64,000 bases of DNA, from positions 124,001 through 188,000 of the forward strand of contig NZ_JBGCCU010000005.1 of NCBI RefSeq assembly GCF_041261445.1, read 5' to 3'. This document shows, piece after piece, positions 1 through 64,000 of this stretch (position 1 is its first letter; the number at the start of each line of letters is the position of its first letter). Source of the DNA: Catenulispora sp. EB89 (GTDB lineage: Bacteria > Actinomycetota > Actinomycetes > Streptomycetales > Catenulisporaceae). The translations under genes and the position numbers were made by a program. The notes beneath the pieces are model-generated. The model was not told the DNA's origin. It did not search any database and was given only the letters and a program-made list of their open reading frames with translations.

Positions 1-1
1 C

Positions 2-1063
2 GCGGCCGGGACCATGGTCCTGGTGCCCAGCGTCGCCAACGCCGACCCGCAGCCCACCATCGCCCAGGTGAACGACCAGCTGAACAAGCTCTACCAGCAG
101 GCCGCCCACGCCGACGAGGCGTACAACACCGCGCAGGACGCGGAGGCCAAGCTCCAGCAGCAGGTCGACGGCATCAACCGCCAGATCAGCGCCGAGCAGG
201 CGACCATGTCGCAGACCCAGACCCGCCTGGGCAGCCTGGCCGCCGCGCAGTACCGCAGCGGCGGCGTCGACCCCACCCTGCAGCTCCTGATGCAGTCCGA
301 CCCCTCCACGATGCTCAACATGTCGGCGACCGTGGGCCGGGTCCAGGCGGACAACGCCGGCACGCTGAGCCTGCTGGCGCAGCAGAAGGCGGACCTGGCG
401 GCCAAGGCCAGGGAGGCGGCGGCCAAGATGGCGCTGCTGGACCAGCAGACCAAGTCCGCCGAGGCGACCAAGAAGGAGTTCGACGGCGACGTGGCCAAGG
501 CCCAGGCGCTGCTGAACTCGCTCCAGGCCCAGCAGCGGGCCGAGCTGAAGGCCGAGCAGGACCGGCAGCAGGCCGCGGCCCTGGCGGCGGCCCAGGCGGC
601 CTCGCAGCACTCGACCACGACGACGACGTCCTCGGGATCGGGATCGGGTTCCGGGTCGGGCACCACCACCAACGGCGGCGGCACCAAGCTGACGATCCCG
701 TCGGTGTCCGGCCGCGCGGCCGCGGCGGTGGCGTTCGCCCAGGCGCAGCTCGGCAAGCCGTACATCTTCGGCGCGACGGGCCCGGGCGGCTACGACTGCT
801 CGGGGCTGACGCAGGCGGCGTGGAAGGCGGCCGGGGTGGAGATCCCGCGAACCGCCACGGCGCAGATGCAGGGGCTCCCGGCGATTCCGGCTTCCTCGGC
901 GCAGCCCGGTGACCTGGTGTTCTTTTATGGGAACAGCAGCTATGTGGACCACGTCGGGATGTACATCGGGAACGGGATGCTGATTCACGCGCCGCATCCG
1001 GGTGCCTCGGTGGAAGTTGTGGCCGTGAGCTCCATGCCGCTGGTTTCTTACGCGCGGCCGTAG
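2..1063 (+). CDS. Secreted NlpC/P60 peptidoglycan hydrolase (5' partial)
   Basis: C-terminal NlpC/P60 cysteine peptidase that should cut peptide stems of cell-wall peptidoglycan outside the membrane. The catalytic motif 'GYDCSGLTQ' gives the Cys, and the His lies in 'VDHVGMYIG'. The N-terminal half is a long Ala/Gln/Lys-rich coiled coil, then a Ser/Thr/Gly linker around codons 195-220, as in RipA/CwlO-type hydrolases. The frame is open to the left edge of the window. The ATG at 14 lies inside what looks like the end of a signal peptide ('VPSVANAD'), so the true start is upstream of the window. Chromosomal backbone gene. Confidence 0.9.
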   Translation, partial: AAGTMVLVPSVANADPQPTIAQVNDQLNKLYQQAAHADEAYNTAQDAEAKLQQQVDGINRQISAEQATMSQTQTRLGSLAAAQYRSGGVDPTLQLLMQSDPSTMLNMSATVGRVQADNAGTLSLLAQQKADLAAKAREAAAKMALLDQQTKSAEATKKEFDGDVAKAQALLNSLQAQQRAELKAEQDRQQAAALAAAQAASQHSTTTTTSSGSGSGSGSGTTTNGGGTKLTIPSVSGRAAAAVAFAQAQLGKPYIFGATGPGGYDCSGLTQAAWKAAGVEIPRTATAQMQGLPAIPASSAQPGDLVFFYGNSSYVDHVGMYIGNGMLIHAPHPGASVEVVAVSSMPLVSYARP

Positions 1064-1483
1064 GGGTTCGGTTTCGAACGTGTGACGGGTGGCTGGTAGT
1101 CGGTCTAGTGCCGGCGCCGGCCGGTCGCCACTCGGCCGTCATTTGACTCGTCCCGGGCTGTGTGGGCCCGGGACGTCAGCGGTGCCCGGTCGGCGCCGAC
1201 CGGTGTCGCGTACTCCTCCCCACGCGACTCCGGCTGGGGCCCGCCGGGCGCCCGCGCGCCGGCATCCGGGCGCCTCCCGGGCGCCCTCAGGAGCGTCAAC
1301 GCGCCACGCCGTGCCTGGTGGCCGCCCAGAAGCGGCCAGACCCTGGACAGGGCGCGTAGACATCCGTACCCGGGACGAGCGGAACAGCTCCGCATTTTTG
1401 CGTAGTACCGCTCACAGCTCCTATTGGGCCCCGCTGCTGTTAAGCTCGGGGGCACAGACGTCTACCAGAAGGGAGGTGGCCAC
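1064..1483. other. Intergenic region, no gene seen
   Basis: No convincing gene between the hydrolase and the DLW-39 gene. The reading frames present are very Arg/Pro-rich and lack recognisable protein features. The stretch holds one strong hairpin (listed separately) and presumably the promoter of the small downstream gene. Confidence 0.5.
1149..1175 (+). terminator. Hairpin downstream of the NlpC/P60 gene
   Basis: Perfect 10-bp inverted repeat CGTCCCGGGC / GCCCGGGACG with a 7-nt loop, starting 86 nt after the stop codon. There is no T-tract, which is common for actinobacterial terminators. Function inferred from position. Confidence 0.5.
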
Positions 1484-1609
1484 GTGAAGAAACTGCTTCT
1501 GCTCGTAGTGGCTGCCATCGGCGGTCTGCTGGTCTACCGGCAGGTCCAGTCCGACAAGTCGGAGCAGGACCTCTGGACCGAGGCGACCGACCCGGTTCCT
1601 TCGGCCTGA
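1484..1609 (+). CDS. DLW-39 family small membrane-anchored protein
   Basis: 41-residue protein of the actinobacterial DLW-39 family, named for a D-L-W motif near the C-terminus (here 'SEQDLWTEATD'). It begins with Lys-Lys followed by one hydrophobic segment ('LLLLVVAAIGGLLVYR'), so it is probably a single-pass membrane peptide. The GTG at 1484 is preferred over upstream in-frame starts because a good Shine-Dalgarno (GGGAGG, 1471-1476) stands at correct spacing and the family starts at this point. It sits just upstream of tRNA-Ala, the usual context for this family near the gyrA side of oriC. Its biochemical role is unknown. Confidence 0.85.
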   Translation: MKKLLLLVVAAIGGLLVYRQVQSDKSEQDLWTEATDPVPSA

Positions 1610-1689
1610 GAACCGCTCATCCGGCTTCCTCGGCAGCTAGAGCCGGGGCACGGTCCGTCTCCCGGGTTCGGGAGGCGGACCGCTCTGAC

Positions 1690-1762
1690 GGGGCCATGGC
1701 GCAATTGGTAGCGCACCTGCTTTGCAAGCAGGGGGTTGCGAGTTCGAGTCTCGTTGGCTCCA
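1690..1762 (+). tRNA. tRNA-Ala (anticodon TGC)
   Basis: Complete 73-nt cloverleaf: acceptor GGGGCCA/TGGCTCC with one G-U pair, D arm GCGC/GCGC, anticodon stem CCTGC/GCAGG with loop TTTGCAA (anticodon TGC at 1723-1725), T arm GCGAG/CTCGT, discriminator A, no encoded CCA. The 3' half is the attachment site used by the downstream integrative elements. A variant copy of that half recurs at 12823-12866 with a different but still paired T stem. Confidence 0.97.
1719..1762 (+). repeat. Left attachment site (attL) in the tRNA-Ala 3' half
   Basis: The 19-bp block GCTTTGCAAGCAGGGGGTT (1719-1737) is repeated exactly at 12823-12841. The rest of the tRNA end matches except for the T stem. Tyrosine integrases of actinomycete elements normally cross over in the anticodon region and restore the tRNA end, which fits this position. 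Confidence 0.85.
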
Positions 1763-1780
1763 CTGAACATATTTACGGTT

Positions 1781-1819
1781 AGAACCCTGGTCGGGCGTTG
1801 CGAGCCGGACCAGGGTTCT
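1781..1819 (+). terminator. Terminator hairpin after tRNA-Ala
   Basis: Perfect 12-bp stem AGAACCCTGGTC / GACCAGGGTTCT with a 15-nt loop, 19 nt after the tRNA, followed by a short T-rich run (TCGTGTT). Because it lies beyond the crossover, it was delivered by the element. The second att copy has its own, different hairpin. Confidence 0.65.
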
Positions 1820-1853
1820 TCGTGTTACGGGGCCGTTCGGGGCGGTGTGCCCG

Positions 1854-3080
1854 TCACGTGCCCGATGGGCCGGAATCAGGGTCGGGTCGGTCCGTGCCCG
1901 TGTTCGGCCGGTCGGTACTGGCGTCGCGGCGACGGAGCTCGCGGCGTGCGCGTTCGCTCAAGGCGTCGGCGATGGTGTGCTGACGTTCCTCGGTGCTGTG
2001 GAGGTAGATCGACGCGGCCCGGTCGCTGTCGTGGCCGAGGCGTTGCTTGAGCTCGGCAAGGGTGGCGCCGGCCTCAGCTGCCCAGTTGTTACTCGTGTGC
2101 CGTAGATCATGGAAGTGGATGCTCGGGAGACCGACCGTCGCACGGGCAGCCCGCCACTTGTCACCGAAGTTGCTGCGGCGGAGCGGCTTGCCGGCCGTGG
2201 TCGCAAAGACGTAGCCGTCTGATCCGGGGTTGGAGCTCCAGCGGAGGTGTTCCAGCAGGTCAGGCAGGACCACGCTCGGCACGACGACCCGGCGCTTCCC
2301 GGCCCGGGACTTGGGCGGTCCGGTCTTGATCTCGCCATTGCTGAGTTCGAGGAGCTGTTCAGTGACCGCGATGACCGCGCCGACGACCTCAGCGTCAGCC
2401 GCGTCCGAGGACATGATCAGCTCGACCCGGTTGCGACGAAGGCCAGCCAGTTCGCCCCAGCGGAGACCGCAGAATGCCGCGAGTGTGACGAGGAGGCGAT
2501 AGCGGAGCCCGACCGCGTCAGCCAGCGCGAAGACCTCTTGGACCTTGAGCACGGGACGCTCCGCTGACGACTCCTGGCCGGCCCCGCGGAGCCGACAGGG
2601 GTTGCGGCGGATCATGCCGTCTTCTACGGCGGTGTTGAGCACGGCTTTGAGGAGACGGTATGCCTTTGCCAAGGTCACCTCGGATACGCCAGCGTCCAGG
2701 CGATCTTTGCGCCAGCGTCGGACCTGAGCGTCTGTGATCTCCGAGACGGCTTTGCTGCCGAAGGTCGGCGCCAGGTGGCGGCGCAGCAGGTAGTCATAGG
2801 TGTTGACCGTGTTCGGACGAAGACCGGGACGCTCCTTGATCCAAGTCTCCGCGTAGGCGGTGAAGCCGACCTGGCCGGCTGTCGGGTCGATCCAGTCGCC
2901 GACGAGCATTTCAGCCTCCTTCTTCGTCAGCCAGTCGGCCGCTTCCGTCTTCGTGCGGAAGGTGTTCGGTGCGGGGCGGTCGACGCCATCCGGACCGGGG
3001 TAGCGCACTTGGAACCGGCCGGAGGGGAGTTGGCGGATGCGTCCGAAGCGACGACGACGGTTGCCCTTGCTCTCGGCCAT
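1854..3080 (-). CDS. int: AICE tyrosine-type site-specific integrase
   Basis: 408-residue tyrosine recombinase that should catalyse integration into and excision from tRNA-Ala. Residues about 70-160 are the SAM-like core-binding domain and about 175-385 the catalytic domain. Catalytic residues visible: Arg207 in 'GLRWGELAGL', the H-x-x-R box in 'HDLRH' (His324, Arg327), His350 in 'LGHD' and nucleophile Tyr359 in 'IYLHS'. Length and motifs are complete. It reads toward the attachment site and its start touches the end of xis, so int, xis and rep form one transcript. The Arg/Lys-rich C-terminal tail is typical of this family. Confidence 0.95.
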   Translation of the reverse strand: MAESKGNRRRRFGRIRQLPSGRFQVRYPGPDGVDRPAPNTFRTKTEAADWLTKKEAEMLVGDWIDPTAGQVGFTAYAETWIKERPGLRPNTVNTYDYLLRRHLAPTFGSKAVSEITDAQVRRWRKDRLDAGVSEVTLAKAYRLLKAVLNTAVEDGMIRRNPCRLRGAGQESSAERPVLKVQEVFALADAVGLRYRLLVTLAAFCGLRWGELAGLRRNRVELIMSSDAADAEVVGAVIAVTEQLLELSNGEIKTGPPKSRAGKRRVVVPSVVLPDLLEHLRWSSNPGSDGYVFATTAGKPLRRSNFGDKWRAARATVGLPSIHFHDLRHTSNNWAAEAGATLAELKQRLGHDSDRAASIYLHSTEERQHTIADALSERARRELRRRDASTDRPNTGTDRPDPDSGPSGT

Positions 3081-3289
3081 TACGCGGCCCTCCTTCGGTT
3101 GGTGATCGGTGCGACGGTTCCGGCCTGGATGTAGGCCTCTATGACGGATTCGGGGACGCGGACATGGCGCCCCACGCGGATGTAAGTGATGCGTCGTTCG
3201 GCGATGAGGCGGCGGACGAAGCGCGGACCGGTGTTGAGTCGTTCGGCGGCCTGGTCAACTGTGAGGAGCCGGTCCTTGGTGCTGCTCAT
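3080..3289 (-). CDS. xis: Excisionase, helix-turn-helix (BldC/MerR-like fold)
   Basis: 69-residue DNA-binding protein with one winged-helix/HTH17-type domain ('LTVDQAAERLNTG' then 'RRLIAERRITYIRVGRHV'), the standard form of AICE excisionases. It would bind the att arms and turn the integrase toward excision. Its end overlaps the integrase start by one base and its start overlaps the rep stop by four, so translation of rep, xis and int is coupled. Confidence 0.88.
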   Translation of the reverse strand: MSSTKDRLLTVDQAAERLNTGPRFVRRLIAERRITYIRVGRHVRVPESVIEAYIQAGTVAPITNRRRAA

Positions 3290-4920
3290 GCCGACCTCCC
3301 CGCGGTTGCCGAAACATCTGCCGAGGGTCTTGGGCCGTTGCGTGCCGTGTCGAGCTGAGCTCGCCAGGAGACGCGTTCGGCGATGCGGTGCATGAGGCGG
3401 ACTGTCAGCGGCTTGAGACTCGCGTCATCGCGCGAGACGTACTCGAACGAGTAGCGGCCAGTCGCCGGCTTCTGGGGCTCGATGCCGAGGACTTCGGTCA
3501 CCCAGTTCTTGCGGTCCGTCTTGTGATCGGTGAGCGTCTTCCCGGACCACTTGCGCGAGACGAGGACGCGACGGCCGCCGTAGCCCAGGTGGGTTGGCTT
3601 GTGGGCCTTGCCACGGCAGGCCCCGGGATGCAGGCTCGGACGTGCGTTCTTCGGCTGGACGCCGTAGCGCAGCCAGTTCGCGCACGTTGGCGAGCAGGGC
3701 TCGTAGCGAAGTGCTTCGACGAGGCGAGAGACGTGCTCTCGCTGATCGTCGGTGGCCGCTTCGTGGCACTGATCGACGTTCTTGGTTAGGTACTTGGCGA
3801 GGTAGCCGATTGCGCGGTTCGCGTCCTTGGTGCCAGCGAGGACGCCTTGCGCGTCGAATTGCCTTCCGAAGCGGGCAACGTGCGAAGGCTCGTCGTCCGG
3901 GCCGATCTCGTCGAGAGCTTGATCCCAGGTGGGCAGGATCTCGCCGGTCTCCGCATTGACGTAGGCGCCGATGCCTTCGTGCCACTCGGGCAGCTGGTCG
4001 ACGTAGACCGGCTCATCGGTCGATGGCCACCACACTTGGTGGTAGGTCGCCGCGACGACTTCGCGGAGCTCGGCGCGAGAGATGGTGCCTCGAATCGCCA
4101 TGTGGAGGTGTGGCGCCAACCGGCGCTGCGGTTCGACGGCCGCGAAGTACTGGACATCGAAGCCGACGAAGCGGCGGAGGTTTTGAACGAAGCGATCGAC
4201 GAGCCGCGCGAAGTGGATCGCGTCGCGGGCAGCACGTTGGTAGTCGTATGCGCCCGGCTCAACGGGTGTCCCGTCCTTGGTGACGCGGCCGTAGCTGTCG
4301 AGCGTGAGCGTCAGGAACATGGACGGACGGAACTTCTTGCCACTCGTCCCTTCGTAGACCTTGCCGATGGTCCGTGCGCTCACGGGCCGCTTCGGCAGCT
4401 CCGATGCGTCCTGTCGACGCCGGGTGCTTCGGACACGTCGAGCCGCACGTTCGACACCGAGTCGGCCGCGGATGCCGGTCGCTGCTAACTCTGCGTTGAT
4501 CTCGGAGATGGCCTCTTCCCACTCGGTCGCCTCCGAGTCGTCCGAGTCGTCGAGGGACTTCTGGGCTTGCGAGCGGAGCTGAACGAGGAGGCGCTGTTCC
4601 TCGGTCGCCGGATCGGGAGTGAAGTCAGGTTCCTGCTCCAAGTGCCAGCCGGTCCGGCACTGGTCGATGCGAAGTTGGCGCTTGGCCTCAGCGCACGGCG
4701 GGCAAACGCTCGAAAGCGTTGCGCCGCACGGTATGTCTATGATCTCTTCCTCGCCGGTCGCGAGGTCTTAGCGCCGCAGCGGGACGGGCCGGATGCAGAC
4801 GCCATGCTGGATCGCCGACTCTTCCAGGACCTTGCGGGCCAGCGGCATCCGGGCACGTTCGGCACGGCTTCCCGTGATCCCGGACGGCGTCACTGGCTTG
4901 ATGAGCTGTTCGGAAGTCAC
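3286..4920 (-). pseudogene. AICE rolling-circle replication initiator (RepSA family), interrupted by in-frame TAA
   Basis: A 544-codon frame starting at GTG 4920 (overlapping the translocase TGA as GTGA) reads as a RepSA-like initiator but has TAA at 4770-4768 (codon 51). Homologous-looking sequence continues in the same frame on both sides: before it 'HGVCIRPVPLRR', after it 'DLATGEEEIIDIPCGAT' and a Cys pair ('VCPPCAEAK') expected of the N-terminal zinc-binding part. Downstream are 'FLTLTLD' (motif 1), the metal-binding 'PHLHMAIRG' (HUH motif 2, about residue 271) and a Tyr-bearing 'IGYLAKYLTK' (motif 3). The next usable start is TTG 4641, which would drop the Cys-rich region. Likely a nonsense mutation; readthrough, reinitiation or a base-call error are alternatives. 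Confidence 0.8.
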
Positions 4921-6425
4921 AGCTTGTCGACCTCCATCCCATCGAAGTCGCCAGACCATTGCGCAGGGATCGCGTCTTGAGCCCGTGGCTTGAACCGCTC
5001 GACCATGGCGGCGATGTCGCTGTCACCGTGGTAGGTCGCCCGGACTCGGACCGGCTCGCGGACGCCTGCCACGGTCACGAAGCCGACGCCGGCAAGCTCG
5101 GGGTCGATCAGGTCGCACGTGGCGCCCCGGTCCCTGGCGCCGTCGCCGAGCACCATGTCCACGTGGGATGCCTCAGTCACCCGGAGACAGATGCGGACCG
5201 GGAACAGGTCCCGGAACGGGAGCACGTCCTTGCGCGGGTCTTGCAGCGCGGCGACCACGTGGACCGCCGCCGCGCGGCCCTTGGACAGCAGTCGCGACAG
5301 TGCCGAGGCGATGCGCTGACGGATGGATCGGTCAGGGCAGTACGCCGTCAGGTCGGCCATTTCGTCGACGACCACCAGGACCAAGGGCTCATCGGGCGTC
5401 GGGATGTGCTGACGTGCGACGCCACGAAGCCGACGCGTCCGAACGTCCATCAGGTCGGCCGCGTCTTCGAGCATGGACGCCATGCCTTCGTACGAGTCCG
5501 CCTCGAACCGCTTGAACAGTGGTTCGCCGAAGGCGAGTTCCATCCCGCCTTTCGGGTCCAGGACCCAGGGCGCGACGTAGCCAGCTTGGATCGCCGGCCC
5601 AAGCGCACGCAACAGCGCCCAGACGACCGAGCCCTTGCCCGCCTCCGACGCGCCGGCTATCAGAACGTGCGTAGTGAGTCGCAGCGTCCAGGGCTGTCCG
5701 TCAGCGCAGACGCCGAGAGGTAGCGCAGACAGGTTCACCGGCATGCGGTCCACCGAGTGTGACTCGTCGTCGGTGTCGATCTGATCCGGCCTGACAGTCG
5801 CCGCCAATGGATCCGCGTGCACGAACTCCAGCGCAATCCGACGAGGCTTCACCGTCCTCACGCGACATGACAGCGCTCCGAAGGTGTGCGCCAGCGCCGG
5901 AGCCTGGTTCTCCCATTGCTCAGGGACCTGACCCGACACCATGTCGACGATCACGCGATCGACGAACCGAGTGGATCGGACCTGGCGCAGGCTCGGCACG
6001 TACTCCAAGTCGCCGTACAGGATGGCCAGGCCGCAGACCGCCATGGTCGCGTGCCAACGCCGTTCGTAGACGAACCACCGCCGCCACGCACTCACGACCG
6101 GGAATCGGATCGCGCGCTCAAAACTGGCCCAGTGGAGGACCGCCCACAGGCTCAGCGCCACCAGCACGCCGACCAGGAGCCAGCCGAACGCCGACGACCC
6201 GAGCGAGATGCGCAGACATGCGGCCAGGACCAGCAGCCCCGAGAGGATCGGGTGCTTCGCCGCCTTGCGGCCGACCAGACCGAAGAACCCGAAGAAGCGC
6301 CGGATCGCGAGCCACCAAACCGGCACCTCGAATACCGGCTCGCGGACGTAGACGCCGCCGACCTTGCGCGTCGCCTTGTCGGCCGAGGAAGCATCCCCGT
6401 GCACCGTGCGGAACATCAGGCGCAC
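4917..6425 (-). CDS. FtsK/SpoIIIE-type conjugative DNA translocase (TraB/TraSA family)
   Basis: 502-residue membrane-anchored ATPase that in AICEs forms a hexamer and pumps double-stranded plasmid DNA into the recipient. Two hydrophobic segments lie around residues 45-100. The ATPase core has Walker A 'GASEAGKGS' and Walker B 'LVLVVVDEMADL', with the downstream 'ALSRLLSKGRAAAVHVVAALQ' region typical of FtsK. The start is GTG at 6425, overlapping the upstream small gene by ten bases. The stop overlaps the GTG of rep. No separate Spd spread genes are recognisable beside it. Confidence 0.92.
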   Translation of the reverse strand: MRLMFRTVHGDASSADKATRKVGGVYVREPVFEVPVWWLAIRRFFGFFGLVGRKAAKHPILSGLLVLAACLRISLGSSAFGWLLVGVLVALSLWAVLHWASFERAIRFPVVSAWRRWFVYERRWHATMAVCGLAILYGDLEYVPSLRQVRSTRFVDRVIVDMVSGQVPEQWENQAPALAHTFGALSCRVRTVKPRRIALEFVHADPLAATVRPDQIDTDDESHSVDRMPVNLSALPLGVCADGQPWTLRLTTHVLIAGASEAGKGSVVWALLRALGPAIQAGYVAPWVLDPKGGMELAFGEPLFKRFEADSYEGMASMLEDAADLMDVRTRRLRGVARQHIPTPDEPLVLVVVDEMADLTAYCPDRSIRQRIASALSRLLSKGRAAAVHVVAALQDPRKDVLPFRDLFPVRICLRVTEASHVDMVLGDGARDRGATCDLIDPELAGVGFVTVAGVREPVRVRATYHGDSDIAAMVERFKPRAQDAIPAQWSGDFDGMEVDKL

Positions 6426-6691
6426 CGCCCCTCGGTCATCGCCCGCAGGTGCTCGACCTGCGCCCGCGCAGACTTCGCGACTTCCTGCCGTTCGGTGTTG
6501 TGCGGCTCCTCGGTCGCCAGCGCCTCGAAGATCTGTGCCTTGCGCTCGTGGAACGCGAGCAGCGCCGACGCCGGAGCGGTGCGCGCGTGGATCAGGTCGG
6601 TAGCTTCCTGGACCAGCTGACTGACCTGGGATATTTCGACCCGTGCCGTGATCGGCTCGGGGTTGTGCTGACGATCGCTCGTCGTGGCCAT
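6416..6691 (-). CDS. Conserved AICE small protein, function unknown
   Basis: 91-residue hydrophilic, probably all-helical protein directly upstream of and overlapping the translocase gene. Leu/Ala/Glu patterning in residues 18-85 suggests a short coiled coil. I recognise no motif. Proteins of this size commonly precede TraB in AICEs, so a transfer or plasmid-maintenance role is plausible but inferred only from position. Confidence 0.6.
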   Translation of the reverse strand: MATTSDRQHNPEPITARVEISQVSQLVQEATDLIHARTAPASALLAFHERKAQIFEALATEEPHNTERQEVAKSARAQVEHLRAMTEGRCA

Positions 6692-6734
6692 TAGCCTGGA
6701 CTCCTCTTCTCGGATCGCACCCTGGAGAGACGTC

Positions 6735-6766
6735 AGGGGAGGCCGGGGCCTAATCCGGCCTCCCCT
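6735..6766 (-). terminator. Hairpin between two AICE genes
   Basis: Perfect 12-bp stem AGGGGAGGCCGG / CCGGCCTCCCCT with an 8-nt loop, located 38 nt downstream of the stop of the 139-aa gene on the minus strand. It probably separates that gene from the translocase operon. No T-tract. Confidence 0.6.
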
Positions 6767-6803
6767 GTTATGTGGTGGCGCTGTACCTCAGAAGGGCTGT
6801 CGG

Positions 6804-7223
6804 TCAGCCCGCGTTCTTGGACCCGTTCACGGCGGCCGCCGGCTTCCCACCCGCGTTCGGCCCGCGCACCGCGGAGGCGTTGAACGAGTACGCCAACCGA
6901 CCCTGACCGTTGACGTACGGCCGCACCCGCAGCCCCTCGAACTCCACCGGCCGGAACGGCGTCCCCGCCATCAGGTCCGGCAGCACCGGCTGATGGTCCG
7001 CCGCGATCTTGACCTTCACCGACCGGTCCGCCGCCCGCGCCTCGGGGTCCGCGTCGAGCACTTCGACCGCCCAGACCAACACGCCGGACTCCTTGTCCCG
7101 AGCCTGCACGGGATGCTCCCGCGTGGACTTGTCGAAGTCCCGCACCGGCTCCACCGCCACGGCGAACGCCCCATGCGGGAACACGTCGCCGAACTGGACC
7201 CGGATCGCACCCTGGATCGCCAT
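6804..7223 (-). CDS. Conserved AICE protein, function unknown (139 aa)
   Basis: Soluble, beta-rich protein without signal peptide or membrane segments. The central part alternates hydrophobic strands ('GVLVWAVEVLDAD', 'SVKVKIAAD'), suggesting a small beta barrel, possibly single-strand DNA or protein binding. It sits in the slot between the transfer gene and the regulators where many AICEs keep a conserved accessory protein. A strong hairpin follows it, and a long AT-richer leader (7224-7382) precedes it, so it is probably a separate transcript. No function can be assigned from sequence. Confidence 0.65.
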   Translation of the reverse strand: MAIQGAIRVQFGDVFPHGAFAVAVEPVRDFDKSTREHPVQARDKESGVLVWAVEVLDADPEARAADRSVKVKIAADHQPVLPDLMAGTPFRPVEFEGLRVRPYVNGQGRLAYSFNASAVRGPNAGGKPAAAVNGSKNAG

Positions 7224-7382
7224 CTCAGACCTCTCGTTTGCTTGTCGTGCTAAGTCTCATCTACTTAGCCCTACAAGTTTGACTATGCAGGTAACACAGA
7301 GGCCTGTCAAGGTGATTGGCTCTAGGCCGTCGACGCCGCTAAAAAGCCCAGGTCAGCGACGCGTAGCTATCGTTGGAATCGA

Positions 7383-7655
7383 TCACGCGCCAAGGTCCGT
7401 GCCGGGCGGAGTGCTGGACCCATCGACGACCGACACGCTGCCGTTGAGGATCGCGGCGATGGTTCCAGGCTGCCATCCAAGGGCCTGTTCCATGTGCTCA
7501 TACGCGGTAGGCGACGCTCCAGCGCGGCCTGAATCGACCCTGGCCACCGTGGACTCGGCCAGCTCCGCGTGCAGCGCAAACTGCCGTAGCGACCAACCCT
7601 TGGCCTTGCGTGCGGCGGCAACAGCTTCGCCCAGTCGCTTGAGATCTTCATCCAT
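7383..7655 (-). CDS. XRE-family helix-turn-helix regulator
   Basis: 90-residue DNA-binding protein with one Cro/C1-type HTH covering residues 8-65 ('LRQFALHAELAESTVARVDSG' region, including the conserved second and recognition helices) and a short tail without a sensor domain. Located between the conserved AICE protein and the KorSA-like repressor, so it is probably part of the switch controlling element excision and transfer. Confidence 0.8.
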   Translation of the reverse strand: MDEDLKRLGEAVAAARKAKGWSLRQFALHAELAESTVARVDSGRAGASPTAYEHMEQALGWQPGTIAAILNGSVSVVDGSSTPPGTDLGA

Positions 7656-7697
7656 AACAGCATTCTGCGACGCACGGCGACTGACTGGAAGAAGCGC

Positions 7698-8426
7698 TCA
7701 GGCCAGCGGGTAGGTGTCTTCGAGCTCGTGCCGGTCGCCGGGAAGAACAAGTTCGGCGAGCTGGATTGGGCGGCCGGACGCTTCGAAAGCGGTCACCGTC
7801 AGCGCCAGCACGGGAGTCCGCTTCGACGGCAGCGCGAGAAGTTCCGCCTCCTCAGCAGATGGCAGCCGAGCAGCGATGCGTTCGGTGACGTGGTCATACC
7901 GGATCTTGTTGCGCGCTTCGACCAGCCGCCGAGGCCCTTCGATGAGCGCATCTTCCGAGCCCAGTCGCGTGCCGTGCGCGAGGTCGAGCGGGTAGTACGA
8001 CGTGATCAGCTCGTCAGGTTCATCATCACGCACAACTAGGCGACGCCGTCGCAACACCGCCTCGTGCTTCTTGAGGTTCAGCAGAGCCGCGACTGTATCC
8101 GGAGCGATGACGTGCCCAACGTCGATCAGTCGGCTCCCGTTGCTCTCGTCTTGCTCTAGGACGCCGCGGCTCGGACGCAAACGTTGATCCGACGTGGCCG
8201 GCCGCCCTCGAACGAACCGGCCCTTGCCCTGCTGAGACTCGATCCAGCCATCACGGCCGAGGATCTGTAGAGCCCTGATGACGGTTGTCCGGGACATGTC
8301 CCACTCGTTGACCAGTTGTTCTTCGCTGGGCAGCATCGAGCCGGCCGGGTACGTGCCGTTCAGGATCCGCTCTTGCAGTCCCGCGACGACCTGCGCGTAC
8401 TTCGGTGGCGCCGACTCGAAAGGCAT
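7698..8426 (-). CDS. GntR/HutC-family repressor (KorSA-like)
   Basis: 242-residue regulator: an N-terminal GntR winged helix (residues 8-72, 'PSEEQLVNEWDMSRTTVIRAL') and a C-terminal UTRA effector domain (about 95-235). In AICEs KorSA homologues bind their own promoter and that of the activator gene to keep the element integrated. The gene is preceded by two 7-bp direct repeats (8451-8475) that could be its operator. Full length for the HutC subfamily. Confidence 0.88.
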   Translation of the reverse strand: MPFESAPPKYAQVVAGLQERILNGTYPAGSMLPSEEQLVNEWDMSRTTVIRALQILGRDGWIESQQGKGRFVRGRPATSDQRLRPSRGVLEQDESNGSRLIDVGHVIAPDTVAALLNLKKHEAVLRRRRLVVRDDEPDELITSYYPLDLAHGTRLGSEDALIEGPRRLVEARNKIRYDHVTERIAARLPSAEEAELLALPSKRTPVLALTVTAFEASGRPIQLAELVLPGDRHELEDTYPLA

Positions 8427-8450
8427 TACTTACCGCCTTAACCCAACACA

Positions 8451-8475
8451 ACTTGACCCATCAACATGACTTGAC
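8451..8475. promoter_or_regulatory. Direct repeats upstream of the GntR repressor
   Basis: ACTTGAC occurs at 8451-8457 and again at 8469-8475, spaced 18 bp start to start, 25-50 bp upstream of the GntR start. Repeats of this kind serve as operators for KorSA-type repressors. Assignment is by position only. Confidence 0.4.
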
Positions 8476-8510
8476 TCTTTGGGCAGCGTAGCGCCTGATG
8501 CGACGTGTTG

Positions 8511-9095
8511 CTACAACTGGGACGGGTGCCTCGTCGTCGAGTTCGGCTGCCACAGTGCGGGCATGGCGGGGCGTCCGACGCCGTAGGGACGCGGTCTCAT
8601 GGTTGGTGTATTGATCGGTCGCAGGGCAATCGAGCACCCCAACCTCTGAGCCCACACGACGTGTGCGATGGGTCGCGGGGGCACGCGTACCAACTCCCAC
8701 CGCTGGATTGAGTCGCGTGTGACGCCGATCAGTTCGCACAGTCTCCCCTGAGACATCCCCAAAGCTTGGCGACGATTTCTCAACGGCGAAGCCAAACAAC
8801 GTCGATCGAAGATCTCTTGCGTCTCCCCGGGGCGCGGGCGTACCGGACCGTACCGCGCTTCGCCTTCCCAGCCGACGATCACCAGGCGCAGGCCCAGCTC
8901 ACGACACCAGAGGATCAGGTGCTCCAGGGTCGGCTCGACTGCCCTTGTCTCCCACTCGGAGATAGCCCTCCCTCGGACCGGCAGACCTGCTGACAGCGCA
9001 TTCTGGGAGATCCCGACTTCCACGCGTGCGTGCCGCAGCCCGCCTATGATTTGGGCGAAGACCCGCTCCGCCGCGTCGTCAATATGCAGCGGCAT
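8511..9095 (-). CDS. Dual helix-turn-helix XRE protein (paralogue 1)
   Basis: 194-residue protein with two separate XRE-like HTHs: about residues 10-60 ('ISQNALSAGLPVRGRAISEWE') and about 115-165 ('MSQGRLCELIGVTRDSIQRWE'). The ATG at 9095 is preferred over the GTG at 9113 because the paralogues at 30208-30774 and 29473-30078 start at the equivalent residue. The linker contains a short beta region ('LRLVIVGWEGEARYGP'). It is very close to the 30208-30774 protein. Two DNA-binding domains in one chain suggest it bridges or recognises a bipartite operator. Confidence 0.8.
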   Translation of the reverse strand: MPLHIDDAAERVFAQIIGGLRHARVEVGISQNALSAGLPVRGRAISEWETRAVEPTLEHLILWCRELGLRLVIVGWEGEARYGPVRPRPGETQEIFDRRCLASPLRNRRQALGMSQGRLCELIGVTRDSIQRWELVRVPPRPIAHVVWAQRLGCSIALRPINTPTMRPRPYGVGRPAMPALWQPNSTTRHPSQL

Positions 9096-9369
9096 CGGCG
9101 CCCCTACCCCCACTCCCGGATTCCACTTTGTCTAGGTCCTCATCTGCACTGGCCGCAGTCAGGTCTGTCAGCGCGACCCATCGGAGAACACCGATGTCGA
9201 CTGGGGTCCGCACCAGAGCCACCGGCGTGCAGCAGATGAGCAGTTCCGGGAGGTCTCCCTCGGGGAGCTCGCACTTGCGGGTGGCTGGCAAGACGACCTC
9301 GCTCAACATGGGTTCCGTCCTCACCCGCACGACCGTGCCGGGTTCGAAATCCAGGCTCTCGGCGCTCAT
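9079..9369 (-). CDS. Hypothetical protein (96 aa)
   Basis: Small acidic protein without recognised domain. It overlaps the start of the dual-XRE gene by 17 bases and its own ATG overlaps the stop of the next upstream gene (ATGA), which supports coupled translation and argues it is real. The C-terminal tail is Gly/Ala/Asp-rich. Confidence 0.5.
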   Translation of the reverse strand: MSAESLDFEPGTVVRVRTEPMLSEVVLPATRKCELPEGDLPELLICCTPVALVRTPVDIGVLRWVALTDLTAASADEDLDKVESGSGGRGADAAAY

Positions 9370-9647
9370 TGCTCGCCGTCATCGCTAGCCGCGGTGCGGC
9401 GACGCGTTCCGCGGTACGGCTTGCGTTCAGTAAGCGCGGCTCGGACGAACGGCCGCACCAGTGACACCGGGGCCGATTCGGGTCGGCGATAGGAAGTTTC
9501 CGGTAACGAGAAATCAGCCGGCGGGTAGGCCGTCGAGCTCACTTCCTGAAAGGACTTCGCGCCCGCGTCGTATTCGAGCACGGTGATAGTCATCCCGATA
9601 GTGCCGGGGATCAGTCCGCGCTTTCTGTTGGTGGCCCAGATGGCCAT
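9366..9647 (-). CDS. Hypothetical AICE protein
   Basis: About 93 residues from ATG 9647, which has a GGAAGGG Shine-Dalgarno at good spacing. In-frame starts also exist at 9656 (ATG) and 9716 (GTG, which would overlap the upstream gene). Contains 'MTITVLEYDAGAKSFQEV', a beta-hairpin-like segment, and a basic C-terminus. Its stop overlaps the following start by four bases. Function unknown. Confidence 0.5.
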   Translation of the reverse strand: MAIWATNRKRGLIPGTIGMTITVLEYDAGAKSFQEVSSTAYPPADFSLPETSYRRPESAPVSLVRPFVRAALTERKPYRGTRRRTAASDDGEQ

Positions 9648-9679
9648 TGCACGCATCCCTTCCGCGAGGGGCAGGCCGA

Positions 9680-9892
9680 CTACGCCGCGCGACCGGTCCC
9701 CAAGCAGGGGCCGCACGGCTGCTGGTCGGAGATGTCAGCGGTGTCGTCGATGACCTCATGCACGATCGCCAGACGCGAGGTGACGTGCTTCCATCCGCGC
9801 CCGCGGCACGAGACGCACGGCAGGTCGATGCTCTCGGCTGTTTCCAGCGGTTCCTCGGTGTGCTCGTGTTCGATACGGGGCACTGACGACAT
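9680..9892 (-). CDS. Small protein with two CxxCxGxG zinc motifs
   Basis: 70-residue protein with 'CVSCRGRGW' and 'CGPCLGTGRA', the DnaJ-type Cys repeat (CxxCxGxG) in two copies about 33 residues apart, which together could bind one zinc ion. No J domain or other domain is present. First gene of the leftward regulatory operon, starting in a 92-bp divergent promoter region shared with the XRE-TPR gene. Small DnaJ-like zinc proteins are common accessory genes in actinomycete elements; their role is unknown. Confidence 0.7.
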   Translation of the reverse strand: MSSVPRIEHEHTEEPLETAESIDLPCVSCRGRGWKHVTSRLAIVHEVIDDTADISDQQPCGPCLGTGRAA

Positions 9893-9984
9893 GGTGTGAA
9901 CGTAAGGTCACTGCTGAACTGGAACCCGGAAAAACCCCCCGGGGTCCGGCGGGGGAGTGCGGTGAGGCTAGGGCTATGCGAGGA

Positions 9985-11208
9985 ATGACTGAGACCCTGA
10001 GCATCGGTGAGCGCGTCGCTTGGTATCGGCGGCGCCGTGGCATGTCGCAAGAGGTGTTGGCCGGCCTGGTCGGTCGGACCGCCGATTGGCTCGGACGGGT
10101 CGAGAACGGGAAGATCGATCTTGACCGGCTGTCGGTCATCAAGTCCCTGGCCGACGCCCTTGACGTGCAGATGGGCGACCTGTTGGCCGAGCCCTCATTG
10201 CTCGACTGGACCCAGGACGGCAAGGGCCGCACGGTATCCGCGCTGCGTGAAGCCCTGATGGACTACCGGCAGCTAACACCGCTGCTGAGCGGGGATGCGA
10301 ACGGCTTCCGACCTGACCTTGAAGTTCTCAAGCAGGAGGTCGGCGAGGCATGGACGGCATTCCAGGAAGGGCGGTTCGCCCGCGCGGCTCATGTGGTGCC
10401 GTCCGTGCTTTCGCTGGCGCAGGCCGCCACGCGTTCGTACAGCGGAGATCAGCAGCTTCAGGCGTACGTGCTGCTCGGCATGGCGTATCAGAGCGCGGCG
10501 CAGGTGCTCACGAAGATCGGAGAGACCGAGCTTGCTTGGATCGCCGCTGACCGCGGGCTGACCGCCGCACAGGTGTCCGGTGATCCGATCATCATCGGAT
10601 CGCTGTTCCGATCCGTGACGCACTGCCTGCTCTCCAACGGACGGTTCGACGCGGCAAAGCAGCTCACTGCGGACGCCGCTGGCTTCCTTCAGCCGCACGT
10701 GGCGGAAGCCTCGCCGGAGTTCCTGTCCATCTACGGCACTTTGTTCCTTGCCGGGTCCGTTGCCGCAGCTCGGTCCGACGACCGTGCGACCACCCGGACG
10801 TTCCTCGCCGAAGCCGAGGAGTCAGCCCGCCGGCTGGGCCAGGACGCTAACCACATGTGGACGGCGTTCGGTCCGACCAACGTCGCGATTCACCGCGTCG
10901 CCACGGCGATGGAGCTCGGCGACGTTCAGCTTGCGCTCGACCAAGGGCCGCAGCTCGACACGTCGCAGATGCCGACCGAGCGTCGTGTCCGGCACGCGCT
11001 CGAAGTTGCTCGCGCCTACGCTGCACGGAACCAGGTCGACGAGGCGCTGTCGTTGATACTGGACGCTGAGAGGCTTGCGCCTGAACAGGTTCGGTACCAC
11101 TACATCCCGCGCCAACTGGTCACTTCGTGGGTTCGGCGCCAGCACGGCAAGCCGAGCCTTGCCCTGTCCGATCTCGCCCAACGGATTCACGTGATCGAGT
11201 CACGCTGA
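9985..11208 (+). CDS. XRE regulator with TPR-like C-terminus
   Basis: 407-residue protein from ATG 9985 (CGAGGA ahead of it; an in-frame ATG at 9976 is less well placed). Residues 8-65 are a Cro/C1 HTH ('MSQEVLAGLVGRTADWLGRVE'). The remainder is helical repeat sequence resembling TPRs, the architecture of actinomycete signal-responsive regulators that bind peptides or partner proteins. Transcribed divergently from the small-gene operon and probably together with the Nudix gene 30 bp downstream. Likely the activator or switch partner of the GntR repressor. Confidence 0.82.
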   Translation: MTETLSIGERVAWYRRRRGMSQEVLAGLVGRTADWLGRVENGKIDLDRLSVIKSLADALDVQMGDLLAEPSLLDWTQDGKGRTVSALREALMDYRQLTPLLSGDANGFRPDLEVLKQEVGEAWTAFQEGRFARAAHVVPSVLSLAQAATRSYSGDQQLQAYVLLGMAYQSAAQVLTKIGETELAWIAADRGLTAAQVSGDPIIIGSLFRSVTHCLLSNGRFDAAKQLTADAAGFLQPHVAEASPEFLSIYGTLFLAGSVAAARSDDRATTRTFLAEAEESARRLGQDANHMWTAFGPTNVAIHRVATAMELGDVQLALDQGPQLDTSQMPTERRVRHALEVARAYAARNQVDEALSLILDAERLAPEQVRYHYIPRQLVTSWVRRQHGKPSLALSDLAQRIHVIESR

Positions 11209-11238
11209 CCTGTACGTGGCTCGGGCTAGAGTCGACTC

Positions 11239-11727
11239 ATGACCGAGCCGAACCCAGCCGAGTCGTTTGCCAGTGCCCGCGTAGCCTCTGGAGTCCTCTT
11301 CTTCGACACCGAGGGCCGCATCCTGCTAGTCAGGCCGTCGTACAAACCCGGTTGGGACCTCCCGGGCGGGTACGTCGAGATCGGCGAGACTCCCGTACAG
11401 GGCGCAGTGCGCGAGGTCCAGGAGGAGCTAGGCATCAAGCCGCCCATCGGCGCACTCTTGGTCGCCGACTGGGCGCCAGCCACGGGCGAAGGTGACAAGC
11501 TTCTGTTCGTCTTCGACGGCGGGGAACTCGCTCCCGAGTACCGCGACCGCATCGAGCTCGAAGCTGCCGAAATCGCCGGCTACGCCTTCCACGATCCCGA
11601 GCTCGTCGACACGCTGCTGATCCCACGCCTCGCACGCCGCGTCAAAGCCGCCATCGAGGCCCGATCGCAGTCCGCCACCCTGTACCTGGAACACGGCGAG
11701 ACGTACCGCGGCGCATTGCCGAATTGA
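11239..11727 (+). CDS. Nudix hydrolase
   Basis: 162-residue pyrophosphohydrolase with an intact Nudix box: Gly-x5-Glu, then 'REVQEELGI' giving the metal-binding Glu residues. The substrate is unknown; the family cleaves nucleoside diphosphates linked to another moiety. Nudix genes often travel with KorSA-type repressors in AICEs. The catalytic box here is complete, unlike the GntR-fused Nudix domain at 51768-52568. Confidence 0.92.
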   Translation: MTEPNPAESFASARVASGVLFFDTEGRILLVRPSYKPGWDLPGGYVEIGETPVQGAVREVQEELGIKPPIGALLVADWAPATGEGDKLLFVFDGGELAPEYRDRIELEAAEIAGYAFHDPELVDTLLIPRLARRVKAAIEARSQSATLYLEHGETYRGALPN

Positions 11728-12087
11728 GCTGTATCAGATCAAGGCGGCGCTACCGCGCCGCCGCCGGCCCGCCGCATCCCGGGCGTGCGGCCTGGCGGCC
11801 GGTCCCGGGCGCGGCGGCCGGCTCGGCACGGAGACCGCTTCTGGTCGCTCTTGGTCTGCCCGGCCGACGCTGGACCTGTTGGCGTGCCCCACCCGCGCGA
11901 CCGCCCTGCGCTCCGCAAGAACGGGGAAGCGTGGTCGCCCTAGTCTGTGGTCACCTTGCTGTCCCCCAGCCGAGCGACCCCGTGCGAGCCGCGTATCCCT
12001 CGCCCGCGCGTGGTCGTCCCTCTGGGATACCGCAAATCGTCGATGGTCTTACGTAGGCCGTTCGGGACGCTCTAGACTCGTGGGTTT
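11728..12087. other. Intergenic region, no gene seen
   Basis: 360 bp between the Nudix gene and the lipoprotein gene. It begins with a hairpin (11743-11762) and otherwise contains only Arg/Pro-rich frames without protein features. The final 30 bp contain a probable promoter for the lipoprotein gene. Confidence 0.45.
11743..11762 (+). terminator. Terminator hairpin after the Nudix gene
   Basis: Perfect 8-bp stem GGCGGCGC / GCGCCGCC with a TACC tetraloop, 16 nt after the Nudix stop codon. No T-tract. Confidence 0.55.
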
Positions 12088-12645
12088 GTGACCGATCGAC
12101 GAACAAGCCAATTGCCTGTGCTGCTTATCGCGGCGTTGATATGCGGCTCTATCAGCGCATGCGCGAGCCAAGCCACTGGAAGTTCCGGACCGAAACTTGC
12201 ACCGCTTGCGCTTCCGAGCAGAAGCGGAGCCCCATTGCCTGTTAGCGACGCAGGTGAACGCTATGAAGCGATAATCACGCCTCACAACGAAGACATCAAT
12301 GCCATAGGCTCCGCGGTCGAGGCGGGGCAGCCATGGTCAGTGGTACGTGCGCTCGTGGTCAAGGCCTTCCAGGACAACGACGCCGAAGCGAAGAACCTTG
12401 CGTCTACTGCCTGGCCGAGCGATGTTACCCCGTTTGTGGATGATCTTGTGCAGGATGATCTAGCCCAGCGGCAACGGTGGAGTGACGCGGCTAACGCTAC
12501 AAATGAGCATGATTTTGACGCCCTTCTAGAGGCCGCCTACCACAGCCCAGATGGTGGGCAAGGCGCAGCCACACGGATACGCGAGTTGCTTGGGCTGGAT
12601 GGGCCAGGCAATGCTCCAGCACTCACACCATCGGCAGCGAGTTAG
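12088..12645 (+). CDS. Putative lipoprotein (AICE cargo)
   Basis: 185-residue exported protein from GTG 12088. The N-terminus has a short basic start, a hydrophobic core ('LPVLLIAALICG') and a lipobox-like 'SISAC' that would be cleaved before the Cys and lipidated. The mature part is hydrophilic and mostly helical with no known domain. Base composition looks less G+C-rich than its neighbours. It is the last gene before the right attachment site, a position typical of recently acquired cargo. Confidence 0.65.
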   Translation: MTDRRTSQLPVLLIAALICGSISACASQATGSSGPKLAPLALPSRSGAPLPVSDAGERYEAIITPHNEDINAIGSAVEAGQPWSVVRALVVKAFQDNDAEAKNLASTAWPSDVTPFVDDLVQDDLAQRQRWSDAANATNEHDFDALLEAAYHSPDGGQGAATRIRELLGLDGPGNAPALTPSAAS

Positions 12646-12822
12646 GTATCAAGAAAGGCTGCTGATCGGCTGGTCGGTGAAGATCGATCTTCTCGTGCCC
12701 GCTGTGTGCCCGTACGGAGCTGATCTCATGGTCACTGGCGGACACTCACGGGCGCGACCGTGGCGGCGAGAAGGTCAGCGGCCAGCATGCTCGGCCGTTT
12801 GATCCCTATGGGCATAGTCAGG

Positions 12823-12866
12823 GCTTTGCAAGCAGGGGGTTAGGGGTTCGAGTCCCCTTGGCTCCA
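12823..12866 (+). repeat. Internal attachment site: second copy of the tRNA-Ala 3' half
   Basis: Identical to 1719-1737 over 19 bp and to most of the remaining tRNA end. The T stem reads AGGGG/CCCCT instead of GCGAG/CTCGT, so both strands changed and pairing is kept. It is not a whole tRNA because the acceptor 5' strand, D arm and half of the anticodon stem are missing. It marks the right end of the AICE and the left end of the element whose integrase starts 167 bp further on. Confidence 0.85.
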
Positions 12867-12903
12867 CCCTCGAATGTATTTGTCAATACTCGAACAGCTG
12901 GTG

Positions 12904-12931
12904 ACGGCCCTGACCCGCAGGTCAGGGCCGT
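12904..12931 (+). terminator. Rho-independent terminator beyond the internal attachment site
   Basis: Perfect 12-bp stem ACGGCCCTGACC / GGTCAGGGCCGT, 4-nt loop, followed by TTTTTC. It occupies the same position relative to the tRNA end as the 1781-1819 hairpin but has a different sequence, as expected if each element brings its own terminator. Confidence 0.8.
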
Positions 12932-13032
12932 TTTTCGCGGTCACGGTGTTCGAATGTCGGGTCCCATCGGGACCCGTCCAAGACCAGGGTTTAGCGGTGC
13001 TTCTGGTGTATTGGTGGTGGCGTTTTCAGCCT

Positions 13033-14427
13033 TCAGGCGTCGATATCGAGCTCCGGCTCAGTCCACTCCAGCGCCTCTTCGATGCGCCGTCGAGCGAGGT
13101 CTTCCTGACCGTCGATGCACTTGGCGTAGGTGCTGAGCAGCATCTCCACGCTATGGCCGGCCCACTCGGCGACCTGCGGCGCGGCGACGCCCGCATTGAG
13201 CCATGTGGACACGCAGGCGTGGCGTAGGTCATATGGGCGCTTGGCCAGCGGTGATTCGTACTGGGCCGGGCTCAGCACGGTGTCACGCGTCCGGGACCAC
13301 ACGTTGGCGAACGTCGCGTAGCGCAGCGGGCCACCGTCGGCGCGGACGAACAGGCGACCATCGCTGGCGGTGCCGAACTCATCAATGTGTGCGCGCAGGT
13401 GAAGGACTAGCTCTGGGCAGGCAGGCACAGTGCGGCTCTCGTTCTTCGCGCGGTGCTTGAGTGCCTTGCGTGGGCTTTCCTCGCCTTCGTCTGTCCAGAT
13501 CGGTGCGGCATAGGGTGCCGCACCAGAGAGGCACAACGTGCCCCACGCGCCCTTTCTCTTCGGAAGGGTGCAGTCCTGAAGCCGCAGGGCGAGAGCTTCG
13601 CTGGGACGCAGACCGGCGTAGTACATGGCTGCGAAGAAGCTCACCAAGCGAGGGCCAGTGGTTCCCTGACCACGAACTCCGTTGATAAGTGCGCGGGCCT
13701 GAGGCGGATTGACGACGACACGCCGGTCGACCGTTGTGACCTTGCGGGGCGGCGTCGTGTGGATCTTCTCCATGGGATCGGCAGTCAGCCGACCGAGCTC
13801 AATGCCGTACTTGATCGCCCCGGACAACCCCTTCATCTTGTTGCGGTAGGTGTCTGGTGCGAACGGCTTGCCTTCGTGGCTGGTCGTGGTGCTGTTGTAG
13901 GCAACACGGGCGATCTTGGGATCAGCCAGCGCGGACAAGGGGAGCGAGTGTCTCTCAATCCAGGCGATTGCATCGGCATGGTCGGCACTCGGTTGCCCGG
14001 CTGTGCGGGCGGTCTTGTTGAACGCCCAGCTGCTCAGCGCGCGGAAGCTGACGCTGTACTCTGGTGCGCCCTCCTCGCGGTCGACCAAGGCCAGTGTGGT
14101 CGTTGCCAACGCGCCGGCGAGGGTTCGCCGCGATCCCGGCTGGAGGGCTGGCCACTTCATGTCCATGAACTCCATTGCGTGCGTATAGAAGCTCACTCCG
14201 GTGAGGCGATGGCGCATCTCGGGCTCGGGCAGCCCGGTCTCGTCGTCGAACGGTTCGCCGCGTCGTTGAGCCGCTACGAACTCCGCCCGGCGGCTCTCGG
14301 CGAGTGCTTTGACGGCGAAGGTCTGAGGGAAGTCCCTGCCTGCCACACTCCATCTGAGCGTGTAGGTGGTCTTCTTCTTGTTCCTGTTGGTCCTGATGCC
14401 CCAGACCCGGACGTCGTGGCTGAGCAA
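13033..14427 (-). CDS. int: Tyrosine integrase of the second element
   Basis: 464-residue phage-type tyrosine recombinase. Arg274 lies in 'GLRPSEALAL'. The second box is 'PYDLRHACVSTW', where Tyr stands at the usual His of H-x-x-R, a substitution seen in many actinobacterial integrases. 'EWAGHS' gives the next His and 'LLSTYAK' the nucleophile Tyr near the C-terminus. It is only distantly similar to the AICE integrase although both sit beside copies of the same tRNA end. The gene reads toward its attachment site. Confidence 0.92.
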   Translation of the reverse strand: MLSHDVRVWGIRTNRNKKKTTYTLRWSVAGRDFPQTFAVKALAESRRAEFVAAQRRGEPFDDETGLPEPEMRHRLTGVSFYTHAMEFMDMKWPALQPGSRRTLAGALATTTLALVDREEGAPEYSVSFRALSSWAFNKTARTAGQPSADHADAIAWIERHSLPLSALADPKIARVAYNSTTTSHEGKPFAPDTYRNKMKGLSGAIKYGIELGRLTADPMEKIHTTPPRKVTTVDRRVVVNPPQARALINGVRGQGTTGPRLVSFFAAMYYAGLRPSEALALRLQDCTLPKRKGAWGTLCLSGAAPYAAPIWTDEGEESPRKALKHRAKNESRTVPACPELVLHLRAHIDEFGTASDGRLFVRADGGPLRYATFANVWSRTRDTVLSPAQYESPLAKRPYDLRHACVSTWLNAGVAAPQVAEWAGHSVEMLLSTYAKCIDGQEDLARRRIEEALEWTEPELDIDA

Positions 14428-14501
14428 ATGGATCTCCTCGCTGTGGTGAGAGGACCGGCCCTCCGGGGTCCGGTAGGGCCGGTCTCGGGGGTCGGGCCGA
14501 G

Positions 14502-14810
14502 CTATCGAGTCGTGTCCTCGCAGGCGGCGATGAACGCCGTCAGAGCGGAACGCCGGATGCGGACGGTTCCGTTGGGCAGGCGAAGGCTCGCCGGCCCCTT
14601 GCGATGAGCACGCCAGCGGTAGAAGGTGGCTCGGGCGATGCCGAGTTCTTCGCAGACTTCGATGATGCTGAGGAGTTCGTCGCGCGGCGCCGAACGAGCC
14701 CTTACGGCTCGAGACGGAGCCTGCAGGGTCGAGACTTCAGCCGGCGGCAGAAGCTCGGAACCGCGGATTGGCCGGGACTTCTGGGCGGATTCATCGGACG
14801 GTGCCATCAC
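14502..14810 (-). CDS. Excisionase-like helix-turn-helix protein
   Basis: 102-residue protein whose C-terminal two-thirds is a MerR/Xis-type HTH ('LLSIIEVCEELGIARATFYRW', then 'LRLPNGTVRIRRSALTAF'). The N-terminal 35 residues are low complexity. It lies just upstream of the integrase gene in the same direction, so it is the likely recombination directionality factor. Confidence 0.8.
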   Translation of the reverse strand: MMAPSDESAQKSRPIRGSELLPPAEVSTLQAPSRAVRARSAPRDELLSIIEVCEELGIARATFYRWRAHRKGPASLRLPNGTVRIRRSALTAFIAACEDTTR

Positions 14811-14888
14811 GATCCTCCAAATACTTGGCGACTGCCGGGCGGTGGCTGGTGTTGGATTGGCTCCCCAGAGGCTGTCTGCGGAACTGGA

Positions 14889-15128
14889 TCATGCAGACTC
14901 GGCCTTGACGGCTGCGGCCTCGAAATCAGCGAGAGCCGTGATCGGAACTCGGATGGCGCCGCCCTTGGTGCCGAAGCGGTATGCCGTGAGCTTCCCGGCG
15001 TCGATCGCCCTGTAGACCGTTGCTCGATTGAGCCCGTACATTTCGGCGACCTCGCCGACCGACAAGACGCGCCGACCCACGGCAGATACCTGCGTGTGGG
15101 CGACAGAGCTTTCCTGCTCGTTTGTCAT
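14889..15128 (-). CDS. Second excisionase-like helix-turn-helix protein
   Basis: 79-residue HTH17/MerR-type protein ('LSVGEVAEMYGLNRATVYRAI', then 'LTAYRFGTKGGAIRVPITAL'). Different from the preceding protein although the fold is the same. Elements with two such genes often use one for excision and the other as a transfer or replication regulator; which does which cannot be told from sequence. Confidence 0.78.
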   Translation of the reverse strand: MTNEQESSVAHTQVSAVGRRVLSVGEVAEMYGLNRATVYRAIDAGKLTAYRFGTKGGAIRVPITALADFEAAAVKAESA

Positions 15129-15295
15129 CTGCGCTCCTGGATTCTTGGCTGTTGCGATGTACTTCGGCCCTGGTAGCGGTCTGCGAACCAGGGCTCCTCA
15201 CTGCCGTGGGCAGTTGATGGACGGGTCAGCTCAACCCGAAATCCCGTGTCTCATTTGTCAACTACTTGACACTATGGATGATGGTGACGCTCCAG

Positions 15296-15934
15296 CTATG
15301 CGTCATTGGTGGGCGACACGGCTCGTAGGACGACGATTTCCTCATTTCGAGTGAGCCTGCAACGCATCTGACACTGGCCACGGTCGGGAACGGGCACGAC
15401 CACCACTTCGAACTCCGATCGGGCGCCGACTTCGCTAAGCAGCTCGGCGAGGTCTCGACAGAAGGGCTGGCGGATCTCCGCTCGAACCACGACGTGCCCG
15501 CCTTCGCGCACCAACTGGCGAGCGGCGCCGAGTGCATCCGAGAGGCGCTGCACGACGCCGGCCACCTCCACGCGCCCGTGAACGCCGAGGACTCCAGCGC
15601 GCGAGAGGTCTACAAACACCAGCGATGCTCGATGCAACGAGTCGGAACCCACGAGCTGAGGTACGTCAGCCAACTCGCCCACGACGACGGCAGCAAAGCC
15701 CGGTCCTCCGTGAACCGTGGCTTGGACAACGGCTTCCCGCGCCTCACGCGCGAGCCTCGAATTGCGCTCGATCCCGATCGCGAGGCGGTCTGCGTGGATC
15801 GCTTCGACCAGTGCTCGGCCAGATCCACAGCCGAGATCGACGACGAGTTCGCCTGGCTCCGTGTAGCGGGCGATGGCCAACGCAGCGACGGTGCGTTGAG
15901 GTGCCTCGTGTTTCTGGCTGATGGCGAGATTCAA
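15296..15934 (-). CDS. SAM-dependent methyltransferase-like protein
   Basis: 212-residue Rossmann-fold protein with a clear SAM-binding motif I ('VVDLGCGSGRAL', about residue 32) and an acidic motif II region ('AIGIERN'). A D/N/S-P-P-Y catalytic motif IV of DNA N-methyltransferases is not present; the equivalent strand reads 'LVFVDLSRAG'. The chain resembles element-borne orphan DNA methylases in length and order but may be an inactive derivative or act on a different substrate. It is the first gene of the leftward unit that leads to the integrase. Confidence 0.6.
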   Translation of the reverse strand: MNLAISQKHEAPQRTVAALAIARYTEPGELVVDLGCGSGRALVEAIHADRLAIGIERNSRLAREAREAVVQATVHGGPGFAAVVVGELADVPQLVGSDSLHRASLVFVDLSRAGVLGVHGRVEVAGVVQRLSDALGAARQLVREGGHVVVRAEIRQPFCRDLAELLSEVGARSEFEVVVVPVPDRGQCQMRCRLTRNEEIVVLRAVSPTNDA

Positions 15935-16278
15935 CCTGAGTGCCTCGTTTCGGACTGACGATCCGGGAAACTCGTGCTGATCCGGATCTGTGGTTTGTGT
16001 CAGTCCCGAAAGCGTGCTTTTCGCTAGCTAGGGGTCGCCGCCGAATGGGTGAATCGTCACGTTAGGGCGTCATGGACGAGCAAAAGGGGGCTGAGCCGTC
16101 AGGGGAAACCTGAGCTCGGGGCCGTTTTAGCTTTTTGGCCGGCCAACCTTTCTGCCGCCTGCAGGCTGCCATGGAGCTGAGGCCCCTCGTACGTGATGGC
16201 GGTAGTGGTTTCGCGGGCGGAGCCACGGCGAATCAGTAGTTTCTGCTGACAGACTGCGACGAATCCAGAACGACGGCG
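15935..16278. other. Intergenic region, no gene seen
   Basis: 344 bp between the methyltransferase-like and cold-shock genes, with somewhat lower G+C. One 13-codon frame (ATG at 16072) is too short to support. It probably contains the promoter of the leftward methyltransferase-to-integrase unit. No clear repeat or hairpin stands out. Confidence 0.4.
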
Positions 16279-17253
16279 TCAACGCTCGATTGCAGCTTGA
16301 GGGTTCAGCTCCGAGACGACGCCGTCCTGGTACGTCTGAAGCATCTCAATGATCGTCTCCGGCCTCACGAGTAGCGGATTGCGTTGCAGGTAGAGCATCT
16401 CGTCGAACGTGAGATTGCGTACGATCGGGACGCCCCTCCGCTTGATGATCAGGAGAGAGCCGACCTGTATGAGTGCCTCGGTCTGATCCTTGATGGATTC
16501 CAGGGTTTTTGCCACGGCCTCTGCTTGGATCGCGTTGACATCGGCCTGTGGCTTATCCAGCAAACCCAGCTCGAGCGCTCGTTCTGCGCGACGAAGTCTG
16601 TCCTTCACCTCACGCGACGTGATCATCTCTTTGGAGCGGGCCAGCTTGAGTCTTAGCCACGATCCAATGATCGGCCGTCCTGCTGCCTCTTCGACAAAAC
16701 CGAAGCACTCCAGTAGGCGCTGGACGGCCTCTTCGACTGCGGTCCCGTCTTGGCCTTCGCCGAGATAGATCGACACAGGAAGGAACCGCTGGCCAGCCTC
16801 TGTTTCCGTTGCCGCGCCATATTCTCGGGCGGCAAACACGACGGGTCCGCTGACGGATTTCGCCACTGCGTACCTCTGTGCATCCATGAGGTCATCCCAC
16901 GCCGCAGAACGCGCTTCCTGGCTTTCTTGTTCGGCCCTTTCGGCTGGGGACTCTTCTGATCGCCCGTCACCGGCAGCCGCGGCTCCCCATGATGTTCCTC
17001 CTGTCCACGCGTGGTAGCCACTGCCGGGCCCTGCCGTGCGGCTCCCGCCTTCAGTAAGCGGCCGAACCATGTCGGCCTGAGGTCCCTTCGTTCCCTGCGT
17101 AATCTCAAACTCGACCCGCTGGCCCTCCTCGAGGGTTCGGTATCCGTCCATCTGGATCGCGCTGTAGTGGAGGTACACATCGCTACCACCATCGACGGCT
17201 ATGAACCCGTAGCCCTTCTCGGCGTTGAACCACTTAACAGTGCCTTGCGCCAC
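16279..17253 (-). CDS. Cold-shock domain fused to a large domain of unknown function
   Basis: 324 residues. Residues 1-67 are a complete CspA-type cold-shock domain with RNP1-like 'KGYGFI' and RNP2-like 'VYLHYSAI', expected to bind single-stranded nucleic acid. A low-complexity linker (68-120) leads to a C-terminal domain of about 200 residues that I do not recognise, with a basic helix ('[20 protein letters not shown]') and the segment '[16 protein letters not shown]'. Free-standing cold-shock proteins are about 67 residues, so the fusion is unusual. Monocistronic and located between the integration and transfer modules. A regulatory or defence-effector role is possible but unproven. Confidence 0.75.
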
Positions 17254-17738
17254 GGCGTTCTCCCAACCCGAACAGCGGAACTACCGCTGCTAGACACCCG
17301 TACCGCAAAACACTGTTTCACTCAGGGAGGGACGGCACAACACGGTGAGCTGGCCTATGGACACCTTGAAGAATCTCCGCACCGCAAGAGGACTTGGCAG
17401 CTCGATATCTGCTGAGCGACCCGTCCTGGCTGCCAGCGCCAGCTGGGTGAAGTACGCCTGCTTCTGACGAAGTTCGTCCGAGTGAACCATCAACGCATCG
17501 ATAAATGTGAGGCTGACTGCCCGTGCTCCTCGGCTTTATGTTGCCACCTTGACCGTTGCTTGATGCCCGATAGCGCACTTCTCAGGTGTCCAGCCTTCAT
17601 CAAAACTACAGGTCAACAGCTATTTCTGACCTGAGGTGGCGAGGCATCGAGCCTAGGCGGTCGCTTGATCAGAGCTTGTGGGCTGACGCGCCCCATGAGC
17701 GGCGGAATCAATCCGCCTACCTCATGGAGGTGCCCGTC
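17254..17738. other. Intergenic region, no gene seen
   Basis: 485 bp between the divergent cold-shock gene and the first transfer gene. The short frames have no protein character. It should hold both promoters. A Shine-Dalgarno (GGAGGT, 17725-17730) marks the next start. Confidence 0.4.
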
Positions 17739-18545
17739 ATGGGCCGCGCTACTAATTTCTGCCCGTCTCCACTCGACCTCGCCGCCGATGCATTCCGCGC
17801 ACTGTGCGATAGCCCCGCCGCGCCCGTCCTCGACATCACTGATCTCGCCACCGATCTGCCGCCCGGCGTTTTCCCCTTCGATGAGCTTCAGCGGCTGCTG
17901 CTCGCTGGCGCTTCGCAGGCGGTGCGTGACGCGGTGTGGGCCGAGGTGGTGCGCAAAGCACGCCGTGACGAGTCCTGGCAGCTCGCCGCAGTCGGCATGG
18001 CGCTGCCCGCGATCCGGAGCGTGGCCGGCTCCCTCGCGCGTGGCTTCGACGGCGATGTCGAAGAGCTGGACGCTGAGATCCTCGCCGGGTTCCTGGCTCA
18101 CCTGGCTGTCGTGGACATCGAGACGCCGGGCATCATCACAAAGATCCGCTGGGCTGCCTACCGTGCCGGCCACGCGGTCGTGGTCAAGCATCGTCGAGCT
18201 GCTGAGCGCGAAGAGGAGATCTCAGAGGAGGTTGTCCTCTCTGGCCCGGCGGGTCACCCCGACCTTGTGCTCATGCGCGCCGTGTCTGCGGGCGCCATTT
18301 CGGAATCGGATGCCGAACTCATCTCGGCGACGCGGCTCGATGGCCTCGACATGGAGGTCTACGCCGATCAGCTCGGCGTCTCCTACAACGCGGTGAAGAT
18401 CCGTCGGCAGCGCGCGGAGGCGCGGCTGGTCGCCTTCATCACAGGTGCTCAGCGCCCAAGCGCCCATGATGCACGCGTCCGCGCTATCCGGCCTGGTCAG
18501 CGGCCCGTGGTAGGCCGATCGGCTGAACTCCTGGCCGCTGCCTGA
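17739..18545 (+). CDS. Sigma-region-4-like DNA-binding protein heading the transfer operon
   Basis: 268 residues from ATG 17739, chosen for the GGAGGT nine bases upstream. The C-terminal part resembles sigma-70 region 4 ('LDMEVYADQLGVSYNAVKIRRQRAE'), a helix-turn-helix that could touch a -35 element. The N-terminal part is helical without a clear region 2, so it is not a complete sigma factor. Position at the head of the pilin/VirB6/VirB4 operon suggests transcriptional control of transfer. Confidence 0.6.
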   Translation: MGRATNFCPSPLDLAADAFRALCDSPAAPVLDITDLATDLPPGVFPFDELQRLLLAGASQAVRDAVWAEVVRKARRDESWQLAAVGMALPAIRSVAGSLARGFDGDVEELDAEILAGFLAHLAVVDIETPGIITKIRWAAYRAGHAVVVKHRRAAEREEEISEEVVLSGPAGHPDLVLMRAVSAGAISESDAELISATRLDGLDMEVYADQLGVSYNAVKIRRQRAEARLVAFITGAQRPSAHDARVRAIRPGQRPVVGRSAELLAAA

Positions 18546-18614
18546 CCCCTGGACGCAGGTCCGCGCCGCTTTCGGCTCCGACGGCAATCCACCAACGCCC
18601 AGGAGATCAGAACC

Positions 18615-19094
18615 ATGACCCGCTTCATTCGCAACGCCGCCGCCCTGTCGGCCGGGGTGCTCGCTGCAGCCGCGATCGGCATGGCGCCAGCCTCGGCCGA
18701 CGCCACCCAGCCATCGGTCCCAACGACGATCACCATTCCGACCGATGCGACCGAAATCCCGCCGGAGGTCATGCCCTTCTTCAGCCCGACCGGCATGGCT
18801 GGCCTGTCGCCAGACGACCCGGCGGCGCCGGTCGCGGTCCTCGCGGACCAGCTGCGGGCGGTCGCGACCTTGCCTCAGGTGATGAACAACGTCCGGGACT
18901 GGATCATCGGGCTGTTGTCGGGCCTGGCGACGCTGTTCGTCACCGTCGGTGGCCTGCGCTATCTGATGGCCGGCGGCAACGAGGGCGAGGTGATGAAGGC
19001 CAAGGGGGCGCTGAAGTCGGCGGCCTATGGCTACGCCCTCGCCGCGCTCGCGCCGGTCCTGGTCAACATCCTCAAGTCGATGGTCGGCGCGTGA
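18615..19094 (+). CDS. VirB2/TrbC-like pilin
   Basis: 159 residues: an N-terminal signal peptide ending around 'APASAD', an Ile/Thr/Pro linker, then two hydrophobic helices ('IIGLLSGLATLFVTVGGLRYL' region and 'YGYALAALAPVLVNIL') separated by a short polar loop, the layout of VirB2/TrbC conjugative pilins. The second hydrophobic helix reaches the C-terminus. The stop overlaps the next start (GTGA), coupling it to the VirB6-like gene. Confidence 0.75.
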   Translation: MTRFIRNAAALSAGVLAAAAIGMAPASADATQPSVPTTITIPTDATEIPPEVMPFFSPTGMAGLSPDDPAAPVAVLADQLRAVATLPQVMNNVRDWIIGLLSGLATLFVTVGGLRYLMAGGNEGEVMKAKGALKSAAYGYALAALAPVLVNILKSMVGA

Positions 19095-20764
19095 CCGATC
19101 GGCAGATGCCGCGGTGGGTCGCGGTGCTCTCGTTGGTGGCCTCGGCGGTCGTGTTGGTGGTCTGCACGCTCGTAGGTTCCGCCCGCGCGGACGTCACCGC
19201 GAGCGGATCGGCCGTGCCTGCGATCGCTCGCGGCGCTGGGGTTGTTGCAACGGCCCCAGCGCCCGCTCCGCCCCCGGCTCCGTCGCCAGCGCCGGGCATC
19301 TACGGCCCGCTGATCGGCGGCGGGTCGATGGCTCCGCCGCCAGCCCCGGGACCTGTCAGCTCCAAGAGCGCGGACCCGTCCTGGTGGGACATCCCGGGCC
19401 AGATCGAGAAAGCCATCGATACCTGGCTCGGCAACCTCGTGAAGTCCGCGCTCAACCCGGTGCTCCCGTTCGTCGCGACGTCGCTGCTGTCGAGCCCGAA
19501 CCTGAGCAGCGGTCGTATCGCGAGTATCTGGACTTCGGTCCTGATCCTCTCGAACACGCTCTACGTGCTCTTCATCCTGGCCGGCGGCATCCTCGTCATG
19601 ACGCACGGAACTCTTCAGACGCGGCACGAGCTCAAGGAGATCGCGCCCCGGCTGGTCATCGGGATGATCGCCTCGAACGCGTCGCTGTGGCTGATCTGCC
19701 AGTCCGTTTCCCTGGGCAACGCGCTCGTCGCGGCACTGATGAGCGGGAACCTCTCGTCCGAGGCCATCGGGTCCAGGCTGACAAGCCTCATCGTCTACAG
19801 CATCTTCCTCCCCGGCGGTGCCGGGGAGGTGTTCCTTGTCATCATCGGCGGCGCCATCGCAGTGTTGGGCGTCGCGCTGGTCGTGACGGATCTGGTGCGC
19901 GCGACGGTGCTGATGGTACTGACGGCTGGCGCTCCGCTCGCGCTCGCCTGTCATGCCCATCCGCAGACCGAGGGACTGGCCAAGCTGTGGTGGCGGGCCA
20001 TCCTGGGGTGCCTGGCGACGCAGGTCCTTCAGGCGTTGGTCCTGATCGTCTGCCTCCAGGTCTTCTTCGACCCGCAGGCGGACGACGTTCTTGGCCTCCC
20101 GACGCGCGGCGGCCTCACTGACCTGCTGATCTGCCTGGTCATGTTCTTCATGCTGATCAAGATCCCGGTCTGGGCGAGCCGAGTCGTTCTCCAGCGCGGG
20201 GCGCTCGGTCAGACCCGGATGACGAGCCTGGCGCGCAACTACCTGCAATATCGGGCTTTCGGCGCGGTCACGAGCCGCTTCGACGTCGGTCGTCGCGGGC
20301 CTCGTCCGGGCGGCGGCGCCGGACCGCTCCCGCCTCCGCCGACTTCCTCAGGTGGTCCCGGGCCTGGCCCTCGGCCATGCACGGGGCCGGGACACGGCAA
20401 GTTCGGTCCGCTGCCGCCCCTGCCCGGAGAACCGCGGGGCGCGAACTTCTCATCGCAGCCCGCGGCCGGCCCGCGCGAACCCGTAGCCGCCCGCCAGTCC
20501 GCCGGCGAGCCAGCCGGCAGCACACGGGCTCAACCGACACCACCTCGGCCTCCCATCAACCCCACAAAACCCTCGCTGCCAAACGCCGCTCGACCGCCCA
20601 CGCCGCCGCGAGCAGCAGCACATCTCCGGGACAGTCCTGCTGACGCAGTTCCTCAGCCTTCTTCGGGCCCGGTGGCCAAGCGCCTGAAGCCGTCGGTTCC
20701 GCCTCGCGCGCCGCGACCCACAAATGCCCACAAACCCCAGCTCAGACCCCTCAGCGAAAGGTGA
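19091..20764 (+). CDS. VirB6/TrbL-like channel protein
   Basis: 557-residue polytopic membrane protein. A signal-like segment and Pro-rich linker (to about residue 90) precede an amphipathic region, then at least five hydrophobic helices between about 150 and 355. The last 200 residues are a Pro/Arg/Gly-rich cytoplasmic tail. VirB6/TrbL proteins form the inner-membrane channel of type IV secretion systems, and the place between pilin and PrgI/VirB4 fits this. Begins at a GTG overlapping the pilin stop. Confidence 0.75.
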   Translation: MTDRQMPRWVAVLSLVASAVVLVVCTLVGSARADVTASGSAVPAIARGAGVVATAPAPAPPPAPSPAPGIYGPLIGGGSMAPPPAPGPVSSKSADPSWWDIPGQIEKAIDTWLGNLVKSALNPVLPFVATSLLSSPNLSSGRIASIWTSVLILSNTLYVLFILAGGILVMTHGTLQTRHELKEIAPRLVIGMIASNASLWLICQSVSLGNALVAALMSGNLSSEAIGSRLTSLIVYSIFLPGGAGEVFLVIIGGAIAVLGVALVVTDLVRATVLMVLTAGAPLALACHAHPQTEGLAKLWWRAILGCLATQVLQALVLIVCLQVFFDPQADDVLGLPTRGGLTDLLICLVMFFMLIKIPVWASRVVLQRGALGQTRMTSLARNYLQYRAFGAVTSRFDVGRRGPRPGGGAGPLPPPPTSSGGPGPGPRPCTGPGHGKFGPLPPLPGEPRGANFSSQPAAGPREPVAARQSAGEPAGSTRAQPTPPRPPINPTKPSLPNAARPPTPPRAAAHLRDSPADAVPQPSSGPVAKRLKPSVPPRAPRPTNAHKPQLRPLSER

Positions 20765-20770
20765 CGCCTC

Positions 20771-21652
20771 ATGTCGGATGCTCCCGCCGGATACGGCGCG
20801 GTCCGTATCCCTGCCGACGTCAGTCGCCCGGACCGCGTACTCGGGCCGGCAACGGCCCGTCAGGTCGCGGTGGTCGCCGGCTCCGCGGCAGGGCTCTGGT
20901 GCGCATGGCTCGGTGTGCGCGCCTGGGTCTCCCCGCTCGCCTTCCTGATCCCGGCCGTGTTCGTTCTGGTGATCGTCGGCGTTGCCGTCTCCACCGAGCG
21001 CGACGGTTTGACCATCGATCGGCTCCTGGCCGCCGCTCTCCGGCAGATGCGGGCACCTCGGCGCCAAGTGATGGCGCCCGAAGGCGTGGTCCCGCCCCCG
21101 GCGTTCCTGGCTGAGGCGCTGGGCAAGTCACCGCGTCCGCCGGCGCCGCTGTCGTTGCCCATCGCGGACCTCGACGATGCTGGCGTGATTGACCTTGGCG
21201 CGGACGGCGCGGCGTTGATGGCCGCTGCCGGCACGGTCAACTTCGGGCTGCGCACCGCCGACGAGCAAGACGTCCTCCTCGGCGGGTTCGCGCGCTGGCT
21301 CAACTCCCTCAGCGGACCGACGCAGATCACGTCTACGAACGCTCCGGCCGACGTGAGCGGCTTCGTTGGAACCCTCCGGGACCAGGCGGCCAGTCTCCCG
21401 CACCCTGCACTCGGTCAGGCCGCGCAGGAGCATGCCGAGTTCCTTGACGGTCTCGGCGCGACCCGCGTTCTGCTGACCCGGAGCATCCACCTCGCGATGC
21501 GCGAGCCAGGCAGGGCAGCGGCCCAGCGTGCCGTCCGCCGTGCCGAGGACGCCGTCAGCCATCTCGCTGCCTGCGAGATCCGTGTCTCGCCACTCGGCCA
21601 CGACGCCGCCTCCGCCGATCTCCGCGCACTGCTCGACCCCTCAGGAGCCTGA
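20771..21652 (+). CDS. PrgI/VirB3-like protein
   Basis: 293 residues. Two adjacent membrane helices near the N-terminus (about residues 34-75) follow a short cytoplasmic start, as in PrgI-family and VirB3 proteins that link the channel to the VirB4 ATPase. The soluble C-terminal part (about 110-290) resembles the N-terminal region of actinobacterial VirB4-type proteins, with a 'GFARWLNSLSGPTQI' segment. Three bases separate it from the VirB4-like gene. Confidence 0.72.
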   Translation: MSDAPAGYGAVRIPADVSRPDRVLGPATARQVAVVAGSAAGLWCAWLGVRAWVSPLAFLIPAVFVLVIVGVAVSTERDGLTIDRLLAAALRQMRAPRRQVMAPEGVVPPPAFLAEALGKSPRPPAPLSLPIADLDDAGVIDLGADGAALMAAAGTVNFGLRTADEQDVLLGGFARWLNSLSGPTQITSTNAPADVSGFVGTLRDQAASLPHPALGQAAQEHAEFLDGLGATRVLLTRSIHLAMREPGRAAAQRAVRRAEDAVSHLAACEIRVSPLGHDAASADLRALLDPSGA

Positions 21653-21654
21653 TC

Positions 21655-23442
21655 ATGTCCTCGTTCACCGCAGCCCTCAACGTGCTGCCCATCTGGGCTA
21701 CCCGACCGCCGGCCCAGACCCGCAACGTCTTGGGCCTCGGCCCGTCGAGCCTCGACGTGGGCACCCACACCCTCAAAGTCGGCGACACGTTCGCCGCGAC
21801 GTTCGCGGTCGCCGACTACCCGGCCGAGGTCGCCGCGGGCTGGCTCGAACCGCTGCTGAGCTTCCCCGCGCGAATCAGCGTCGCTGTTCACATCGAGCCC
21901 GTACCCAGCCCCATCGCCGCGGACCGCCTGCGCAAGCAGCGCGCCCGGCTGGAGTCCGGCCGCCGGCACGCGGCCTCGCGCGGCCACCTCGACGACCCCG
22001 CCACCGAGGCTGCCGCTGCTGACGCGCGCGAACTCGCCTACCGCGTCGCGTGCGGCGAGGGAAAGTTGTTCGGCGTCGGGATCTATCTGACGATCCACGC
22101 CAACAGCGCCGATGAACTCGCTGAACTCACAGCTCAGGTCCGCTCGCTCGCGGAGGGGATGCTGCTGCGCCTGGTGCCGGCGACGTTCCGGACGGTCCAG
22201 GGTTGGTGCTCGACGCTGCCCCTGGGCCTCGATCTGCTGAAGATCCGGCGGACGTTCGACACCGAGGCGCTGGCGACGCTGTTCCCGTTCACGTCCGGCG
22301 ACCTGCCGCTACCGCAGAACTCGACGTCGGCGGTGCTGCTCGGCGTCAACGCAACCGATTCGGGCTTGGTGATGTGGGACCGCTGGGCGGCGCCGAATCA
22401 CAACTCGGTGGTCCTGGCCCAGTCCGGGGCCGGCAAGTCCTACCTCGCCAAACTCGACGTCCTCCGCAACCTCTACCAGGGCGTTGAGGTCATGGTCATC
22501 GACCCTGAACAGGAGTACGTCCGGCTCGCGCACGCGGTCGGCGGAACGGTCGTCAGCCTCGGGGCACCTGGTGTCCGGATCAATCCCTTCGACCTGCCAG
22601 CCACCGGCGACCGCTCCGACGCCATCCGCCGCCGAGCCCTGTTCGGCCACACCGTAGTAGCCGTACTCCTCGGCCGAGACCTAACCGCCGGCCAGCACGC
22701 CGCGCTGGACTCGGCGATCCTCAACGCCTACGAGCGAGCAGGGATCACCGCCGATCCCCGGACTCACCGCCAGCCCGCCCCGACCCTGCGAGACGTCGTC
22801 GAACTACTCGGCGCCTCCGATGCGCCAGACGCCGCAGCACTCGCAGCAGAGCTGACCCCGCACACCTCCGGATCGTTCTCCGGTCTCTTCGATGGCCCGA
22901 CCGCGCACGCTGCCGGTGGCCACCTCGCTGTCTTCGCACTGCGCGAGCTCCCCGATGAGCTCAAACCGATCGGCACGCTCCTCACCCTGGACTTGATGTG
23001 GCGCCGGGTATCCGACCCGGCGAACCGGCGACGCCGCCTGGTGGTCGTCGACGAAGCCTGGTGGCTGATGAAGGAGCCGGCGGGAGCGCGGTTCCTGTTC
23101 CGGATGGCCAAGGCGTCGCGGAAGTGCTGGGCCGGGCTGTCGGTAGTCACGCAGGACGCCGCGGACCTGCTCTCGACCGAACTCGGTATGGCCGTGGTGT
23201 CGAACGCCGCGAGCGCGGTGCTGCTGCGTCAGGCCCCGCAGTCCATCGACCAGATCACGCACGCATTCCGGCTCTCAGCAGGCGAGCGTGCGTTCCTGCT
23301 CTCTGCCGGCCGTGGCCAAGGCCTGGTCATGCAGGGCAACGCGCGGGCGGCCTTCTCCTCTGTCGCCTCGGCTCGTGAGGACGAACTCTGCACAACCGAT
23401 CCCGCTCAGCTGGCTCGGCTCGATGAGGAGTGGCGCGCATGA
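21655..23442 (+). CDS. VirB4-like conjugative ATPase
   Basis: 595-residue ATPase energising the type IV secretion-like machine at the inner face of the membrane. Walker A 'AQSGAGKSYLAK' (about residues 258-269), Walker B 'LVVVDEAWWLM' (about 463-473), and the downstream sensor region 'QDAADLLSTELG'. It lacks membrane segments. Its stop overlaps the coupling-protein ATG (ATGA). Highly conserved and confidently identified. Confidence 0.93.
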   Translation: MSSFTAALNVLPIWATRPPAQTRNVLGLGPSSLDVGTHTLKVGDTFAATFAVADYPAEVAAGWLEPLLSFPARISVAVHIEPVPSPIAADRLRKQRARLESGRRHAASRGHLDDPATEAAAADARELAYRVACGEGKLFGVGIYLTIHANSADELAELTAQVRSLAEGMLLRLVPATFRTVQGWCSTLPLGLDLLKIRRTFDTEALATLFPFTSGDLPLPQNSTSAVLLGVNATDSGLVMWDRWAAPNHNSVVLAQSGAGKSYLAKLDVLRNLYQGVEVMVIDPEQEYVRLAHAVGGTVVSLGAPGVRINPFDLPATGDRSDAIRRRALFGHTVVAVLLGRDLTAGQHAALDSAILNAYERAGITADPRTHRQPAPTLRDVVELLGASDAPDAAALAAELTPHTSGSFSGLFDGPTAHAAGGHLAVFALRELPDELKPIGTLLTLDLMWRRVSDPANRRRRLVVVDEAWWLMKEPAGARFLFRMAKASRKCWAGLSVVTQDAADLLSTELGMAVVSNAASAVLLRQAPQSIDQITHAFRLSAGERAFLLSAGRGQGLVMQGNARAAFSSVASAREDELCTTDPAQLARLDEEWRA

Positions 23443-25817
23443 GCGGGCCGAACTCATCCTTCCTCGGCCGGTGGCTGCTGCACCCAACCGAGCTCTTCGC
23501 CGGCGCGCTGGCGTCGGCCGAGCAGTTCATCCACGACTGGTGGCTCACTGGTGTCCCCGTCCTGGCCACAGCTTCGTGCTCCACCCTCGCGTGCTGGCAC
23601 CTCAAGCAGGTGAGGCGTCATCGGGCAGTGACGGCCACCGCGGCGCGGTACGTCGTCCTCAAACTGCCGCCCGAAGTCGAGTCGGGATGCGCCGAGGCGT
23701 TCTGGACTCACATTCACGCGCTGCTCCGCCCAAAGTGGCGGCAGGCCCTGGACAGGCAGCCTCATCTCGCCTTCGAGTTCCTGTGGACCAGCGAAGGCCT
23801 CAGTCTCGGCATCTGGGTGCCGGCTCCGGTCTCCGCTGGCGTCGTGGCCACCGCCGCTGAGGCCGCGTGGCCGGGCGTCCACACGCAGATCGTCTCGCCG
23901 GCTCCGGTCCCGATTGCTGCCGGGGCCTCGATGTGCGGCCGTCTTCGGCTGGCCAAGCCTGCCTACCTGCCGCTGAAGGTCAAGCACACGTCCGATCCGC
24001 TCCGTCCGCTGCTGCAAGCCGGCCGAAAGCTGCGGCCCTCGGAAAGTGCGTGCGTCCAGATCCTCGCGCGACCCGCCACCGGCCGGCAGGTACGTCGGCT
24101 GCAATTCCAGCTCAACCGGTTCCGCACGCGAACACTTCGCGAGCTGGGCCCGGTAACCCCGTTCAGCACGCTCCTCGAAGAGTGGGCACCGAACGCAAGC
24201 CCGCGATCGGGACGGGCTGATCCCGCACACGCCGCAGCACTCCGATCAGCAGTCACGAAGACGATCGGACCGCTGTGGGCGGTGGAGATCCGATACGCCG
24301 CAGGCACCGAATCGACCAGGCCCGATGCAGACAAGCGGACCCGCACCATCGCCGAGAGCCTGACCTCTGCATTCGGTGTCTTCGCCGAACGGAACTCTTG
24401 GGCCCGTCACCGGCTGGCCGGACCGGCATCCGCGCTCGCGCCGCGCCGGATGGGCCGAGGCGATCTGCTCACCGTCGCCGAGCTGGCGGGCATCGCGCAT
24501 CTCCCGCTGGACGCCGGCGCCGTCGGCGTACCTCGCGCTGGCGCCCGCTCGATCGCACCGCCTCCGGAGATCCCCGCGCTGTCCTACGGCCACAAAGTCC
24601 TCGGCGACGCGGACACCTCGCCGATCCGGCCGGTCGGCGTCGCGGTCCCGGACACCCGCCAGCACTTCCACATCATGGGCGCGACCAACTCCGGCAAGTC
24701 GACGCTGATGGCGCGCATGATCCTCGACGATGTGGCAGCCCGCCGGGGCGTGCTCGTCCTGGACCCGAAGGGCGATTTGGTCGGCGACCTACTGGACCGG
24801 CTCCCGGTATCGGCGGCTGACCGCCTGGTGCTCATCGATCCGACGGACTCCGGGCCGCGCCCTTGTCTCAACGTCCTGGCGCAGGGCGACCCAGAGCTGA
24901 CGGTGGACAACCTCGTGGGCATCTTCCGGCGGCTGTTCGCGTCCTCCTGGGGTCCGCGCACCGACGACGTCCTGCGGGCGGCATGTCTGACCTTGCTCGC
25001 CACGGCGCGGGACCAGCCGCCGACGCTCGCGGACGTCTCGCAGCTGCTGAGCGACAAGGTCTTCCGCGCCGCGCGGACCGCCGGCCTCGCCGACGGCGGT
25101 CACAGGATGCTGGATCACTTCTGGACGGGCTTCGCTGACCTGTCGGTCCAGTCGCAGGCCGCCATCACCGCGCCGCTCCAGAACAAGCTCCGCGCGTTCC
25201 TGCTCCGCCGGTTCGTGGCCGACGTCATCGCCCGGCCGCGCTCGACGATCGACCTCGGCCGGGTCCTGGACGGCGGGATCTGCCTGGTCAGACTCCCCAA
25301 AGGCGTCGTCGGTGACGACACGATGCGCCTACTCGGCTCGTTCATTCTCGCCGCCGCGTGGCAGGCGACGACCGCTCGCGCGGGCCGTCCGGAGCAGGCA
25401 CGCCGGGACGCCGCAATCTACCTCGACGAAGCCCACAACTTCCTGAACCTGCCCTACAGCTTGGAGGACATGTTGGCCGAAGCCCGCGCCTACCGGGTCT
25501 CGTTCACCCTCGCCCACCAGAACCTCGCCCAGCTCCCGACGGACCTGGCCGACGGCATCTCGGCGAACGCCCGGAACAAGGTCTTCTTCACCTGCTCGCC
25601 GCAGGACGCGCGGAGCCTCGCCGCGCACACCGGCCCGCTGCTCGGCGAGCACGATCTGGCCCACCTCGACGCCTTTCAAGCCGCGGCTCGGCTGACGGCG
25701 AAGAGCGCGCACGTCCGGGCCTTCACGATGCGGACTCGACCGGCGCCCCCAGCGATCCCTGGGCGTGCTGACGCGATTCGCGCTGCCGTCCACGCTGCTG
25801 CGCGGGGCGGCTCGTGA
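23439..25817 (+). CDS. VirD4/TraG-like type IV coupling protein
   Basis: 792 residues from ATG 23439 (an in-frame start nine bases earlier is less likely because ATGA overlap is the operon pattern). An N-terminal membrane segment ('TGVPVLATASCSTLACWHL') anchors the chain. The ATPase has Walker A 'GATNSGKSTLMA' and Walker B 'DAAIYLDEAHNFLN'. These proteins deliver the DNA-relaxase complex to the secretion channel. In this element it is paired with a Replic_Relax protein rather than a classical relaxase. Confidence 0.9.
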   Translation: MSGPNSSFLGRWLLHPTELFAGALASAEQFIHDWWLTGVPVLATASCSTLACWHLKQVRRHRAVTATAARYVVLKLPPEVESGCAEAFWTHIHALLRPKWRQALDRQPHLAFEFLWTSEGLSLGIWVPAPVSAGVVATAAEAAWPGVHTQIVSPAPVPIAAGASMCGRLRLAKPAYLPLKVKHTSDPLRPLLQAGRKLRPSESACVQILARPATGRQVRRLQFQLNRFRTRTLRELGPVTPFSTLLEEWAPNASPRSGRADPAHAAALRSAVTKTIGPLWAVEIRYAAGTESTRPDADKRTRTIAESLTSAFGVFAERNSWARHRLAGPASALAPRRMGRGDLLTVAELAGIAHLPLDAGAVGVPRAGARSIAPPPEIPALSYGHKVLGDADTSPIRPVGVAVPDTRQHFHIMGATNSGKSTLMARMILDDVAARRGVLVLDPKGDLVGDLLDRLPVSAADRLVLIDPTDSGPRPCLNVLAQGDPELTVDNLVGIFRRLFASSWGPRTDDVLRAACLTLLATARDQPPTLADVSQLLSDKVFRAARTAGLADGGHRMLDHFWTGFADLSVQSQAAITAPLQNKLRAFLLRRFVADVIARPRSTIDLGRVLDGGICLVRLPKGVVGDDTMRLLGSFILAAAWQATTARAGRPEQARRDAAIYLDEAHNFLNLPYSLEDMLAEARAYRVSFTLAHQNLAQLPTDLADGISANARNKVFFTCSPQDARSLAAHTGPLLGEHDLAHLDAFQAAARLTAKSAHVRAFTMRTRPAPPAIPGRADAIRAAVHAAARGGS

Positions 25818-26677
25818 CCAGCCGGACGCCGACCCGGCCTTTCTCCGTCGCCACCCGGGCCGGCGACCGGCTAACGGAGCGAGACGCCGAGGTGCTGCGG
25901 TTGCTGGCCGAGCACCTGGTGCTCACCGTCGGGCAGCTCGCGGTGGCTCTGTTCCCCGACGCGCGGAAGTGCCGGGGCCGCGTGGCGGTGCTGCGGGCGC
26001 TCGGGCTGGTCGAGACCTTCCGACCTCCGCTCCAGCGCGGATCGTCACAGGCTCACTGCGTCGCCACGGCCCGAACCCTCGAACTGCTCACTGCCGATGT
26101 CGGCGGCTCTCGGCTACGGCGCCGATCGACGCATGACGCGACTGCCATCGCACTACGCCCGGACCTCGGGCACCTGCGAGGCGTCAACGAGGTGTTCTGC
26201 CAGCTACTCGGCCACGCCCGGCAAACTCCCGGGGCTGCACTCGAAACCTGGCGCTCTGAACGTGCCACTGCTCGGGCGCTCGGCACACGACTGCGACCGG
26301 ACGGCTTCGGCCGGTGGCGGCAGGACGACGCCTGGTGCGAGTTCTTCCTCGAATACGACACCGGCACCGAACCGCACGCCCGGCTCCTCGCCAAGCTCAC
26401 CGGGTACGCCGACCTCGCGGAGTCCGCGGGCGTCTCGTGTCCGGTCCTGTTCTGGCTGCCGAACGCGCACCGCGAAAGCCACCTTCACCGGCTCCTCGCC
26501 GACCACCCGCCATGCGTTCCCGTCGCCACGACGCACGGCGATCCATCCCGGACCCACCCCGCCGGCCCGATCTGGCGCCCGGCGTGGTCGCCCACCGTAC
26601 GGCTTCCCCTCGTGTCCCTCGGCGCCTCGGCAGCCCGCCGCCTCGATGTCCCGCAGAGCTCGCACATCCTGCTCTAG
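25814..26677 (+). CDS. Replication-relaxation family protein (Replic_Relax)
   Basis: 287 residues resembling the Replic_Relax family found next to VirD4-like genes in actinobacterial elements. An N-terminal winged helix (about residues 18-85, 'LTERDAEVLRLLAEHLVLTVGQ') is followed by a nuclease-like alpha/beta part ('DAWCEFFLEYDTGTE'). It may take the place of a relaxase at the origin of transfer, though the biochemistry is not established. It starts at a GTG overlapping the coupling-protein stop. Confidence 0.82.
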   Translation: MTSRTPTRPFSVATRAGDRLTERDAEVLRLLAEHLVLTVGQLAVALFPDARKCRGRVAVLRALGLVETFRPPLQRGSSQAHCVATARTLELLTADVGGSRLRRRSTHDATAIALRPDLGHLRGVNEVFCQLLGHARQTPGAALETWRSERATARALGTRLRPDGFGRWRQDDAWCEFFLEYDTGTEPHARLLAKLTGYADLAESAGVSCPVLFWLPNAHRESHLHRLLADHPPCVPVATTHGDPSRTHPAGPIWRPAWSPTVRLPLVSLGASAARRLDVPQSSHILL

Positions 26678-26690
26678 ATCGGAGAACGCC

Positions 26691-27281
26691 ATTTCGACGC
26701 TCACGAAGACAGCAGTCGGCTGCTCGACCCTCTTCCTGATGTTCGTCGTCCTCGTCAGCGCCGCTGCGGCCTCCGTCGCCTCGGCCGCCCTCAATCCACT
26801 CACCGCCGTATGGAACGAAGCCGCTTCCGCACCGCCTCCCGATCGCCGATTCAGCCCTGACCAGCAAGTCGGCATCATCGCCGCTGCCGAGCAAGAAGCC
26901 CCGACCCCGGCCGCTGCCGCCGCGATCGCCTTCGCCTCGCGGCAACTCGGGCTCCCGTACGTCTGGGGCGGCAACGGCCCGGCCAAAGGCGATGCGGGCT
27001 ACGACTGCTCAGGCCTGACCATGGCGGCCTACGCGAGTGCCGGAATCAATATTCCCCGCACCGCCACAGACCAGTATCGGCGTGGGCCGGCCGTCCCCCT
27101 TGCCGCACTGAAGCCTGGAGATCTTGTTTTCTACGGCAATAACGATTTCGCCCATCATGTGGGAATCTTCGTTGGCGCCGGGGTCATTCTCAACGCCCCA
27201 AAAACGGGTGCGATGATTCGGCTCGACCCGCTGGCTGCGGGTGACCTCTTCGCCGCGACTCGACCGAGCGCAGACCACTAG
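26691..27281 (+). CDS. NlpC/P60 transglycosylase-like wall hydrolase of the transfer operon
   Basis: About 196 residues. A hydrophobic N-terminal segment ('LFLMFVVLVSAAAASVASAA') anchors or exports it, then an NlpC/P60 domain with 'AGYDCSGLTMAAY' (catalytic Cys) and 'AHHVGIFVGAG' (His). It would open peptidoglycan for the transfer channel, as VirB1 does. No ATG, GTG or TTG stands at the expected start; an ATT at 26691 follows a good GGAG, and the first ATG (26739) would cut into the membrane segment. The frame is open further upstream, but there it is antisense-like filler over the Replic_Relax gene. Confidence 0.82.
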   Translation: MSTLTKTAVGCSTLFLMFVVLVSAAAASVASAALNPLTAVWNEAASAPPPDRRFSPDQQVGIIAAAEQEAPTPAAAAAIAFASRQLGLPYVWGGNGPAKGDAGYDCSGLTMAAYASAGINIPRTATDQYRRGPAVPLAALKPGDLVFYGNNDFAHHVGIFVGAGVILNAPKTGAMIRLDPLAAGDLFAATRPSADH

Positions 27282-27968
27282 GTCGTTGCGGAGTGCGGTC
27301 CGGGTACCGCTCCGGGGGCCGTTGCCTGACCCCCTCAAAGCAGAGCCAAGGTGTCATCAAACAGCAGGTCGAAGCTCATTTGATGGCCGGTTCCAAGACC
27401 CGACGATCGTCCATCTGACGATCATGACCATCGCCGCCGGAACCTCCGCACGGCCGCGCCCAACCGTCGCCCGACAAGGGCGGAGAAGAGGCAGCCAAGA
27501 GAGTGGAAGGCAATCCGAATCGCGTATCTGGTGTCAAATATTGGAGGCGAATAACGCAGACTCCAAACGGGTGAATATTGAACCGTTGCAACTTGCCGCA
27601 GGCGAGAATCAGGGCCAGAATATAAACAAGTAGAAATCGCTGCACGACAGTTGATCGGCGATCTCACGAAGAATTCGAGGAATCCCCTCGGATAGGCACC
27701 TGGCCTCAAAACCCTGGTGGACGCGGTTGCACCCGCGTCCACCAGGAACAGGACCGCAAGTTCACCCGTCCGACTCTCTAAATCATGACTGGAGTACCCA
27801 TGGACCCTGCTCCGATTCTCCCGGATCTCCGGACCGCGCGTCGCACGCCACGCGCGACAGGGCCGCTCGCCGTCTCGTAGGCGCGGCCGCTGCGCAGCCG
27901 ACGCTGCGCGTCCATCTCCCCCTCCGCAGGCACCTGCCCTGGTCAAGGCTGCCTGCGTTCGATCCCGA
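27282..27968. other. Non-coding region with a long hairpin
   Basis: About 690 bp with distinctly lower G+C around 27500-27660 and no credible gene. It follows the last transfer gene and contains a 14-bp perfect hairpin (listed separately). It could hold the origin of transfer, a terminator and the promoter of the next gene, but nothing in the sequence proves which. Confidence 0.45.
27713..27746. repeat. 14-bp perfect inverted repeat
   Basis: CCTGGTGGACGCGG / CCGCGTCCACCAGG with a 6-nt loop, 430 bp after the transfer operon. No T-tract follows. Candidate terminator or nick-region hairpin. Confidence 0.5.
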
Positions 27969-27980
27969 ATGGAGCCACCC

Positions 27981-28538
27981 ATGTCCGTTGCCTTCTGCGC
28001 CGCATGGATCAACGAAGTCACCCTCGCACTCCCCATCGACTGGACACGCGACGTTCCCGCCGAGAACGCCGACGGAAACACCATCTACCTCTCCACAAGC
28101 TGGACCAGCCCGCACTCAAAGGTCACGCTGACCGCCACGGTGTCCAGCACGGGCCACAGTTCGGCCGACATCTGCTGTAGCGGCTGGAGCGTCGAAGCCG
28201 AGAATCTGTCCCCGACCGCCCTCGCGGCAGCAATCGACGCGGCCACCAGGTACGGCACCCAGCCGGACGCCCCAGACCTGAGTGCCGCCTTCGTCGGAGT
28301 CTCACTCACCTATCACGACTGGCAGAGCGCGACGTACGCCAACGAACCGGTCGAGATGCGCCGCTGGATCAGCCCCGACGGCAACCGCATGTTCGACTTC
28401 ATCCGTCGCAGCAAATCCGGGACATCAGTCTTCGTCGTCCACCGCATCAACGCCGGCCATCCAGCCGTCGAGGCAGCGATCACCGCAGACGGGTTCACTC
28501 CCGCCGCTGTCCTGCTCAGCCTCGCCATGTCGGACTGA
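27981..28538 (+). CDS. Hypothetical soluble protein (185 aa)
   Basis: Begins at ATG 27981 (another in-frame ATG lies at 27969). No signal peptide or membrane segment. Contains a beta-rich N-terminal part ('NTIYLSTSWTSPHSKVTL') and 'MRRWISPDGNRMFDFIRR' in the middle. No recognised domain. Two bases separate it from the next gene, so the two are co-transcribed. Confidence 0.6.
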   Translation: MSVAFCAAWINEVTLALPIDWTRDVPAENADGNTIYLSTSWTSPHSKVTLTATVSSTGHSSADICCSGWSVEAENLSPTALAAAIDAATRYGTQPDAPDLSAAFVGVSLTYHDWQSATYANEPVEMRRWISPDGNRMFDFIRRSKSGTSVFVVHRINAGHPAVEAAITADGFTPAAVLLSLAMSD

Positions 28539-28540
28539 GC

Positions 28541-29476
28541 GTGCCGTTCTCCTCAACCCCCACCCCTGCGCGAGAAACGGCACTGCACTTGAATCCCCAC
28601 CGCACCACGTCGGCCGCCGACAGCTGGAACGTCGGCGCTCTCGTCTCGTTGACTCTCCTGACTTCGGCCGTCGCGTCCATCGTCGTCATCGGGTTCCTCG
28701 GCTCGTATGGCCCGCTGCGTGACGCCTTCCTCGCGATCCATCAGAGTCCCGCCGCCGCCTCGCGCGACCCGTGGGCCGTCGACGGACTCATCGCGGTCGC
28801 CACCGCCGCCGCGATCTGGTTGAAGAACAGGCAGGTAGCGCACATCTACGCGGTCACTGTCGGCGGCGTCGCCACCGCTGCCTCGCTGCTGTTGAACTTC
28901 CTGCACGGCTGCGGCGTCATCCGTCCCGGCGGCCAGACCGACGGTCCCCTTCACCCCCTCCTCGTCCTCATCATCACCTCACTCCCCGTCGGCGCGATCG
29001 GCTTCGGATCCCACCTCCTGATCGCTTGCGTCCGGAACTTCCGGGCCCGGGTCCCGCATACCGGCGACGAGTCCAGGACGGCCCACATCGAACAGCGGGA
29101 CCGGAGTGAGGATCCGAAGGCTCTGGGGTTCCGTCCTGCCGACCACGCACCGGACCGCTCTCTACCCAGTTCGCGATTTCGCATCGCCGCACTCGTCCCG
29201 GACGGACCACGCGCGTACCGGTCCCCGGACCAGTCCCGTACCGCCGGCATGGCCGAACTAGACCCGGCCCTAGTCGAACTGGGACGCAAAGCCCTGGCAG
29301 GACTGGCAGAGGACGGCGTCCCACCCACCCGCGACACCCTCCGCGCACGAATGGGAGTCGGGAACGGCAAGGCATCAGCGGTCTGGACCTACCTGCGTGC
29401 TGTCGGAGGACCAGAGCATGCGGACGGGACCTCGGACCGGACCGCACCGATCCACTCGGACGAGCTCGCCCCTTAA
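28541..29476 (+). CDS. DUF2637-like membrane protein with C-terminal winged-helix segment
   Basis: 311 residues from GTG 28541. Four hydrophobic helices between about residues 30 and 165, then a polar linker and a C-terminal 'TRDTLRARMGVGNGKASAVW' segment resembling the DNA-binding helix of Streptomyces DUF2637 proteins, which occur in conjugative elements. It could tether element DNA to the membrane. Convergent with and overlapping by four bases the end of the next gene. Confidence 0.6.
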   Translation: MPFSSTPTPARETALHLNPHRTTSAADSWNVGALVSLTLLTSAVASIVVIGFLGSYGPLRDAFLAIHQSPAAASRDPWAVDGLIAVATAAAIWLKNRQVAHIYAVTVGGVATAASLLLNFLHGCGVIRPGGQTDGPLHPLLVLIITSLPVGAIGFGSHLLIACVRNFRARVPHTGDESRTAHIEQRDRSEDPKALGFRPADHAPDRSLPSSRFRIAALVPDGPRAYRSPDQSRTAGMAELDPALVELGRKALAGLAEDGVPPTRDTLRARMGVGNGKASAVWTYLRAVGGPEHADGTSDRTAPIHSDELAP

Positions 29477-30078
29477 CCCCGTGCGCGGTACGGGACCGTA
29501 CCTTGAGGACGGTCCCGTACCGCTACCTGACAAGGATGGCTATCAGGTCGCCATTCTTCGGTCAACGCCCGGATCGTCTCGCGCAACACCAAGTCCTTGG
29601 GCCACAGTGCAATGGAGCATCCCAACTTCTGCGCCCAAACGATCTGCGCAACCGATCGCGGAGGAATAACGGACAGCTCCCAATACGAAATCGCTGATCC
29701 GCTGACGCCAACAAGCCGACCAAAAGTCTTTTGATTCAGCTTCAAAGCCTGGCGACGACGTTTTAGTGGTCCAGCGAGTCGCCGCAGCTCGAAAGAATCC
29801 CCTGTTTCACCCGGAAGCAACCACAGGGGTTCGGGTAACAGCACCTTGCCATCCGGGCCGACGACCACCAGGCACCGATCAAGCCCACCCGACCAGCGCG
29901 TCAGGTGCACCAAGGTGGGATCCAACCGCAGGTTCTCCCACTCGGAGATCGTCCCACCACGAACCCCGACCCTGGATGACAGCGCCGTTTGGGAGATCCT
30001 GGCATCCCGACGAAGAGCCCTTAGCTCGCCAATAACCTGCATGAAGGCATGCTTCGCCGCTTCATCAACTTGCAGCAT
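29473..30078 (-). CDS. Dual helix-turn-helix XRE protein (paralogue 3)
   Basis: 201 residues from ATG 30078, aligned with the starts of the two paralogues; in-frame starts further upstream exist. Two HTHs: 'ISQTALSSRVGVRGGTISEWE' and 'LNQKTFGRLVGVSGSAISYWE'. It shares the architecture and linker ('RCLVVVGPDGKVLLP') of 8511-9095 and 30208-30774 but is more divergent. A longer C-terminal tail ends over the palindrome at 29487-29521. Confidence 0.78.
   Translation of the reverse strand: MLQVDEAAKHAFMQVIGELRALRRDARISQTALSSRVGVRGGTISEWENLRLDPTLVHLTRWSGGLDRCLVVVGPDGKVLLPEPLWLLPGETGDSFELRRLAGPLKRRRQALKLNQKTFGRLVGVSGSAISYWELSVIPPRSVAQIVWAQKLGCSIALWPKDLVLRETIRALTEEWRPDSHPCQVAVRDRPQGTVPYRARG
29487..29521. 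terminator. Palindrome between convergent genes
   Basis: Perfect 13-bp stem GGTACGGGACCGT / ACGGTCCCGTACC with a 9-nt loop, inside the last codons of the leftward XRE gene and just past the rightward gene. The position suits a bidirectional terminator. Related GGnCCGTACC-like sequences also occur near 8840 and 29220, so a protein-binding role is possible. Confidence 0.5.
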
Positions 30079-30207
30079 CACTAGCAGCCTTGTTCGTGAT
30101 GCCGGACTCCATCCAGGCCCTCCACATGCAGCACACAAATCCCGCTTGTGTAGAGCCATGATAGAGCACTTAATCGAGAACCCGGAAATTGTTGCCGTTC
30201 TCAGTCC

Positions 30208-30774
30208 TCATTTAGCGCCCTCATGTGGGCTATAGTCCAGCCATCCCGGCAACCTGGAGCCGGGGCGTCGTAGTCGCGGGATGCCGTCGGCGATGGGCCG
30301 GAGGTCCAGCGAGTAGCCGAGTTGCCGGGCCCAGACGACGTGCGCGATCGGTCGCGGGGGTACGCGGACCAGTTCCCAACGCTGGATGGAGTCGCGGCTG
30401 ACGCCGACCAGCTCGCCGAGCTGCCCCTGAGCCATCCCCAACGCCAGGCGGCGGTTCCGCAAGGGGACAGCAAGCTGGCGCCGCTCAAAGGACTCCCACT
30501 CCTCGCCGGGCCGCTGGCGCAGCGGACCATTGCGCACTTCCCCGTCCCGGCCAATGACCACCAGCCGGCGGTCGAGCTCGCGGGACCATTGGATCAGATG
30601 CCCCAGAGTCGGCTCTACCGCCCCGGTCTCCCATTCGGAGATGGCCCTGCCCCGGACCGGAAGCCCCGCCGACAGCGCGTTCTGGGAGATCCCGACCCCC
30701 AGACGTGCAGTCCGCAAACCTTTGATGATCCGCGCGAGGGCTCGTTCCGCACCGGCGTCGATGTGCAGCGCCAT
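30208..30774 (-). CDS. Dual helix-turn-helix XRE protein (paralogue 2)
   Basis: 188 residues from ATG 30774, which overlaps the TGA of the upstream HATPase gene. Two HTHs ('ISQNALSAGLPVRGRAISEWE' and 'MAQGQLGELVGVSRDSIQRWE'), almost word for word as in the AICE protein at 8511-9095, with 'RVPPRPIAHVVWA' shared exactly. Last gene of a three-gene leftward operon (31661-30208). Confidence 0.82.
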   Translation of the reverse strand: MALHIDAGAERALARIIKGLRTARLGVGISQNALSAGLPVRGRAISEWETGAVEPTLGHLIQWSRELDRRLVVIGRDGEVRNGPLRQRPGEEWESFERRQLAVPLRNRRLALGMAQGQLGELVGVSRDSIQRWELVRVPPRPIAHVVWARQLGYSLDLRPIADGIPRLRRPGSRLPGWLDYSPHEGAK

Positions 30775-31256
30775 CAACGCTTCCAGTCGTCCGTCGTCAT
30801 GCCGACCTTTCGTTTGGCTCTGAACTGGCGGGAGAGATCGGCGGCCGGGCCCTGGGGTCGGGGTATCGCCGGGACCTCGTCGAATGTGATCTCGGCCCAG
30901 ACCGACCGGGCCGTAGCGTCGCCGTCCACGCCCCAGGAAGCGGAAAGCATGGCGACGATGGCCAGGCCGCGCCCGGCCTCGTCCTGCTCACCCGGGACAC
31001 GCAACGCGGGCGTGGAGGGCCCGCCCTGGTCGTCGACGCGCACCACGCAGCGGTTCGCGAACCGAGTCAGCCGTACGACGAACTCCCCTTCAGGCTCGCC
31101 GCTGGCGGTGTGTTTGATGGCGTTGCCGGCCAACTCGTCGGCGACCAGCGCCACGGTGTACGCCGCGTCGCAGTCCCCGAGCACCGCGCAGGCGAAGCGA
31201 CGGACTTCGGCCAGGCACTCGGGCCGGCCGGCGAACTCCTTGTGCCAGATGTCCAC
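30774..31256 (-). CDS. HATPase-type anti-sigma regulatory factor
   Basis: 160-residue GHKL ATP-binding domain protein of the RsbW/SpoIIAB-like class abundant in Streptomyces. N box 'LVADELAGNAIKHT' and G1 region 'VRVDDQGG', then the 'GRGLAIVAMLSASWGV' lid with G2. No kinase partner domain is fused. Placed between a small unknown protein and a dual-XRE regulator with almost no spacing, so the three probably act as one regulatory unit. Confidence 0.88.
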   Translation of the reverse strand: MDIWHKEFAGRPECLAEVRRFACAVLGDCDAAYTVALVADELAGNAIKHTASGEPEGEFVVRLTRFANRCVVRVDDQGGPSTPALRVPGEQDEAGRGLAIVAMLSASWGVDGDATARSVWAEITFDEVPAIPRPQGPAADLSRQFRAKRKVGMTTDDWKR

Positions 31257-31259
31257 GGC

Positions 31260-31661
31260 TCACCCACCCCCTTTGGGCGGCCGGGTGTTCCACCGGCAGC
31301 GGATCAGCGTCTCGGTGTGCTCGGCGACCTGGAGCGCGGCCTTGGCCGGACTACTTCCGGTCTCGTGCATGACCAGGCACGCCAGTGCGGTCTGCAGACC
31401 CCGGTGGTAGCCGTGCCACTCACTCTGATCGCGCCGCGCCTCATCCCCGATCTGGAAGTACTCGCCGGCGTCGAAGGTCAACGTCGCCGCTAGCCCGAGG
31501 ACCGCCAGGTAGCTGCTGGAATGGCCCGCGGCGAGCAGTCGGCGCTGGAACTCCGCCTCTGCCGGCGTCGCAGCGATGCCGAACATCGCCGGCACCCGGC
31601 CGACCACCCGGCCGTCTCTGTGCTCGGCCAGAAAGGCCCTGATGTCCTCCAGCCGCCTCAT
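31260..31661 (-). CDS. Hypothetical protein upstream of the HATPase
   Basis: 133 residues from ATG 31661 (an in-frame start at 31787 would add 42 Arg-rich, non-conserved-looking residues). Mostly helical, without recognised domain or transmembrane segment. Its stop is three bases from the HATPase start. Likely part of the same signalling unit. Confidence 0.6.
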   Translation of the reverse strand: MRRLEDIRAFLAEHRDGRVVGRVPAMFGIAATPAEAEFQRRLLAAGHSSSYLAVLGLAATLTFDAGEYFQIGDEARRDQSEWHGYHRGLQTALACLVMHETGSSPAKAALQVAEHTETLIRCRWNTRPPKGGG

Positions 31662-32060
31662 GCCGGACCCGCCAGCTGCGTCGGCACTTCGAAGCCGCAC
31701 GGCGCGGCTCCAGCCCGAACTGACAGTTCGGGCTTCCTGGCTATGCAGGCGAGGACACAGGCGGGCTCGTCCACGCTGTTGGGCCATGGTTGAACGTGCG
31801 CGGGCTCGGTGGCCTCGCGCACCACACGCCGCCGGGAGTTAGCCGCGACAGTGGGCTGTATCTGGGTATCCACGGGTCCCTCGTTACGGAATCGGAGCTG
31901 TTCGGGCAGATGTGAGGTGCGCCCGGACCAGTGAACGTCCGACCCGATATCGACGAACAGGAAAACGCGGTTCGTTTGTGGTCTCGGCGAATCGGAAAAC
32001 TTGACGATTCCTTTACCCAGCAGCAAGCGCTCCTGGTCATCACGGCGATACGTTGCGTAC
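31662..32060. other. Divergent promoter region
   Basis: 400 bp separating the leftward HATPase operon from the rightward XRE-TPR/GNAT unit. No supported gene; a leftward frame across it has no protein character. A TTGACG at 32001 could be a -35 element for the rightward gene. Confidence 0.4.
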
Positions 32061-33290
32061 ATGTCGGGGAACCGAGCTCTACGCCAGAAGGCGGCTGACC
32101 TGGGGTTCACTCATGACGAACTGGCGCGGCGGGTGAACCTTCAAATCCAGGAGCTCACCGGAAAACCGGGAACAGTATCAGAGCGCACCGTCCACAACTG
32201 GCTGGCCGGCGCTACTCGGTGGCCCCCTGCCAAAATGCGGTTAGCGTTAGGTGCAGTATTCGGATGTGCCCCTGAACATCTCGGATTCCACCCGCCGGAT
32301 GGTGTCGTGAAGCGACGCGAGTTCCTCGCCGCCACGGCCAGCACCACCGTGGCCGTTGCCGGACCGACACAGCGACGGATCGGGGTCGGGGACGTCCAAC
32401 GTCTCCAGACCAAATTTGCCGACGTCATCGCCCGCGACCACCTCCACGGCGGCCGAAAAGGCATCGAGACGGACGCTCTGGCCCTGGCGGAGAAGGCCAT
32501 GGCACTTCAGCAAGTTGGCAGCGCGAGTCAACGGGTGCGTGGTCTGCTGTACGCCACTGCCGCAGCGTTCACCTCCAGTGCCATGTGGGCTGCGATCGAC
32601 GGGCGCCGCTTCGACGCCGCCCAAGACCACCACCGGCGCGCCTCCAGCCTCGCGGCGATGTCCGGGGATCCGACTATCGCCTTCCGCATCTGGTCGCACG
32701 CCGGCAGCCTGTATCGGCATATGGGCCTCGTCATTGACGCACAGGCTGCCAACGACGTCGCCCGCAGGCTAAGCATCACCCGCTGCGACCCGTTGTTCGC
32801 TTCCCTCGGCCATGCCCGGCACGCCGCGATCCTAGGCCTGACTGGCGACGCGAACGCGGTGCGGCGCGCCATTGACCAAGCGCAGGGAGCGCTAGATCAG
32901 GCTGACCCGGCCGCCGACCGGCCCACGTGGATCACCAACCACTACGACCAGGCCGAGCTTGACTCACTTGCCTTGGCTGCACACCTTGCCCTCGGCTCGT
33001 TCGAAGAAGCCGAGGCCCGTGCTCACCGCAGTCTGGCCGTACTGCGCCCGCACATGAAGCGCAGCAGGGGAATCACCACCGCTCGGTTGGCGAGAGCCCA
33101 ACTCGGTCAAGGCGACATCGACCAAGCCGTTCACACCGCGATGTCCGTACCGAAAGATCAAGCCGCCCACCCTCGTGTGGCCGGCATGCTTGGCAGCTTC
33201 GGCCGGAGTGTGCACGAACTCGCAGGTGCCGACAGCAACGCTCGAACGTGGGACCAGTGGGTCAACGACACCCGGAGGAACAGCACATGA
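32061..33290 (+). CDS. XRE regulator with TPR-like repeats and a Tat-like motif
   Basis: 409 residues from ATG 32061 (TTG at 32001 is an alternative start). N-terminal HTH 'LGFTHDELARRVNLQIQ' with 'TVSERTVHNWLAGATRWP' as recognition region. At about residue 82 'VKRREFLAATASTTVAVAG' mimics a twin-arginine export signal, a feature of many Streptomyces regulators of this family whose meaning is unclear. The remaining 300 residues are TPR-like helical repeats. Its stop overlaps the start of the GNAT gene. Confidence 0.82.
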   Translation: MSGNRALRQKAADLGFTHDELARRVNLQIQELTGKPGTVSERTVHNWLAGATRWPPAKMRLALGAVFGCAPEHLGFHPPDGVVKRREFLAATASTTVAVAGPTQRRIGVGDVQRLQTKFADVIARDHLHGGRKGIETDALALAEKAMALQQVGSASQRVRGLLYATAAAFTSSAMWAAIDGRRFDAAQDHHRRASSLAAMSGDPTIAFRIWSHAGSLYRHMGLVIDAQAANDVARRLSITRCDPLFASLGHARHAAILGLTGDANAVRRAIDQAQGALDQADPAADRPTWITNHYDQAELDSLALAAHLALGSFEEAEARAHRSLAVLRPHMKRSRGITTARLARAQLGQGDIDQAVHTAMSVPKDQAAHPRVAGMLGSFGRSVHELAGADSNARTWDQWVNDTRRNST

Positions 33291-33835
33291 GCACCGGCGA
33301 CATCGAGCTGCGCCGATTCAACGACTTGGCACCAGCACGTCAGGCGCTGATCGACGTATACGCCGACGTCCGGGCGCCCCTACTTCACCTGCCGAACTAC
33401 CGCGTCGAGGTATTCGCCGAACGCCTTGACCGCCACGCTCACGAAGCCGGCTGGGAGGCCGTCCTCGGCTACGACAACGGCGAGGCAGTGGGCTACGCCT
33501 ACGCCAACACCCTGAGCGCCGATGACCGCTGGTGGTCTCGCATGATCGAACCACTGCCCGAGGGGTACACCGCCGTGCCGACGATGGCGGTCAAGGAGAT
33601 CGGCGTCCGCACACCGTGGCGCGGCATCGGAGTCGCCCGCCGCATCCACGACGAATTGCTCGCATGGCGTTCCGAAGAACGCGCAACCCTGCTGGTCAAT
33701 CCGCTCGCGGGCGACGGCAAGGTCGAACGGCTCTACGCGACCTGGGGCTACACCGTCTTCAACAGCCAGCAACCTAGCCCGGAATCCCCCAAGCTCGTAG
33801 CGATGATCCGACCTCGGACCCTTCAGGCTCTGTGA
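33287..33835 (+). CDS. GNAT-family acetyltransferase
   Basis: 182 residues from ATG 33287 (Shine-Dalgarno CGGAGG; ATGA overlap with the XRE gene). GNAT fold with the acetyl-CoA loop 'RTPWRGIGVARRIHDELL' (Q/R-x-x-G-x-G/A) and terminal strand 'KVERLYATWGYTVF'. Substrate unknown. Co-transcribed with the XRE-TPR regulator. Confidence 0.85.
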   Translation: MSTGDIELRRFNDLAPARQALIDVYADVRAPLLHLPNYRVEVFAERLDRHAHEAGWEAVLGYDNGEAVGYAYANTLSADDRWWSRMIEPLPEGYTAVPTMAVKEIGVRTPWRGIGVARRIHDELLAWRSEERATLLVNPLAGDGKVERLYATWGYTVFNSQQPSPESPKLVAMIRPRTLQAL

Positions 33836-34269
33836 CTTGTCCAGCCCCAACAACTCCCTCAGAAGGAACAGGATGTGTGTACCGCAGTAACCGGCGTTGC
33901 GACGGCGATCCGCGAGCAGCTCGAATGGGCACGGAGGTGATAGGGATCAGTTGCATCGACCGCATGGCCGACTCGACATTCGCCAAGGGTTTCGCCGTGC
34001 CGACTGAGATCCGAGTGACCGAAGTCCTTCCTGTTAGTGCGCTTCGACTCCCACCCCGGGCGAGGTGATCCAACTACGAATTGCCCCTCGGCCCGAGCGG
34101 CTGTTGCGCATCGAGGTCACTGACATGTGGTCGCCAGCGACGACGTGGATGGGCGGGGCTGTTTCTGATCCGCTCGGTCGCAGTCGGCTCGGCCGGCGCC
34201 GATCTCCAGAGGCAAGGCGCTATAGGTCCACCTCGAAGACGTCGCGAGACGATAGGAGATGCGACGAAG
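33836..34269. other. Leader region of the nucleoside cluster with three tiny frames
   Basis: 434 bp before the radical SAM gene. Three consecutive short frames are present: GTG 33875-33940 (21 codons, after AGAAGGAACAGG), ATG 33964-34068 (34 codons) and GTG 34065-34361, which overlaps its predecessor but runs into the radical SAM gene. None matches a known family. They may be remnants of one gene broken by frameshifts or a leader peptide. The operon promoter is expected here. Confidence 0.4.
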
Positions 34270-35790
34270 ATGACGAGTACAACGGCTGTGATCCTGGACT
34301 GCTTCACCGTCGAGCCCTCCGGCCTGGGCGTTCCGCCCTACCTGTCGAGCTACGTCCGTGACGCCTACTCGGCACTGCGCCGGGCATTGCCCGAGGCGGA
34401 CGTCCGCTATGTGACGATCGACGACGTCCGCTGGCACCTCAACAGCGGCCAGCCGCATGTTCCCGCGCCGGCCTCGGACCCGCTGACCTACGCTGCTACC
34501 GCGAACCGGGAGACGGCGCTGAAGCTGTTGCACGACGCCGCCATAGTCGTGGTGGTTGGTGGGGACAAGGTGCCCTCGGTGCATCTACACGCGGTCAATG
34601 GCTCCCTGCCGGAGATCGCCAGGGCATTGGCCTGTACCCGCGGCAAGACGATGCTGTTGGGGCCGCTATCGGCCTACGCCGTCTCCGAGCCGGCCGAGTT
34701 CGCCGGACTCTTCGATGCGGTCCACACTCACACCCTGACCTCGGAGACTTTGGATCGCAGCACGTTCGCCGCAGCCGACTATGCAGCGCAGCGGGCTGAC
34801 CGTGAATCCTATGTAGGCCTGGTCGAGCAGCTGAGCTGGGAACCGATCGCCGAGATCGAGCTCTACCGCGGCTGCACCCGCCGCCGCTTCTGCGACTTCT
34901 GCAACGAGCCGGTCAAGGCTGCGAACGTCGCCTTCCGCACCGTCGAGGATGTCCTTCACGAGATCGGACTCCTGGCGCGTGCCGGGGTGCGCAATTTCCG
35001 TCTGGGAATGCAGACCTGCTTCTTCTCCTACCAGAACCGGGATGAGAAACAGATCGAGGCTCTGCTGGCCGGAGTCCGTGAAACCGTTCCGGACCTGGAA
35101 GTACTCCACATCGACAATGCCGACCCGCTCGCCGTTGCTTCGCCAGCCGGCGGTCGGATCGCGACGCTGGTCGCGAAGTACTGCACCGAGGGCAACTGCG
35201 CCCCGATGGGCATCGAGTCCTTCGACCCGGACGTCATCGAGCGCAACACCCTGACCTGTACGGGGGAGATCCTGCTGCGGGCTGTGGAGAACGTGAATAC
35301 CGCTGGCGCCGCACGAGGGCCCGGTGGGCTGCCCATGCTGCTTCCTGGCCTGAACCTCATCTACGGACTGCCGGGGGAGACTCACGGCACCCATCTGGCG
35401 AACCTGACGTGGCTCAGCAGAATTCTGGCGGCCGGGCTGATGTGTCACCGCACCAACGTCCGCCAGGCCCGCGCCTATCCCGGCACCCCGCTGGCCGCGC
35501 TTGGCGAAATGGAGCCACCGCCGTCGGCGGCGCACTTCAACACCTGGAAGGCGGACCTGGACGCGGTTTGGGACCTGCCGATGAAGCAGCGCGTCTACCC
35601 GACCGGGCTGGAAGTTCCGGGACTCCACGCCTTCTTCGTCAACGACGCTGGCACGTGGTTCCGTCGGCTCGGCTCCTACTCCATCCAGATCGTCGAGCCA
35701 GGCAGTACCGTCGCTCTCTACACGAAGGCGGACCTGCAAGTGACCGGGCACGCACCGCGGTGGGTCTACGGTGAACGCCATGGGCTGTGA
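34270..35790 (+). CDS. Radical SAM enzyme with CX5CX2C cluster motif
   Basis: 506 residues from ATG 34270, behind AGGAG; an upstream in-frame start would add 63 low-complexity residues. Residues about 1-185 form a Rossmann-like N-terminal domain, possibly a vestigial cobalamin-type fold without an evident binding His motif. At 202-211 is 'CTRRRFCDFC', spaced CX5CX2C rather than the usual CX3CX2C, and downstream 'MGIESFDPDVIERN' and 'GLNLIYGLPGET' are typical radical SAM barrel motifs. The reaction is unknown. First gene of the nucleoside cluster; its stop overlaps the next start. Confidence 0.85.
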   Translation: MTSTTAVILDCFTVEPSGLGVPPYLSSYVRDAYSALRRALPEADVRYVTIDDVRWHLNSGQPHVPAPASDPLTYAATANRETALKLLHDAAIVVVVGGDKVPSVHLHAVNGSLPEIARALACTRGKTMLLGPLSAYAVSEPAEFAGLFDAVHTHTLTSETLDRSTFAAADYAAQRADRESYVGLVEQLSWEPIAEIELYRGCTRRRFCDFCNEPVKAANVAFRTVEDVLHEIGLLARAGVRNFRLGMQTCFFSYQNRDEKQIEALLAGVRETVPDLEVLHIDNADPLAVASPAGGRIATLVAKYCTEGNCAPMGIESFDPDVIERNTLTCTGEILLRAVENVNTAGAARGPGGLPMLLPGLNLIYGLPGETHGTHLANLTWLSRILAAGLMCHRTNVRQARAYPGTPLAALGEMEPPPSAAHFNTWKADLDAVWDLPMKQRVYPTGLEVPGLHAFFVNDAGTWFRRLGSYSIQIVEPGSTVALYTKADLQVTGHAPRWVYGERHGL

Positions 35791-36475
35791 CAGCACCCTG
35801 CGCCTGTTGCGAGCCGAGCGCGCACGCCTCAATGGCCTGAAGCACGTAGGCGTGTTGGTTCCGTGGGCGAACACGATCGTAGAGACCGAACTGCCGCGGC
35901 TGGCCGCCGATCGCCTGGTATTCCACTATGCCCGCCTGGTCCCGGCAGGTAGATCGACAGCGCTGGACGAAACGTTCCTCGACGGCCTGCGCGGGGCCGT
36001 CCCAGACGCGTTGTCGTCCCTTTCCCGAATCCAGCTGGCTGGCGCGCTGCTGGCTTGCACGTCGGCCGGGTTCACCGCCGAGGACTCCACAGCTGGCACG
36101 ACGTCCGCGTTCGCGGCGATCTTGCAGGCCCTCCAGCGGCTGAAGGTTCGCCGCATTGCGCTAGCAGCGCCGTATCCGCACGCCACTGCCGTCACCGAAG
36201 CCGCGGCGTTCGCCTCCGCCGGAATCACCGTCACCGGCCTGGCCAGCCTTGGCCAAGCCGACGACTACGATCAGATTGCCGCAGGTACCAGCAGGGCTCT
36301 CATCGACCGCCTCAGCGCCACAGAGCTTGCGGATGCCTCTGCGCTGGTGCTGTCCTGCACCAACTGGCCCACCCTTGACCTGGTAGCCGACCTGGAGTTC
36401 ACGCTCGGGATGCCGGTGATCTCGTCCAACCTGGCCCTCGCGATCACCGCCTGCACGATTGGAGACCAGCCGTGA
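35780..36475 (+). CDS. Asp/Glu racemase-superfamily enzyme (maleate isomerase/arylmalonate decarboxylase-like)
   Basis: 231 residues from ATG 35780 (GTG 35771 also possible); either start overlaps the radical SAM stop. Two symmetric catalytic Cys positions are visible: 'LLACTSAGF' and 'VLSCTNWPT', with the family end motif 'PVISSNLALA'. Such enzymes use the two Cys for racemisation, isomerisation or decarboxylation of dicarboxylates. In this cluster it may process a side-chain precursor. Its stop overlaps the next GTG. Confidence 0.82.
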   Translation: MGCDSTLRLLRAERARLNGLKHVGVLVPWANTIVETELPRLAADRLVFHYARLVPAGRSTALDETFLDGLRGAVPDALSSLSRIQLAGALLACTSAGFTAEDSTAGTTSAFAAILQALQRLKVRRIALAAPYPHATAVTEAAAFASAGITVTGLASLGQADDYDQIAAGTSRALIDRLSATELADASALVLSCTNWPTLDLVADLEFTLGMPVISSNLALAITACTIGDQP

Positions 36476-37320
36476 CCGTCAAGCCGAAACAGCCGCGCAA
36501 ACGGGTCGCGAAGCCGACGGCGTTCAGCCCGAAGTTCGCTGACAGTCTCTTTGACCGGGTAAGCCGGATCGCTTCGCTGCCTCAGGTCAAGCAGGCAGTA
36601 GAAGCCAACCACGACGCCAATCGTTGGTGGCCGCTGACGATCACGGACCCGAGGATGCGGATGCTGGCCGCCGGCTGGTCGACGCGGATCAGCAACTCCA
36701 TGGTCTCTTCCTACGCCGCGGTGCTCGCCGAAGCCGATGCACTCGGCTTCGACAAGCTCACTGCGCTGGAAGACGAGGAACTTGCCAAGATCGTCCACCC
36801 GCTGGGACTTCGCGACAGCCGCATCGCCTACCTGCGTTCCTTAGACAAGTTCGTCGGTAGACTCGCCGACGATGGAACAGCTGTCGATCAGCTCGGCTCG
36901 GACGAGCTGATTTCCCGGATCGCCGCCGAAGTTGACCAGGCGTCCTTCAAGGTCGGGCAGTGCGCCGCGCTCTATGTCGGCGGCTACCACTGCGGTGTCA
37001 TCCCTGTCGACTCTGGCATGGTCGACAAGCTCGCCCCGTTCTTCGGGATCACGCTGCCCTCGGGGTCGGCTGCTCACGAGACCATGCGGAACCTGCTCCA
37101 ACAGGGCGTGACCGCCCGGACCGATGACTATCGGCAGCTGATCGTCGATCTTGACTATGCGGTTACCATCGCTCCCGGCGTTGTGCCGACCTGGTGGACG
37201 CACCTGGTGCTCATCTACTTCAAGCGCTCCTACCTGAACCGGTCGCATCCGGATCTCTGCACTAAGCGGCCTGGCTGTTCGGCGGTCGTTGCCTGCCAGC
37301 ACGCCGCCGCCGTGCCCTGA
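36472..37320 (+). CDS. HhH-GPD superfamily protein, probably not a classical DNA glycosylase
   Basis: 282 residues from GTG 36472. Helix-hairpin-helix and Asp region align by eye with endonuclease III: 'VGQCAALYVGG' at the hairpin and 'VIPVDSGMVDKL' with the conserved Asp at 180. The Lys of bifunctional glycosylases falls on Cys164, and the C-terminal cluster loop has only three Cys (263, 269, 275). Iyer, Aravind and colleagues described HhH-GPD relatives in base-hypermodification operons as predicted glutamyl/putrescinyl-thymidine pyrophosphorylases. The neighbouring kinases and deoxyribosyltransferase make that kind of role plausible. This is inference. Confidence 0.65.
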   Translation: MTVKPKQPRKRVAKPTAFSPKFADSLFDRVSRIASLPQVKQAVEANHDANRWWPLTITDPRMRMLAAGWSTRISNSMVSSYAAVLAEADALGFDKLTALEDEELAKIVHPLGLRDSRIAYLRSLDKFVGRLADDGTAVDQLGSDELISRIAAEVDQASFKVGQCAALYVGGYHCGVIPVDSGMVDKLAPFFGITLPSGSAAHETMRNLLQQGVTARTDDYRQLIVDLDYAVTIAPGVVPTWWTHLVLIYFKRSYLNRSHPDLCTKRPGCSAVVACQHAAAVP

Positions 37321-37362
37321 CCTTCGCACTTGCCATACAACGCAGTGGGGGATCGCTCTGCC

Positions 37363-38172
37363 ATGCCCAGACTTGATGTGATCGGCAATATCTCCATTGA
37401 CCACACTCGCTACCCCGATGGTCGCACCATACGACTGATCGGCGGCGCTGCGCTGCATACCGCCGCTGCGGCACACCGAGCTGGCTTGCCGGCCGCGCCG
37501 GTCTCTGTCGTCGGCACAGATCTGGCCCACCTGCCTGACGATCCGCGCCTGACCGCGCTGGACTGGAGCGGCATCACGGTCGTCGATGGCCGGTCCGCCC
37601 AGTTCACCATCGAATACGACACGCTCGGATGCGTCAGTTCCCTGGCAGCCGAATACGGGGTCGCTGACGGCTTGACCAGGCACGGTCTGGCATGGATAGA
37701 CGCTCACACGGCCGACGCGGTCCACGTCTGCTGCCGCCGGCCTCTGGACGCCGCCCCGGTCTTGGCGGCCCTGGCCGAGGCTGGCTGGCGGTTCAGTCTC
37801 GATTTCTTCGTCTCGAGCGCAAAGCAGATGATCGACCAGGCTGCGCCGTTCTTGCCCGAGGCTGTCGCGGTGTTCGTCAACGCCGCCGAACATGCCCTGC
37901 TGACCGATGTGGTTCCATCCCGACAGCTGCGGCTGGTCGTGGTGAGCGACGGTGCCAGACCCGTCCGGCTGCTGCGCCGGGGACGGCTCGCGGCGCAGGC
38001 CAGGCCTCCCCAGACCACTGCCGTTGAAGTGACCGGCGCTGGTGACACTCTGGCCGGAACCTTCCTTGCCGCTGTTGCAGCCGGAGCGAGCGACGGTGTC
38101 GCGCTCCGTCAGGCAGTAGCTGCCGCGACTGACCACGTCGGCGCCCCGGCCCTTGCTCTTGAAGACCGTTGA
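37363..38172 (+). CDS. PfkB-family (ribokinase-like) sugar or nucleoside kinase
   Basis: 269 residues from ATG 37363. N-terminal substrate motif 'GGAALHTAAAAHRAGL' and C-terminal anion-hole/catalytic motif 'EVTGAGDTLAGTFLAA', with the catalytic Asp in GAGD. PfkB enzymes phosphorylate ribose, adenosine and related sugars. Here the substrate is likely a nucleoside or deoxyribose derivative. The chain is slightly shorter than ribokinase. 42 bases after the HhH gene. Confidence 0.88.
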   Translation: MPRLDVIGNISIDHTRYPDGRTIRLIGGAALHTAAAAHRAGLPAAPVSVVGTDLAHLPDDPRLTALDWSGITVVDGRSAQFTIEYDTLGCVSSLAAEYGVADGLTRHGLAWIDAHTADAVHVCCRRPLDAAPVLAALAEAGWRFSLDFFVSSAKQMIDQAAPFLPEAVAVFVNAAEHALLTDVVPSRQLRLVVVSDGARPVRLLRRGRLAAQARPPQTTAVEVTGAGDTLAGTFLAAVAAGASDGVALRQAVAAATDHVGAPALALEDR

Positions 38173-38202
38173 CCGTGCACGTCAGCAGAAGGGACTCACC
38201 CG

Positions 38203-39147
38203 ATGCTCTACGTAGCGCACCGCCTGTTCGCTGCCCATGACCGAGCTTTAGGCGCACAGACCGCACGCATCCTGGGAGAGACGGCCGGCGACGACAATGT
38301 GTTCCTGCCGTTCTGCGACACCGACGAAGAGGACTTGGTCGCCGACATCAAAGGACTCCGCCTGTTCGAGCTGGACTCGGCCCGGTTGAGGTACCTGTCG
38401 GGAATGCTGGCCCTGCTGCACGGGCCCAGCCTGGACGACGGCGTCTGCATGGAGATCGGATTCGCCGCCGCCCTCGGCGTGCCGGTGGTCGCGTTGACGA
38501 CCGACTTCATCACCTATGCAGCCACGCCCGACGGGCCCAGTTGGTCGTTCCCGGACCCGCTGATCGACTTTCTAGCAGCTGATGTGATCAGCGCCCGCAC
38601 GCTTGGAGCAGCACCCGAGGGGCGGTCCGGACGCTTCGCCGATTTTGAACACCGCAACCGCGCCCAGCTCGTTGAAGCCGTGCACCTTGCATGCCAGCGG
38701 CTGCTGGAACTCACCCGACCCGCTCAGGTCAACGATCAAAAGCCGGCACGGGAGCAGCGGCTTGCCTTCGTCGAGCCCTCGCCCTATGGCGCTCGGGCCG
38801 ATGGGGACGAGATCGGCGCCAAGCTCCATGAGCTCGGCTACCAGGTCGTCACTGCCAACCGCTTGTCCGTCAACGACCGGCTCGACGGCGCTGCGGCGGA
38901 CTGGGCTACTGCAATTTCTGCGGACCTGCTGGTCGTGGATGTGTCCGGTCCCGAAGCCCCGCCCGGGGCTGCCGCGATGATCGGTGCGGCTGTGGCGAGA
39001 GGCCGTACCGTCCTGGCCTACAACCCGGCCCCGGCCTGGACCTTCGCCCACGGGCGGGAACCGAACTGGCGCAACCTGATGATCCAGTACGGGGTCAGTG
39101 GCATGTTCGCCACGTCCGCCGAGATCAAAGACCTGGTCCGCGAGTGA
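38203..39147 (+). CDS. Nucleoside 2-deoxyribosyltransferase, tandem domains
   Basis: 314 residues, ATG 38203 with AGAAGGGA upstream. The N-terminal domain has the family signature 'DDGVCMEIGFAAALGVPV' with nucleophile Glu84. The C-terminal domain repeats the fold ('VVDVSGPEAPPGAAAMIGAA') but lacks the Glu, so it may be a structural or substrate-binding half. These enzymes swap or hydrolyse the base of 2'-deoxynucleosides. Its stop overlaps the GTG of the next gene. Confidence 0.85.
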   Translation: MLYVAHRLFAAHDRALGAQTARILGETAGDDNVFLPFCDTDEEDLVADIKGLRLFELDSARLRYLSGMLALLHGPSLDDGVCMEIGFAAALGVPVVALTTDFITYAATPDGPSWSFPDPLIDFLAADVISARTLGAAPEGRSGRFADFEHRNRAQLVEAVHLACQRLLELTRPAQVNDQKPAREQRLAFVEPSPYGARADGDEIGAKLHELGYQVVTANRLSVNDRLDGAAADWATAISADLLVVDVSGPEAPPGAAAMIGAAVARGRTVLAYNPAPAWTFAHGREPNWRNLMIQYGVSGMFATSAEIKDLVRE

Positions 39148-39641
39148 ACGTCGACGAGCTGGCTGCCTACCGCGTTGTGGCCCTGGACGGCTGCGACGGC
39201 ACCGGCAAGACGTCTCTGGCCAACCTGCTAGCCACCAACCACGGATTTACCATCGTTCATTCTCCGCGTACTCCTGACCAGGTCGATTTGGCAGCCCGCT
39301 ACCGCAGTCTGATCAGCGGTGACGGACGGTTGGTCATGGACCGGTGCTTCATCAGTGAACTGGTCTACGGCCCCATTCACCGTGGACGTAGCCGGCTGGC
39401 ATTGGAAGACGCCCTCGACCTGGCCGAAGCAGTGACCGCGCATAGCGGAGTGATGGTCCACCTGACTGCTCCGCCGCAGGTCATACAGCATCGGCTACTC
39501 GAGCGTGACGGGCCGCCGCTGACTCCCATCGAGGAGATCACCGAACTGGTCGACGCATACGGACGGCTGTTCGACACTGTCGGTGCCCGTGTTCAAGTCG
39601 TCAGAATCGATACCGCACAGGTCACAGAACCGTTCCGGTGA
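39144..39641 (+). CDS. dTMP-kinase-like P-loop nucleotide kinase
   Basis: 165 residues from GTG 39144. Walker A 'LDGCDGTGKTSLA' (residues 14-26) and the Asp-Arg motif 'VMDRCFISELVYG' of thymidylate kinase-like proteins; 'RLLERDGPPLTP' may form the lid. It is shorter than housekeeping dTMP kinase (about 210 residues), so it is a specialised member, as P-loop kinases of modified dNMPs in phages are. Translationally coupled to the deoxyribosyltransferase. Confidence 0.82.
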   Translation: MNVDELAAYRVVALDGCDGTGKTSLANLLATNHGFTIVHSPRTPDQVDLAARYRSLISGDGRLVMDRCFISELVYGPIHRGRSRLALEDALDLAEAVTAHSGVMVHLTAPPQVIQHRLLERDGPPLTPIEEITELVDAYGRLFDTVGARVQVVRIDTAQVTEPFR

Positions 39642-39729
39642 CACGTTTTTCATTTCGGCCCGGCGTCACTTCTGCCCCGCTAAGCTCACGCGCGACTGGA
39701 ACGACGTCGACACGAGCCGTGGAGCAGCC

Positions 39730-40035
39730 TTGGACATCCGTGACGCCCAGAAGCGAGCCTGGGATAACAAGGTAGCCAAAGGCTTCAACACCAGTGACGT
39801 CGCACTTGAGTTCGGGCTGCTCACGGCTGAAGTGGGCGAGGCCTTCACCGCCTGGCGCAAGCGCAAACCAGACTTCGGCGAAGAGCTCGCGGACATCGCG
39901 CTGTACGTCATGGCGCTGGCTGAGATGAATGGAATCGACCTCGATGAAGAGATCGATTCAAAGATCCACAAGAACGCGAAACGTGTCTACATCAAAGACG
40001 AGCACGGCACCCCTCACCGCGTCGTCGAGGGCTGA
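39730..40035 (+). CDS. MazG-like nucleotide pyrophosphohydrolase
   Basis: 101 residues from TTG 39730, where GTGGAG gives the best ribosome site; an in-frame GTG at 39583 would overlap the kinase. All-alpha NTP pyrophosphatase motif: 'LLTAEVGEAFTAW' and 'FGEELADIALYVM', i.e. E-x2-E ... E-x2-D for Mg binding. MazG enzymes hydrolyse (d)NTPs to monophosphates, either cleaning the pool or supplying a dNMP substrate. Last gene of the cluster; an 88-bp gap suggests it may also have its own promoter. Confidence 0.82.
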   Translation: MDIRDAQKRAWDNKVAKGFNTSDVALEFGLLTAEVGEAFTAWRKRKPDFGEELADIALYVMALAEMNGIDLDEEIDSKIHKNAKRVYIKDEHGTPHRVVEG

Positions 40036-40189
40036 GCGGTCATTTCAGCGGCCGATCCTCGGCCGTCAGAGCGTGTTTTCGAACATTTGACCTGCGGTGA
40101 TATCGGGTGACGGTGAAGCGAACGTTCGCGCCTGCGTCGCCGTGACGGAGATGAGAACGCTCGGGTTCCGCGTCTGCGATGATCAAGCC

Positions 40190-40603
40190 ATGGCCGACCT
40201 GACCGATCTCGCGCGGGAGTTGTGTCCCGGTCCTGGTGAAGCCGGGCATCAGTTACCCGTGCCGTTGCGCGACTTCATCGAGACGCTGACGTTCGCGGAT
40301 GTCGATGAGATTCGGGCGATGGTCGACGAGTTCGTGATCAACGTCGGCCCGCTGCCGGTATGGGCCCGTAACCTGGCCTATCGACTCGCGTGTCTGCAGC
40401 GACCTGACAATGCCGCGTTGCTGCGCGAAGCCAGCATCGATCTGTGGATGCACGGCCCGGACTGGGACAGTATCGCCGGGGAACTGGGTCGTCGCGCTGA
40501 CACGATCGATGGCGGAGCGGCGACTGGAGTGGTTTCAGGCGGCGGCGCCGGCCAGCCGTCGGGTCATCAGCCGAATGGCGGCCCAAGTGATGAGGGCTTC
40601 TGA
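40190..40603 (+). CDS. Hypothetical protein with a C-terminus probably altered by an IS fragment
   Basis: 137 residues from ATG 40190. The first 110 residues look like a real helical soluble protein ('LRDFIETLTFADVDEIRAMVDEF' region). The last 25 are Gly-rich and lie antisense to the IS5-type transposase remnant that begins at 40535, so the original C-terminus was probably lost when that fragment arrived. No recognised domain. No clear ribosome site. Confidence 0.5.
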   Translation: MADLTDLARELCPGPGEAGHQLPVPLRDFIETLTFADVDEIRAMVDEFVINVGPLPVWARNLAYRLACLQRPDNAALLREASIDLWMHGPDWDSIAGELGRRADTIDGGAATGVVSGGGAGQPSGHQPNGGPSDEGF

Positions 40604-40672
40604 TACTTCGGGGAAGCGTTCGTAGTCGCAGGCGTTGCGGCGTGTGTTCAAGGTCCACGCGTTGCCGACAAC
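40535..40672 (-). pseudogene. Remnant of an IS5-type transposase (C-terminal 45 codons)
   Basis: The leftward frame ending at 40535 translates to 'NACDYERFPEVSEALI' followed by 'WAAIRLMTRRLAG', the characteristic end of actinobacterial IS5-group DDE transposases. The catalytic regions are missing and no terminal inverted repeat could be paired, so this is a small leftover. It shows past IS activity next to the nucleoside cluster. Confidence 0.7.
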
Positions 40673-40767
40673 CGCGCACTCAAAACGCCTACTTGACGTG
40701 GAAGTCCGGACGCCTCGCGTCGTGTCTGGCCCCCGGTGTGCCCGTGCTCGTTGGCGGGGCGTCGGTA

Positions 40768-41058
40768 TCAGAGGATGCCGCACCAGGCGTTGATCCAGGC
40801 CTTCCATGAGCCGTCGCTCTGCTGCGCGGCCGATCCCGAGCTGAGGATGGGCGAGCAGCCGAGGTCCGAGGCGTTTTGGGCGGCGTCCAGGTGGGCCGCG
40901 GACGCGGTGGCGCCGGTGCCCCAGAATTCCCTGATGGTGGCGGCGCTCACTCCGCCGCCGGCCGGGGACGCAGCCTGCGCCGACGCCGGGGCGCCGGTGA
41001 GTGTCACGGCGGTGATGAGGGTTGCTGCGACTACAAGGGTGTTCCTCAGCTTGATCAC
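40768..41058 (-). CDS. Small secreted protein, function unknown
   Basis: 96 residues from GTG 41058, with a strong GGAGGT at 41063-41068. A Sec signal peptide ('LVVAATLITAVTLTGAPASA') is cleaved after 'ASAQA', leaving about 70 residues with two Cys ('LGCSPIL' and the C-terminal 'WCGIL') that could form one disulfide. No known domain. Likely released or wall-associated. Confidence 0.7.
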   Translation of the reverse strand: MIKLRNTLVVAATLITAVTLTGAPASAQAASPAGGGVSAATIREFWGTGATASAAHLDAAQNASDLGCSPILSSGSAAQQSDGSWKAWINAWCGIL

Positions 41059-41308
41059 GGGCACCTCCGGCAGATGGGGACAAATCCCTGGCAGCATCGC
41101 ATTGGTCGAGCCTGTATGCCAGGGCTCTGATTCAAATTCTCGGCGGAGTGGTTCGGGGCGCGGGTGGCTCCGGCGCGGTCAGTCTGGGTGTATCAAGATT
41201 CACGCGCAGGTCATGTGCGTCTCGTGGCGCTCGGGCCCGCGTCAGGTGAATACGCGAGAACCCCGCAACGCCAGCGCCGTGACCAGCTATTTCAGGATGC
41301 TATACGGG

Positions 41309-42202
41309 CTACGCGGCAACCGTTGCGAGGCGCAGCTGGGCTCGGACACGTTCGAAACCAGCACGCCCAACGGGCTGGAACCCGACCTGGCCTCGCTGGC
41401 TGTCGGTACTCGTGCAGTCCCGGCACAAGCCAGCCGTTCGCAGGGGAGCACCGCAGTCGGCGCATTCGTGCCACTCGACGCGCGGCCCGCGCGGTGGCAC
41501 CTCGGTCGGCATCTTAGCCACGAGCCGATGCCGCAGGAGCGCAGCCGCCTGGTGTACGTGTCCGGGGAGCCCAGCAGTCAGCGCGGTGGTCACGTGGCCC
41601 GGCGTCATGCCCTTGGCCAGCCAGGCATCGACGAGCGGCGCTAGGCTCGCTGCCTCGCTCGCAGCGAGGTGAAGCCGTGGCTCGTCTCGTCCGAGACGAG
41701 CGAGAAGAGAGATCGATCGTGAAGACGCTTCTCCCTCCCGCCCCGCCGATTCACCGCTTGCGGGGGGCTCGTTGGTGCCTTCACCGGGAGGAAGGGAATC
41801 TTTGACCCCTGACTCTTTGGTTTTGGTTCCTGACCCTCCGCCGCCTGGTTGACCGGTTCCCGGAGCGATGGTCGCCGGTTCCACCTGCGCTGATGCTCCG
41901 TCGCGGTCCGCGAAGACTTCTACGCGGGTCCGGATCCGGCCCTCGTCATCGCGAGACTTGATGCGGGTCAGGTACCCGCCAGACTCCAGCTCGTGAAGTG
42001 CCCGCGATACGGTGCCACGGCCCTCGACTGACTTGTTCGCTAGCGTCTTCACGTCCTCGCGGGCGCCGTCAGGGAGCGAAAGCATGTACGCCAGCAGGCC
42101 ACGGGCCGCGAATGAGAGCGCGTGATCACGCGCCGTCGCGTTCGGAAGCTTCGTAAAATACCCGGTTTGCCGGGTACCATGGATACGCATTGGGAGCGTC
42201 AA
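41309..42202 (-). CDS. Winged-helix replication/partition-type protein with C-terminal zinc ribbon
   Basis: 297 residues (ATG 42202; ATG 42190 also possible). An N-terminal winged helix (about residues 20-95, 'RGTVSRALHELESGGYLTR') resembles plasmid replication-initiator and helix-turn-helix proteins of actinomycete elements. A low-complexity Gly/Ser/Glu linker follows, then a helical region and a zinc ribbon 'CADCGAPLRTAGLCRDC'. It probably binds element DNA; whether it starts replication is not shown. Separated by 122 bp from the Tad operon end. Confidence 0.65.
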   Translation of the reverse strand: MTLPMRIHGTRQTGYFTKLPNATARDHALSFAARGLLAYMLSLPDGAREDVKTLANKSVEGRGTVSRALHELESGGYLTRIKSRDDEGRIRTRVEVFADRDGASAQVEPATIAPGTGQPGGGGSGTKTKESGVKDSLPPGEGTNEPPASGESAGREGEASSRSISLLARLGRDEPRLHLAASEAASLAPLVDAWLAKGMTPGHVTTALTAGLPGHVHQAAALLRHRLVAKMPTEVPPRGPRVEWHECADCGAPLRTAGLCRDCTSTDSQRGQVGFQPVGRAGFERVRAQLRLATVAA

Positions 42203-42323
42203 CTCCTTGTGCCACGCCCCGGGGTGTTACCAGCACCGCCGGGGTCTTTGTGTTGTTTTGTCGCTTACACCGTAGCTTCGCAGGCTACGCAGATTCAAGC
42301 ATGCGACACGGATGGACTATCGG

Positions 42324-45050
42324 TCAGTGCTGTCGGAGCGGTTCGCCCCGAGTAAGGCGTTCGAACAGGTCCAGAGACTCCTGATCGACCGCATCGTCGA
42401 GGTCCTCCATATGGACGCTGAGTAACTCGAACGTGCGGCGTACAGCGGTGAGGTCGCCTTTCTCCGCCTGGGCACGCATCAGACGCTGGTACGTCTCAAT
42501 GTTGTAGCGGTCGACGTCGATCGCGTTCTCGAGCAAGTGGATCGCGTAGCCGAGATCGGCCGCCTCGACGAGATGTGCCAGCCGGTGATAGGCGTCGAGG
42601 GCACGGCGCCGCTGCTGTTCGCGCACCGGTTCAACCCAATCAGCTTCGATGATCGGCAGAACCGGACCTCGGTAGAGACGGATGGCCTCGGTCAGGTACT
42701 CGACCTGATCGGCCGGCGCCGCCTTGTTCGCTGATGCCAGGAGCCGCGTAAAGAGATCGAGATCGGAGGTGATCGTCGCGGCCTCGAAGCGAAGCCGTTC
42801 GGTGCGTGGGTCGTCGTCGATGAATGCAGCATCGGACAGTTCCGGCGCTGCTGCACGTAGAGCGCGGCGGATCTCCGAGAGCTCGGTCGAGAACTTGTGC
42901 CGCGTCTTGGTGGTGACCTCTAGGGCGAAGATCTCCTGGAGCAGGTATTCGCGAGGGGCGCCGGCGGGATTCACTCCGAGATACGCCAGTAGCGTTCGGA
43001 GCCGTGGACGGAAGCGGCCGCTGATGTCGCAGCCGTTGACGACGACGCCAAGACCGTCGAAGACCTCGATGCGTACCGGCGGCTCCGGATGTCCAAACGG
43101 CTCACTGACGTTCGCCGACGTTGCCGTTCGCGGGCCTGGCACGATTCCTTCGTCTGCTGCACGACCCACCGGCTGCGACGTCGTTGGCATGCCTTCGGAC
43201 AGAACGCCAAGTGCTTCCTCGGCGGTCTCCATCGACATATGGAAGGCGCGAGTTCCGTCCAGAGGTGACGCCGTCTGGTTTCGCTCGGCCCGTGTCTCGC
43301 CGTCTGCACTTACGTTGACGCTCGGTACGCCCGCCAGTTGCCCCATGACCATGGCGTGGACGTCGAGGCCGCGGCCGGCTTCGATGACATCGGTGAGACG
43401 GACGTCGTCGGAGGCATCTGGCGGCAGCGTGATGAGCAGGAGCGGCTGCATGAGGTGATCCGGCTTGAAGCGTCGGACATCCGCCGCGTTACGTAGTCCA
43501 AGCTTCCGGAGCTGACCTCGACGTTCGCCGATCTCATCCTCGACTTCGTCCAGAGCGGCAGGCAGATCAGCCACGGTCTTGATACGTGGAACATCTAGGG
43601 GCCCGATACTCCCGAAGACACGCTCGACGACGGCCATCGTGGTGACGACTCGGGTCGCGGTACCGCAGTCCGGCACGCCTTCGGCAGCGGATGCCGCGAT
43701 CATGAGTGCCCGGAGGGCTGCGTCGGCGCCCTCGCCGCCAAGTGCGAGCGCATCAGCCGCAGCCTCCTCGGCGACGAACGGCACCGAGCTGCCGTCGGCA
43801 GCGGTCCCCCACGCAAGCTCGACAGGTGCTTCCAGCGTCTTCCGCGTCCTGATTACTTCTTGCTCGGCAGAAGCCCTCAAGACTGGCAGTCCGAACCCGT
43901 CGTTCGAATGCTCGACTGGAGCAGGTGGTTCCTCCACGACCCAGTCGGCGAGGTAGGGATCCTCCTCGTCCTGGACGTAGCCCTGGTCAGGAGGCGCCAC
44001 TGTGAGGAGATGCGCACGTTCTAGATCAGCCCCCGAACCACCGGCGCTGCTCGGCAAGTCATCCAGAGGAATCGGAAACTGAGCACGGCCACGAGTCCGG
44101 CGACGTAGCCGCCCGGCAGCCAGTGCCGCCGCGATGCCTGCTGCAAGACCGATGCCGACGTATACGTCGGTGCCGATGCCGACGGCCACACGGTCACGCG
44201 GGGTCGTGCGGGACCGCTGAACGGGAGAGGCCGGTACTGCGGGATGGCCTCTGTCGTGCGAAAACTGCTGTGCGGTTGCCGGAGCCGGCAGCGTTGGCTC
44301 CGGATCGTGCGGCTTAGGAGCAACAGCCTGCAGTGACGGAAGCGGAACATACGCCGGGCTCACGATCGAGGCGACGGACGCCGGCAGCGTCAGTCGCCAT
44401 CCCGGAAGGATGACGTCAGGGTTCGTCAGAACGAGCCCGTCAGGCTGGGGAACGCCGACGTTCTCCTGATACACCTCTGGCCATCGGTTGGCGTTACCGA
44501 GGTATCGCCCCGCGATGTCCCACAGAGTCTCACCTTGCTCGACCACGTGAGCACGCTTTGCAGTGCCGCCGCTCGCCGTCGGCGTCGCGCCCGGGTCGGC
44601 AACCCCGACAGCTGCGGGGCGGGGGCTGGCCGATGCCACATTCGACACTGAAGCCGCGGCGATCGCACCGCGCGGAACCAACACCGTCACCAGCAGCGCC
44701 GTAAGCAGAACCTGTACCGCGCCTCCGCCGATGAGGCTCCGAGTGCGACCGATCTGCAGCCGGCCACCGTGCCGCACCTGGATGGCAGTTCGCACCGCGC
44801 CTGGCAACTGCGCCGCGACCTGGACGGTGAAGATCGCCCAACAGGCCCACAGCACGTAGGCGAGAACGACGACAGCAGCGTGATCGTCGAACTGGCCGCT
44901 CCGCAGCCACCAAACGATCCGCGACACCGACGGCGTCTTGGCCGGAATCGGGCTCCCGACGTACGCAAGCAGGACGTACGGCAGCCCCAGGACACCGCCG
45001 AGCAAGGCGGTGCCGGCCGCAGCGGACCGGAGGACTCGGTTCGTGGTCAC
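42324..45050 (-). CDS. Membrane protein with LysM and bacterial transcriptional activation (BTAD) domains
   Basis: 908 residues from GTG 45050, overlapping the preceding TadG-like stop. Three or more transmembrane helices in residues 8-130, then a LysM peptidoglycan-binding domain (about 165-225, 'VEQGETLWDIAGRYLGNAN'), another membrane helix near 295, a long middle region, and at the C-terminus a winged-helix plus TPR-like BTAD domain (about 660-900) as in SARP regulators. The combination suggests a wall-sensing protein that carries a DNA-binding-like module. Such proteins occur in actinobacterial Tad clusters. Last gene of the operon. Confidence 0.85.
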   Translation of the reverse strand: MTTNRVLRSAAAGTALLGGVLGLPYVLLAYVGSPIPAKTPSVSRIVWWLRSGQFDDHAAVVVLAYVLWACWAIFTVQVAAQLPGAVRTAIQVRHGGRLQIGRTRSLIGGGAVQVLLTALLVTVLVPRGAIAAASVSNVASASPRPAAVGVADPGATPTASGGTAKRAHVVEQGETLWDIAGRYLGNANRWPEVYQENVGVPQPDGLVLTNPDVILPGWRLTLPASVASIVSPAYVPLPSLQAVAPKPHDPEPTLPAPATAQQFSHDRGHPAVPASPVQRSRTTPRDRVAVGIGTDVYVGIGLAAGIAAALAAGRLRRRTRGRAQFPIPLDDLPSSAGGSGADLERAHLLTVAPPDQGYVQDEEDPYLADWVVEEPPAPVEHSNDGFGLPVLRASAEQEVIRTRKTLEAPVELAWGTAADGSSVPFVAEEAAADALALGGEGADAALRALMIAASAAEGVPDCGTATRVVTTMAVVERVFGSIGPLDVPRIKTVADLPAALDEVEDEIGERRGQLRKLGLRNAADVRRFKPDHLMQPLLLITLPPDASDDVRLTDVIEAGRGLDVHAMVMGQLAGVPSVNVSADGETRAERNQTASPLDGTRAFHMSMETAEEALGVLSEGMPTTSQPVGRAADEGIVPGPRTATSANVSEPFGHPEPPVRIEVFDGLGVVVNGCDISGRFRPRLRTLLAYLGVNPAGAPREYLLQEIFALEVTTKTRHKFSTELSEIRRALRAAAPELSDAAFIDDDPRTERLRFEAATITSDLDLFTRLLASANKAAPADQVEYLTEAIRLYRGPVLPIIEADWVEPVREQQRRRALDAYHRLAHLVEAADLGYAIHLLENAIDVDRYNIETYQRLMRAQAEKGDLTAVRRTFELLSVHMEDLDDAVDQESLDLFERLTRGEPLRQH

Positions 45051-45475
45051 GGCGTGCTCCCGGGGGGATTCGCGATCGACGTGGCCGGAGCCGCAGTGGC
45101 GGTCCCGGCGATGCTGAAGCTCTTGAAGCCGATCAGCCGCAGCAACTCGGTGCGCTGTTGGAGCTTGACGGTGACCGTCACCAGGTTCGCGCTGGCGCTG
45201 ACGGCCCCGCCCTCGCCGGCTCCGGCAAGATACGAGCGAGCCGCTGCCTGGGCGCGTGCCGGATCCAGCGAGGGTCGGCCGCCTTGGCGAAGCTGAACGG
45301 GGTCGAGCGCGCCGGCGCCCGCTCGTGCCGCTTCCTCCGCGACCGCAAGCGCATGGACCCGAGCGTTTATGGCCAAACCGAGGTCCAGGACGAATCCGGC
45401 AACCAGGAGCAACGCCGGGACGATGACGACGACGAACGCGGTTGCGCTTCCGTCATCACGGCGCAGGTCGATCAT
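45047..45475 (-). CDS. TadG-like pilus assembly protein
   Basis: 142 residues from ATG 45475. After a short basic start with 'DDGSATAF' comes one hydrophobic helix ('VVVIVPALLLVAGFVLDLGLA'), then a soluble part, the pattern of Tad/Flp minor pilins and TadG N-termini. Third of three TadE/G-like genes with four-base overlaps. Confidence 0.78.
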   Translation of the reverse strand: MIDLRRDDGSATAFVVVIVPALLLVAGFVLDLGLAINARVHALAVAEEAARAGAGALDPVQLRQGGRPSLDPARAQAAARSYLAGAGEGGAVSASANLVTVTVKLQQRTELLRLIGFKSFSIAGTATAAPATSIANPPGSTP

Positions 45476-45891
45476 GTGATTCCCCGGTATTGATCGATTG
45501 GACTTGCCGCGTGGGAGGCCACGCCCACCACACCCGGCAGCCCGAGTCCTGTGAGCCCGCTCATCAAGGCTGCGCACCGCACGGCCACCCGGACAGCGCC
45601 GCCCGGTCGAAAGTCGGTGATGTCGACGCTCACCGTGTAGGTGCTGCAGTTCAGTCCGCCGCGGCCCAGATCTCCTGCAACCGCACTGTGCGCAGCGTTC
45701 TGTGCCTCGTGCGATGAGCGGGCCAGCGACGCGGCTCGGGCTGCGTCCTGGGCGGCGGAGTCGACGCGGAGCCGGGTTTCGACGAGCCGCCCGCAGAGGA
45801 CCACGAACAGGAGCACGCTGATCAGTACCGGGATGGCGAAGACCGTCTGGACGGTCACGCTGCCGTCGTCCGTGTGCCACGTACGTCGCAC
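45472..45891 (-). CDS. TadE-like minor pseudopilin
   Basis: 139 residues. 'DDGSVTVQTVFAIPVLISVLLF' begins with the charged-Gly-Ser processing-like site followed by a hydrophobic helix. Two Cys in the C-terminal half. TadE-like proteins are inserted as minor pilins in the Tad secretion/pilus apparatus. Overlaps the TadG-like start by four bases. Confidence 0.8.
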   Translation of the reverse strand: MRRTWHTDDGSVTVQTVFAIPVLISVLLFVVLCGRLVETRLRVDSAAQDAARAASLARSSHEAQNAAHSAVAGDLGRGGLNCSTYTVSVDITDFRPGGAVRVAVRCAALMSGLTGLGLPGVVGVASHAASPIDQYRGIT

Positions 45892-45892
45892 G

Positions 45893-46279
45893 TCAGCCTG
45901 CCGTCGTCAAGCGCTCAACCGGGCCGGCGGCGGCGACGTTGACTGGAAGGTTCAGGAACGGCAGCACCTGCTGGGCCTGGCCATGGATCCTCACGCGGGC
46001 ACGCTGCGCGTCGCGGACTACGTCGACAGTCGAATTCAGGACCAGGTGGCGCCCGGCCGCGGTCAGGAGCGCCTGGGCCTGCTCGCGACCGGCAGCCGCA
46101 CTGCCTTCACTTACGCGAGCGGTTTGAAGTGCCTGGGCCGCGATTGCCTGGGCGGTGTGTGTCGCGTGCAGCCACACACCGAACTGGACCACGGCCACGA
46201 CGCACAGAATCAGCAGCGGCGTCATGAGCGTCATCTCGGCCGCTGCTGATCCCTCGTCGCTTCGCCGCCGTGGCTTCAC
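45893..46279 (-). CDS. TadE-like protein
   Basis: 128 residues, start ATG 46279 overlapping the Flp-like stop. 'DEGSAAAEMTLMTPLLILCVV' is the classic TadE signature, including the Glu five residues into the helix that is required for pseudopilin assembly. A soluble C-terminal part of about 85 residues follows. Confidence 0.85.
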   Translation of the reverse strand: MKPRRRSDEGSAAAEMTLMTPLLILCVVAVVQFGVWLHATHTAQAIAAQALQTARVSEGSAAAGREQAQALLTAAGRHLVLNSTVDVVRDAQRARVRIHGQAQQVLPFLNLPVNVAAAGPVERLTTAG

Positions 46280-46479
46280 TGCGCTGTGATCTGGTTCGCG
46301 ACCTTCCCGGCCTCGGCCGCAATCGCATGGCCGAAGATCTTGCCCACGAGCACCGCGAGGACGACGAAGATCCCGATCATGATTACGTTGTCGGCGATCC
46401 CGCTGCCCCGGTCTTCGTGAGCGAGCATGACCAAGCGGCCCCGTGCCTTGTCGGCCAGCCTGCGAATCTTGGTGATCAT
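46276..46479 (-). CDS. Flp-like pilin
   Basis: 67 residues from ATG 46479 (GGGAG upstream). Basic N-terminus, then 'DRGSGIADNVIMIG' leading into one hydrophobic helix. Small Flp pilins have this size and layout although the usual Gly-x-Glu cleavage site is less clear here. Probably the major pilin subunit built by the TadABC machine encoded next to it. Confidence 0.75.
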   Translation of the reverse strand: MITKIRRLADKARGRLVMLAHEDRGSGIADNVIMIGIFVVLAVLVGKIFGHAIAAEAGKVANQITAQ

Positions 46480-46498
46480 GTGTTTTCTCCCGTGGTGT

Positions 46499-47359
46499 TT
46501 AGTGCTGGTGCAGCGCTGACAGCGCACTGGCCATGGCCGGATAGCCGATGAGAACGAGGAAGCCGGTCATCAGCAGGGCGATCGGGACGGTCATGCGTTC
46601 GGTCGTGGCTGCCGCCTCGGCTTCCTCGTCGGCGAGGATCTTGGAGCGGATCGCTTCGGCCTTCGCAGCGAGTGATGTGCGGATCTTCGCGCCTTCCGAC
46701 CCGGCTAGTTGCAGTGAAGCCGCCAGGTCAGTGATCTCTGCTAGTCCAAGAGTCGTTCCGAGCTCGGCGAAGACCTGGTGAATCGGCACGCGGGAGAGGA
46801 AGGCGACGTCCAGCGCGTGGCGAAGCCGTTCGAACGCTGGGGAGTCGCCGATCTCCGATGCTCCGCTGAGGGCCTGCTCTACTCCGGTGCCTGCTGCGAG
46901 GGCGTTGACGGTGACGTCCAGGAACACCGACAGGTCGGCGAGAGCATCCGCGCGGGCCTCAGCGGCCTTGGCCGTGACCTCAGCGTCAACGAGATACCAG
47001 AAGACCGCGGCGGCGGTGATCGACATGAAGCCCGTGAACGGCAGCGAAAAGCCGAGGCCCGCTTGAAGAAGCCAGGACAGCAGGAAGCCCGCGAGGGTCG
47101 CCGCCGTCTGAGTCGCTAGGTGGACCTCGGGGACGCGGTCCAAGACCACCAGATCTCGTCGGATCGATGCACGCGGTAACCCCAGGACGATCAGCTTCCG
47201 GGCGAGTGGTCGGCCCATCCGGGCGAGCCATTCGCCGTCCGCGTACATGGTGTCGTCGGCGAATTCGTGTGTCGCCGGGGCTGCTGCCGGCAGTCGAAAG
47301 GCCAGCCATCCAACCATCAGTCCTGCGCCGAACAGCGCGCCAGCCAGCATCACCACCAT
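46499..47359 (-). CDS. tadC: TadC, inner-membrane platform protein
   Basis: 286 residues from ATG 47359 (longer frame upstream is antisense filler over TadB). Type II secretion GspF-like: membrane helices near the N-terminus, at about 110-150 and at the C-terminus, with a cytoplasmic F domain between ('ALAAGTGVEQALSGASEIGDSP'). Works with TadB as the platform on which the ATPase drives pilin assembly. Overlaps the TadB stop by ten bases. Confidence 0.87.
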   Translation of the reverse strand: MVVMLAGALFGAGLMVGWLAFRLPAAAPATHEFADDTMYADGEWLARMGRPLARKLIVLGLPRASIRRDLVVLDRVPEVHLATQTAATLAGFLLSWLLQAGLGFSLPFTGFMSITAAAVFWYLVDAEVTAKAAEARADALADLSVFLDVTVNALAAGTGVEQALSGASEIGDSPAFERLRHALDVAFLSRVPIHQVFAELGTTLGLAEITDLAASLQLAGSEGAKIRTSLAAKAEAIRSKILADEEAEAAATTERMTVPIALLMTGFLVLIGYPAMASALSALHQH

Positions 47360-48225
47360 GACGGGGTCTCCTGTACCTGGTCGATGCGGGTCAGCAGGCG
47401 TCTCCTGGTTCGCGGCTTGGCCATACGCCAGAGCCAGGCGTAGCCCGCAGCGAATAGTGCGAGACCGCAGGCAAGAACGAGCTGCCCGCTCGCGGATCCG
47501 TACGGGGACAGGAAGGACCGGTCCAGCACGAAGAGCCCAGCGAGCATGCCGGCTGTCACGCACGTGACGATGCGGACGCTCGTCCGGACCTGCACGCGCG
47601 CGGCCTGTGCGCGCTTGCGCTGCGCCGCGTGCGTACGGGCTGTAGCGGCCAGCGAACCGAGCAGGCCGGCCAGATCCTGTGCGCTGTTCCGAATCGCGTG
47701 AACCAGGCAGACCACGACGATGTCCGCCGTCGGGTCGTGGAGTTCGTCCGCGAAAGCCGCCAGCGCGACGGCGAGGTCTTGCTGATCCTCAATCCGGCGA
47801 GCCAGCCCGCGGGCCTCTACAGAGATCGCTTCCGGCGCGGCAGCGCAGGATGAGCGAACGGCTTGTCCGATGCCTGCCGCTGCCGACAAGGTGTCGCGCA
47901 ACATCTCGGTGAAGGTCGCCACCGCCTCGGTACGGGCCAGTTCCCGAGCCGTCGACCGATCGGGCCCGAGCAGGGCAGGAAGCCACCACGTCGCGAGGCC
48001 GCCGGCCAGAGCCGCCACCGGCCAGCCTGTGATCAGACCAGTAGCCACGCCGGCGCCGATGCATGCGGCCAGCTTCCGAGAACGGCCCCTCAGCTCGGCG
48101 AGCATGAACCGTCGACCGAGCCTGAACCGCCGGGTTGCAGGCTCGCCGCGGAACGCCGCGACCCCACAGGCCAAGCCGAGGCCGATCGTGGTACCGCAGA
48201 GCATTCCGATCGCGCCGACGTTCAT
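47350..48225 (-). CDS. tadB: TadB, inner-membrane platform protein
   Basis: 291 residues. GspF-like architecture with two N-terminal membrane helices, a cytoplasmic F domain ('MLRDTLSAAAGIGQAVRSSC') and two C-terminal helices. Together with TadC it forms the heteromeric platform of the Flp pilus. ATG 48225 overlaps the TadA stop by four bases. Confidence 0.88.
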   Translation of the reverse strand: MNVGAIGMLCGTTIGLGLACGVAAFRGEPATRRFRLGRRFMLAELRGRSRKLAACIGAGVATGLITGWPVAALAGGLATWWLPALLGPDRSTARELARTEAVATFTEMLRDTLSAAAGIGQAVRSSCAAAPEAISVEARGLARRIEDQQDLAVALAAFADELHDPTADIVVVCLVHAIRNSAQDLAGLLGSLAATARTHAAQRKRAQAARVQVRTSVRIVTCVTAGMLAGLFVLDRSFLSPYGSASGQLVLACGLALFAAGYAWLWRMAKPRTRRRLLTRIDQVQETPSWW

Positions 48226-49517
48226 CGGGGCCTCCGGAACGTCGCCGGGTCGTAGCCCGCGGCCGCCAGCTGGGCCAGCCGCGCAGGTGGAGTCGCCGGA
48301 ACCGCACGACGGTCCGGACCAGGGCGGAAGATCTCGTTCGCGACCACCATCGCGCCATCGGCGCCGGTGATTTCCAGAACCGACGACACCACGCGGGTGC
48401 CGTCTGGGGCCTGGTCCAACTGAACGACCAGGTGCAGCGCGTTCGCCACGAGCAAGTTCGTCGACGGCAGATCAAGCCGCTCCGGAGCCTGCGCCGCGTA
48501 CGCGGCCAGCTTGGCGAACACGCCCCTCGACGTCGAGGCGTGCAGCGTGGCCATGGAACCGTCGTTGCCCTGCGACATCGCGTTGCACATAGGGATGACC
48601 TCAGCACCGCGGATCTCACCGACGATGACCCGGTCCGGCGACATACGCAGGCCGGCGCGGACGAGTTCAGCTTGGGAGATCGCTCCGCGGCCTTCGGAGT
48701 TCGCCTCGCGGGCCTGCATCGGGACGACGTCCCAGTGTCGGTCCGGGTCGGTGTCCAGGCCGAGCTCGAGTGCGTCCTCGATAGTGACGAGCCGTTCGGT
48801 CGGGTCCATCTCGGAGGCGAGCGCTCGGAGCATGGTGGTCTTGCCCGCACCCGTGCCGCCAGCGATAAGGATATTGAGCTTCGCGCGTACAGCGGCCGCG
48901 AGGAACGCCGCAAGACCGGCATCCACGGTGCTCAGAGCGATCAGATCCGACAGAGTCGCCTTCGGGTAGCGATGCCTGCGGACACTGATACTGGGCCTCT
49001 TCGTCACCGCCATGACCGCGAACAGCCGGGATCCGTCGGGGAGCTGGAGCGAGAGCATCGGGGCGCCCCGGTCGAACCGTCGCTCCTCGTGGCCGACGCG
49101 CGCGGCGGCCGTGCGGATCAAGTCGATCAGATCCACGTCGCTGTCCGCGATCGGGAACGCTCCGCGCTCCCGCCTGCCATCAGCGAAGCGGAGAAAGACC
49201 TGGTCGTGACCTGTGGCGTTGATGTTCTCGACGTCCGGCATATCGAGATAGGGCTGGAGGCCACCCATCGCGCACAGCGCATCCGTGACGGACTTCTCCA
49301 ACGTCGCGGCCTCATCCGCGAACGCGGGGCCGTTGGGCTGTCCCATCGCGGAAAGGCGGATCCGGACTTCCGCCGCGATCAGCTCTTCAGCCAGCTCGCG
49401 ACGTCGAGCGGAGGGAATTACGGCACCAGTTCGGTCCTGCTCTGCGCGCACAGTTAGAGAGAGCCTGCGGGCCACCACCGCGGTCACCTCGGCCACCGAT
49501 CCCAGCGACGCCGTCAC
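48222..49517 (-). CDS. tadA: TadA/CpaF secretion ATPase
   Basis: 431-residue VirB11-superfamily ATPase. Walker A 'AGGTGAGKTTMLRA', Asp box 'LVTIEDALEL', Walker B 'VIVGEIRGAEV' and His box 'GSMATLHA' are all intact. It powers pilus extension and retraction in Tad systems; the same superfamily powers type IV secretion, so it could also serve the VirB4/VirD4 genes 25 kb away. Coupled by overlap to CpaB-like and TadB genes. Confidence 0.94.
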   Translation of the reverse strand: MTASLGSVAEVTAVVARRLSLTVRAEQDRTGAVIPSARRRELAEELIAAEVRIRLSAMGQPNGPAFADEAATLEKSVTDALCAMGGLQPYLDMPDVENINATGHDQVFLRFADGRRERGAFPIADSDVDLIDLIRTAAARVGHEERRFDRGAPMLSLQLPDGSRLFAVMAVTKRPSISVRRHRYPKATLSDLIALSTVDAGLAAFLAAAVRAKLNILIAGGTGAGKTTMLRALASEMDPTERLVTIEDALELGLDTDPDRHWDVVPMQAREANSEGRGAISQAELVRAGLRMSPDRVIVGEIRGAEVIPMCNAMSQGNDGSMATLHASTSRGVFAKLAAYAAQAPERLDLPSTNLLVANALHLVVQLDQAPDGTRVVSSVLEITGADGAMVVANEIFRPGPDRRAVPATPPARLAQLAAAGYDPATFRRPR

Positions 49518-50212
49518 GGCTGACCCACCTGGTTCGGAGACACTTCCACCACCGACAGCGAAGGCGCCTGTGTAACCTTCGGGGCTGCCTGCGCATCGAC
49601 GAGCAGCGTGGCCACGGTGGTGCCGACAGAGTCCGCGGATCCCACAGACGTGACCACCGCATTGGATGCGAGAGCGACCGGCGCGGATGAAGCCGACGTC
49701 ACCGCAGCCACATCAGGACCAGGCCAGACGTTCACGCGGTCCCCGACGCCAAGCCGTGGTGGGAAAGTCCCGGCCTTCAAAGCCACACCGATCACGGCCT
49801 GGCCGGCAGGCGGGAAGTCAGCTGTCCCGACCATGTGAGTCGTCAGCAGAGTGCCGGTCGAGAGAGGCATCGCCGCGACGTGGCCGACGACTTCCGACTC
49901 ATTGATCGAGGGCACCAGACCCAGATCCGACGCCGCGCCGACCTTCACAACTTGAACGTCGTCCGCCGTAACGACCTGGCCGGCAGCGATCGGCTGCGCG
50001 ACGGCCAGGACCGGGGCGCGACCGCTGATCTGCCACGACGCGACGGTGAAGACCACGGCGCCGGTGACGACCAACGCGACCGACGTCACGGCGTACGGAA
50101 TCCGAACTCGGCCGGCAAGTCGCGCACGTACCGTCACCGGATCGGCATCCGGACCGGTCGGCGACGACGTGCTACGAGCTGCGTCCTGAGTTGGGAACGC
50201 GATTTTGGACAA
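49514..50212 (-). CDS. CpaB/RcpC-like SAF-domain protein
   Basis: 232 residues. One membrane helix (about 38-60, 'VTSVALVVTGAVVFTVASW') and a SAF domain ('VAQPIAAGQVVTADDVQVV'), the beta-clip fold of CpaB/FlgA proteins that helps pilus assembly at the cell wall. Overlaps tadA by four bases. Confidence 0.85.
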   Translation of the reverse strand: MSKIAFPTQDAARSTSSPTGPDADPVTVRARLAGRVRIPYAVTSVALVVTGAVVFTVASWQISGRAPVLAVAQPIAAGQVVTADDVQVVKVGAASDLGLVPSINESEVVGHVAAMPLSTGTLLTTHMVGTADFPPAGQAVIGVALKAGTFPPRLGVGDRVNVWPGPDVAAVTSASSAPVALASNAVVTSVGSADSVGTTVATLLVDAQAAPKVTQAPSLSVVEVSPNQVGQP

Positions 50213-50251
50213 GGCAGAACCCCAGAAGAGATGCGAGAAGATGAGATCGCG

Positions 50252-51085
50252 TCAGCGAACTGACGTGACAAGGGCTTGTGACTCGGCGACGCGGACCGCT
50301 ATCGACGACGTCGTAGTCAGGTCAGGGAGCGTGCCGCTCTGCCCGCCTCCGACCCAGGTCACATGCCATGCCTCCGTGACGCGTACCGTGAACTCGCCGC
50401 CCGGCTCGGCATCCGAGGCACGCCGGTATAGATATCCACAATCTGGGGATACGGAAGCGGCGGGCGTCGAGTCGGTGAACGGAGTTCCCGGGCCGGTGCA
50501 GGTCACGACAGATCCGTCGCCCATGTCCCACGTCAGGCTCTCCGGCGTGGCGGTCGCCGACACCTGAAGCCCGGGTACGTTCGCGGTCGCCGACAGGGAG
50601 TGCCAGTCGCGAGCGGCGGTCCACAGGAACATGGGGAAGTTCACCCACTGCGGGGCGCCATCACGAGGGCTCGTGCTCATCGCCGGCGCCGAGAGATGGA
50701 TCTCCTTCACCGCCTCCTGCGCGACATCCCTTGGCGACATCGCAGGCTTCGGCACCCAGGTCTCAAGGTCGTTCTTCGGGATGGGAGTAAGGTTCTGCTG
50801 GTCGGCGCTGTCTTTGCACCGCCACTGGTACCAGGAGCCGCTTACTCCACCAGGACTTCCACTCGGCCGCTCGCCATTGGATGGGTCAGAAACCAACCGG
50901 CAGTCGTGGGCGGGTACGCCGCCCCGAGAGTTGGCAGGTTTGGGCGGCGTCTCAGCTTGACGTGCAGATACATAGACAGTCTGCCCTGCTTCGCTGACCC
51001 CACCCCAGCTGCGGTCCGACGTTGAATCGCCGTCCTGATGGGTGGTGGCAGCGGCCAGGAGCAGCAGCAGCGCCGCGCCAATCAT
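50252..51085 (-). CDS. Exported PKD-like protein of the Tad operon
   Basis: 277 residues beginning with a hydrophobic segment ('MIGAALLLLLAAATT') that is either a signal or anchor. The mature region is beta-rich and contains 'LTWDMGDGSVVTCTGPGTPF', the 'W-D-x-G-D-G' turn of PKD domains, with paired Cys. Probably an extracellular component that binds or stabilises the pilus in the thick wall. Overlaps the lipoprotein stop (ATGA). Confidence 0.75.
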   Translation of the reverse strand: MIGAALLLLLAAATTHQDGDSTSDRSWGGVSEAGQTVYVSARQAETPPKPANSRGGVPAHDCRLVSDPSNGERPSGSPGGVSGSWYQWRCKDSADQQNLTPIPKNDLETWVPKPAMSPRDVAQEAVKEIHLSAPAMSTSPRDGAPQWVNFPMFLWTAARDWHSLSATANVPGLQVSATATPESLTWDMGDGSVVTCTGPGTPFTDSTPAASVSPDCGYLYRRASDAEPGGEFTVRVTEAWHVTWVGGGQSGTLPDLTTTSSIAVRVAESQALVTSVR

Positions 51086-51672
51086 CGGCAGGAACCAGGC
51101 TGGTAGATGTGCAGTTCGTCTACTTTCCAGCTTCCCTCAACCGCGACCAGATGAGCCGTCACGTGCTGCAGCCTTGTGTCAGCGTCCGGAGTCCCGACGA
51201 GCGATCCATCCGACGCGCTGTATTTGAGGTACTTCGTGGCGTCGACGCAGTCGTCGATGAAGGCGGTTGCCGGCTGAGACTGGAGATCCAGGTGTGAAAC
51301 CGCCGGAGCGAACTGAAGCGGACCCTTTCCGATGGTCCCCTCCCGACGGGCTCGCTGGACATCTGCCGTGATGAGTTTCAATGCCTGGCCCGTGGCATGA
51401 TTCGAAAGTTTCGTGCCCTGATCGGCCGGGTTGAACGCAGCCATGTTCCAGTCACCCATGAAGCTGAAGTAGGTCGAGAGGACGTCCTTTTGGGCTTTTG
51501 CGTCCGAGCTTGTCGAAGAGCTCGATGAGGGAGACGCTGTGGCTGGCGCAGGATTGGCCTTCTCGACCGATCGAGGCTTGACGGTCCGCACGCTCGGCCC
51601 ACCGCATGCCGTCAAAGCGATGGCGGACAGCAGCACGCCAGCACCGACACGGCAGGGCGACTTTGCGGGCAC
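51082..51672 (-). CDS. Lipoprotein heading the Tad operon
   Basis: 196 residues. Signal peptide with lipobox 'LSAIALTAC'; Ser-rich linker; then a C-terminal domain of about 130 residues with the look of an NTF2-like fold ('STYFSFMGDWNMAAFNP', 'HLVAVEGSWKVDELHIY'). Two Cys may pair. First gene of the leftward operon 51672-42324, so it marks the transcription start side. Confidence 0.8.
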   Translation of the reverse strand: MPAKSPCRVGAGVLLSAIALTACGGPSVRTVKPRSVEKANPAPATASPSSSSSTSSDAKAQKDVLSTYFSFMGDWNMAAFNPADQGTKLSNHATGQALKLITADVQRARREGTIGKGPLQFAPAVSHLDLQSQPATAFIDDCVDATKYLKYSASDGSLVGTPDADTRLQHVTAHLVAVEGSWKVDELHIYQPGSCR

Positions 51673-51767
51673 GTTCTCTACTCCCGATAGACAGGCGAGC
51701 TCGGGTCATCGATGCCGAGCCAGTCCATGTTTCATATCAGGCATATGAGATAAAAATGGATGCCCGC

Positions 51768-52568
51768 TTATGCCGCACAGAAGAGTTTCACCCATTCGAG
51801 TGACTTTGGAATCTCGGAGCTTCTGCAAACGAATACGGCGAGGGCCGCGATCAGTGACGTGCCACCGACTACCTTCTTGTCCTCGATCAGCCCTGGAAGC
51901 TCAGACAACCCGATCCAGTCCGGCACACATTCGTTACGAAGGTCCGTCCTGATGGGCGTCTTGGCGGCAGCCCAGGCGGTGAACAACTCCTCGCGCGCAT
52001 CGGCGATGTCAGCCCACGGCTGATAGCCCATCAAGTGTCGGAGTTTCTTCGGACGGACGCCGGTCAGCGCTCTTGTGCTGCGCGCTGCTGCCACTGCCAG
52101 ATCTTCGCCGTCCTTGACGATGCCGCTCGGAAGCTCCCACGAGCCGGATCCCCATGCCCGCTGTCGCCAGACCATGAGCAGGCGATCGTCGGCGTCGAGG
52201 ACTGCTGTCAGCACCGTTGTTGGCGACCGCAGGATGTAGGTCTGTCTCTGCTGGCCGTTGGAATAGCTGAGTTCTCGCCGCTCGAGGTCGAAAGTCGGGC
52301 CTTGTAGGACGACCTCCGAGGAATCCACTTTGAATCGCCGGACGGGCGGGTCAGCTCGACAAGAGTCGCAGACGATGTACCGCTGGTCGTGGTCGGTTCG
52401 GACGCTGCCATCTGCGATCAACCTCCCGATTGCGAGCCGCACCGTATTCCGACCGACACCAAGCCGCTTGACGAGGGCTCTCTCGGACGGCAGCTGCTGG
52501 CCGGGCAAGAGGGAGCCGTCGGTGATCCAACCTCGTAGGTTCTCTTCAACTTGCGCAACTGTATCCAT
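51768..52568 (-). CDS. GntR-type winged helix fused to a degenerate Nudix domain
   Basis: 266 residues. Residues 5-68 are a GntR winged helix ('PSERALVKRLGVGRNTVRLAI'); 70-95 include a Cys pair; 110-260 is a Nudix fold. In the Nudix box Gly149, Glu155 and Arg163 are kept, but the three following metal-binding Glu positions read Ser164, Ala167 and Leu168, so hydrolysis is unlikely and the domain is more plausibly a ligand sensor. NrtR regulators show the same principle with a different DNA-binding domain. Lies upstream of the Tad operon in the same direction, 95 bp away. Confidence 0.85.
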   Translation of the reverse strand: MDTVAQVEENLRGWITDGSLLPGQQLPSERALVKRLGVGRNTVRLAIGRLIADGSVRTDHDQRYIVCDSCRADPPVRRFKVDSSEVVLQGPTFDLERRELSYSNGQQRQTYILRSPTTVLTAVLDADDRLLMVWRQRAWGSGSWELPSGIVKDGEDLAVAAARSTRALTGVRPKKLRHLMGYQPWADIADAREELFTAWAAAKTPIRTDLRNECVPDWIGLSELPGLIEDKKVVGGTSLIAALAVFVCRSSEIPKSLEWVKLFCAA

Positions 52569-52703
52569 TACTGACTTTCCCCACTATTGTCCAGATTACT
52601 ACATAAGGAGCATAACGGGCGATTGGCGTCGATCGACCTACCGTGGCGCCTCAAGCAACGCAGGTGAGCGCCGACGTAGTCGGCAACTGGGCGACTTGGC
52701 TGA

Positions 52704-52979
52704 TCAGATGACGAACTCGCCATGTGGAATAGCGAGTCCCCAAACGGCCTCGAACGCATCGGCACACAGCTTCGCCCTCGCAGGATCTTCCGTGTATTGA
52801 GGCTTCGCGAGATCTCCATCCCCATTGAACAAGCTGAACCGGACGCCTCGGGCGTCGATCAACCAGAAGTCGCTCCCCGGCAACGCGAGATCCGAAGCCA
52901 GTCGCCTCGGCAGCCAGCACACTTCCTCGCCGGCCGCGAGGTTGACGGAGATCCCCACGTGCGCGGGGGGGATCACCAC
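52704..52979 (-). pseudogene. DUF6879-family protein, C-terminal half only
   Basis: The frame carries the family's C-terminal block: 'AAGEEVCWLPRR', 'GSDFWLIDARGVRFSLFNGDG' and 'FEAVWGLAIPHGEF'. DUF6879 proteins are about 170 residues; the first half is absent. The frame stays open upstream to about 53075 without an ATG and without family similarity. Probably a 5'-truncated remnant at the edge of the defence genes. These proteins usually accompany XRE regulators. Confidence 0.6.
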
Positions 52980-53231
52980 GGCCCAGTCGGGTATGCCGCC
53001 GCGCCCTGGGAACAGCCTCGCGCATGCGAGGGTTAGCTGTTGCGTCAGCTGACAGGACTTCCGTGCGAGGCTCAGCTACCTTGGTGTCGCATAGCTACGC
53101 GTTGCCAGCAGTGGTGCGTCTCACTCCCCGGCGGCGAAGCGCAGGCTGGAGCCTTCTGTCGCGTGGGAGTGAAGTGATATGACTACAAAGAGTCTGTGAT
53201 GCGCGACGGCGTAGTTGTGTGTGGGGGGAAA

Positions 53232-54365
53232 ATGGGCGACGCGGCCGAACCGGTAGGTGCCACAGCCGGGCCGGTCTTTGTGGGCATCCCCGAGCCGAAG
53301 ACCGCGTCGATGGTGTTGCTCGCGCCGCCGATGAAAAGTGCACCATCGCTGACACCCCAACAGCACCTGTACTTCTACTCCGACCAAGACTGGGAGGAGT
53401 TCACGCTCGAGTGGGTGCGCGCCCTGAGTGACCCATACGTCCTGGTGACACGAATGGGCGGTGCGGGCGATCGTGGTGCCGATGTAGCAGCATGCCTGAC
53501 GGATGAGGGAACAAACGGCGACTGGCACTGCTACCAGTGTAAACACTACGAGGCTGCTCTACAGCCAGCTGATGTCTGGCCTGAGATCATGAAGATCTTG
53601 GTTGCCAAAGTGCATGGAACATACGCCCTGCCTACTCGCTATGTATTCGTGGCACCAAAGATCGGGCCGACGCTCGTGCGCTTGCTAGCGAACCCAGCGA
53701 GCCTGAAGGCCAACTTCTTCAAGGCCTGGGCGAAAGCAGACTCGCCAGTTGGGTCCGCGCTACGCGCGGAGGATCGTGCGGCTGTCGAAGCCTTGGCACA
53801 GGTAACAGACTTCTCCATGTTCAAAGCCGTTGACATGGAATGGATTTTGAAACTCCATGCAGACACACCACATCATTCGCGACGCTTTCCGGCGCCTCTC
53901 AGCCCACGACCCGCAATCGAATTACCTCCCCAGGAAGAGGCTGCACACGAGGCAGTTTACATTCAGAAGCTGTTAGCGGCCTACAACGAAAAGTACGGTT
54001 TGGCCCTCGTAGCGCTCAATGACGCACGGGAGCACTTGAAAACCAAAGGTCACCTAAAGAGGCAACGTGAAGCCTTTTACAGTGCTGAATCGCTGAGAGT
54101 GTTCGCACGCGACAGCGTCCCGCTAGAGACATTCTCCGCAATCGAGTCGGATCTGTACGACGCCGTCGTTGAAGTCGAGGAGCGCGACTACAGCCATGGC
54201 TTTGAACGCCTTGATGCCGTGCTTGAAGCAGCGGTGAACCATCAACCTAACACGGGAAACATTCTCTATCCAGTCATCACCGTCTCGGACAGAAAAGGTC
54301 TGTGCCATCACCTGGCTAATGACGGTAGACTGACGTGGTGCAAAGGTGACGAGGACGTGTCATGA
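53232..54365 (+). CDS. ABC-3C system effector: Mrr-like nuclease with C-terminal ABC-3C domain
   Basis: 377 residues from ATG 53232 (GGGGGG just upstream; an earlier in-frame ATG at 53196 is weaker). N-terminal restriction-endonuclease-like fold: 'GGAGDRGADVAA' supplies the Asp and 'WHCYQCKHY' the Gln-x-Lys of a PD-(D/E)xK/Mrr site. The C-terminal 200 residues are helical and match the role of the ABC-3C effector domain that docks on partner proteins. First gene of a translationally coupled trio; probably an anti-phage or abortive nuclease released by the ATPase. G+C is lower than in most of the window. Confidence 0.78.
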   Translation: MGDAAEPVGATAGPVFVGIPEPKTASMVLLAPPMKSAPSLTPQQHLYFYSDQDWEEFTLEWVRALSDPYVLVTRMGGAGDRGADVAACLTDEGTNGDWHCYQCKHYEAALQPADVWPEIMKILVAKVHGTYALPTRYVFVAPKIGPTLVRLLANPASLKANFFKAWAKADSPVGSALRAEDRAAVEALAQVTDFSMFKAVDMEWILKLHADTPHHSRRFPAPLSPRPAIELPPQEEAAHEAVYIQKLLAAYNEKYGLALVALNDAREHLKTKGHLKRQREAFYSAESLRVFARDSVPLETFSAIESDLYDAVVEVEERDYSHGFERLDAVLEAAVNHQPNTGNILYPVITVSDRKGLCHHLANDGRLTWCKGDEDVS

Positions 54366-54859
54366 ACCCTCTCAATAGTCCTATCGAGGTCGGCATCCGG
54401 GCGCTGGTCTTGCTGTCCGAATGCTTTCCTCGTCCGTTGGATGTAGCGCAACTCGTATACCTCGATCATGCGGTCCTCCACAGCGGAGACCTGGACGGCG
54501 GACCATCGAGCCTGCATCCAGATCTGCCGATTGGCCCCGGAGAGTTAGGCATGCGACGTCGGTCAATGGAACAAGGGCTACTCGTACTCCTGCGTGCCGG
54601 CCTTGCCGTGATGGCTACAAGTGACGAGGGATTTGCGTACCAAGCCACTGAAGAATCTTCAAGCTTCCTGAACCTCCTAGAGGCTCCTTATGTAGGCTCG
54701 CTTAAACAGCGCGCTGCATGGTTGATGACGGTATACCTGCGGGAAATGACAGACGTGCGGCAAGGGATGCGTCAGATTACAGAGCGCTGGGTGAATGGTT
54801 TAGATGCGGGAGCGCGACTCGGAGGAGAGGACGGCGAGCAGTGCGTCCACTTACGTTGA
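54362..54859 (+). CDS. ABC-3C middle component
   Basis: 165-residue, mainly helical protein with a winged-helix-like centre ('GLLVLLRAGLAVMATSDEGFAY'). Its ATG overlaps the effector stop (ATGA) and its end overlaps the ATPase start by 19 bases. In ABC three-component systems the small middle protein links effector and ATPase. Assigned by size, position and fold pattern. Confidence 0.72.
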   Translation: MNPLNSPIEVGIRALVLLSECFPRPLDVAQLVYLDHAVLHSGDLDGGPSSLHPDLPIGPGELGMRRRSMEQGLLVLLRAGLAVMATSDEGFAYQATEESSSFLNLLEAPYVGSLKQRAAWLMTVYLREMTDVRQGMRQITERWVNGLDAGARLGGEDGEQCVHLR

Positions 54860-56652
54860 TCCATATTACCTGTATCGGACCCGACAAGCATCCCGCATCC
54901 GTAGCATTCCATGATCGTCTGACGGTGATCTACGGAGCTTCAGAAACCGGCAAGTCATTCATGGTTGAAGCGATTGACTACATGCTCGGCGCAAGGGACC
55001 TCAAGTCAATCCAGGAGGCAGATGGGTACACAGCCGCACTGCTCGGTTTACGTCTACCCGACGGTGAAATAATTACACTATATCGCGAATTTGGATCCAG
55101 TAAGGTTCTCACGCATAACGGCGATCATCGGGACCTTCCAGCCACTGCGCCCGAAGCTATTCTGTCCACCAGGCATGACTCGCGCTCAAACCAGAACCTA
55201 TCGCGATACCTTCTCAAGATCATCGGCGCCGATGGCCGTATGGTGCTCAAGAACTCTCGGCGTCAGATTCGCTCGCTAAGCTTTCGGGATCTCGCACATT
55301 TGTGCATCATCAATGAGAGTCAGATGGCGAGCCCGCGACCTGTAGTGCTGACATCCGGTCAGAAGACCTTGGAAACTGCAGAGAAATCAGTATTCAAGTA
55401 CCTGCTGACAGGGCAGGATGACTCGGCCCATGTCGGTGCCAGTGACGAGGTAGAGACGCGAGTTGGAAAAGGCAAGATTGAACTGCTTGACCACCTAATC
55501 CGTGAGGCCACCGATAGCCTCGTGCTTGGTGAAGAGGTTACTCCGCTGAACGCGCAGCTGTCGTTCGTTGAGAACGCCATGGCCAGCGTTTCTGCTGATG
55601 TAAGTATTTTGGTATCGCAGCGTTCCCAGGTCGCTTCCGATGCACGCGAAACTCAAGAACTCGCTTCTAGTAACCGCATGCAAGCGACTGAGATCCAGAC
55701 GCTCGTAAACCGATTTGGACTGCTCTGCCAGCAGTACGAGTCGGATCTGGCTCGTCTAGAGATGGTTGGGGAAGCCGGCAACCTCCTCGGCTACTTCCGT
55801 ACGGGAACTTGTGTCTTCTGCGGCGCAGCGCCCGAACACCAACGTCCGGGCCACCATGCCGCTGAGACCACCGCGTTGAAGGAGGCAGTCACTGCAGAAA
55901 TTCGCAAGACCGCGGATCTGCGTGCTGATTTGCTCACGACGATCGACGATCTGAACGCTCAACTTGCCGGGCTGGAGGTCGCCAACGACGAGCTGCACGC
56001 TCAAGCATCTTCACTAGAGAGTCGCTTGGCCGATTTGGACAGGCGCTTGGCCCCACTGCATACGGACACGACCGAGTTGCTCAGTGTACGAAGTCAGATC
56101 TTGACGGACCTAGCGGTTTTCGCGCAGATCCAGCGCATGGAGGATGCCAAGGCCGCACTCGTGAGTGCTCCGACCGCACCACCGACAAGGCTAGGCGGCC
56201 TCCCGACCACCGATGTCGCCGAGTTCGAACAGCTTGTCCAGCAGATACTGCAATCCTGGCAGGTCCCGGGCGACAAGCACGTCGCTTACGACGAGCCCAG
56301 TGCTGAAGTTAGCGTTGGCGGCAGACCGCGGAGCGCTCGTGGGAAGGGTATGCGTTCGATCATCCACGCGGCCTTCTCGACTGCGCTAGTCCAGTACGCT
56401 GCGCAGCGAGCCCTCGTCCATCCAGGGTTTGTCGTACTTGACTCTCCAGTCCTAACCTACCGTGAGCCCCGTGAGACGGACGTCCAACTGACGCATAACG
56501 TCGTAGAACGCTTCTACAGGGGACTAATACACGATGTACCTGCACAGGTTGTTGTCGTGGAGAACGGCGATCCGCCCAACCTCGATGGCGATGCATTGGT
56601 CTACGCCTTCCGGACACCCGGGTCCGACCGCGTCGGATTCTTCCCTGGCTAG
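54841..56652 (+). CDS. ABC-3C ATPase (SMC/RecN-like, DUF3732-type)
   Basis: 603 residues from GTG 54841, behind GGAGAGGACG. Walker A 'IYGASETGKSFMVEAIDYML' near residue 33; a long coiled coil interrupted by a Cys motif ('GTCVFCGAAPEH') like a zinc hook; and the C-terminal half of the ATPase with the Asp of 'HPGFVVLDSPVLTY'. These ATPases are thought to sense invading or damaged DNA and control the attached effector. Complete and in frame. Confidence 0.85.
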   Translation: MRPLTLIHITCIGPDKHPASVAFHDRLTVIYGASETGKSFMVEAIDYMLGARDLKSIQEADGYTAALLGLRLPDGEIITLYREFGSSKVLTHNGDHRDLPATAPEAILSTRHDSRSNQNLSRYLLKIIGADGRMVLKNSRRQIRSLSFRDLAHLCIINESQMASPRPVVLTSGQKTLETAEKSVFKYLLTGQDDSAHVGASDEVETRVGKGKIELLDHLIREATDSLVLGEEVTPLNAQLSFVENAMASVSADVSILVSQRSQVASDARETQELASSNRMQATEIQTLVNRFGLLCQQYESDLARLEMVGEAGNLLGYFRTGTCVFCGAAPEHQRPGHHAAETTALKEAVTAEIRKTADLRADLLTTIDDLNAQLAGLEVANDELHAQASSLESRLADLDRRLAPLHTDTTELLSVRSQILTDLAVFAQIQRMEDAKAALVSAPTAPPTRLGGLPTTDVAEFEQLVQQILQSWQVPGDKHVAYDEPSAEVSVGGRPRSARGKGMRSIIHAAFSTALVQYAAQRALVHPGFVVLDSPVLTYREPRETDVQLTHNVVERFYRGLIHDVPAQVVVVENGDPPNLDGDALVYAFRTPGSDRVGFFPG

Positions 56653-56817
56653 GATCTCCATCGGGGGAACCAGCAGTCGGAGCATGCACGCGATCGTGGC
56701 TTGAGAACCGGTGCGTTCGGACACCCGTTGGAAATACCCGACAGGATTGGAGCTCGACCGGTGTTGGTGCGGGAGCATACGACGGCGAGTACTGATTCTG
56801 CCTGCAACGACTCTGCT

Positions 56818-58269
56818 TTATCGGCCACCGGGGCGACGGGGAGCCTTGAGACGGCTCAGGCTGATGCTGTCCTCAGGCATACCGAGACCGCGCTGGGCTA
56901 GCAGCGTCAGCACGCTTTGGCCGGTCCCCAGCGGCAACGATGATGCCGAATGCGCGAGTGCGACTGGTATGACGGCATTTGGATACAACCGAGTCTGAAG
57001 CTGATCCAGGACATCGAGAGTCGCACGAAGCGTTGGGTACGAATTCAGTGAATCAGAAGGGCCGGGGATCGCATCGCCATTGGCCTGGAACCGCGGCTTC
57101 TCGTAAGGCACACCTCCGGGTACGCGAGGCACTGTGATCACGAGCACGTCACCGGTGGACGTCTTGAAAATAAACCTGCGCCCGTAGAATTCGTCTCTAC
57201 CGTAGTGATGGTCTTCGTCGTGATTGACGATGTACTTGTTGATGTACGGAACGTCGAGAGCCATGACGTATCCATTTGGAATATGGTCCGCAATTGCTTG
57301 AGCGTGATCAACAAACTCGCCAGTCTTTTCGATTCCCACAAGCAGTGGTACCGCCAAATTGAGGGACTCAAGGGTAGCACAGAGCTGTGACCAGTACTCG
57401 AGGAAGCGCGACTTCAGCGGCGCCGTCGGCCCGTACACGGCGAGCGGTCCGTCAGTGATAAACAACCCTTGTCCGAGATTCTGAGGTTGCGCCCTGAAGA
57501 ATCCGTCGATATATGCGACGAGCAGGAGGCGCTCAGCGAGGTTCATCGAGACATTGAGAGGCCGTATATTTTCACCGTCCTCCGAGAACTCCTCGTAGGC
57601 CCTCAGGACATCGGTAGTATAGAGAGCGGCGGAGCAGAGAGGTTCAGTACACGTCCCGCCTTTTAGGTCAACGGTTTGCTGCGGCGTTCCGGACGAACCA
57701 CAGGTAGGACACTTGCTCAGACGAACAGACGATGCGGGTCGTCCGGGTCCGCCATGAATCGTCATTAGCGCATCGCTTAGGGTGAACGGGGAACCAAAAT
57801 CTGAGATGCTCGACTCCGAGTACGCCCGATCGAGTTCGGCACGCCAGGATTCCTTACCCTTCATCCCAGGCAGATGAACGTTAGATCCCGGGAGAACAGC
57901 GTTGACCGTTTGAGTGATCTGCGATCGCTCCAGCTCTCGAGCATTAACGAGCCCCGTCCTGCTCGCGCCGAGGAACTGCGCGATGCTGACATAGACCCCA
58001 GCAATCTGTAGGTAGCCCACGCGAATCGATGGGAACCCAACGCGCGCTACATCTTCCTGGTTGGACCCATCGAACGCGATTGTAAACGTAGTCTCCGGCC
58101 GCTGGTCGCGCGGAATATCATCGACCGCGACGAGCCGGCTTGTGATATGAGCCGGCTCATCAACGTCGATGGCGGGTGTAATCCAACGTGACATCGCGGC
58201 GATAATTGCCGGGCTCATGGCGATTGGCACATGGCCAATCCGCGAGGCGCGTTCGGCGTCGTAAGGCAC
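56818..58269 (-). CDS. nurA: NurA-like nuclease with inserted zinc ribbon
   Basis: 483 residues from GTG 58269, selected for the GGGAG upstream and a 13-bp gap to the HerA stop; a longer frame would overlap HerA. NurA-type 5'-3' nuclease motifs: 'IAFDGSNQED' and 'LFITDGPLAVYG' give the two catalytic Asp strands, with 'GIEKTGEFVDHA' downstream. A Cys4 insertion ('CPTCGSSG' ... 'CTEPLCSA') interrupts the fold. In archaea NurA works with HerA in end resection; bacterial pairs are often defence genes. Last gene of a leftward operon with HerA and a methylase. Confidence 0.83.
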   Translation of the reverse strand: MPYDAERASRIGHVPIAMSPAIIAAMSRWITPAIDVDEPAHITSRLVAVDDIPRDQRPETTFTIAFDGSNQEDVARVGFPSIRVGYLQIAGVYVSIAQFLGASRTGLVNARELERSQITQTVNAVLPGSNVHLPGMKGKESWRAELDRAYSESSISDFGSPFTLSDALMTIHGGPGRPASSVRLSKCPTCGSSGTPQQTVDLKGGTCTEPLCSAALYTTDVLRAYEEFSEDGENIRPLNVSMNLAERLLLVAYIDGFFRAQPQNLGQGLFITDGPLAVYGPTAPLKSRFLEYWSQLCATLESLNLAVPLLVGIEKTGEFVDHAQAIADHIPNGYVMALDVPYINKYIVNHDEDHHYGRDEFYGRRFIFKTSTGDVLVITVPRVPGGVPYEKPRFQANGDAIPGPSDSLNSYPTLRATLDVLDQLQTRLYPNAVIPVALAHSASSLPLGTGQSVLTLLAQRGLGMPEDSISLSRLKAPRRPGGR

Positions 58270-58282
58270 TGCCGTCTCCCAA

Positions 58283-60382
58283 CTAGCTCTGCGGCGGAAC
58301 CTCAATGGGCGGAAGCTTCGCGGCATCCCGCGCGCGGTTGATCATTGCGTGGTCAAACTTGGCGATCTGTGTTGGAACGATATACTTTCCAGAGAACGTC
58401 TTCATCCGAGCGTACCCGCGGTCCTCTACCTTCCTGAGCGACTGCGCGAAGACCCCGAAGTCGTAGTAGTGCGACAGTTCACGCGTTTCGTTGTCGGAGT
58501 TCAGGTGTGCCACAATCCAGTTCGATGTGTTCGACAGAATTCTGCGATCGATGCTGGTTACCTCTTGTGTGGCATAGATAAGGCCCATACTGTACTTTGC
58601 CGCTTCTTTCGCAAGCCTGACCCAGGGGTCATCCCGCACGGTAGACTTCCCGGCTTGGGCTCGGTCGAACAGATTATGCGCCTCTTCGACAACGATCTGA
58701 ATGGGCACGGCAGTCTCGTTCTTGCGAAAGCGCGCATTGGCCTTCGAGATGAGTCGGAAGACGAGGCGTTCGGACAACATCTTGGTGACCTCTTCGGATC
58801 CGATCGAGAGATCGATGATGACCATTCGCCCAGCCACCAGATCTTCCCACACTCGATCAGCTAGGTCACCCTTGCTCTGAGGGTCATGATAGTCGCTAAG
58901 AGTTTTTATCCTGTTCAGTACTGTGGTTCCGATTGTCGCATCGAACACGGTCCGAATGGATGTGAAGGGATCGCACCTCTGCCACGTCGATACGTCAACC
59001 GTCGCAATACCTCGCTCGGTGTCGGCAATGCGTTCGGAGATCCATGCGACGAGGGATCTTGCGGCAGCCGGCGAGCTGACGGCACACAACCCTCTCTGCG
59101 CATCCACGACTTGTACGAGGTTGGGTCTTTCCTGCTCAAACGCCTCGCGCAACGCTTTGGCCATCTTGAAGACCTGGCGAAAGCCCGTCTTTGGTGCACC
59201 AAAGTTCGCCTTCGCTAGAGTGGCGTAGAAGGCAAGCTGGCCTCGTTGCGCATCCGCAAGGACGCTGCGATATTCTTCCTCGCCGGCCTTGCCGACCGGA
59301 TAGTCATCGCGGCTAGGGTCTAATATGCGTGCCGTTTTGAAGGCGTTTGCGTACGCTGTGTTTTGGTCAGCGAGGGCTCCGATGAGCAGTTCCCATACAA
59401 GAGGAAGCTCATCCGTTTCGAAGAAGTTTACCGCGAGCGGAAACTCCTGCGGGTCTCCTGCATCAGGAAGCATCTTATAGATGTGGACCAGATCTGAGCC
59501 GATCCCCAACAAGCGCAGGCCGGTTCTGTCTTGATCGTTGACGTTCGCGTACTCACCCTGCGGGTCAAAGATAAGCTGCCCTATTGGTTGTCCCGTTTTT
59601 GCTGCATGCTCGAAGACGGCAGTGCACAAGGTCTTATTAGTATTCGACTTTCCCACTCGTGTCATGCCGAGTACGGCAGTCTTTCTGGAGATGAAGTCGG
59701 TGACCCGAACCCTTACAGGAACCGAATCCATCTTGGCATCGGTCGATCTGCGCTTTGTCGAAGAGAATCGGACAACACCTAGCTGGATCATGTCGGGAGT
59801 GAGGTTCTTCTCAACCTCCTCCTCGGTCCGTTCAGGATATGAGGCGATCCGGGAGAGTGCTTCGGGGGAGGGGACGTAGACAAAGTAGCGAGCCCCCGAG
59901 TAGACGTTGTCGATGTCGCCACCCCACTGTACGTAGGGCTTGCGCGCAACCGTCTCACCATAAAACGTACCCAGTACCTCGCAGTCGAATGCTGACATCT
60001 CTATTTGGCTTGATGTCAGATTATCGATGACAGCCTCAGGTCGTTCCTGACGAACATCCGCGGTGCGGATGGCAGCGAGCCTGGTGGCGACGATTTCAGC
60101 CTCGTTGGGAAGGGGAGCTGTGCCTCGAACGCGCAGGAGGATGACTTCGTCTTCGTCCAGGGGCGCGTTGGTCTCCTTGGTAGGAACCGTCGCCGCGGCA
60201 AGGAGGAAGCCATTACGGGGGATGCCGCCTGCTTCGCGCTTGATGAAGTCGTCTGTGATGACGATCGCGCTGTCGTAGTCCAGGTGGTAAACCCCACCGA
60301 GCCGCTTAGCGCCATCGAGAAGCCCGACTAGCGGATTGCTACCGGCCATCGCAGCCTGCGCCATGCCTGAGAGCGCGCTCAT
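58283..60382 (-). CDS. herA: HerA-like DNA translocase
   Basis: 699 residues from ATG 60382 (GTG 60388 also in frame; GGGGTGG lies just upstream). N-terminal HAS-barrel-like region, then a HerA/FtsK ATPase with Walker A 'LGMTRVGKSNTNKTL' near residue 240 and Walker B 'IQIVVEEAHNLFDRA', plus the arginine-finger region 'ATQEVTSIDRRILSNTSNW'. It should form a hexamer that pumps DNA into the NurA nuclease. Together with NurA and the upstream methylase it forms an operon facing the ABC-3C genes. Confidence 0.9.
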   Translation of the reverse strand: MSALSGMAQAAMAGSNPLVGLLDGAKRLGGVYHLDYDSAIVITDDFIKREAGGIPRNGFLLAAATVPTKETNAPLDEDEVILLRVRGTAPLPNEAEIVATRLAAIRTADVRQERPEAVIDNLTSSQIEMSAFDCEVLGTFYGETVARKPYVQWGGDIDNVYSGARYFVYVPSPEALSRIASYPERTEEEVEKNLTPDMIQLGVVRFSSTKRRSTDAKMDSVPVRVRVTDFISRKTAVLGMTRVGKSNTNKTLCTAVFEHAAKTGQPIGQLIFDPQGEYANVNDQDRTGLRLLGIGSDLVHIYKMLPDAGDPQEFPLAVNFFETDELPLVWELLIGALADQNTAYANAFKTARILDPSRDDYPVGKAGEEEYRSVLADAQRGQLAFYATLAKANFGAPKTGFRQVFKMAKALREAFEQERPNLVQVVDAQRGLCAVSSPAAARSLVAWISERIADTERGIATVDVSTWQRCDPFTSIRTVFDATIGTTVLNRIKTLSDYHDPQSKGDLADRVWEDLVAGRMVIIDLSIGSEEVTKMLSERLVFRLISKANARFRKNETAVPIQIVVEEAHNLFDRAQAGKSTVRDDPWVRLAKEAAKYSMGLIYATQEVTSIDRRILSNTSNWIVAHLNSDNETRELSHYYDFGVFAQSLRKVEDRGYARMKTFSGKYIVPTQIAKFDHAMINRARDAAKLPPIEVPPQS

Positions 60383-60470
60383 TCCCACCCCACGTAGTCG
60401 CCTGGTTCTGGCGCGTGAGCCAGACCTCTGTTACTTCTACCACTGATCGCCGGCAGGTACAGCAGTTCGA

Positions 60471-61490
60471 TCAGAGTCGGGGTTCGTCGTTGGCGGAGTC
60501 GTCGCCGTCAACGATCATGCGATAGCGGTCAGATTCGGGGATGGTCTTCAGGTTGGTGACAAGTAGTTCATCTCGTACTGTCCGCTTCTCGGACCCAGCT
60601 GCCGTATAGCGATGCGATACGTGTAGAACAGCTTGATCGTGACTAGGACCGTAGAGTTCACGGACGCTCGCCGTGTCGTCGTATGACAACAGCCACCGAT
60701 ACGTGAGCTCCTTAAGCGCCTTCGCGAGCTGCGTGTGTTCGTCGCTTTTGAACGACCAGTCGTAGAGAAACGGTGCCTTTTCGACGTACGGCGGGTCGAA
60801 GTAAAAGATGATCTCGTCCTCTTCGAGCTCGCCGTAGCGGTCTCCCACTCGTGTCAGCGATTCCCGCCAGTCGCACTCCCAGACGTCCAGCAAGCGTCCG
60901 GTTGCAGCGAGATCCGCAATCCCCTTTATCCGTCGCTCAAGTCCATCGAAACCGAAGCGGCAGTCGATCTTGTAGTCGGACTCCTGTGCTCTTCCGCCGA
61001 TTGGGCCGGCCTGTCCGTGTAAGATCCCTGAGAAAGTCGTGCGATTCAGGAAGAGACACTTGAGCGCACGGTCGCGCGCGGTGCTCGGTTCGGTTGCTCG
61101 CCAGCGGTCCCACTCGGCCACAGTGATAGTGAGCTCGCGCATGGCTGTGACTAGCCAGGCCGAATCGAATGCTGCAGTCTGCCAGAAGGCGGCGACCAAC
61201 GGGTCTACATCCGCCAGGATTCCATGTTCAACTGCTCCAGATCCCAGGAGCCGTAGGGTTGTTGTCGCTCCCCCGCAGAAGGGCTCAACCAACAGCTTCG
61301 GTGGCGGAATGTTTCCTGCGATGAGCGTTTCGATCACCGGAACCAGTTGTCGCTTGGCTCCCGGGTAACGCAGCGGACTAATCACAGAGAAGCCGAACAA
61401 CTTCGTATCGCTTAGTGAGGCTGGATTCTGCAGGACCGCGCCAGCAGGCCAGGCGTGATCGCGCAGCGGCGCCGGCTGAGCATCAGCCAT
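60471..61490 (-). CDS. DNA adenine methylase (Dam/D12 class)
   Basis: 339 residues from ATG 61490, spaced seven bases from AGGAGG. Motif X 'LRYPGAKRQLVPVIE', SAM-binding motif I 'LVEPFCGGATTTLRLL' and catalytic motif IV 'IFYFDPPYVEKAP' are complete, so it should methylate adenine N6 in a specific site. It starts the operon methylase-HerA-NurA (88 bp to HerA). It may mark self DNA for the HerA-NurA nuclease. The recognition site cannot be predicted. Confidence 0.9.
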   Translation of the reverse strand: MADAQPAPLRDHAWPAGAVLQNPASLSDTKLFGFSVISPLRYPGAKRQLVPVIETLIAGNIPPPKLLVEPFCGGATTTLRLLGSGAVEHGILADVDPLVAAFWQTAAFDSAWLVTAMRELTITVAEWDRWRATEPSTARDRALKCLFLNRTTFSGILHGQAGPIGGRAQESDYKIDCRFGFDGLERRIKGIADLAATGRLLDVWECDWRESLTRVGDRYGELEEDEIIFYFDPPYVEKAPFLYDWSFKSDEHTQLAKALKELTYRWLLSYDDTASVRELYGPSHDQAVLHVSHRYTAAGSEKRTVRDELLVTNLKTIPESDRYRMIVDGDDSANDEPRL

Positions 61491-62429
61491 GAACACTCCT
61501 CCTGAGGCACTTGACGCTCAAAGTGGTACTGAGCTGCGGTTATGCAAGTGGTCCGTGCCCATCGGTGGTGGCCGGTACGCCGCAACTGTAACGGACGGTT
61601 GCGATCTCCTGCTGGTCAGTCGGGGTACTGCATGCTGGGTAGCTCTGTCGACCGCCAGCATGTCCTCCTTTGCTCGGATGGCTCCCTGCCCATGCGAGCC
61701 GAAGGCAAACATGTGTTCTTACGATGCAGGGCAGTTGCGCCGGGCAGAACTCAGGTCGTCGACTGAGCCTCGATGCTGTTGGGCCTCAGTCGTCACGACG
61801 TCGACGGATCGAATCGCCGGCAGGAAGAGCCCTGGTATGTGTCGCAAAGGTCTTGGTAGGGGCGGGCCCCAGGATGCCAGACAGGCTAGTCGATGCGCTG
61901 GCGCTCCCATGCAAAGGCGCTTCCACGCTGATGGATAGGGTGCAGTAGGTCCTCGAAGTTGGCGCGGTGATGCTCGCCGGGTAGTGCCTCCTTCGCGGCT
62001 AGCCCGTCTCGGTGTCGGTGGTGCATGGGTGGGGCCAGGCGCAGGTCAGGCCCTACTTTGGGGTAGGTGGCGTGGAACCCGCGAGGTCTCTGCCCATCGC
62101 CGCTGATCGGCAGCCGCAGTTGCTAGACGCCTGGTCGTGGACTGTTTTGAGGTGCCGGGGAAGGAATGCCAGCGGTTGTCAGGTGGCTCCAGACGGGCTT
62201 ACCCCGAAGCTGTGGTGTGTGTGGTGGCGTTTCCGGTGTCTCCCTGTCCTGATTTCATGTGCTGGAGAGTTCGGGCGGCCTCCGTGACTGCGGCTGGCGT
62301 GCTCGGCGGCGACCGCACTCGTATTGGTCGACTCGCGGAAGACCCGGGTAAGCCCAGGTCGTGTCGAAGGCCATGGCGGGCTGTACAGAGCGGAAGTATG
62401 CCGTGTCCTGGCGGGAAATCCACGACCGC
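61491..62429. other. Region without supported gene
   Basis: About 940 bp between the methylase start and the NB-ARC regulator end. Frames on both strands are short and Arg/Pro-rich or broken; one leftward frame (62255-62563) overlaps the next gene and has no known motif. It holds the promoter of the methylase operon. Possibly decayed genes at the right edge of the island. Confidence 0.4.
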
Positions 62430-64000
62430 TCAAGCCTGAAGGTGCGTGTGTACGTCGTCTGCTCGTGGGCTACCAAGCTGCTCGAATATCTCCATCGCCT
62501 GCAGCCAGTGCTCCCTGGCGCCCTGGAAATTGCCTGCGTGGTGCAGGTTTCGGCCCAGGCCATCGAGTGCTTCGGCCCGCAGCCTCGGATATCCGAGACG
62601 ACGGGCGATATCCAACGCCTTGCAGTGTTGAACGGCAGCCAAGTCGAGTCGGTCGAGCGCTAGATATACGTCGCCAAGTCCACAAAGCACCCAGCCCTCA
62701 CGGGCGTGGTCGCCGACCTTGCGGAAGATCTCTCTGGCCTTCTGATGGCAGTCGAGCGCCTCATCCAGATGTCCCAGCTCTTGGTGCATCAGGCCCAGCC
62801 TGTACAGGGCGATGGCTTCGGACCAGGGATCAGCGAGTTCTCGGGAGACCTCAAGTGCCCGGCGGTGAGAGTCGGCGGCATCATCGAATCGCTTCGCGCT
62901 TTGGTAAGCCTCGCCGTTGACGTGCAATGCCAGCAACTCCCCGAATCGATCTCGGTTTTGCCCGGCGATGTCGAGGGCTGCCTCCGCGGTCTCGACAGCC
63001 TCCTCCGGCCGATGTAGCTCACGCAGCACCCCGACTAGGCTGCACAACGTGTACTGCTCGGCCCGGCGGTCCCCCAAAACCCGTGCGGCAGATAAGGCAC
63101 TCTCGCATGCAGCGAGCCAATCGGTGCAGCGGCCGGCATAGTCGAACAGGCCGTTGAGAGCGGCGGGTAGCTGCCAGGCCAGGGCGTGTAGGCCTTCTTC
63201 CGCGGCGCAGCGGCTGGCGGCAGTAAGGTTCGCATACTCGCGTTCGAACCATTCCATCGCGGTGAGTGCCGTATCGAAAGTCGGTAGGTAGCGGGGGGCC
63301 GGGACCGAGTCGGTCGAGGCTCGCATACGAATCATCACGGTACGGTCAGCGGCATCGGCCGCGTGGAGATAGAAGCCGAGCAGCCGGCTTAGCGCGTCGG
63401 CTCGGTTGGCTTGGGCGTCTTCGCGTTCGGCTTGTTCCAGCCCGTAGGCGCGCAGTAGGTCGTGCAACTCATAGCGATCCGGCGACGCTGGTTCGATCAG
63501 ATGCACATCTGCCAGGGCTTCCAGGCCCTCATGGACTCCGTCTGTTGATGATCCGACCAGGGCGGCTGCTGCATAGACGTCAATTTCTATACCTGGGTGC
63601 AGCCCCAGACTCCGGAACAGCCGAGCTTGGCCGGAAGGCAGTGCGTGATAGGACCAGGCAAACACCGCTCGGACTGCTGTCGCCTCATCCCCGGTCATGC
63701 TTAGCGTATCCAGGCGCCGCCTCTGATCCAGCAGCGCGCCCCGCAGATTTGCCAGAGGCGTGCGGGGACGGGCGATCGCACGTGCGCCGGCGATCCGCAA
63801 AGCCAGGGGCAGCCGGGCGCAGGCGTGGACGATGTCGGACAACGCCTGCGGCTCGGCGTCGGCGCGTTGATCTCCGACGATGCCCCTCAACATGACTACC
63901 GCTTCGTCGAACGGCAGCAGATCGAGGCTGATCCGTGTCGCACCTTGGGCGACGATCAGCCCGGTCATGGTCGACCGGCTGGTGATCAGGGCTAGGCAGC
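62430..64000 (-). CDS. NB-ARC/TPR regulator of the AfsR/SARP type (5' part outside the window)
   Basis: At least 523 residues, open through the right edge. The segment begins in the end of an NB-ARC ATPase ('LITSRST', then 'LPFDEAVVML' and the 'LPLALRIAGARA' helix), followed by a winged-helix region ('ELHDLLRAYGLEQAE') and at least five TPRs to the C-terminus. Large Streptomyces regulators such as AfsR have this order after an N-terminal SARP domain, which would lie beyond the window. It probably controls a nearby pathway in response to ATP state or partner proteins. Confidence 0.85.
   Translation of the reverse strand, partial: CLALITSRSTMTGLIVAQGATRISLDLLPFDEAVVMLRGIVGDQRADAEPQALSDIVHACARLPLALRIAGARAIARPRTPLANLRGALLDQRRRLDTLSMTGDEATAVRAVFAWSYHALPSGQARLFRSLGLHPGIEIDVYAAAALVGSSTDGVHEGLEALADVHLIEPASPDRYELHDLLRAYGLEQAEREDAQANRADALSRLLGFYLHAADAADRTVMIRMRASTDSVPAPRYLPTFDTALTAMEWFEREYANLTAASRCAAEEGLHALAWQLPAALNGLFDYAGRCTDWLAACESALSAARVLGDRRAEQYTLCSLVGVLRELHRPEEAVETAEAALDIAGQNRDRFGELLALHVNGEAYQSAKRFDDAADSHRRALEVSRELADPWSEAIALYRLGLMHQELGHLDEALDCHQKAREIFRKVGDHAREGWVLCGLGDVYLALDRLDLAAVQHCKALDIARRLGYPRLRAEALDGLGRNLHHAGNFQGAREHWLQAMEIFEQLGSPRADDVHTHLQA

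Follow-up and report, generated by a model that had tools for sequence, protein, structure and literature searches.

Seven open reading frames, here called A to G, lie in one direction at positions 34270-40035 of the window, the whole 64,000-nucleotide stretch of a Catenulispora sp. EB89 contig that was analysed. ORF calling recovered all seven on the plus strand in the order A-B-C-D-E-F-G that the first-pass annotation had given them:

32001..33290, + strand: NsdA-family TPR-like regulator, upstream of and outside the seven-gene core (NF053720, 230 bits; cut-off 75)
34270..35790, + strand: gene A, radical SAM enzyme with a MiaB/RimO/MgmA-like fold (PF04055, cluster cysteines, model)
35771..36475, + strand: gene B, maleate isomerase/arylmalonate decarboxylase/Asp-Glu racemase superfamily (PF17645; best solved relative 4fq7)
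36472..37320, + strand: gene C, HhH-GPD-fold N-glycosylase-like protein of an unnamed family (model, fold matches, residue conservation)
37363..38172 (alternative ORF start 37330), + strand: gene D, PfkB (ribokinase/adenosine kinase) family kinase (PF00294)
38203..39147, + strand: gene E, tandem nucleoside 2-deoxyribosyltransferase, NDT (PF05014)
39144..39641, + strand: gene F, small P-loop (deoxy)nucleoside monophosphate kinase-like protein (PHROG 761; yorR, 2axp)
39730..40035 (start from the length of relatives), + strand: gene G, MazG-like NTP pyrophosphohydrolase (PF12643)

Four overlapping junctions had been claimed. With the starts used here A/B, B/C and E/F overlap, and only these three, since an overlap of F and G requires the MazG start at 39583, whereas the start at 39730 leaves 88 bases from F to G. 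The latter fits relatives in plasmid records, annotated at about 100 residues, and is also consistent with a 100-residue ORF in the divergent locus L042.

Comparison across loci shows that the seven genes form a single conserved unit. Through gene C, and by exact short peptide patterns that give an incomplete list, 43 loci were found (L003 and L045, which have identical ORFs and look like one place, are both counted); all seven genes stand in the same order in 34 of them, with G inverted in six. Counted among the 34 are L043, despite its shortened A, B and E, and L016, despite E and F forming a single ORF; the other loci are three cut by a contig end inside the cluster (L025, L030 and L047), three divergent ones outside the actinobacteria and three with the HhH gene alone. 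L041 is a broken HhH copy next to a transposase-like ORF. The first-pass annotation had taken the genes as a single set, against which homologues that never co-occur would speak; the gene-order search across genomes came out the opposite way. Close relatives of A, tested independently, were found in the same eight of 391 genomes of the order as those of C, plus one fragment, with about 2 kb from A to C in each of the eight (the best few candidates per genome were scored). In a separate search, two further matches with E near 5e-4 were excluded as too weak. The overlaps recur in the 34 full loci at A/B (34/34), B/C (33/34) and E/F (29/34), counts that depend, like the pI values given below, on script-chosen starts that may be off. 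Over 32 full loci (all but L016 and L043), distances compared pairwise between the seven proteins show correlations of 0.58-0.86, and of 0.43 or less in 200 label shuffles per pair. Fusions join C to F in L040, E to F in L016, and D to a second kinase in L042. No description of this gene set was found in the literature searched, which included PMC10853773 and PMC7641849 and had most subscription papers outside its reach.

The radical SAM assignment of A holds: its score exceeds the family cut-off (PF04055, 35.4 bits; cut-off 29.5), and the three cluster cysteines, spaced CX5CX2C in the window, are kept in 16/16 rows. The model (pLDDT 87.2) matches the folds of RimO (Z 25.4), MiaB (24.3) and MgmA (24.1). 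The protein nonetheless failed the MiaB/RimO family test (TIGR00089, 16.4 bits vs 251), which requires three N-terminal cysteines; A has a single nearly invariant one and is therefore without a MiaB-type second cluster. It also failed the MgmA equivalog test (TIGR04014, 18.4 vs 360), despite the close fold. No cobalamin riboswitch was found near the cluster in seven scanned loci (of 43) or at positions 30000-42000 of the window. The branching of A in a 30-row tree roughly tracks actinobacterial families, and thus does not show recent transfer between families.

Gene B had been described as Asp/Glu-racemase-like, which fits at the level of the superfamily, but its closest relatives are maleate isomerase and arylmalonate decarboxylase. 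It matches the Amdase family (PF17645, 46.7 bits; cut-off 25.9), its best solved relative is the maleate cis-trans isomerase 4fq7 (1.4e-22), and C96 and C196, cysteines of the catalytic type, are present in 15/15 sequences.

For gene C, the proposed HhH-GPD identity falls below the Pfam cut-off (16.6 vs 26.2 bits) and is confirmed by the predicted fold (pLDDT 90.5), which matches EndoIII (1orn) at Z 15.9, with an rmsd of 3.4 over 201 aligned residues. A Pfam scan to E 1 returned HhH-GPD and BLTP1_N alone; we take it that Pfam also holds HhH models of the aGPT-pyrophosphorylase type. Asp180, in the place of the catalytic Asp after the hairpin, is kept in 27/27 sequences, and Lys160, presumably OGG1-like, in 25/27. 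The EndoIII/MutY iron-sulphur motif C-X6-C-X2-C-X5-C is present in 0/27, and both glycines of the G-h-G hairpin in 7/27, the second being mostly Ser; the family has a conserved stretch of its own, NHDxNRWWP. C is also the most basic of the seven proteins (median pI 8.57, range 5.55-11.37). On the strength of the model, C is a predicted HhH-fold N-glycosylase, possibly a new HhH nucleotide glycosylase.

The PfkB kinase, deoxyribosyltransferase and MazG assignments all lie above their Pfam cut-offs. D (PF00294, 54.3 bits; cut-off 25.8) retains GG, Asp13 and Asp228 of GAGD in 14/14; G (PF12643, 38.0 bits; cut-off 27) retains the EXXE...EXXD metal motif (E34, E37, E52 and D55) in 13/13, and dCTPPase and MazZ are among its solved relatives. 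E (PF05014, 61.6 bits; cut-off 28.8) matches over two segments at E up to 1. Its residues D58, D79 and E84, aligned with the acidic residues of 7m5h (the nucleophile Glu and its partners), are kept in 17/17, as is N291 in the NLM stretch of the C-domain; by eye, the N-domain retains the aligned Asp, Asp and Glu, and the C-domain is without the Glu. N291 may be the counterpart of N123 in the L. leichmannii NDT, the Asn that comes from a neighbouring subunit. F has no Pfam match over the cut-off and is dTMP-kinase-like as first described, matching PHROG 761 'thymidylate kinase' (1e-21), with yorR (2axp, 8e-14) as its best solved relative, followed by the deoxynucleoside kinase 8puu (4.1e-9); G16, K22, D66, R67 and S71 are present in 15/15. 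C to G all come from families whose substrates are bases, nucleosides, nucleotides or sugars, and the deoxynucleoside theme read from the letters is sustained by an NDT with its acidic residues intact, a TMPK/dNK-like F and the MazG motif of G.

A further suggestion, a link to phage-type base hypermodification, fared differently. Neither A nor C had a match in 50,697 phage records at the sensitivity of the searches, and no relatives of A, B, C or E were found in viral contigs by an exact-short-peptide scan, which may miss relatives; C matched nothing in PHROGs at E up to 1, nor in a viral structure search at E 0.001 or better. F and G do have PHROG matches, to kinase and pyrophosphatase families. 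As no phage relative of A or C was found, hypermodification of the phage type is not directly supported.

The hosts are mostly actinomycetes, for example Streptomyces, Actinoplanes and Nonomuraea, and the cluster also occurs on plasmids and in a 0.7 Mb Dojkabacteria MAG, where recR-like and RNase H-like genes were seen by eye close to it. The operon is patchily inherited and partly mobile. Upstream of it are integrases and a copy of tRNA-Ala; no right-hand attachment site was found for the element that holds the cluster, so that its borders are not delimited. Flanking genes differ between loci, one TPR-type regulator family occurring in the flanks of 18/40. The NsdA family is next to the cluster in L012 too (364.9 bits), and the upstream NsdA-family protein is likely a local regulator. 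In L003, the HhH gene adjoins a DruA-family gene. The divergent loci L040 and L042 yielded no E, and base transfer by E is thus not essential to the core. L042 and L044 contain a 5'(3')-deoxyribonucleotidase-like gene (NT5C, 27.1 and 27.5 bits; cut-off 24.8), which points, independently if weakly, to deoxynucleotides, as the NDT of the actinobacteria separately does. Two divergent loci have an additional P-loop kinase-like gene or domain.

Our preferred reading, which we hold to be about as probable as all else together, is that the operon encodes an intracellular pathway which, by a change of base, converts an ordinary deoxynucleotide into one that is non-canonical. In broader terms, the enzyme set most likely forms or recycles a modified building block of DNA. 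G would hydrolyse a dNTP to the dNMP, and C would release the base, from nucleotide or DNA. A and B would then build or rearrange the base or a side chain, E would transfer the new base onto deoxyribose, D would phosphorylate the nucleoside to the dNMP, and F would raise this to the dNDP, which the host Ndk would finish. We infer that the substrates are deoxynucleotides and that the product is kept in the cell; the seven genes include no transporter. The sequence of steps, the base concerned and the entry of the product into DNA are guesses. Counting against such a pathway, some members of the NDT, PfkB and P-loop kinase families use other substrates, the nearest folds of A (MiaB, RimO and MgmA) act on tRNA or proteins, and the NT5C match is weak and based on two loci.

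The predominance of actinomycetes among the hosts, together with the NsdA-family regulator beside the cluster in the window and in L012, the plasmid copies and a distant fold match of A to OxsB (Z 17.6), would suit a nucleoside natural product, an antibiotic or signal of deoxynucleoside type that is released in the end, C and G serving for self-protection. We regard this as unlikely: the seven genes include neither a transporter nor a resistance gene, the flanking genes vary, and a 0.7 Mb Dojkabacteria MAG is an improbable antibiotic producer. The C-F fusion in L040 moreover indicates that C is not an accessory.

More doubtful still is an antiviral nucleotide system, in which a deoxynucleotide made by A and B, toxic or chain-terminating, would be activated by the kinases, and C and G would protect the host, a logic comparable to that of prokaryotic viperins. 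The patchy, partly mobile distribution agrees with it, as does the neighbouring DruA-family gene in L003, and F matches the PADLOC profiles PDC-M51B (3e-7) and VakA (5.3e-7), a weak point. Some restriction and Wadjet-type profiles occur among the 93 flanking proteins, in the best 25 of 87 families, but among these listed matches the defence profiles mostly hit one protein each. A match of A to PDC-M51A (E 0.067) was dropped as defence evidence because this profile matches 101/198 genomes and 11/14 controls, and is thus a general radical SAM profile. A is also nearer to MiaB, RimO and MgmA (Z 24-25) than to viperins (Z about 11.6), and the viperin family is absent from its NCBIfam and PADLOC match lists.

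We give least credence to repair or sanitising of the nucleotide pool, with C excising a damaged base, G and E clearing damaged dNTPs and nucleosides and A reversing or processing damage, since the EndoIII fold of C with its conserved Asp (27/27) and Lys (25/27), its basic character (median pI 8.57) and the recR-like and RNase H-like neighbours in the Dojkabacteria MAG are set against a rarity (8/391 genomes) unlike that of housekeeping repair, hairpin glycines both present in only 7/27, an iron-sulphur Cys4 motif in 0/27, and no obvious need for kinases, an isomerase or a radical SAM enzyme.

Phages are the main known source of non-canonical deoxynucleotides. If the base-change pathway is true, DNA or nucleotide chemistry would gain a new branch, encoded by a conserved operon of free-living bacteria. 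The unit brings a radical SAM enzyme together with one of the maleate-isomerase type and possibly a new HhH nucleotide glycosylase, and with its seven genes it is small enough for transfer to a laboratory Streptomyces. Any of three outcomes, a new DNA base, antibiotic or antiviral nucleotide, would count as a discovery. In its most far-reaching form, which we put forward tentatively and as rather improbable, the operon would be a base-exchange route of DNA metabolism that bacteria themselves encode, outside any phage, combining base removal by a nucleotide-acting HhH protein, radical and isomerase rebuilding and re-attachment by a two-domain transferase, to give a new deoxynucleotide, possibly bound for chromosomal DNA, with a deoxynucleotidase version in distant bacteria including the Dojkabacteria MAG.

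Several known systems resemble parts of this unit. MgmA and MiaB/RimO have their fold in common with A over almost the entire chain, the identity to MgmA (9ccb), the MCR glutamine C-methyltransferase, being 20% over 351 residues (rmsd 3.1). The maleate cis-trans isomerases 4fq7 and 2xec are the best solved relatives of B, which keeps both catalytic-type cysteines, plus an Asn and a Tyr, and falls far under the cut-offs of the EutA and arylmalonate decarboxylase equivalogs. Phage thymidine hypermodification employs a 5-hmdU DNA kinase, an amino acid:DNA transferase and a radical SAM enzyme; the likeness lies in a P-loop base/nucleotide kinase combined with a glycosylase-fold protein and sometimes radical SAM, whereas the seven genes are without a hydroxymethylase or TET enzyme and have instead an NDT, a PfkB kinase and a maleate-isomerase-like protein. 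OxsB of the oxetanocin pathway acts on deoxynucleotides, and this pathway shares with ours a radical SAM enzyme on a mobile replicon and deoxynucleotide chemistry; OxsB is a distant fold match of A, and the seven genes include no OxsA-type phosphohydrolase. Finally, queuine salvage by Qng1/DUF2419 involves an HhH-GPD-like fold that acts on a nucleotide and not on DNA, its substrate being queuosine 5'-monophosphate (PMC11592518). Qng1 acts on a ribonucleotide and has 8% identity to C over 231 aligned residues (rmsd 5.5; Z 11.0, helical folds under about 13 being liable to match by common arrangement only); by this weak match, it would offer a precedent for the action of C on a free nucleotide.

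The seven consecutive ORFs described here, one short part of a host genome of 11.9 Mb in 70 contigs, of which the window is one stretch, run in a single direction and belong to the following families.

Gene cluster of the window
34270-40035, + strand, seven consecutive ORFs in the order A-B-C-D-E-F-G (ORF calls)
A, radical SAM protein (profile searches)
B, maleate isomerase/AMDase superfamily protein (profile searches)
C, HhH-GPD-fold protein (predicted fold)
D, PfkB kinase (profile searches)
E, nucleoside 2-deoxyribosyltransferase (NDT) with two NDT stretches (profile searches)
F, small P-loop kinase (profile searches)
G, MazG-like protein (profile searches)

The families proposed in the first-pass annotation, which was made from the sequence alone, are right; C falls under the Pfam cut-off, yet its predicted fold settles the HhH-GPD assignment. 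Overlapping junctions are indeed present, although with the starts used here they number three (A/B, B/C and E/F) instead of the four claimed. The sole NDT match of the whole Catenulispora genome is E.

A relative of C was found in none of 59 other near genomes and in four Streptomyces plasmid records, and the three of these records that were examined all carry A-B-C-D-E-F-G in identical order. A species-level scan (one genome each) gave 38 further loci, and the collection made via C comes to 43 loci. All seven genes stand in the same order in 34 of them (G forward in 28, inverted in 6), while three are cut off at a contig end, three are divergent non-actinobacterial versions and three hold C alone. 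Among the full loci the overlap is retained at A/B (34/34), B/C (33/34) and E/F (29/34); the other junctions overlap in 13/34 (C/D), 0/34 (D/E) and 0/28 (F/G). Since the loci had been collected via C, an independent test was run starting from A. With a limit of E 1e-50, A has close relatives in 9 of the 391 genomes of the order Streptomycetales, and eight of these are exactly the genomes bearing C, with A and C spaced about 2 kb apart; the ninth has only a 132-residue piece of A. For the seven proteins, the pairwise distances over 32 loci show correlations of 0.58 to 0.86, as compared with at most 0.43 in label shuffles (200 per pair). Conserved order, shared genomes and correlated distances thus make the seven genes one conserved unit, as the grouping in the first-pass annotation implied.

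The PfkB GG and GAGD residues of D are found in 14/14 sequences; sugar kinases and adenosine kinases are among the solved relatives of this protein. The N-domain of E aligns with solved NDTs, with D58, D79 and E84 in 17/17; its C-domain has no Glu at the corresponding place and carries an RNLMIQY stretch in 17/17, which may correspond to the Asn donated by the neighbouring subunit in bacterial NDTs; E probably has one active site per chain. Relatives of F include yorR, deoxynucleoside kinase and thymidylate kinase, and G, whose EXXE...EXXD motif is intact in 13/13, is related to dCTP pyrophosphatase and MazZ. E and F are read as a single 473-residue ORF in Actinacidiphila oryziradicis (L016, 11652-13073). 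The cluster looks decayed in Streptomyces philanthi (L043, 8852-13468), with truncated ORFs of 130 residues for A, 141 for B and 230 for E.

The three cluster cysteines of A are kept in 16/16 rows, with CX5CX2C spacing in the window. Its model (pLDDT 87.2) is nearest in fold to RimO (Z 25.4), MiaB (24.3) and MgmA (24.1), the last with an rmsd of 3.1, the smallest among the matches listed, at 20% identity; OxsB follows at Z 17.6 and the viperins at about 11.6, and A reaches no NCBIfam cut-off. A haloarchaeal radical SAM relative (30% identity over 98% of A) lies on a Natronorubrum plasmid (L009, 13980-15707); it has a weak C-terminal HHH match, is related to TIGR04013 and is followed by a TRAM-domain gene. 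The closest solved proteins to B are maleate isomerases (1.4e-22), and both Cys, an Asn and a Tyr are conserved in 15/15.

The model of C (pLDDT 90.5) matches EndoIII (Z 15.9) and the 3-methyladenine glycosylase MagIII (15.1). Asp180 is present in 27/27 sequences and Lys160, which we take to be the OGG1-like Lys, in 25/27; both hairpin glycines are found in 7/27 only, and the EndoIII four-Cys motif in 0/27. C is also the most basic protein of the set, its pI having a median of 8.57 (range 5.55-11.37). Human Qng1, for which queuosine 5'-monophosphate is given as the substrate (PMC11592518), matches at Z 11.0 over 231 residues, a level at which (below about 13) helical folds may match by arrangement alone. 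Three of the four plasmid records label C 'hypothetical protein', the fourth being without annotation there. In two Hakubella loci (L003 and L045, both 352-2198) a DruA-family gene (PF14236, 1.5e-80 in L003) is followed after 23 bases by an HhH relative (37%), with none of the other six genes within the 3.6 and 8.4 kb examined. In Streptomyces albipurpureus (L041, 9935-10951) the HhH gene stands alone and broken, with a transposase-like ORF close by, and is probably a remnant of the cluster.

Outside the actinobacteria, three divergent versions were found.

Divergent clusters
L040, Bacteroidetes
L042, Dojkabacteria, 0.7 Mb MAG
L044, unclassified bacterium, contig ending soon after F

They have A, B, C and F in common, at about 20-43% identity. 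D is present in L040 and L042 too, E was found in neither of these two, and G was found in L042 and not in L040. C and F form one protein in L040, and L042 has a fusion of D with another P-loop-like domain, which matches a separate L040 gene at 1e-19. The first gene of the L042 and L044 clusters encodes a HAD protein; NT5C, the 5'(3')-deoxyribonucleotidase family, is the one Pfam family that it matches above the cut-off (27.1 and 27.5 vs 24.8). Among solved proteins, those closest to the L042 protein are 5'(3')-deoxyribonucleotidases (4e-5). Because one branch has an NDT and the other a deoxynucleotidase-like gene, the two sides point to deoxynucleotide substrates, albeit with weak scores and from two loci; this pairing is the strongest substrate hint available.

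On one conserved unit of recognised families or folds with intact active-site residues, a pathway can be drawn to which, as a whole, we give an even chance. G would yield the dNMP; C would liberate the base, either from the nucleotide in the fashion of Qng1 or from DNA; A and B would rebuild the base; E would put it back on deoxyribose; and D and F would carry the nucleoside to the diphosphate. The divergent versions would replace E with the deoxynucleotidase-like protein and the second kinase, which would supply and re-phosphorylate nucleosides. This sequence of steps is a guess. We infer that the substrates are deoxynucleotides and that the product stays in the cell, the latter because the seven-gene unit has no transporter. 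A secreted nucleoside is unlikely. An antiviral nucleotide seems somewhat less likely still, and a role in repair or sanitising is the least probable of these readings, by a little.

The cluster is rare. C occurs in 8/391 genomes of the order; in a sample of the phylum it was matched in 4/396 at E 0.001, strongly in two, the window's genome and one other at E 7.9e-45; and in the Dojkabacteria and Bacteroidetes seed groups the seed alone matched (1/239 and 1/247, respectively). Since the tree of A agrees roughly with actinobacterial families, the window adjoining Streptomycetaceae, the set appears to be old in the phylum and repeatedly lost. It is also carried by linear plasmids (three records examined). 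A recombinase-looking gene family flanks 8/40 loci, and Phage_integrase is matched by 3/93 flanking proteins scanned; a TPR-type regulator family and a short-chain dehydrogenase are found in the flanks of 18/40 and 13/40 loci, and the regulator beside the cluster, in the window as in L012, another relative locus, is of the NsdA family.

Within the window, a tRNA-Ala (1690-1763) adjoins an integrase (1854-3080) and an FtsK-like gene (4917-6425), and its 3' half is duplicated at 12823-12868 beside another integrase (13033-14427), an arrangement as in tandem integrated elements. The interval from the second integrase to the cluster holds TrbL-like (under the cut-off), TraG-like, coupling-protein and replication-relaxation genes (19091-26677). 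A conjugative element may enclose the cluster; its right end was looked for and not found. Directly upstream, a GNAT-like ORF (33248-33835) matches PHROG 29377, a function-unknown family, at 1e-38; at E 1e-4, none of the other 42 loci carries a relative.

The kinship with phage-type base hypermodification put forward in the first-pass annotation found no support: with a limit of E 1, no PHROG family is matched by C, and relatives were looked for and not found in 50,697 phage records (A and C) and in viral contigs (A, B, C and E). The resemblance, as we see it, is a likeness of logic, with no homology beyond the superfamily level. Enzymatic nucleotide tailoring is a known kind of chemistry; a description of the seven-gene set was not found in the literature searched (gene set, hypermodification and side questions), and we know of no system of such composition. 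It would represent a new kind if its product enters chromosomal DNA, or if C is a deoxynucleotide glycosylase.
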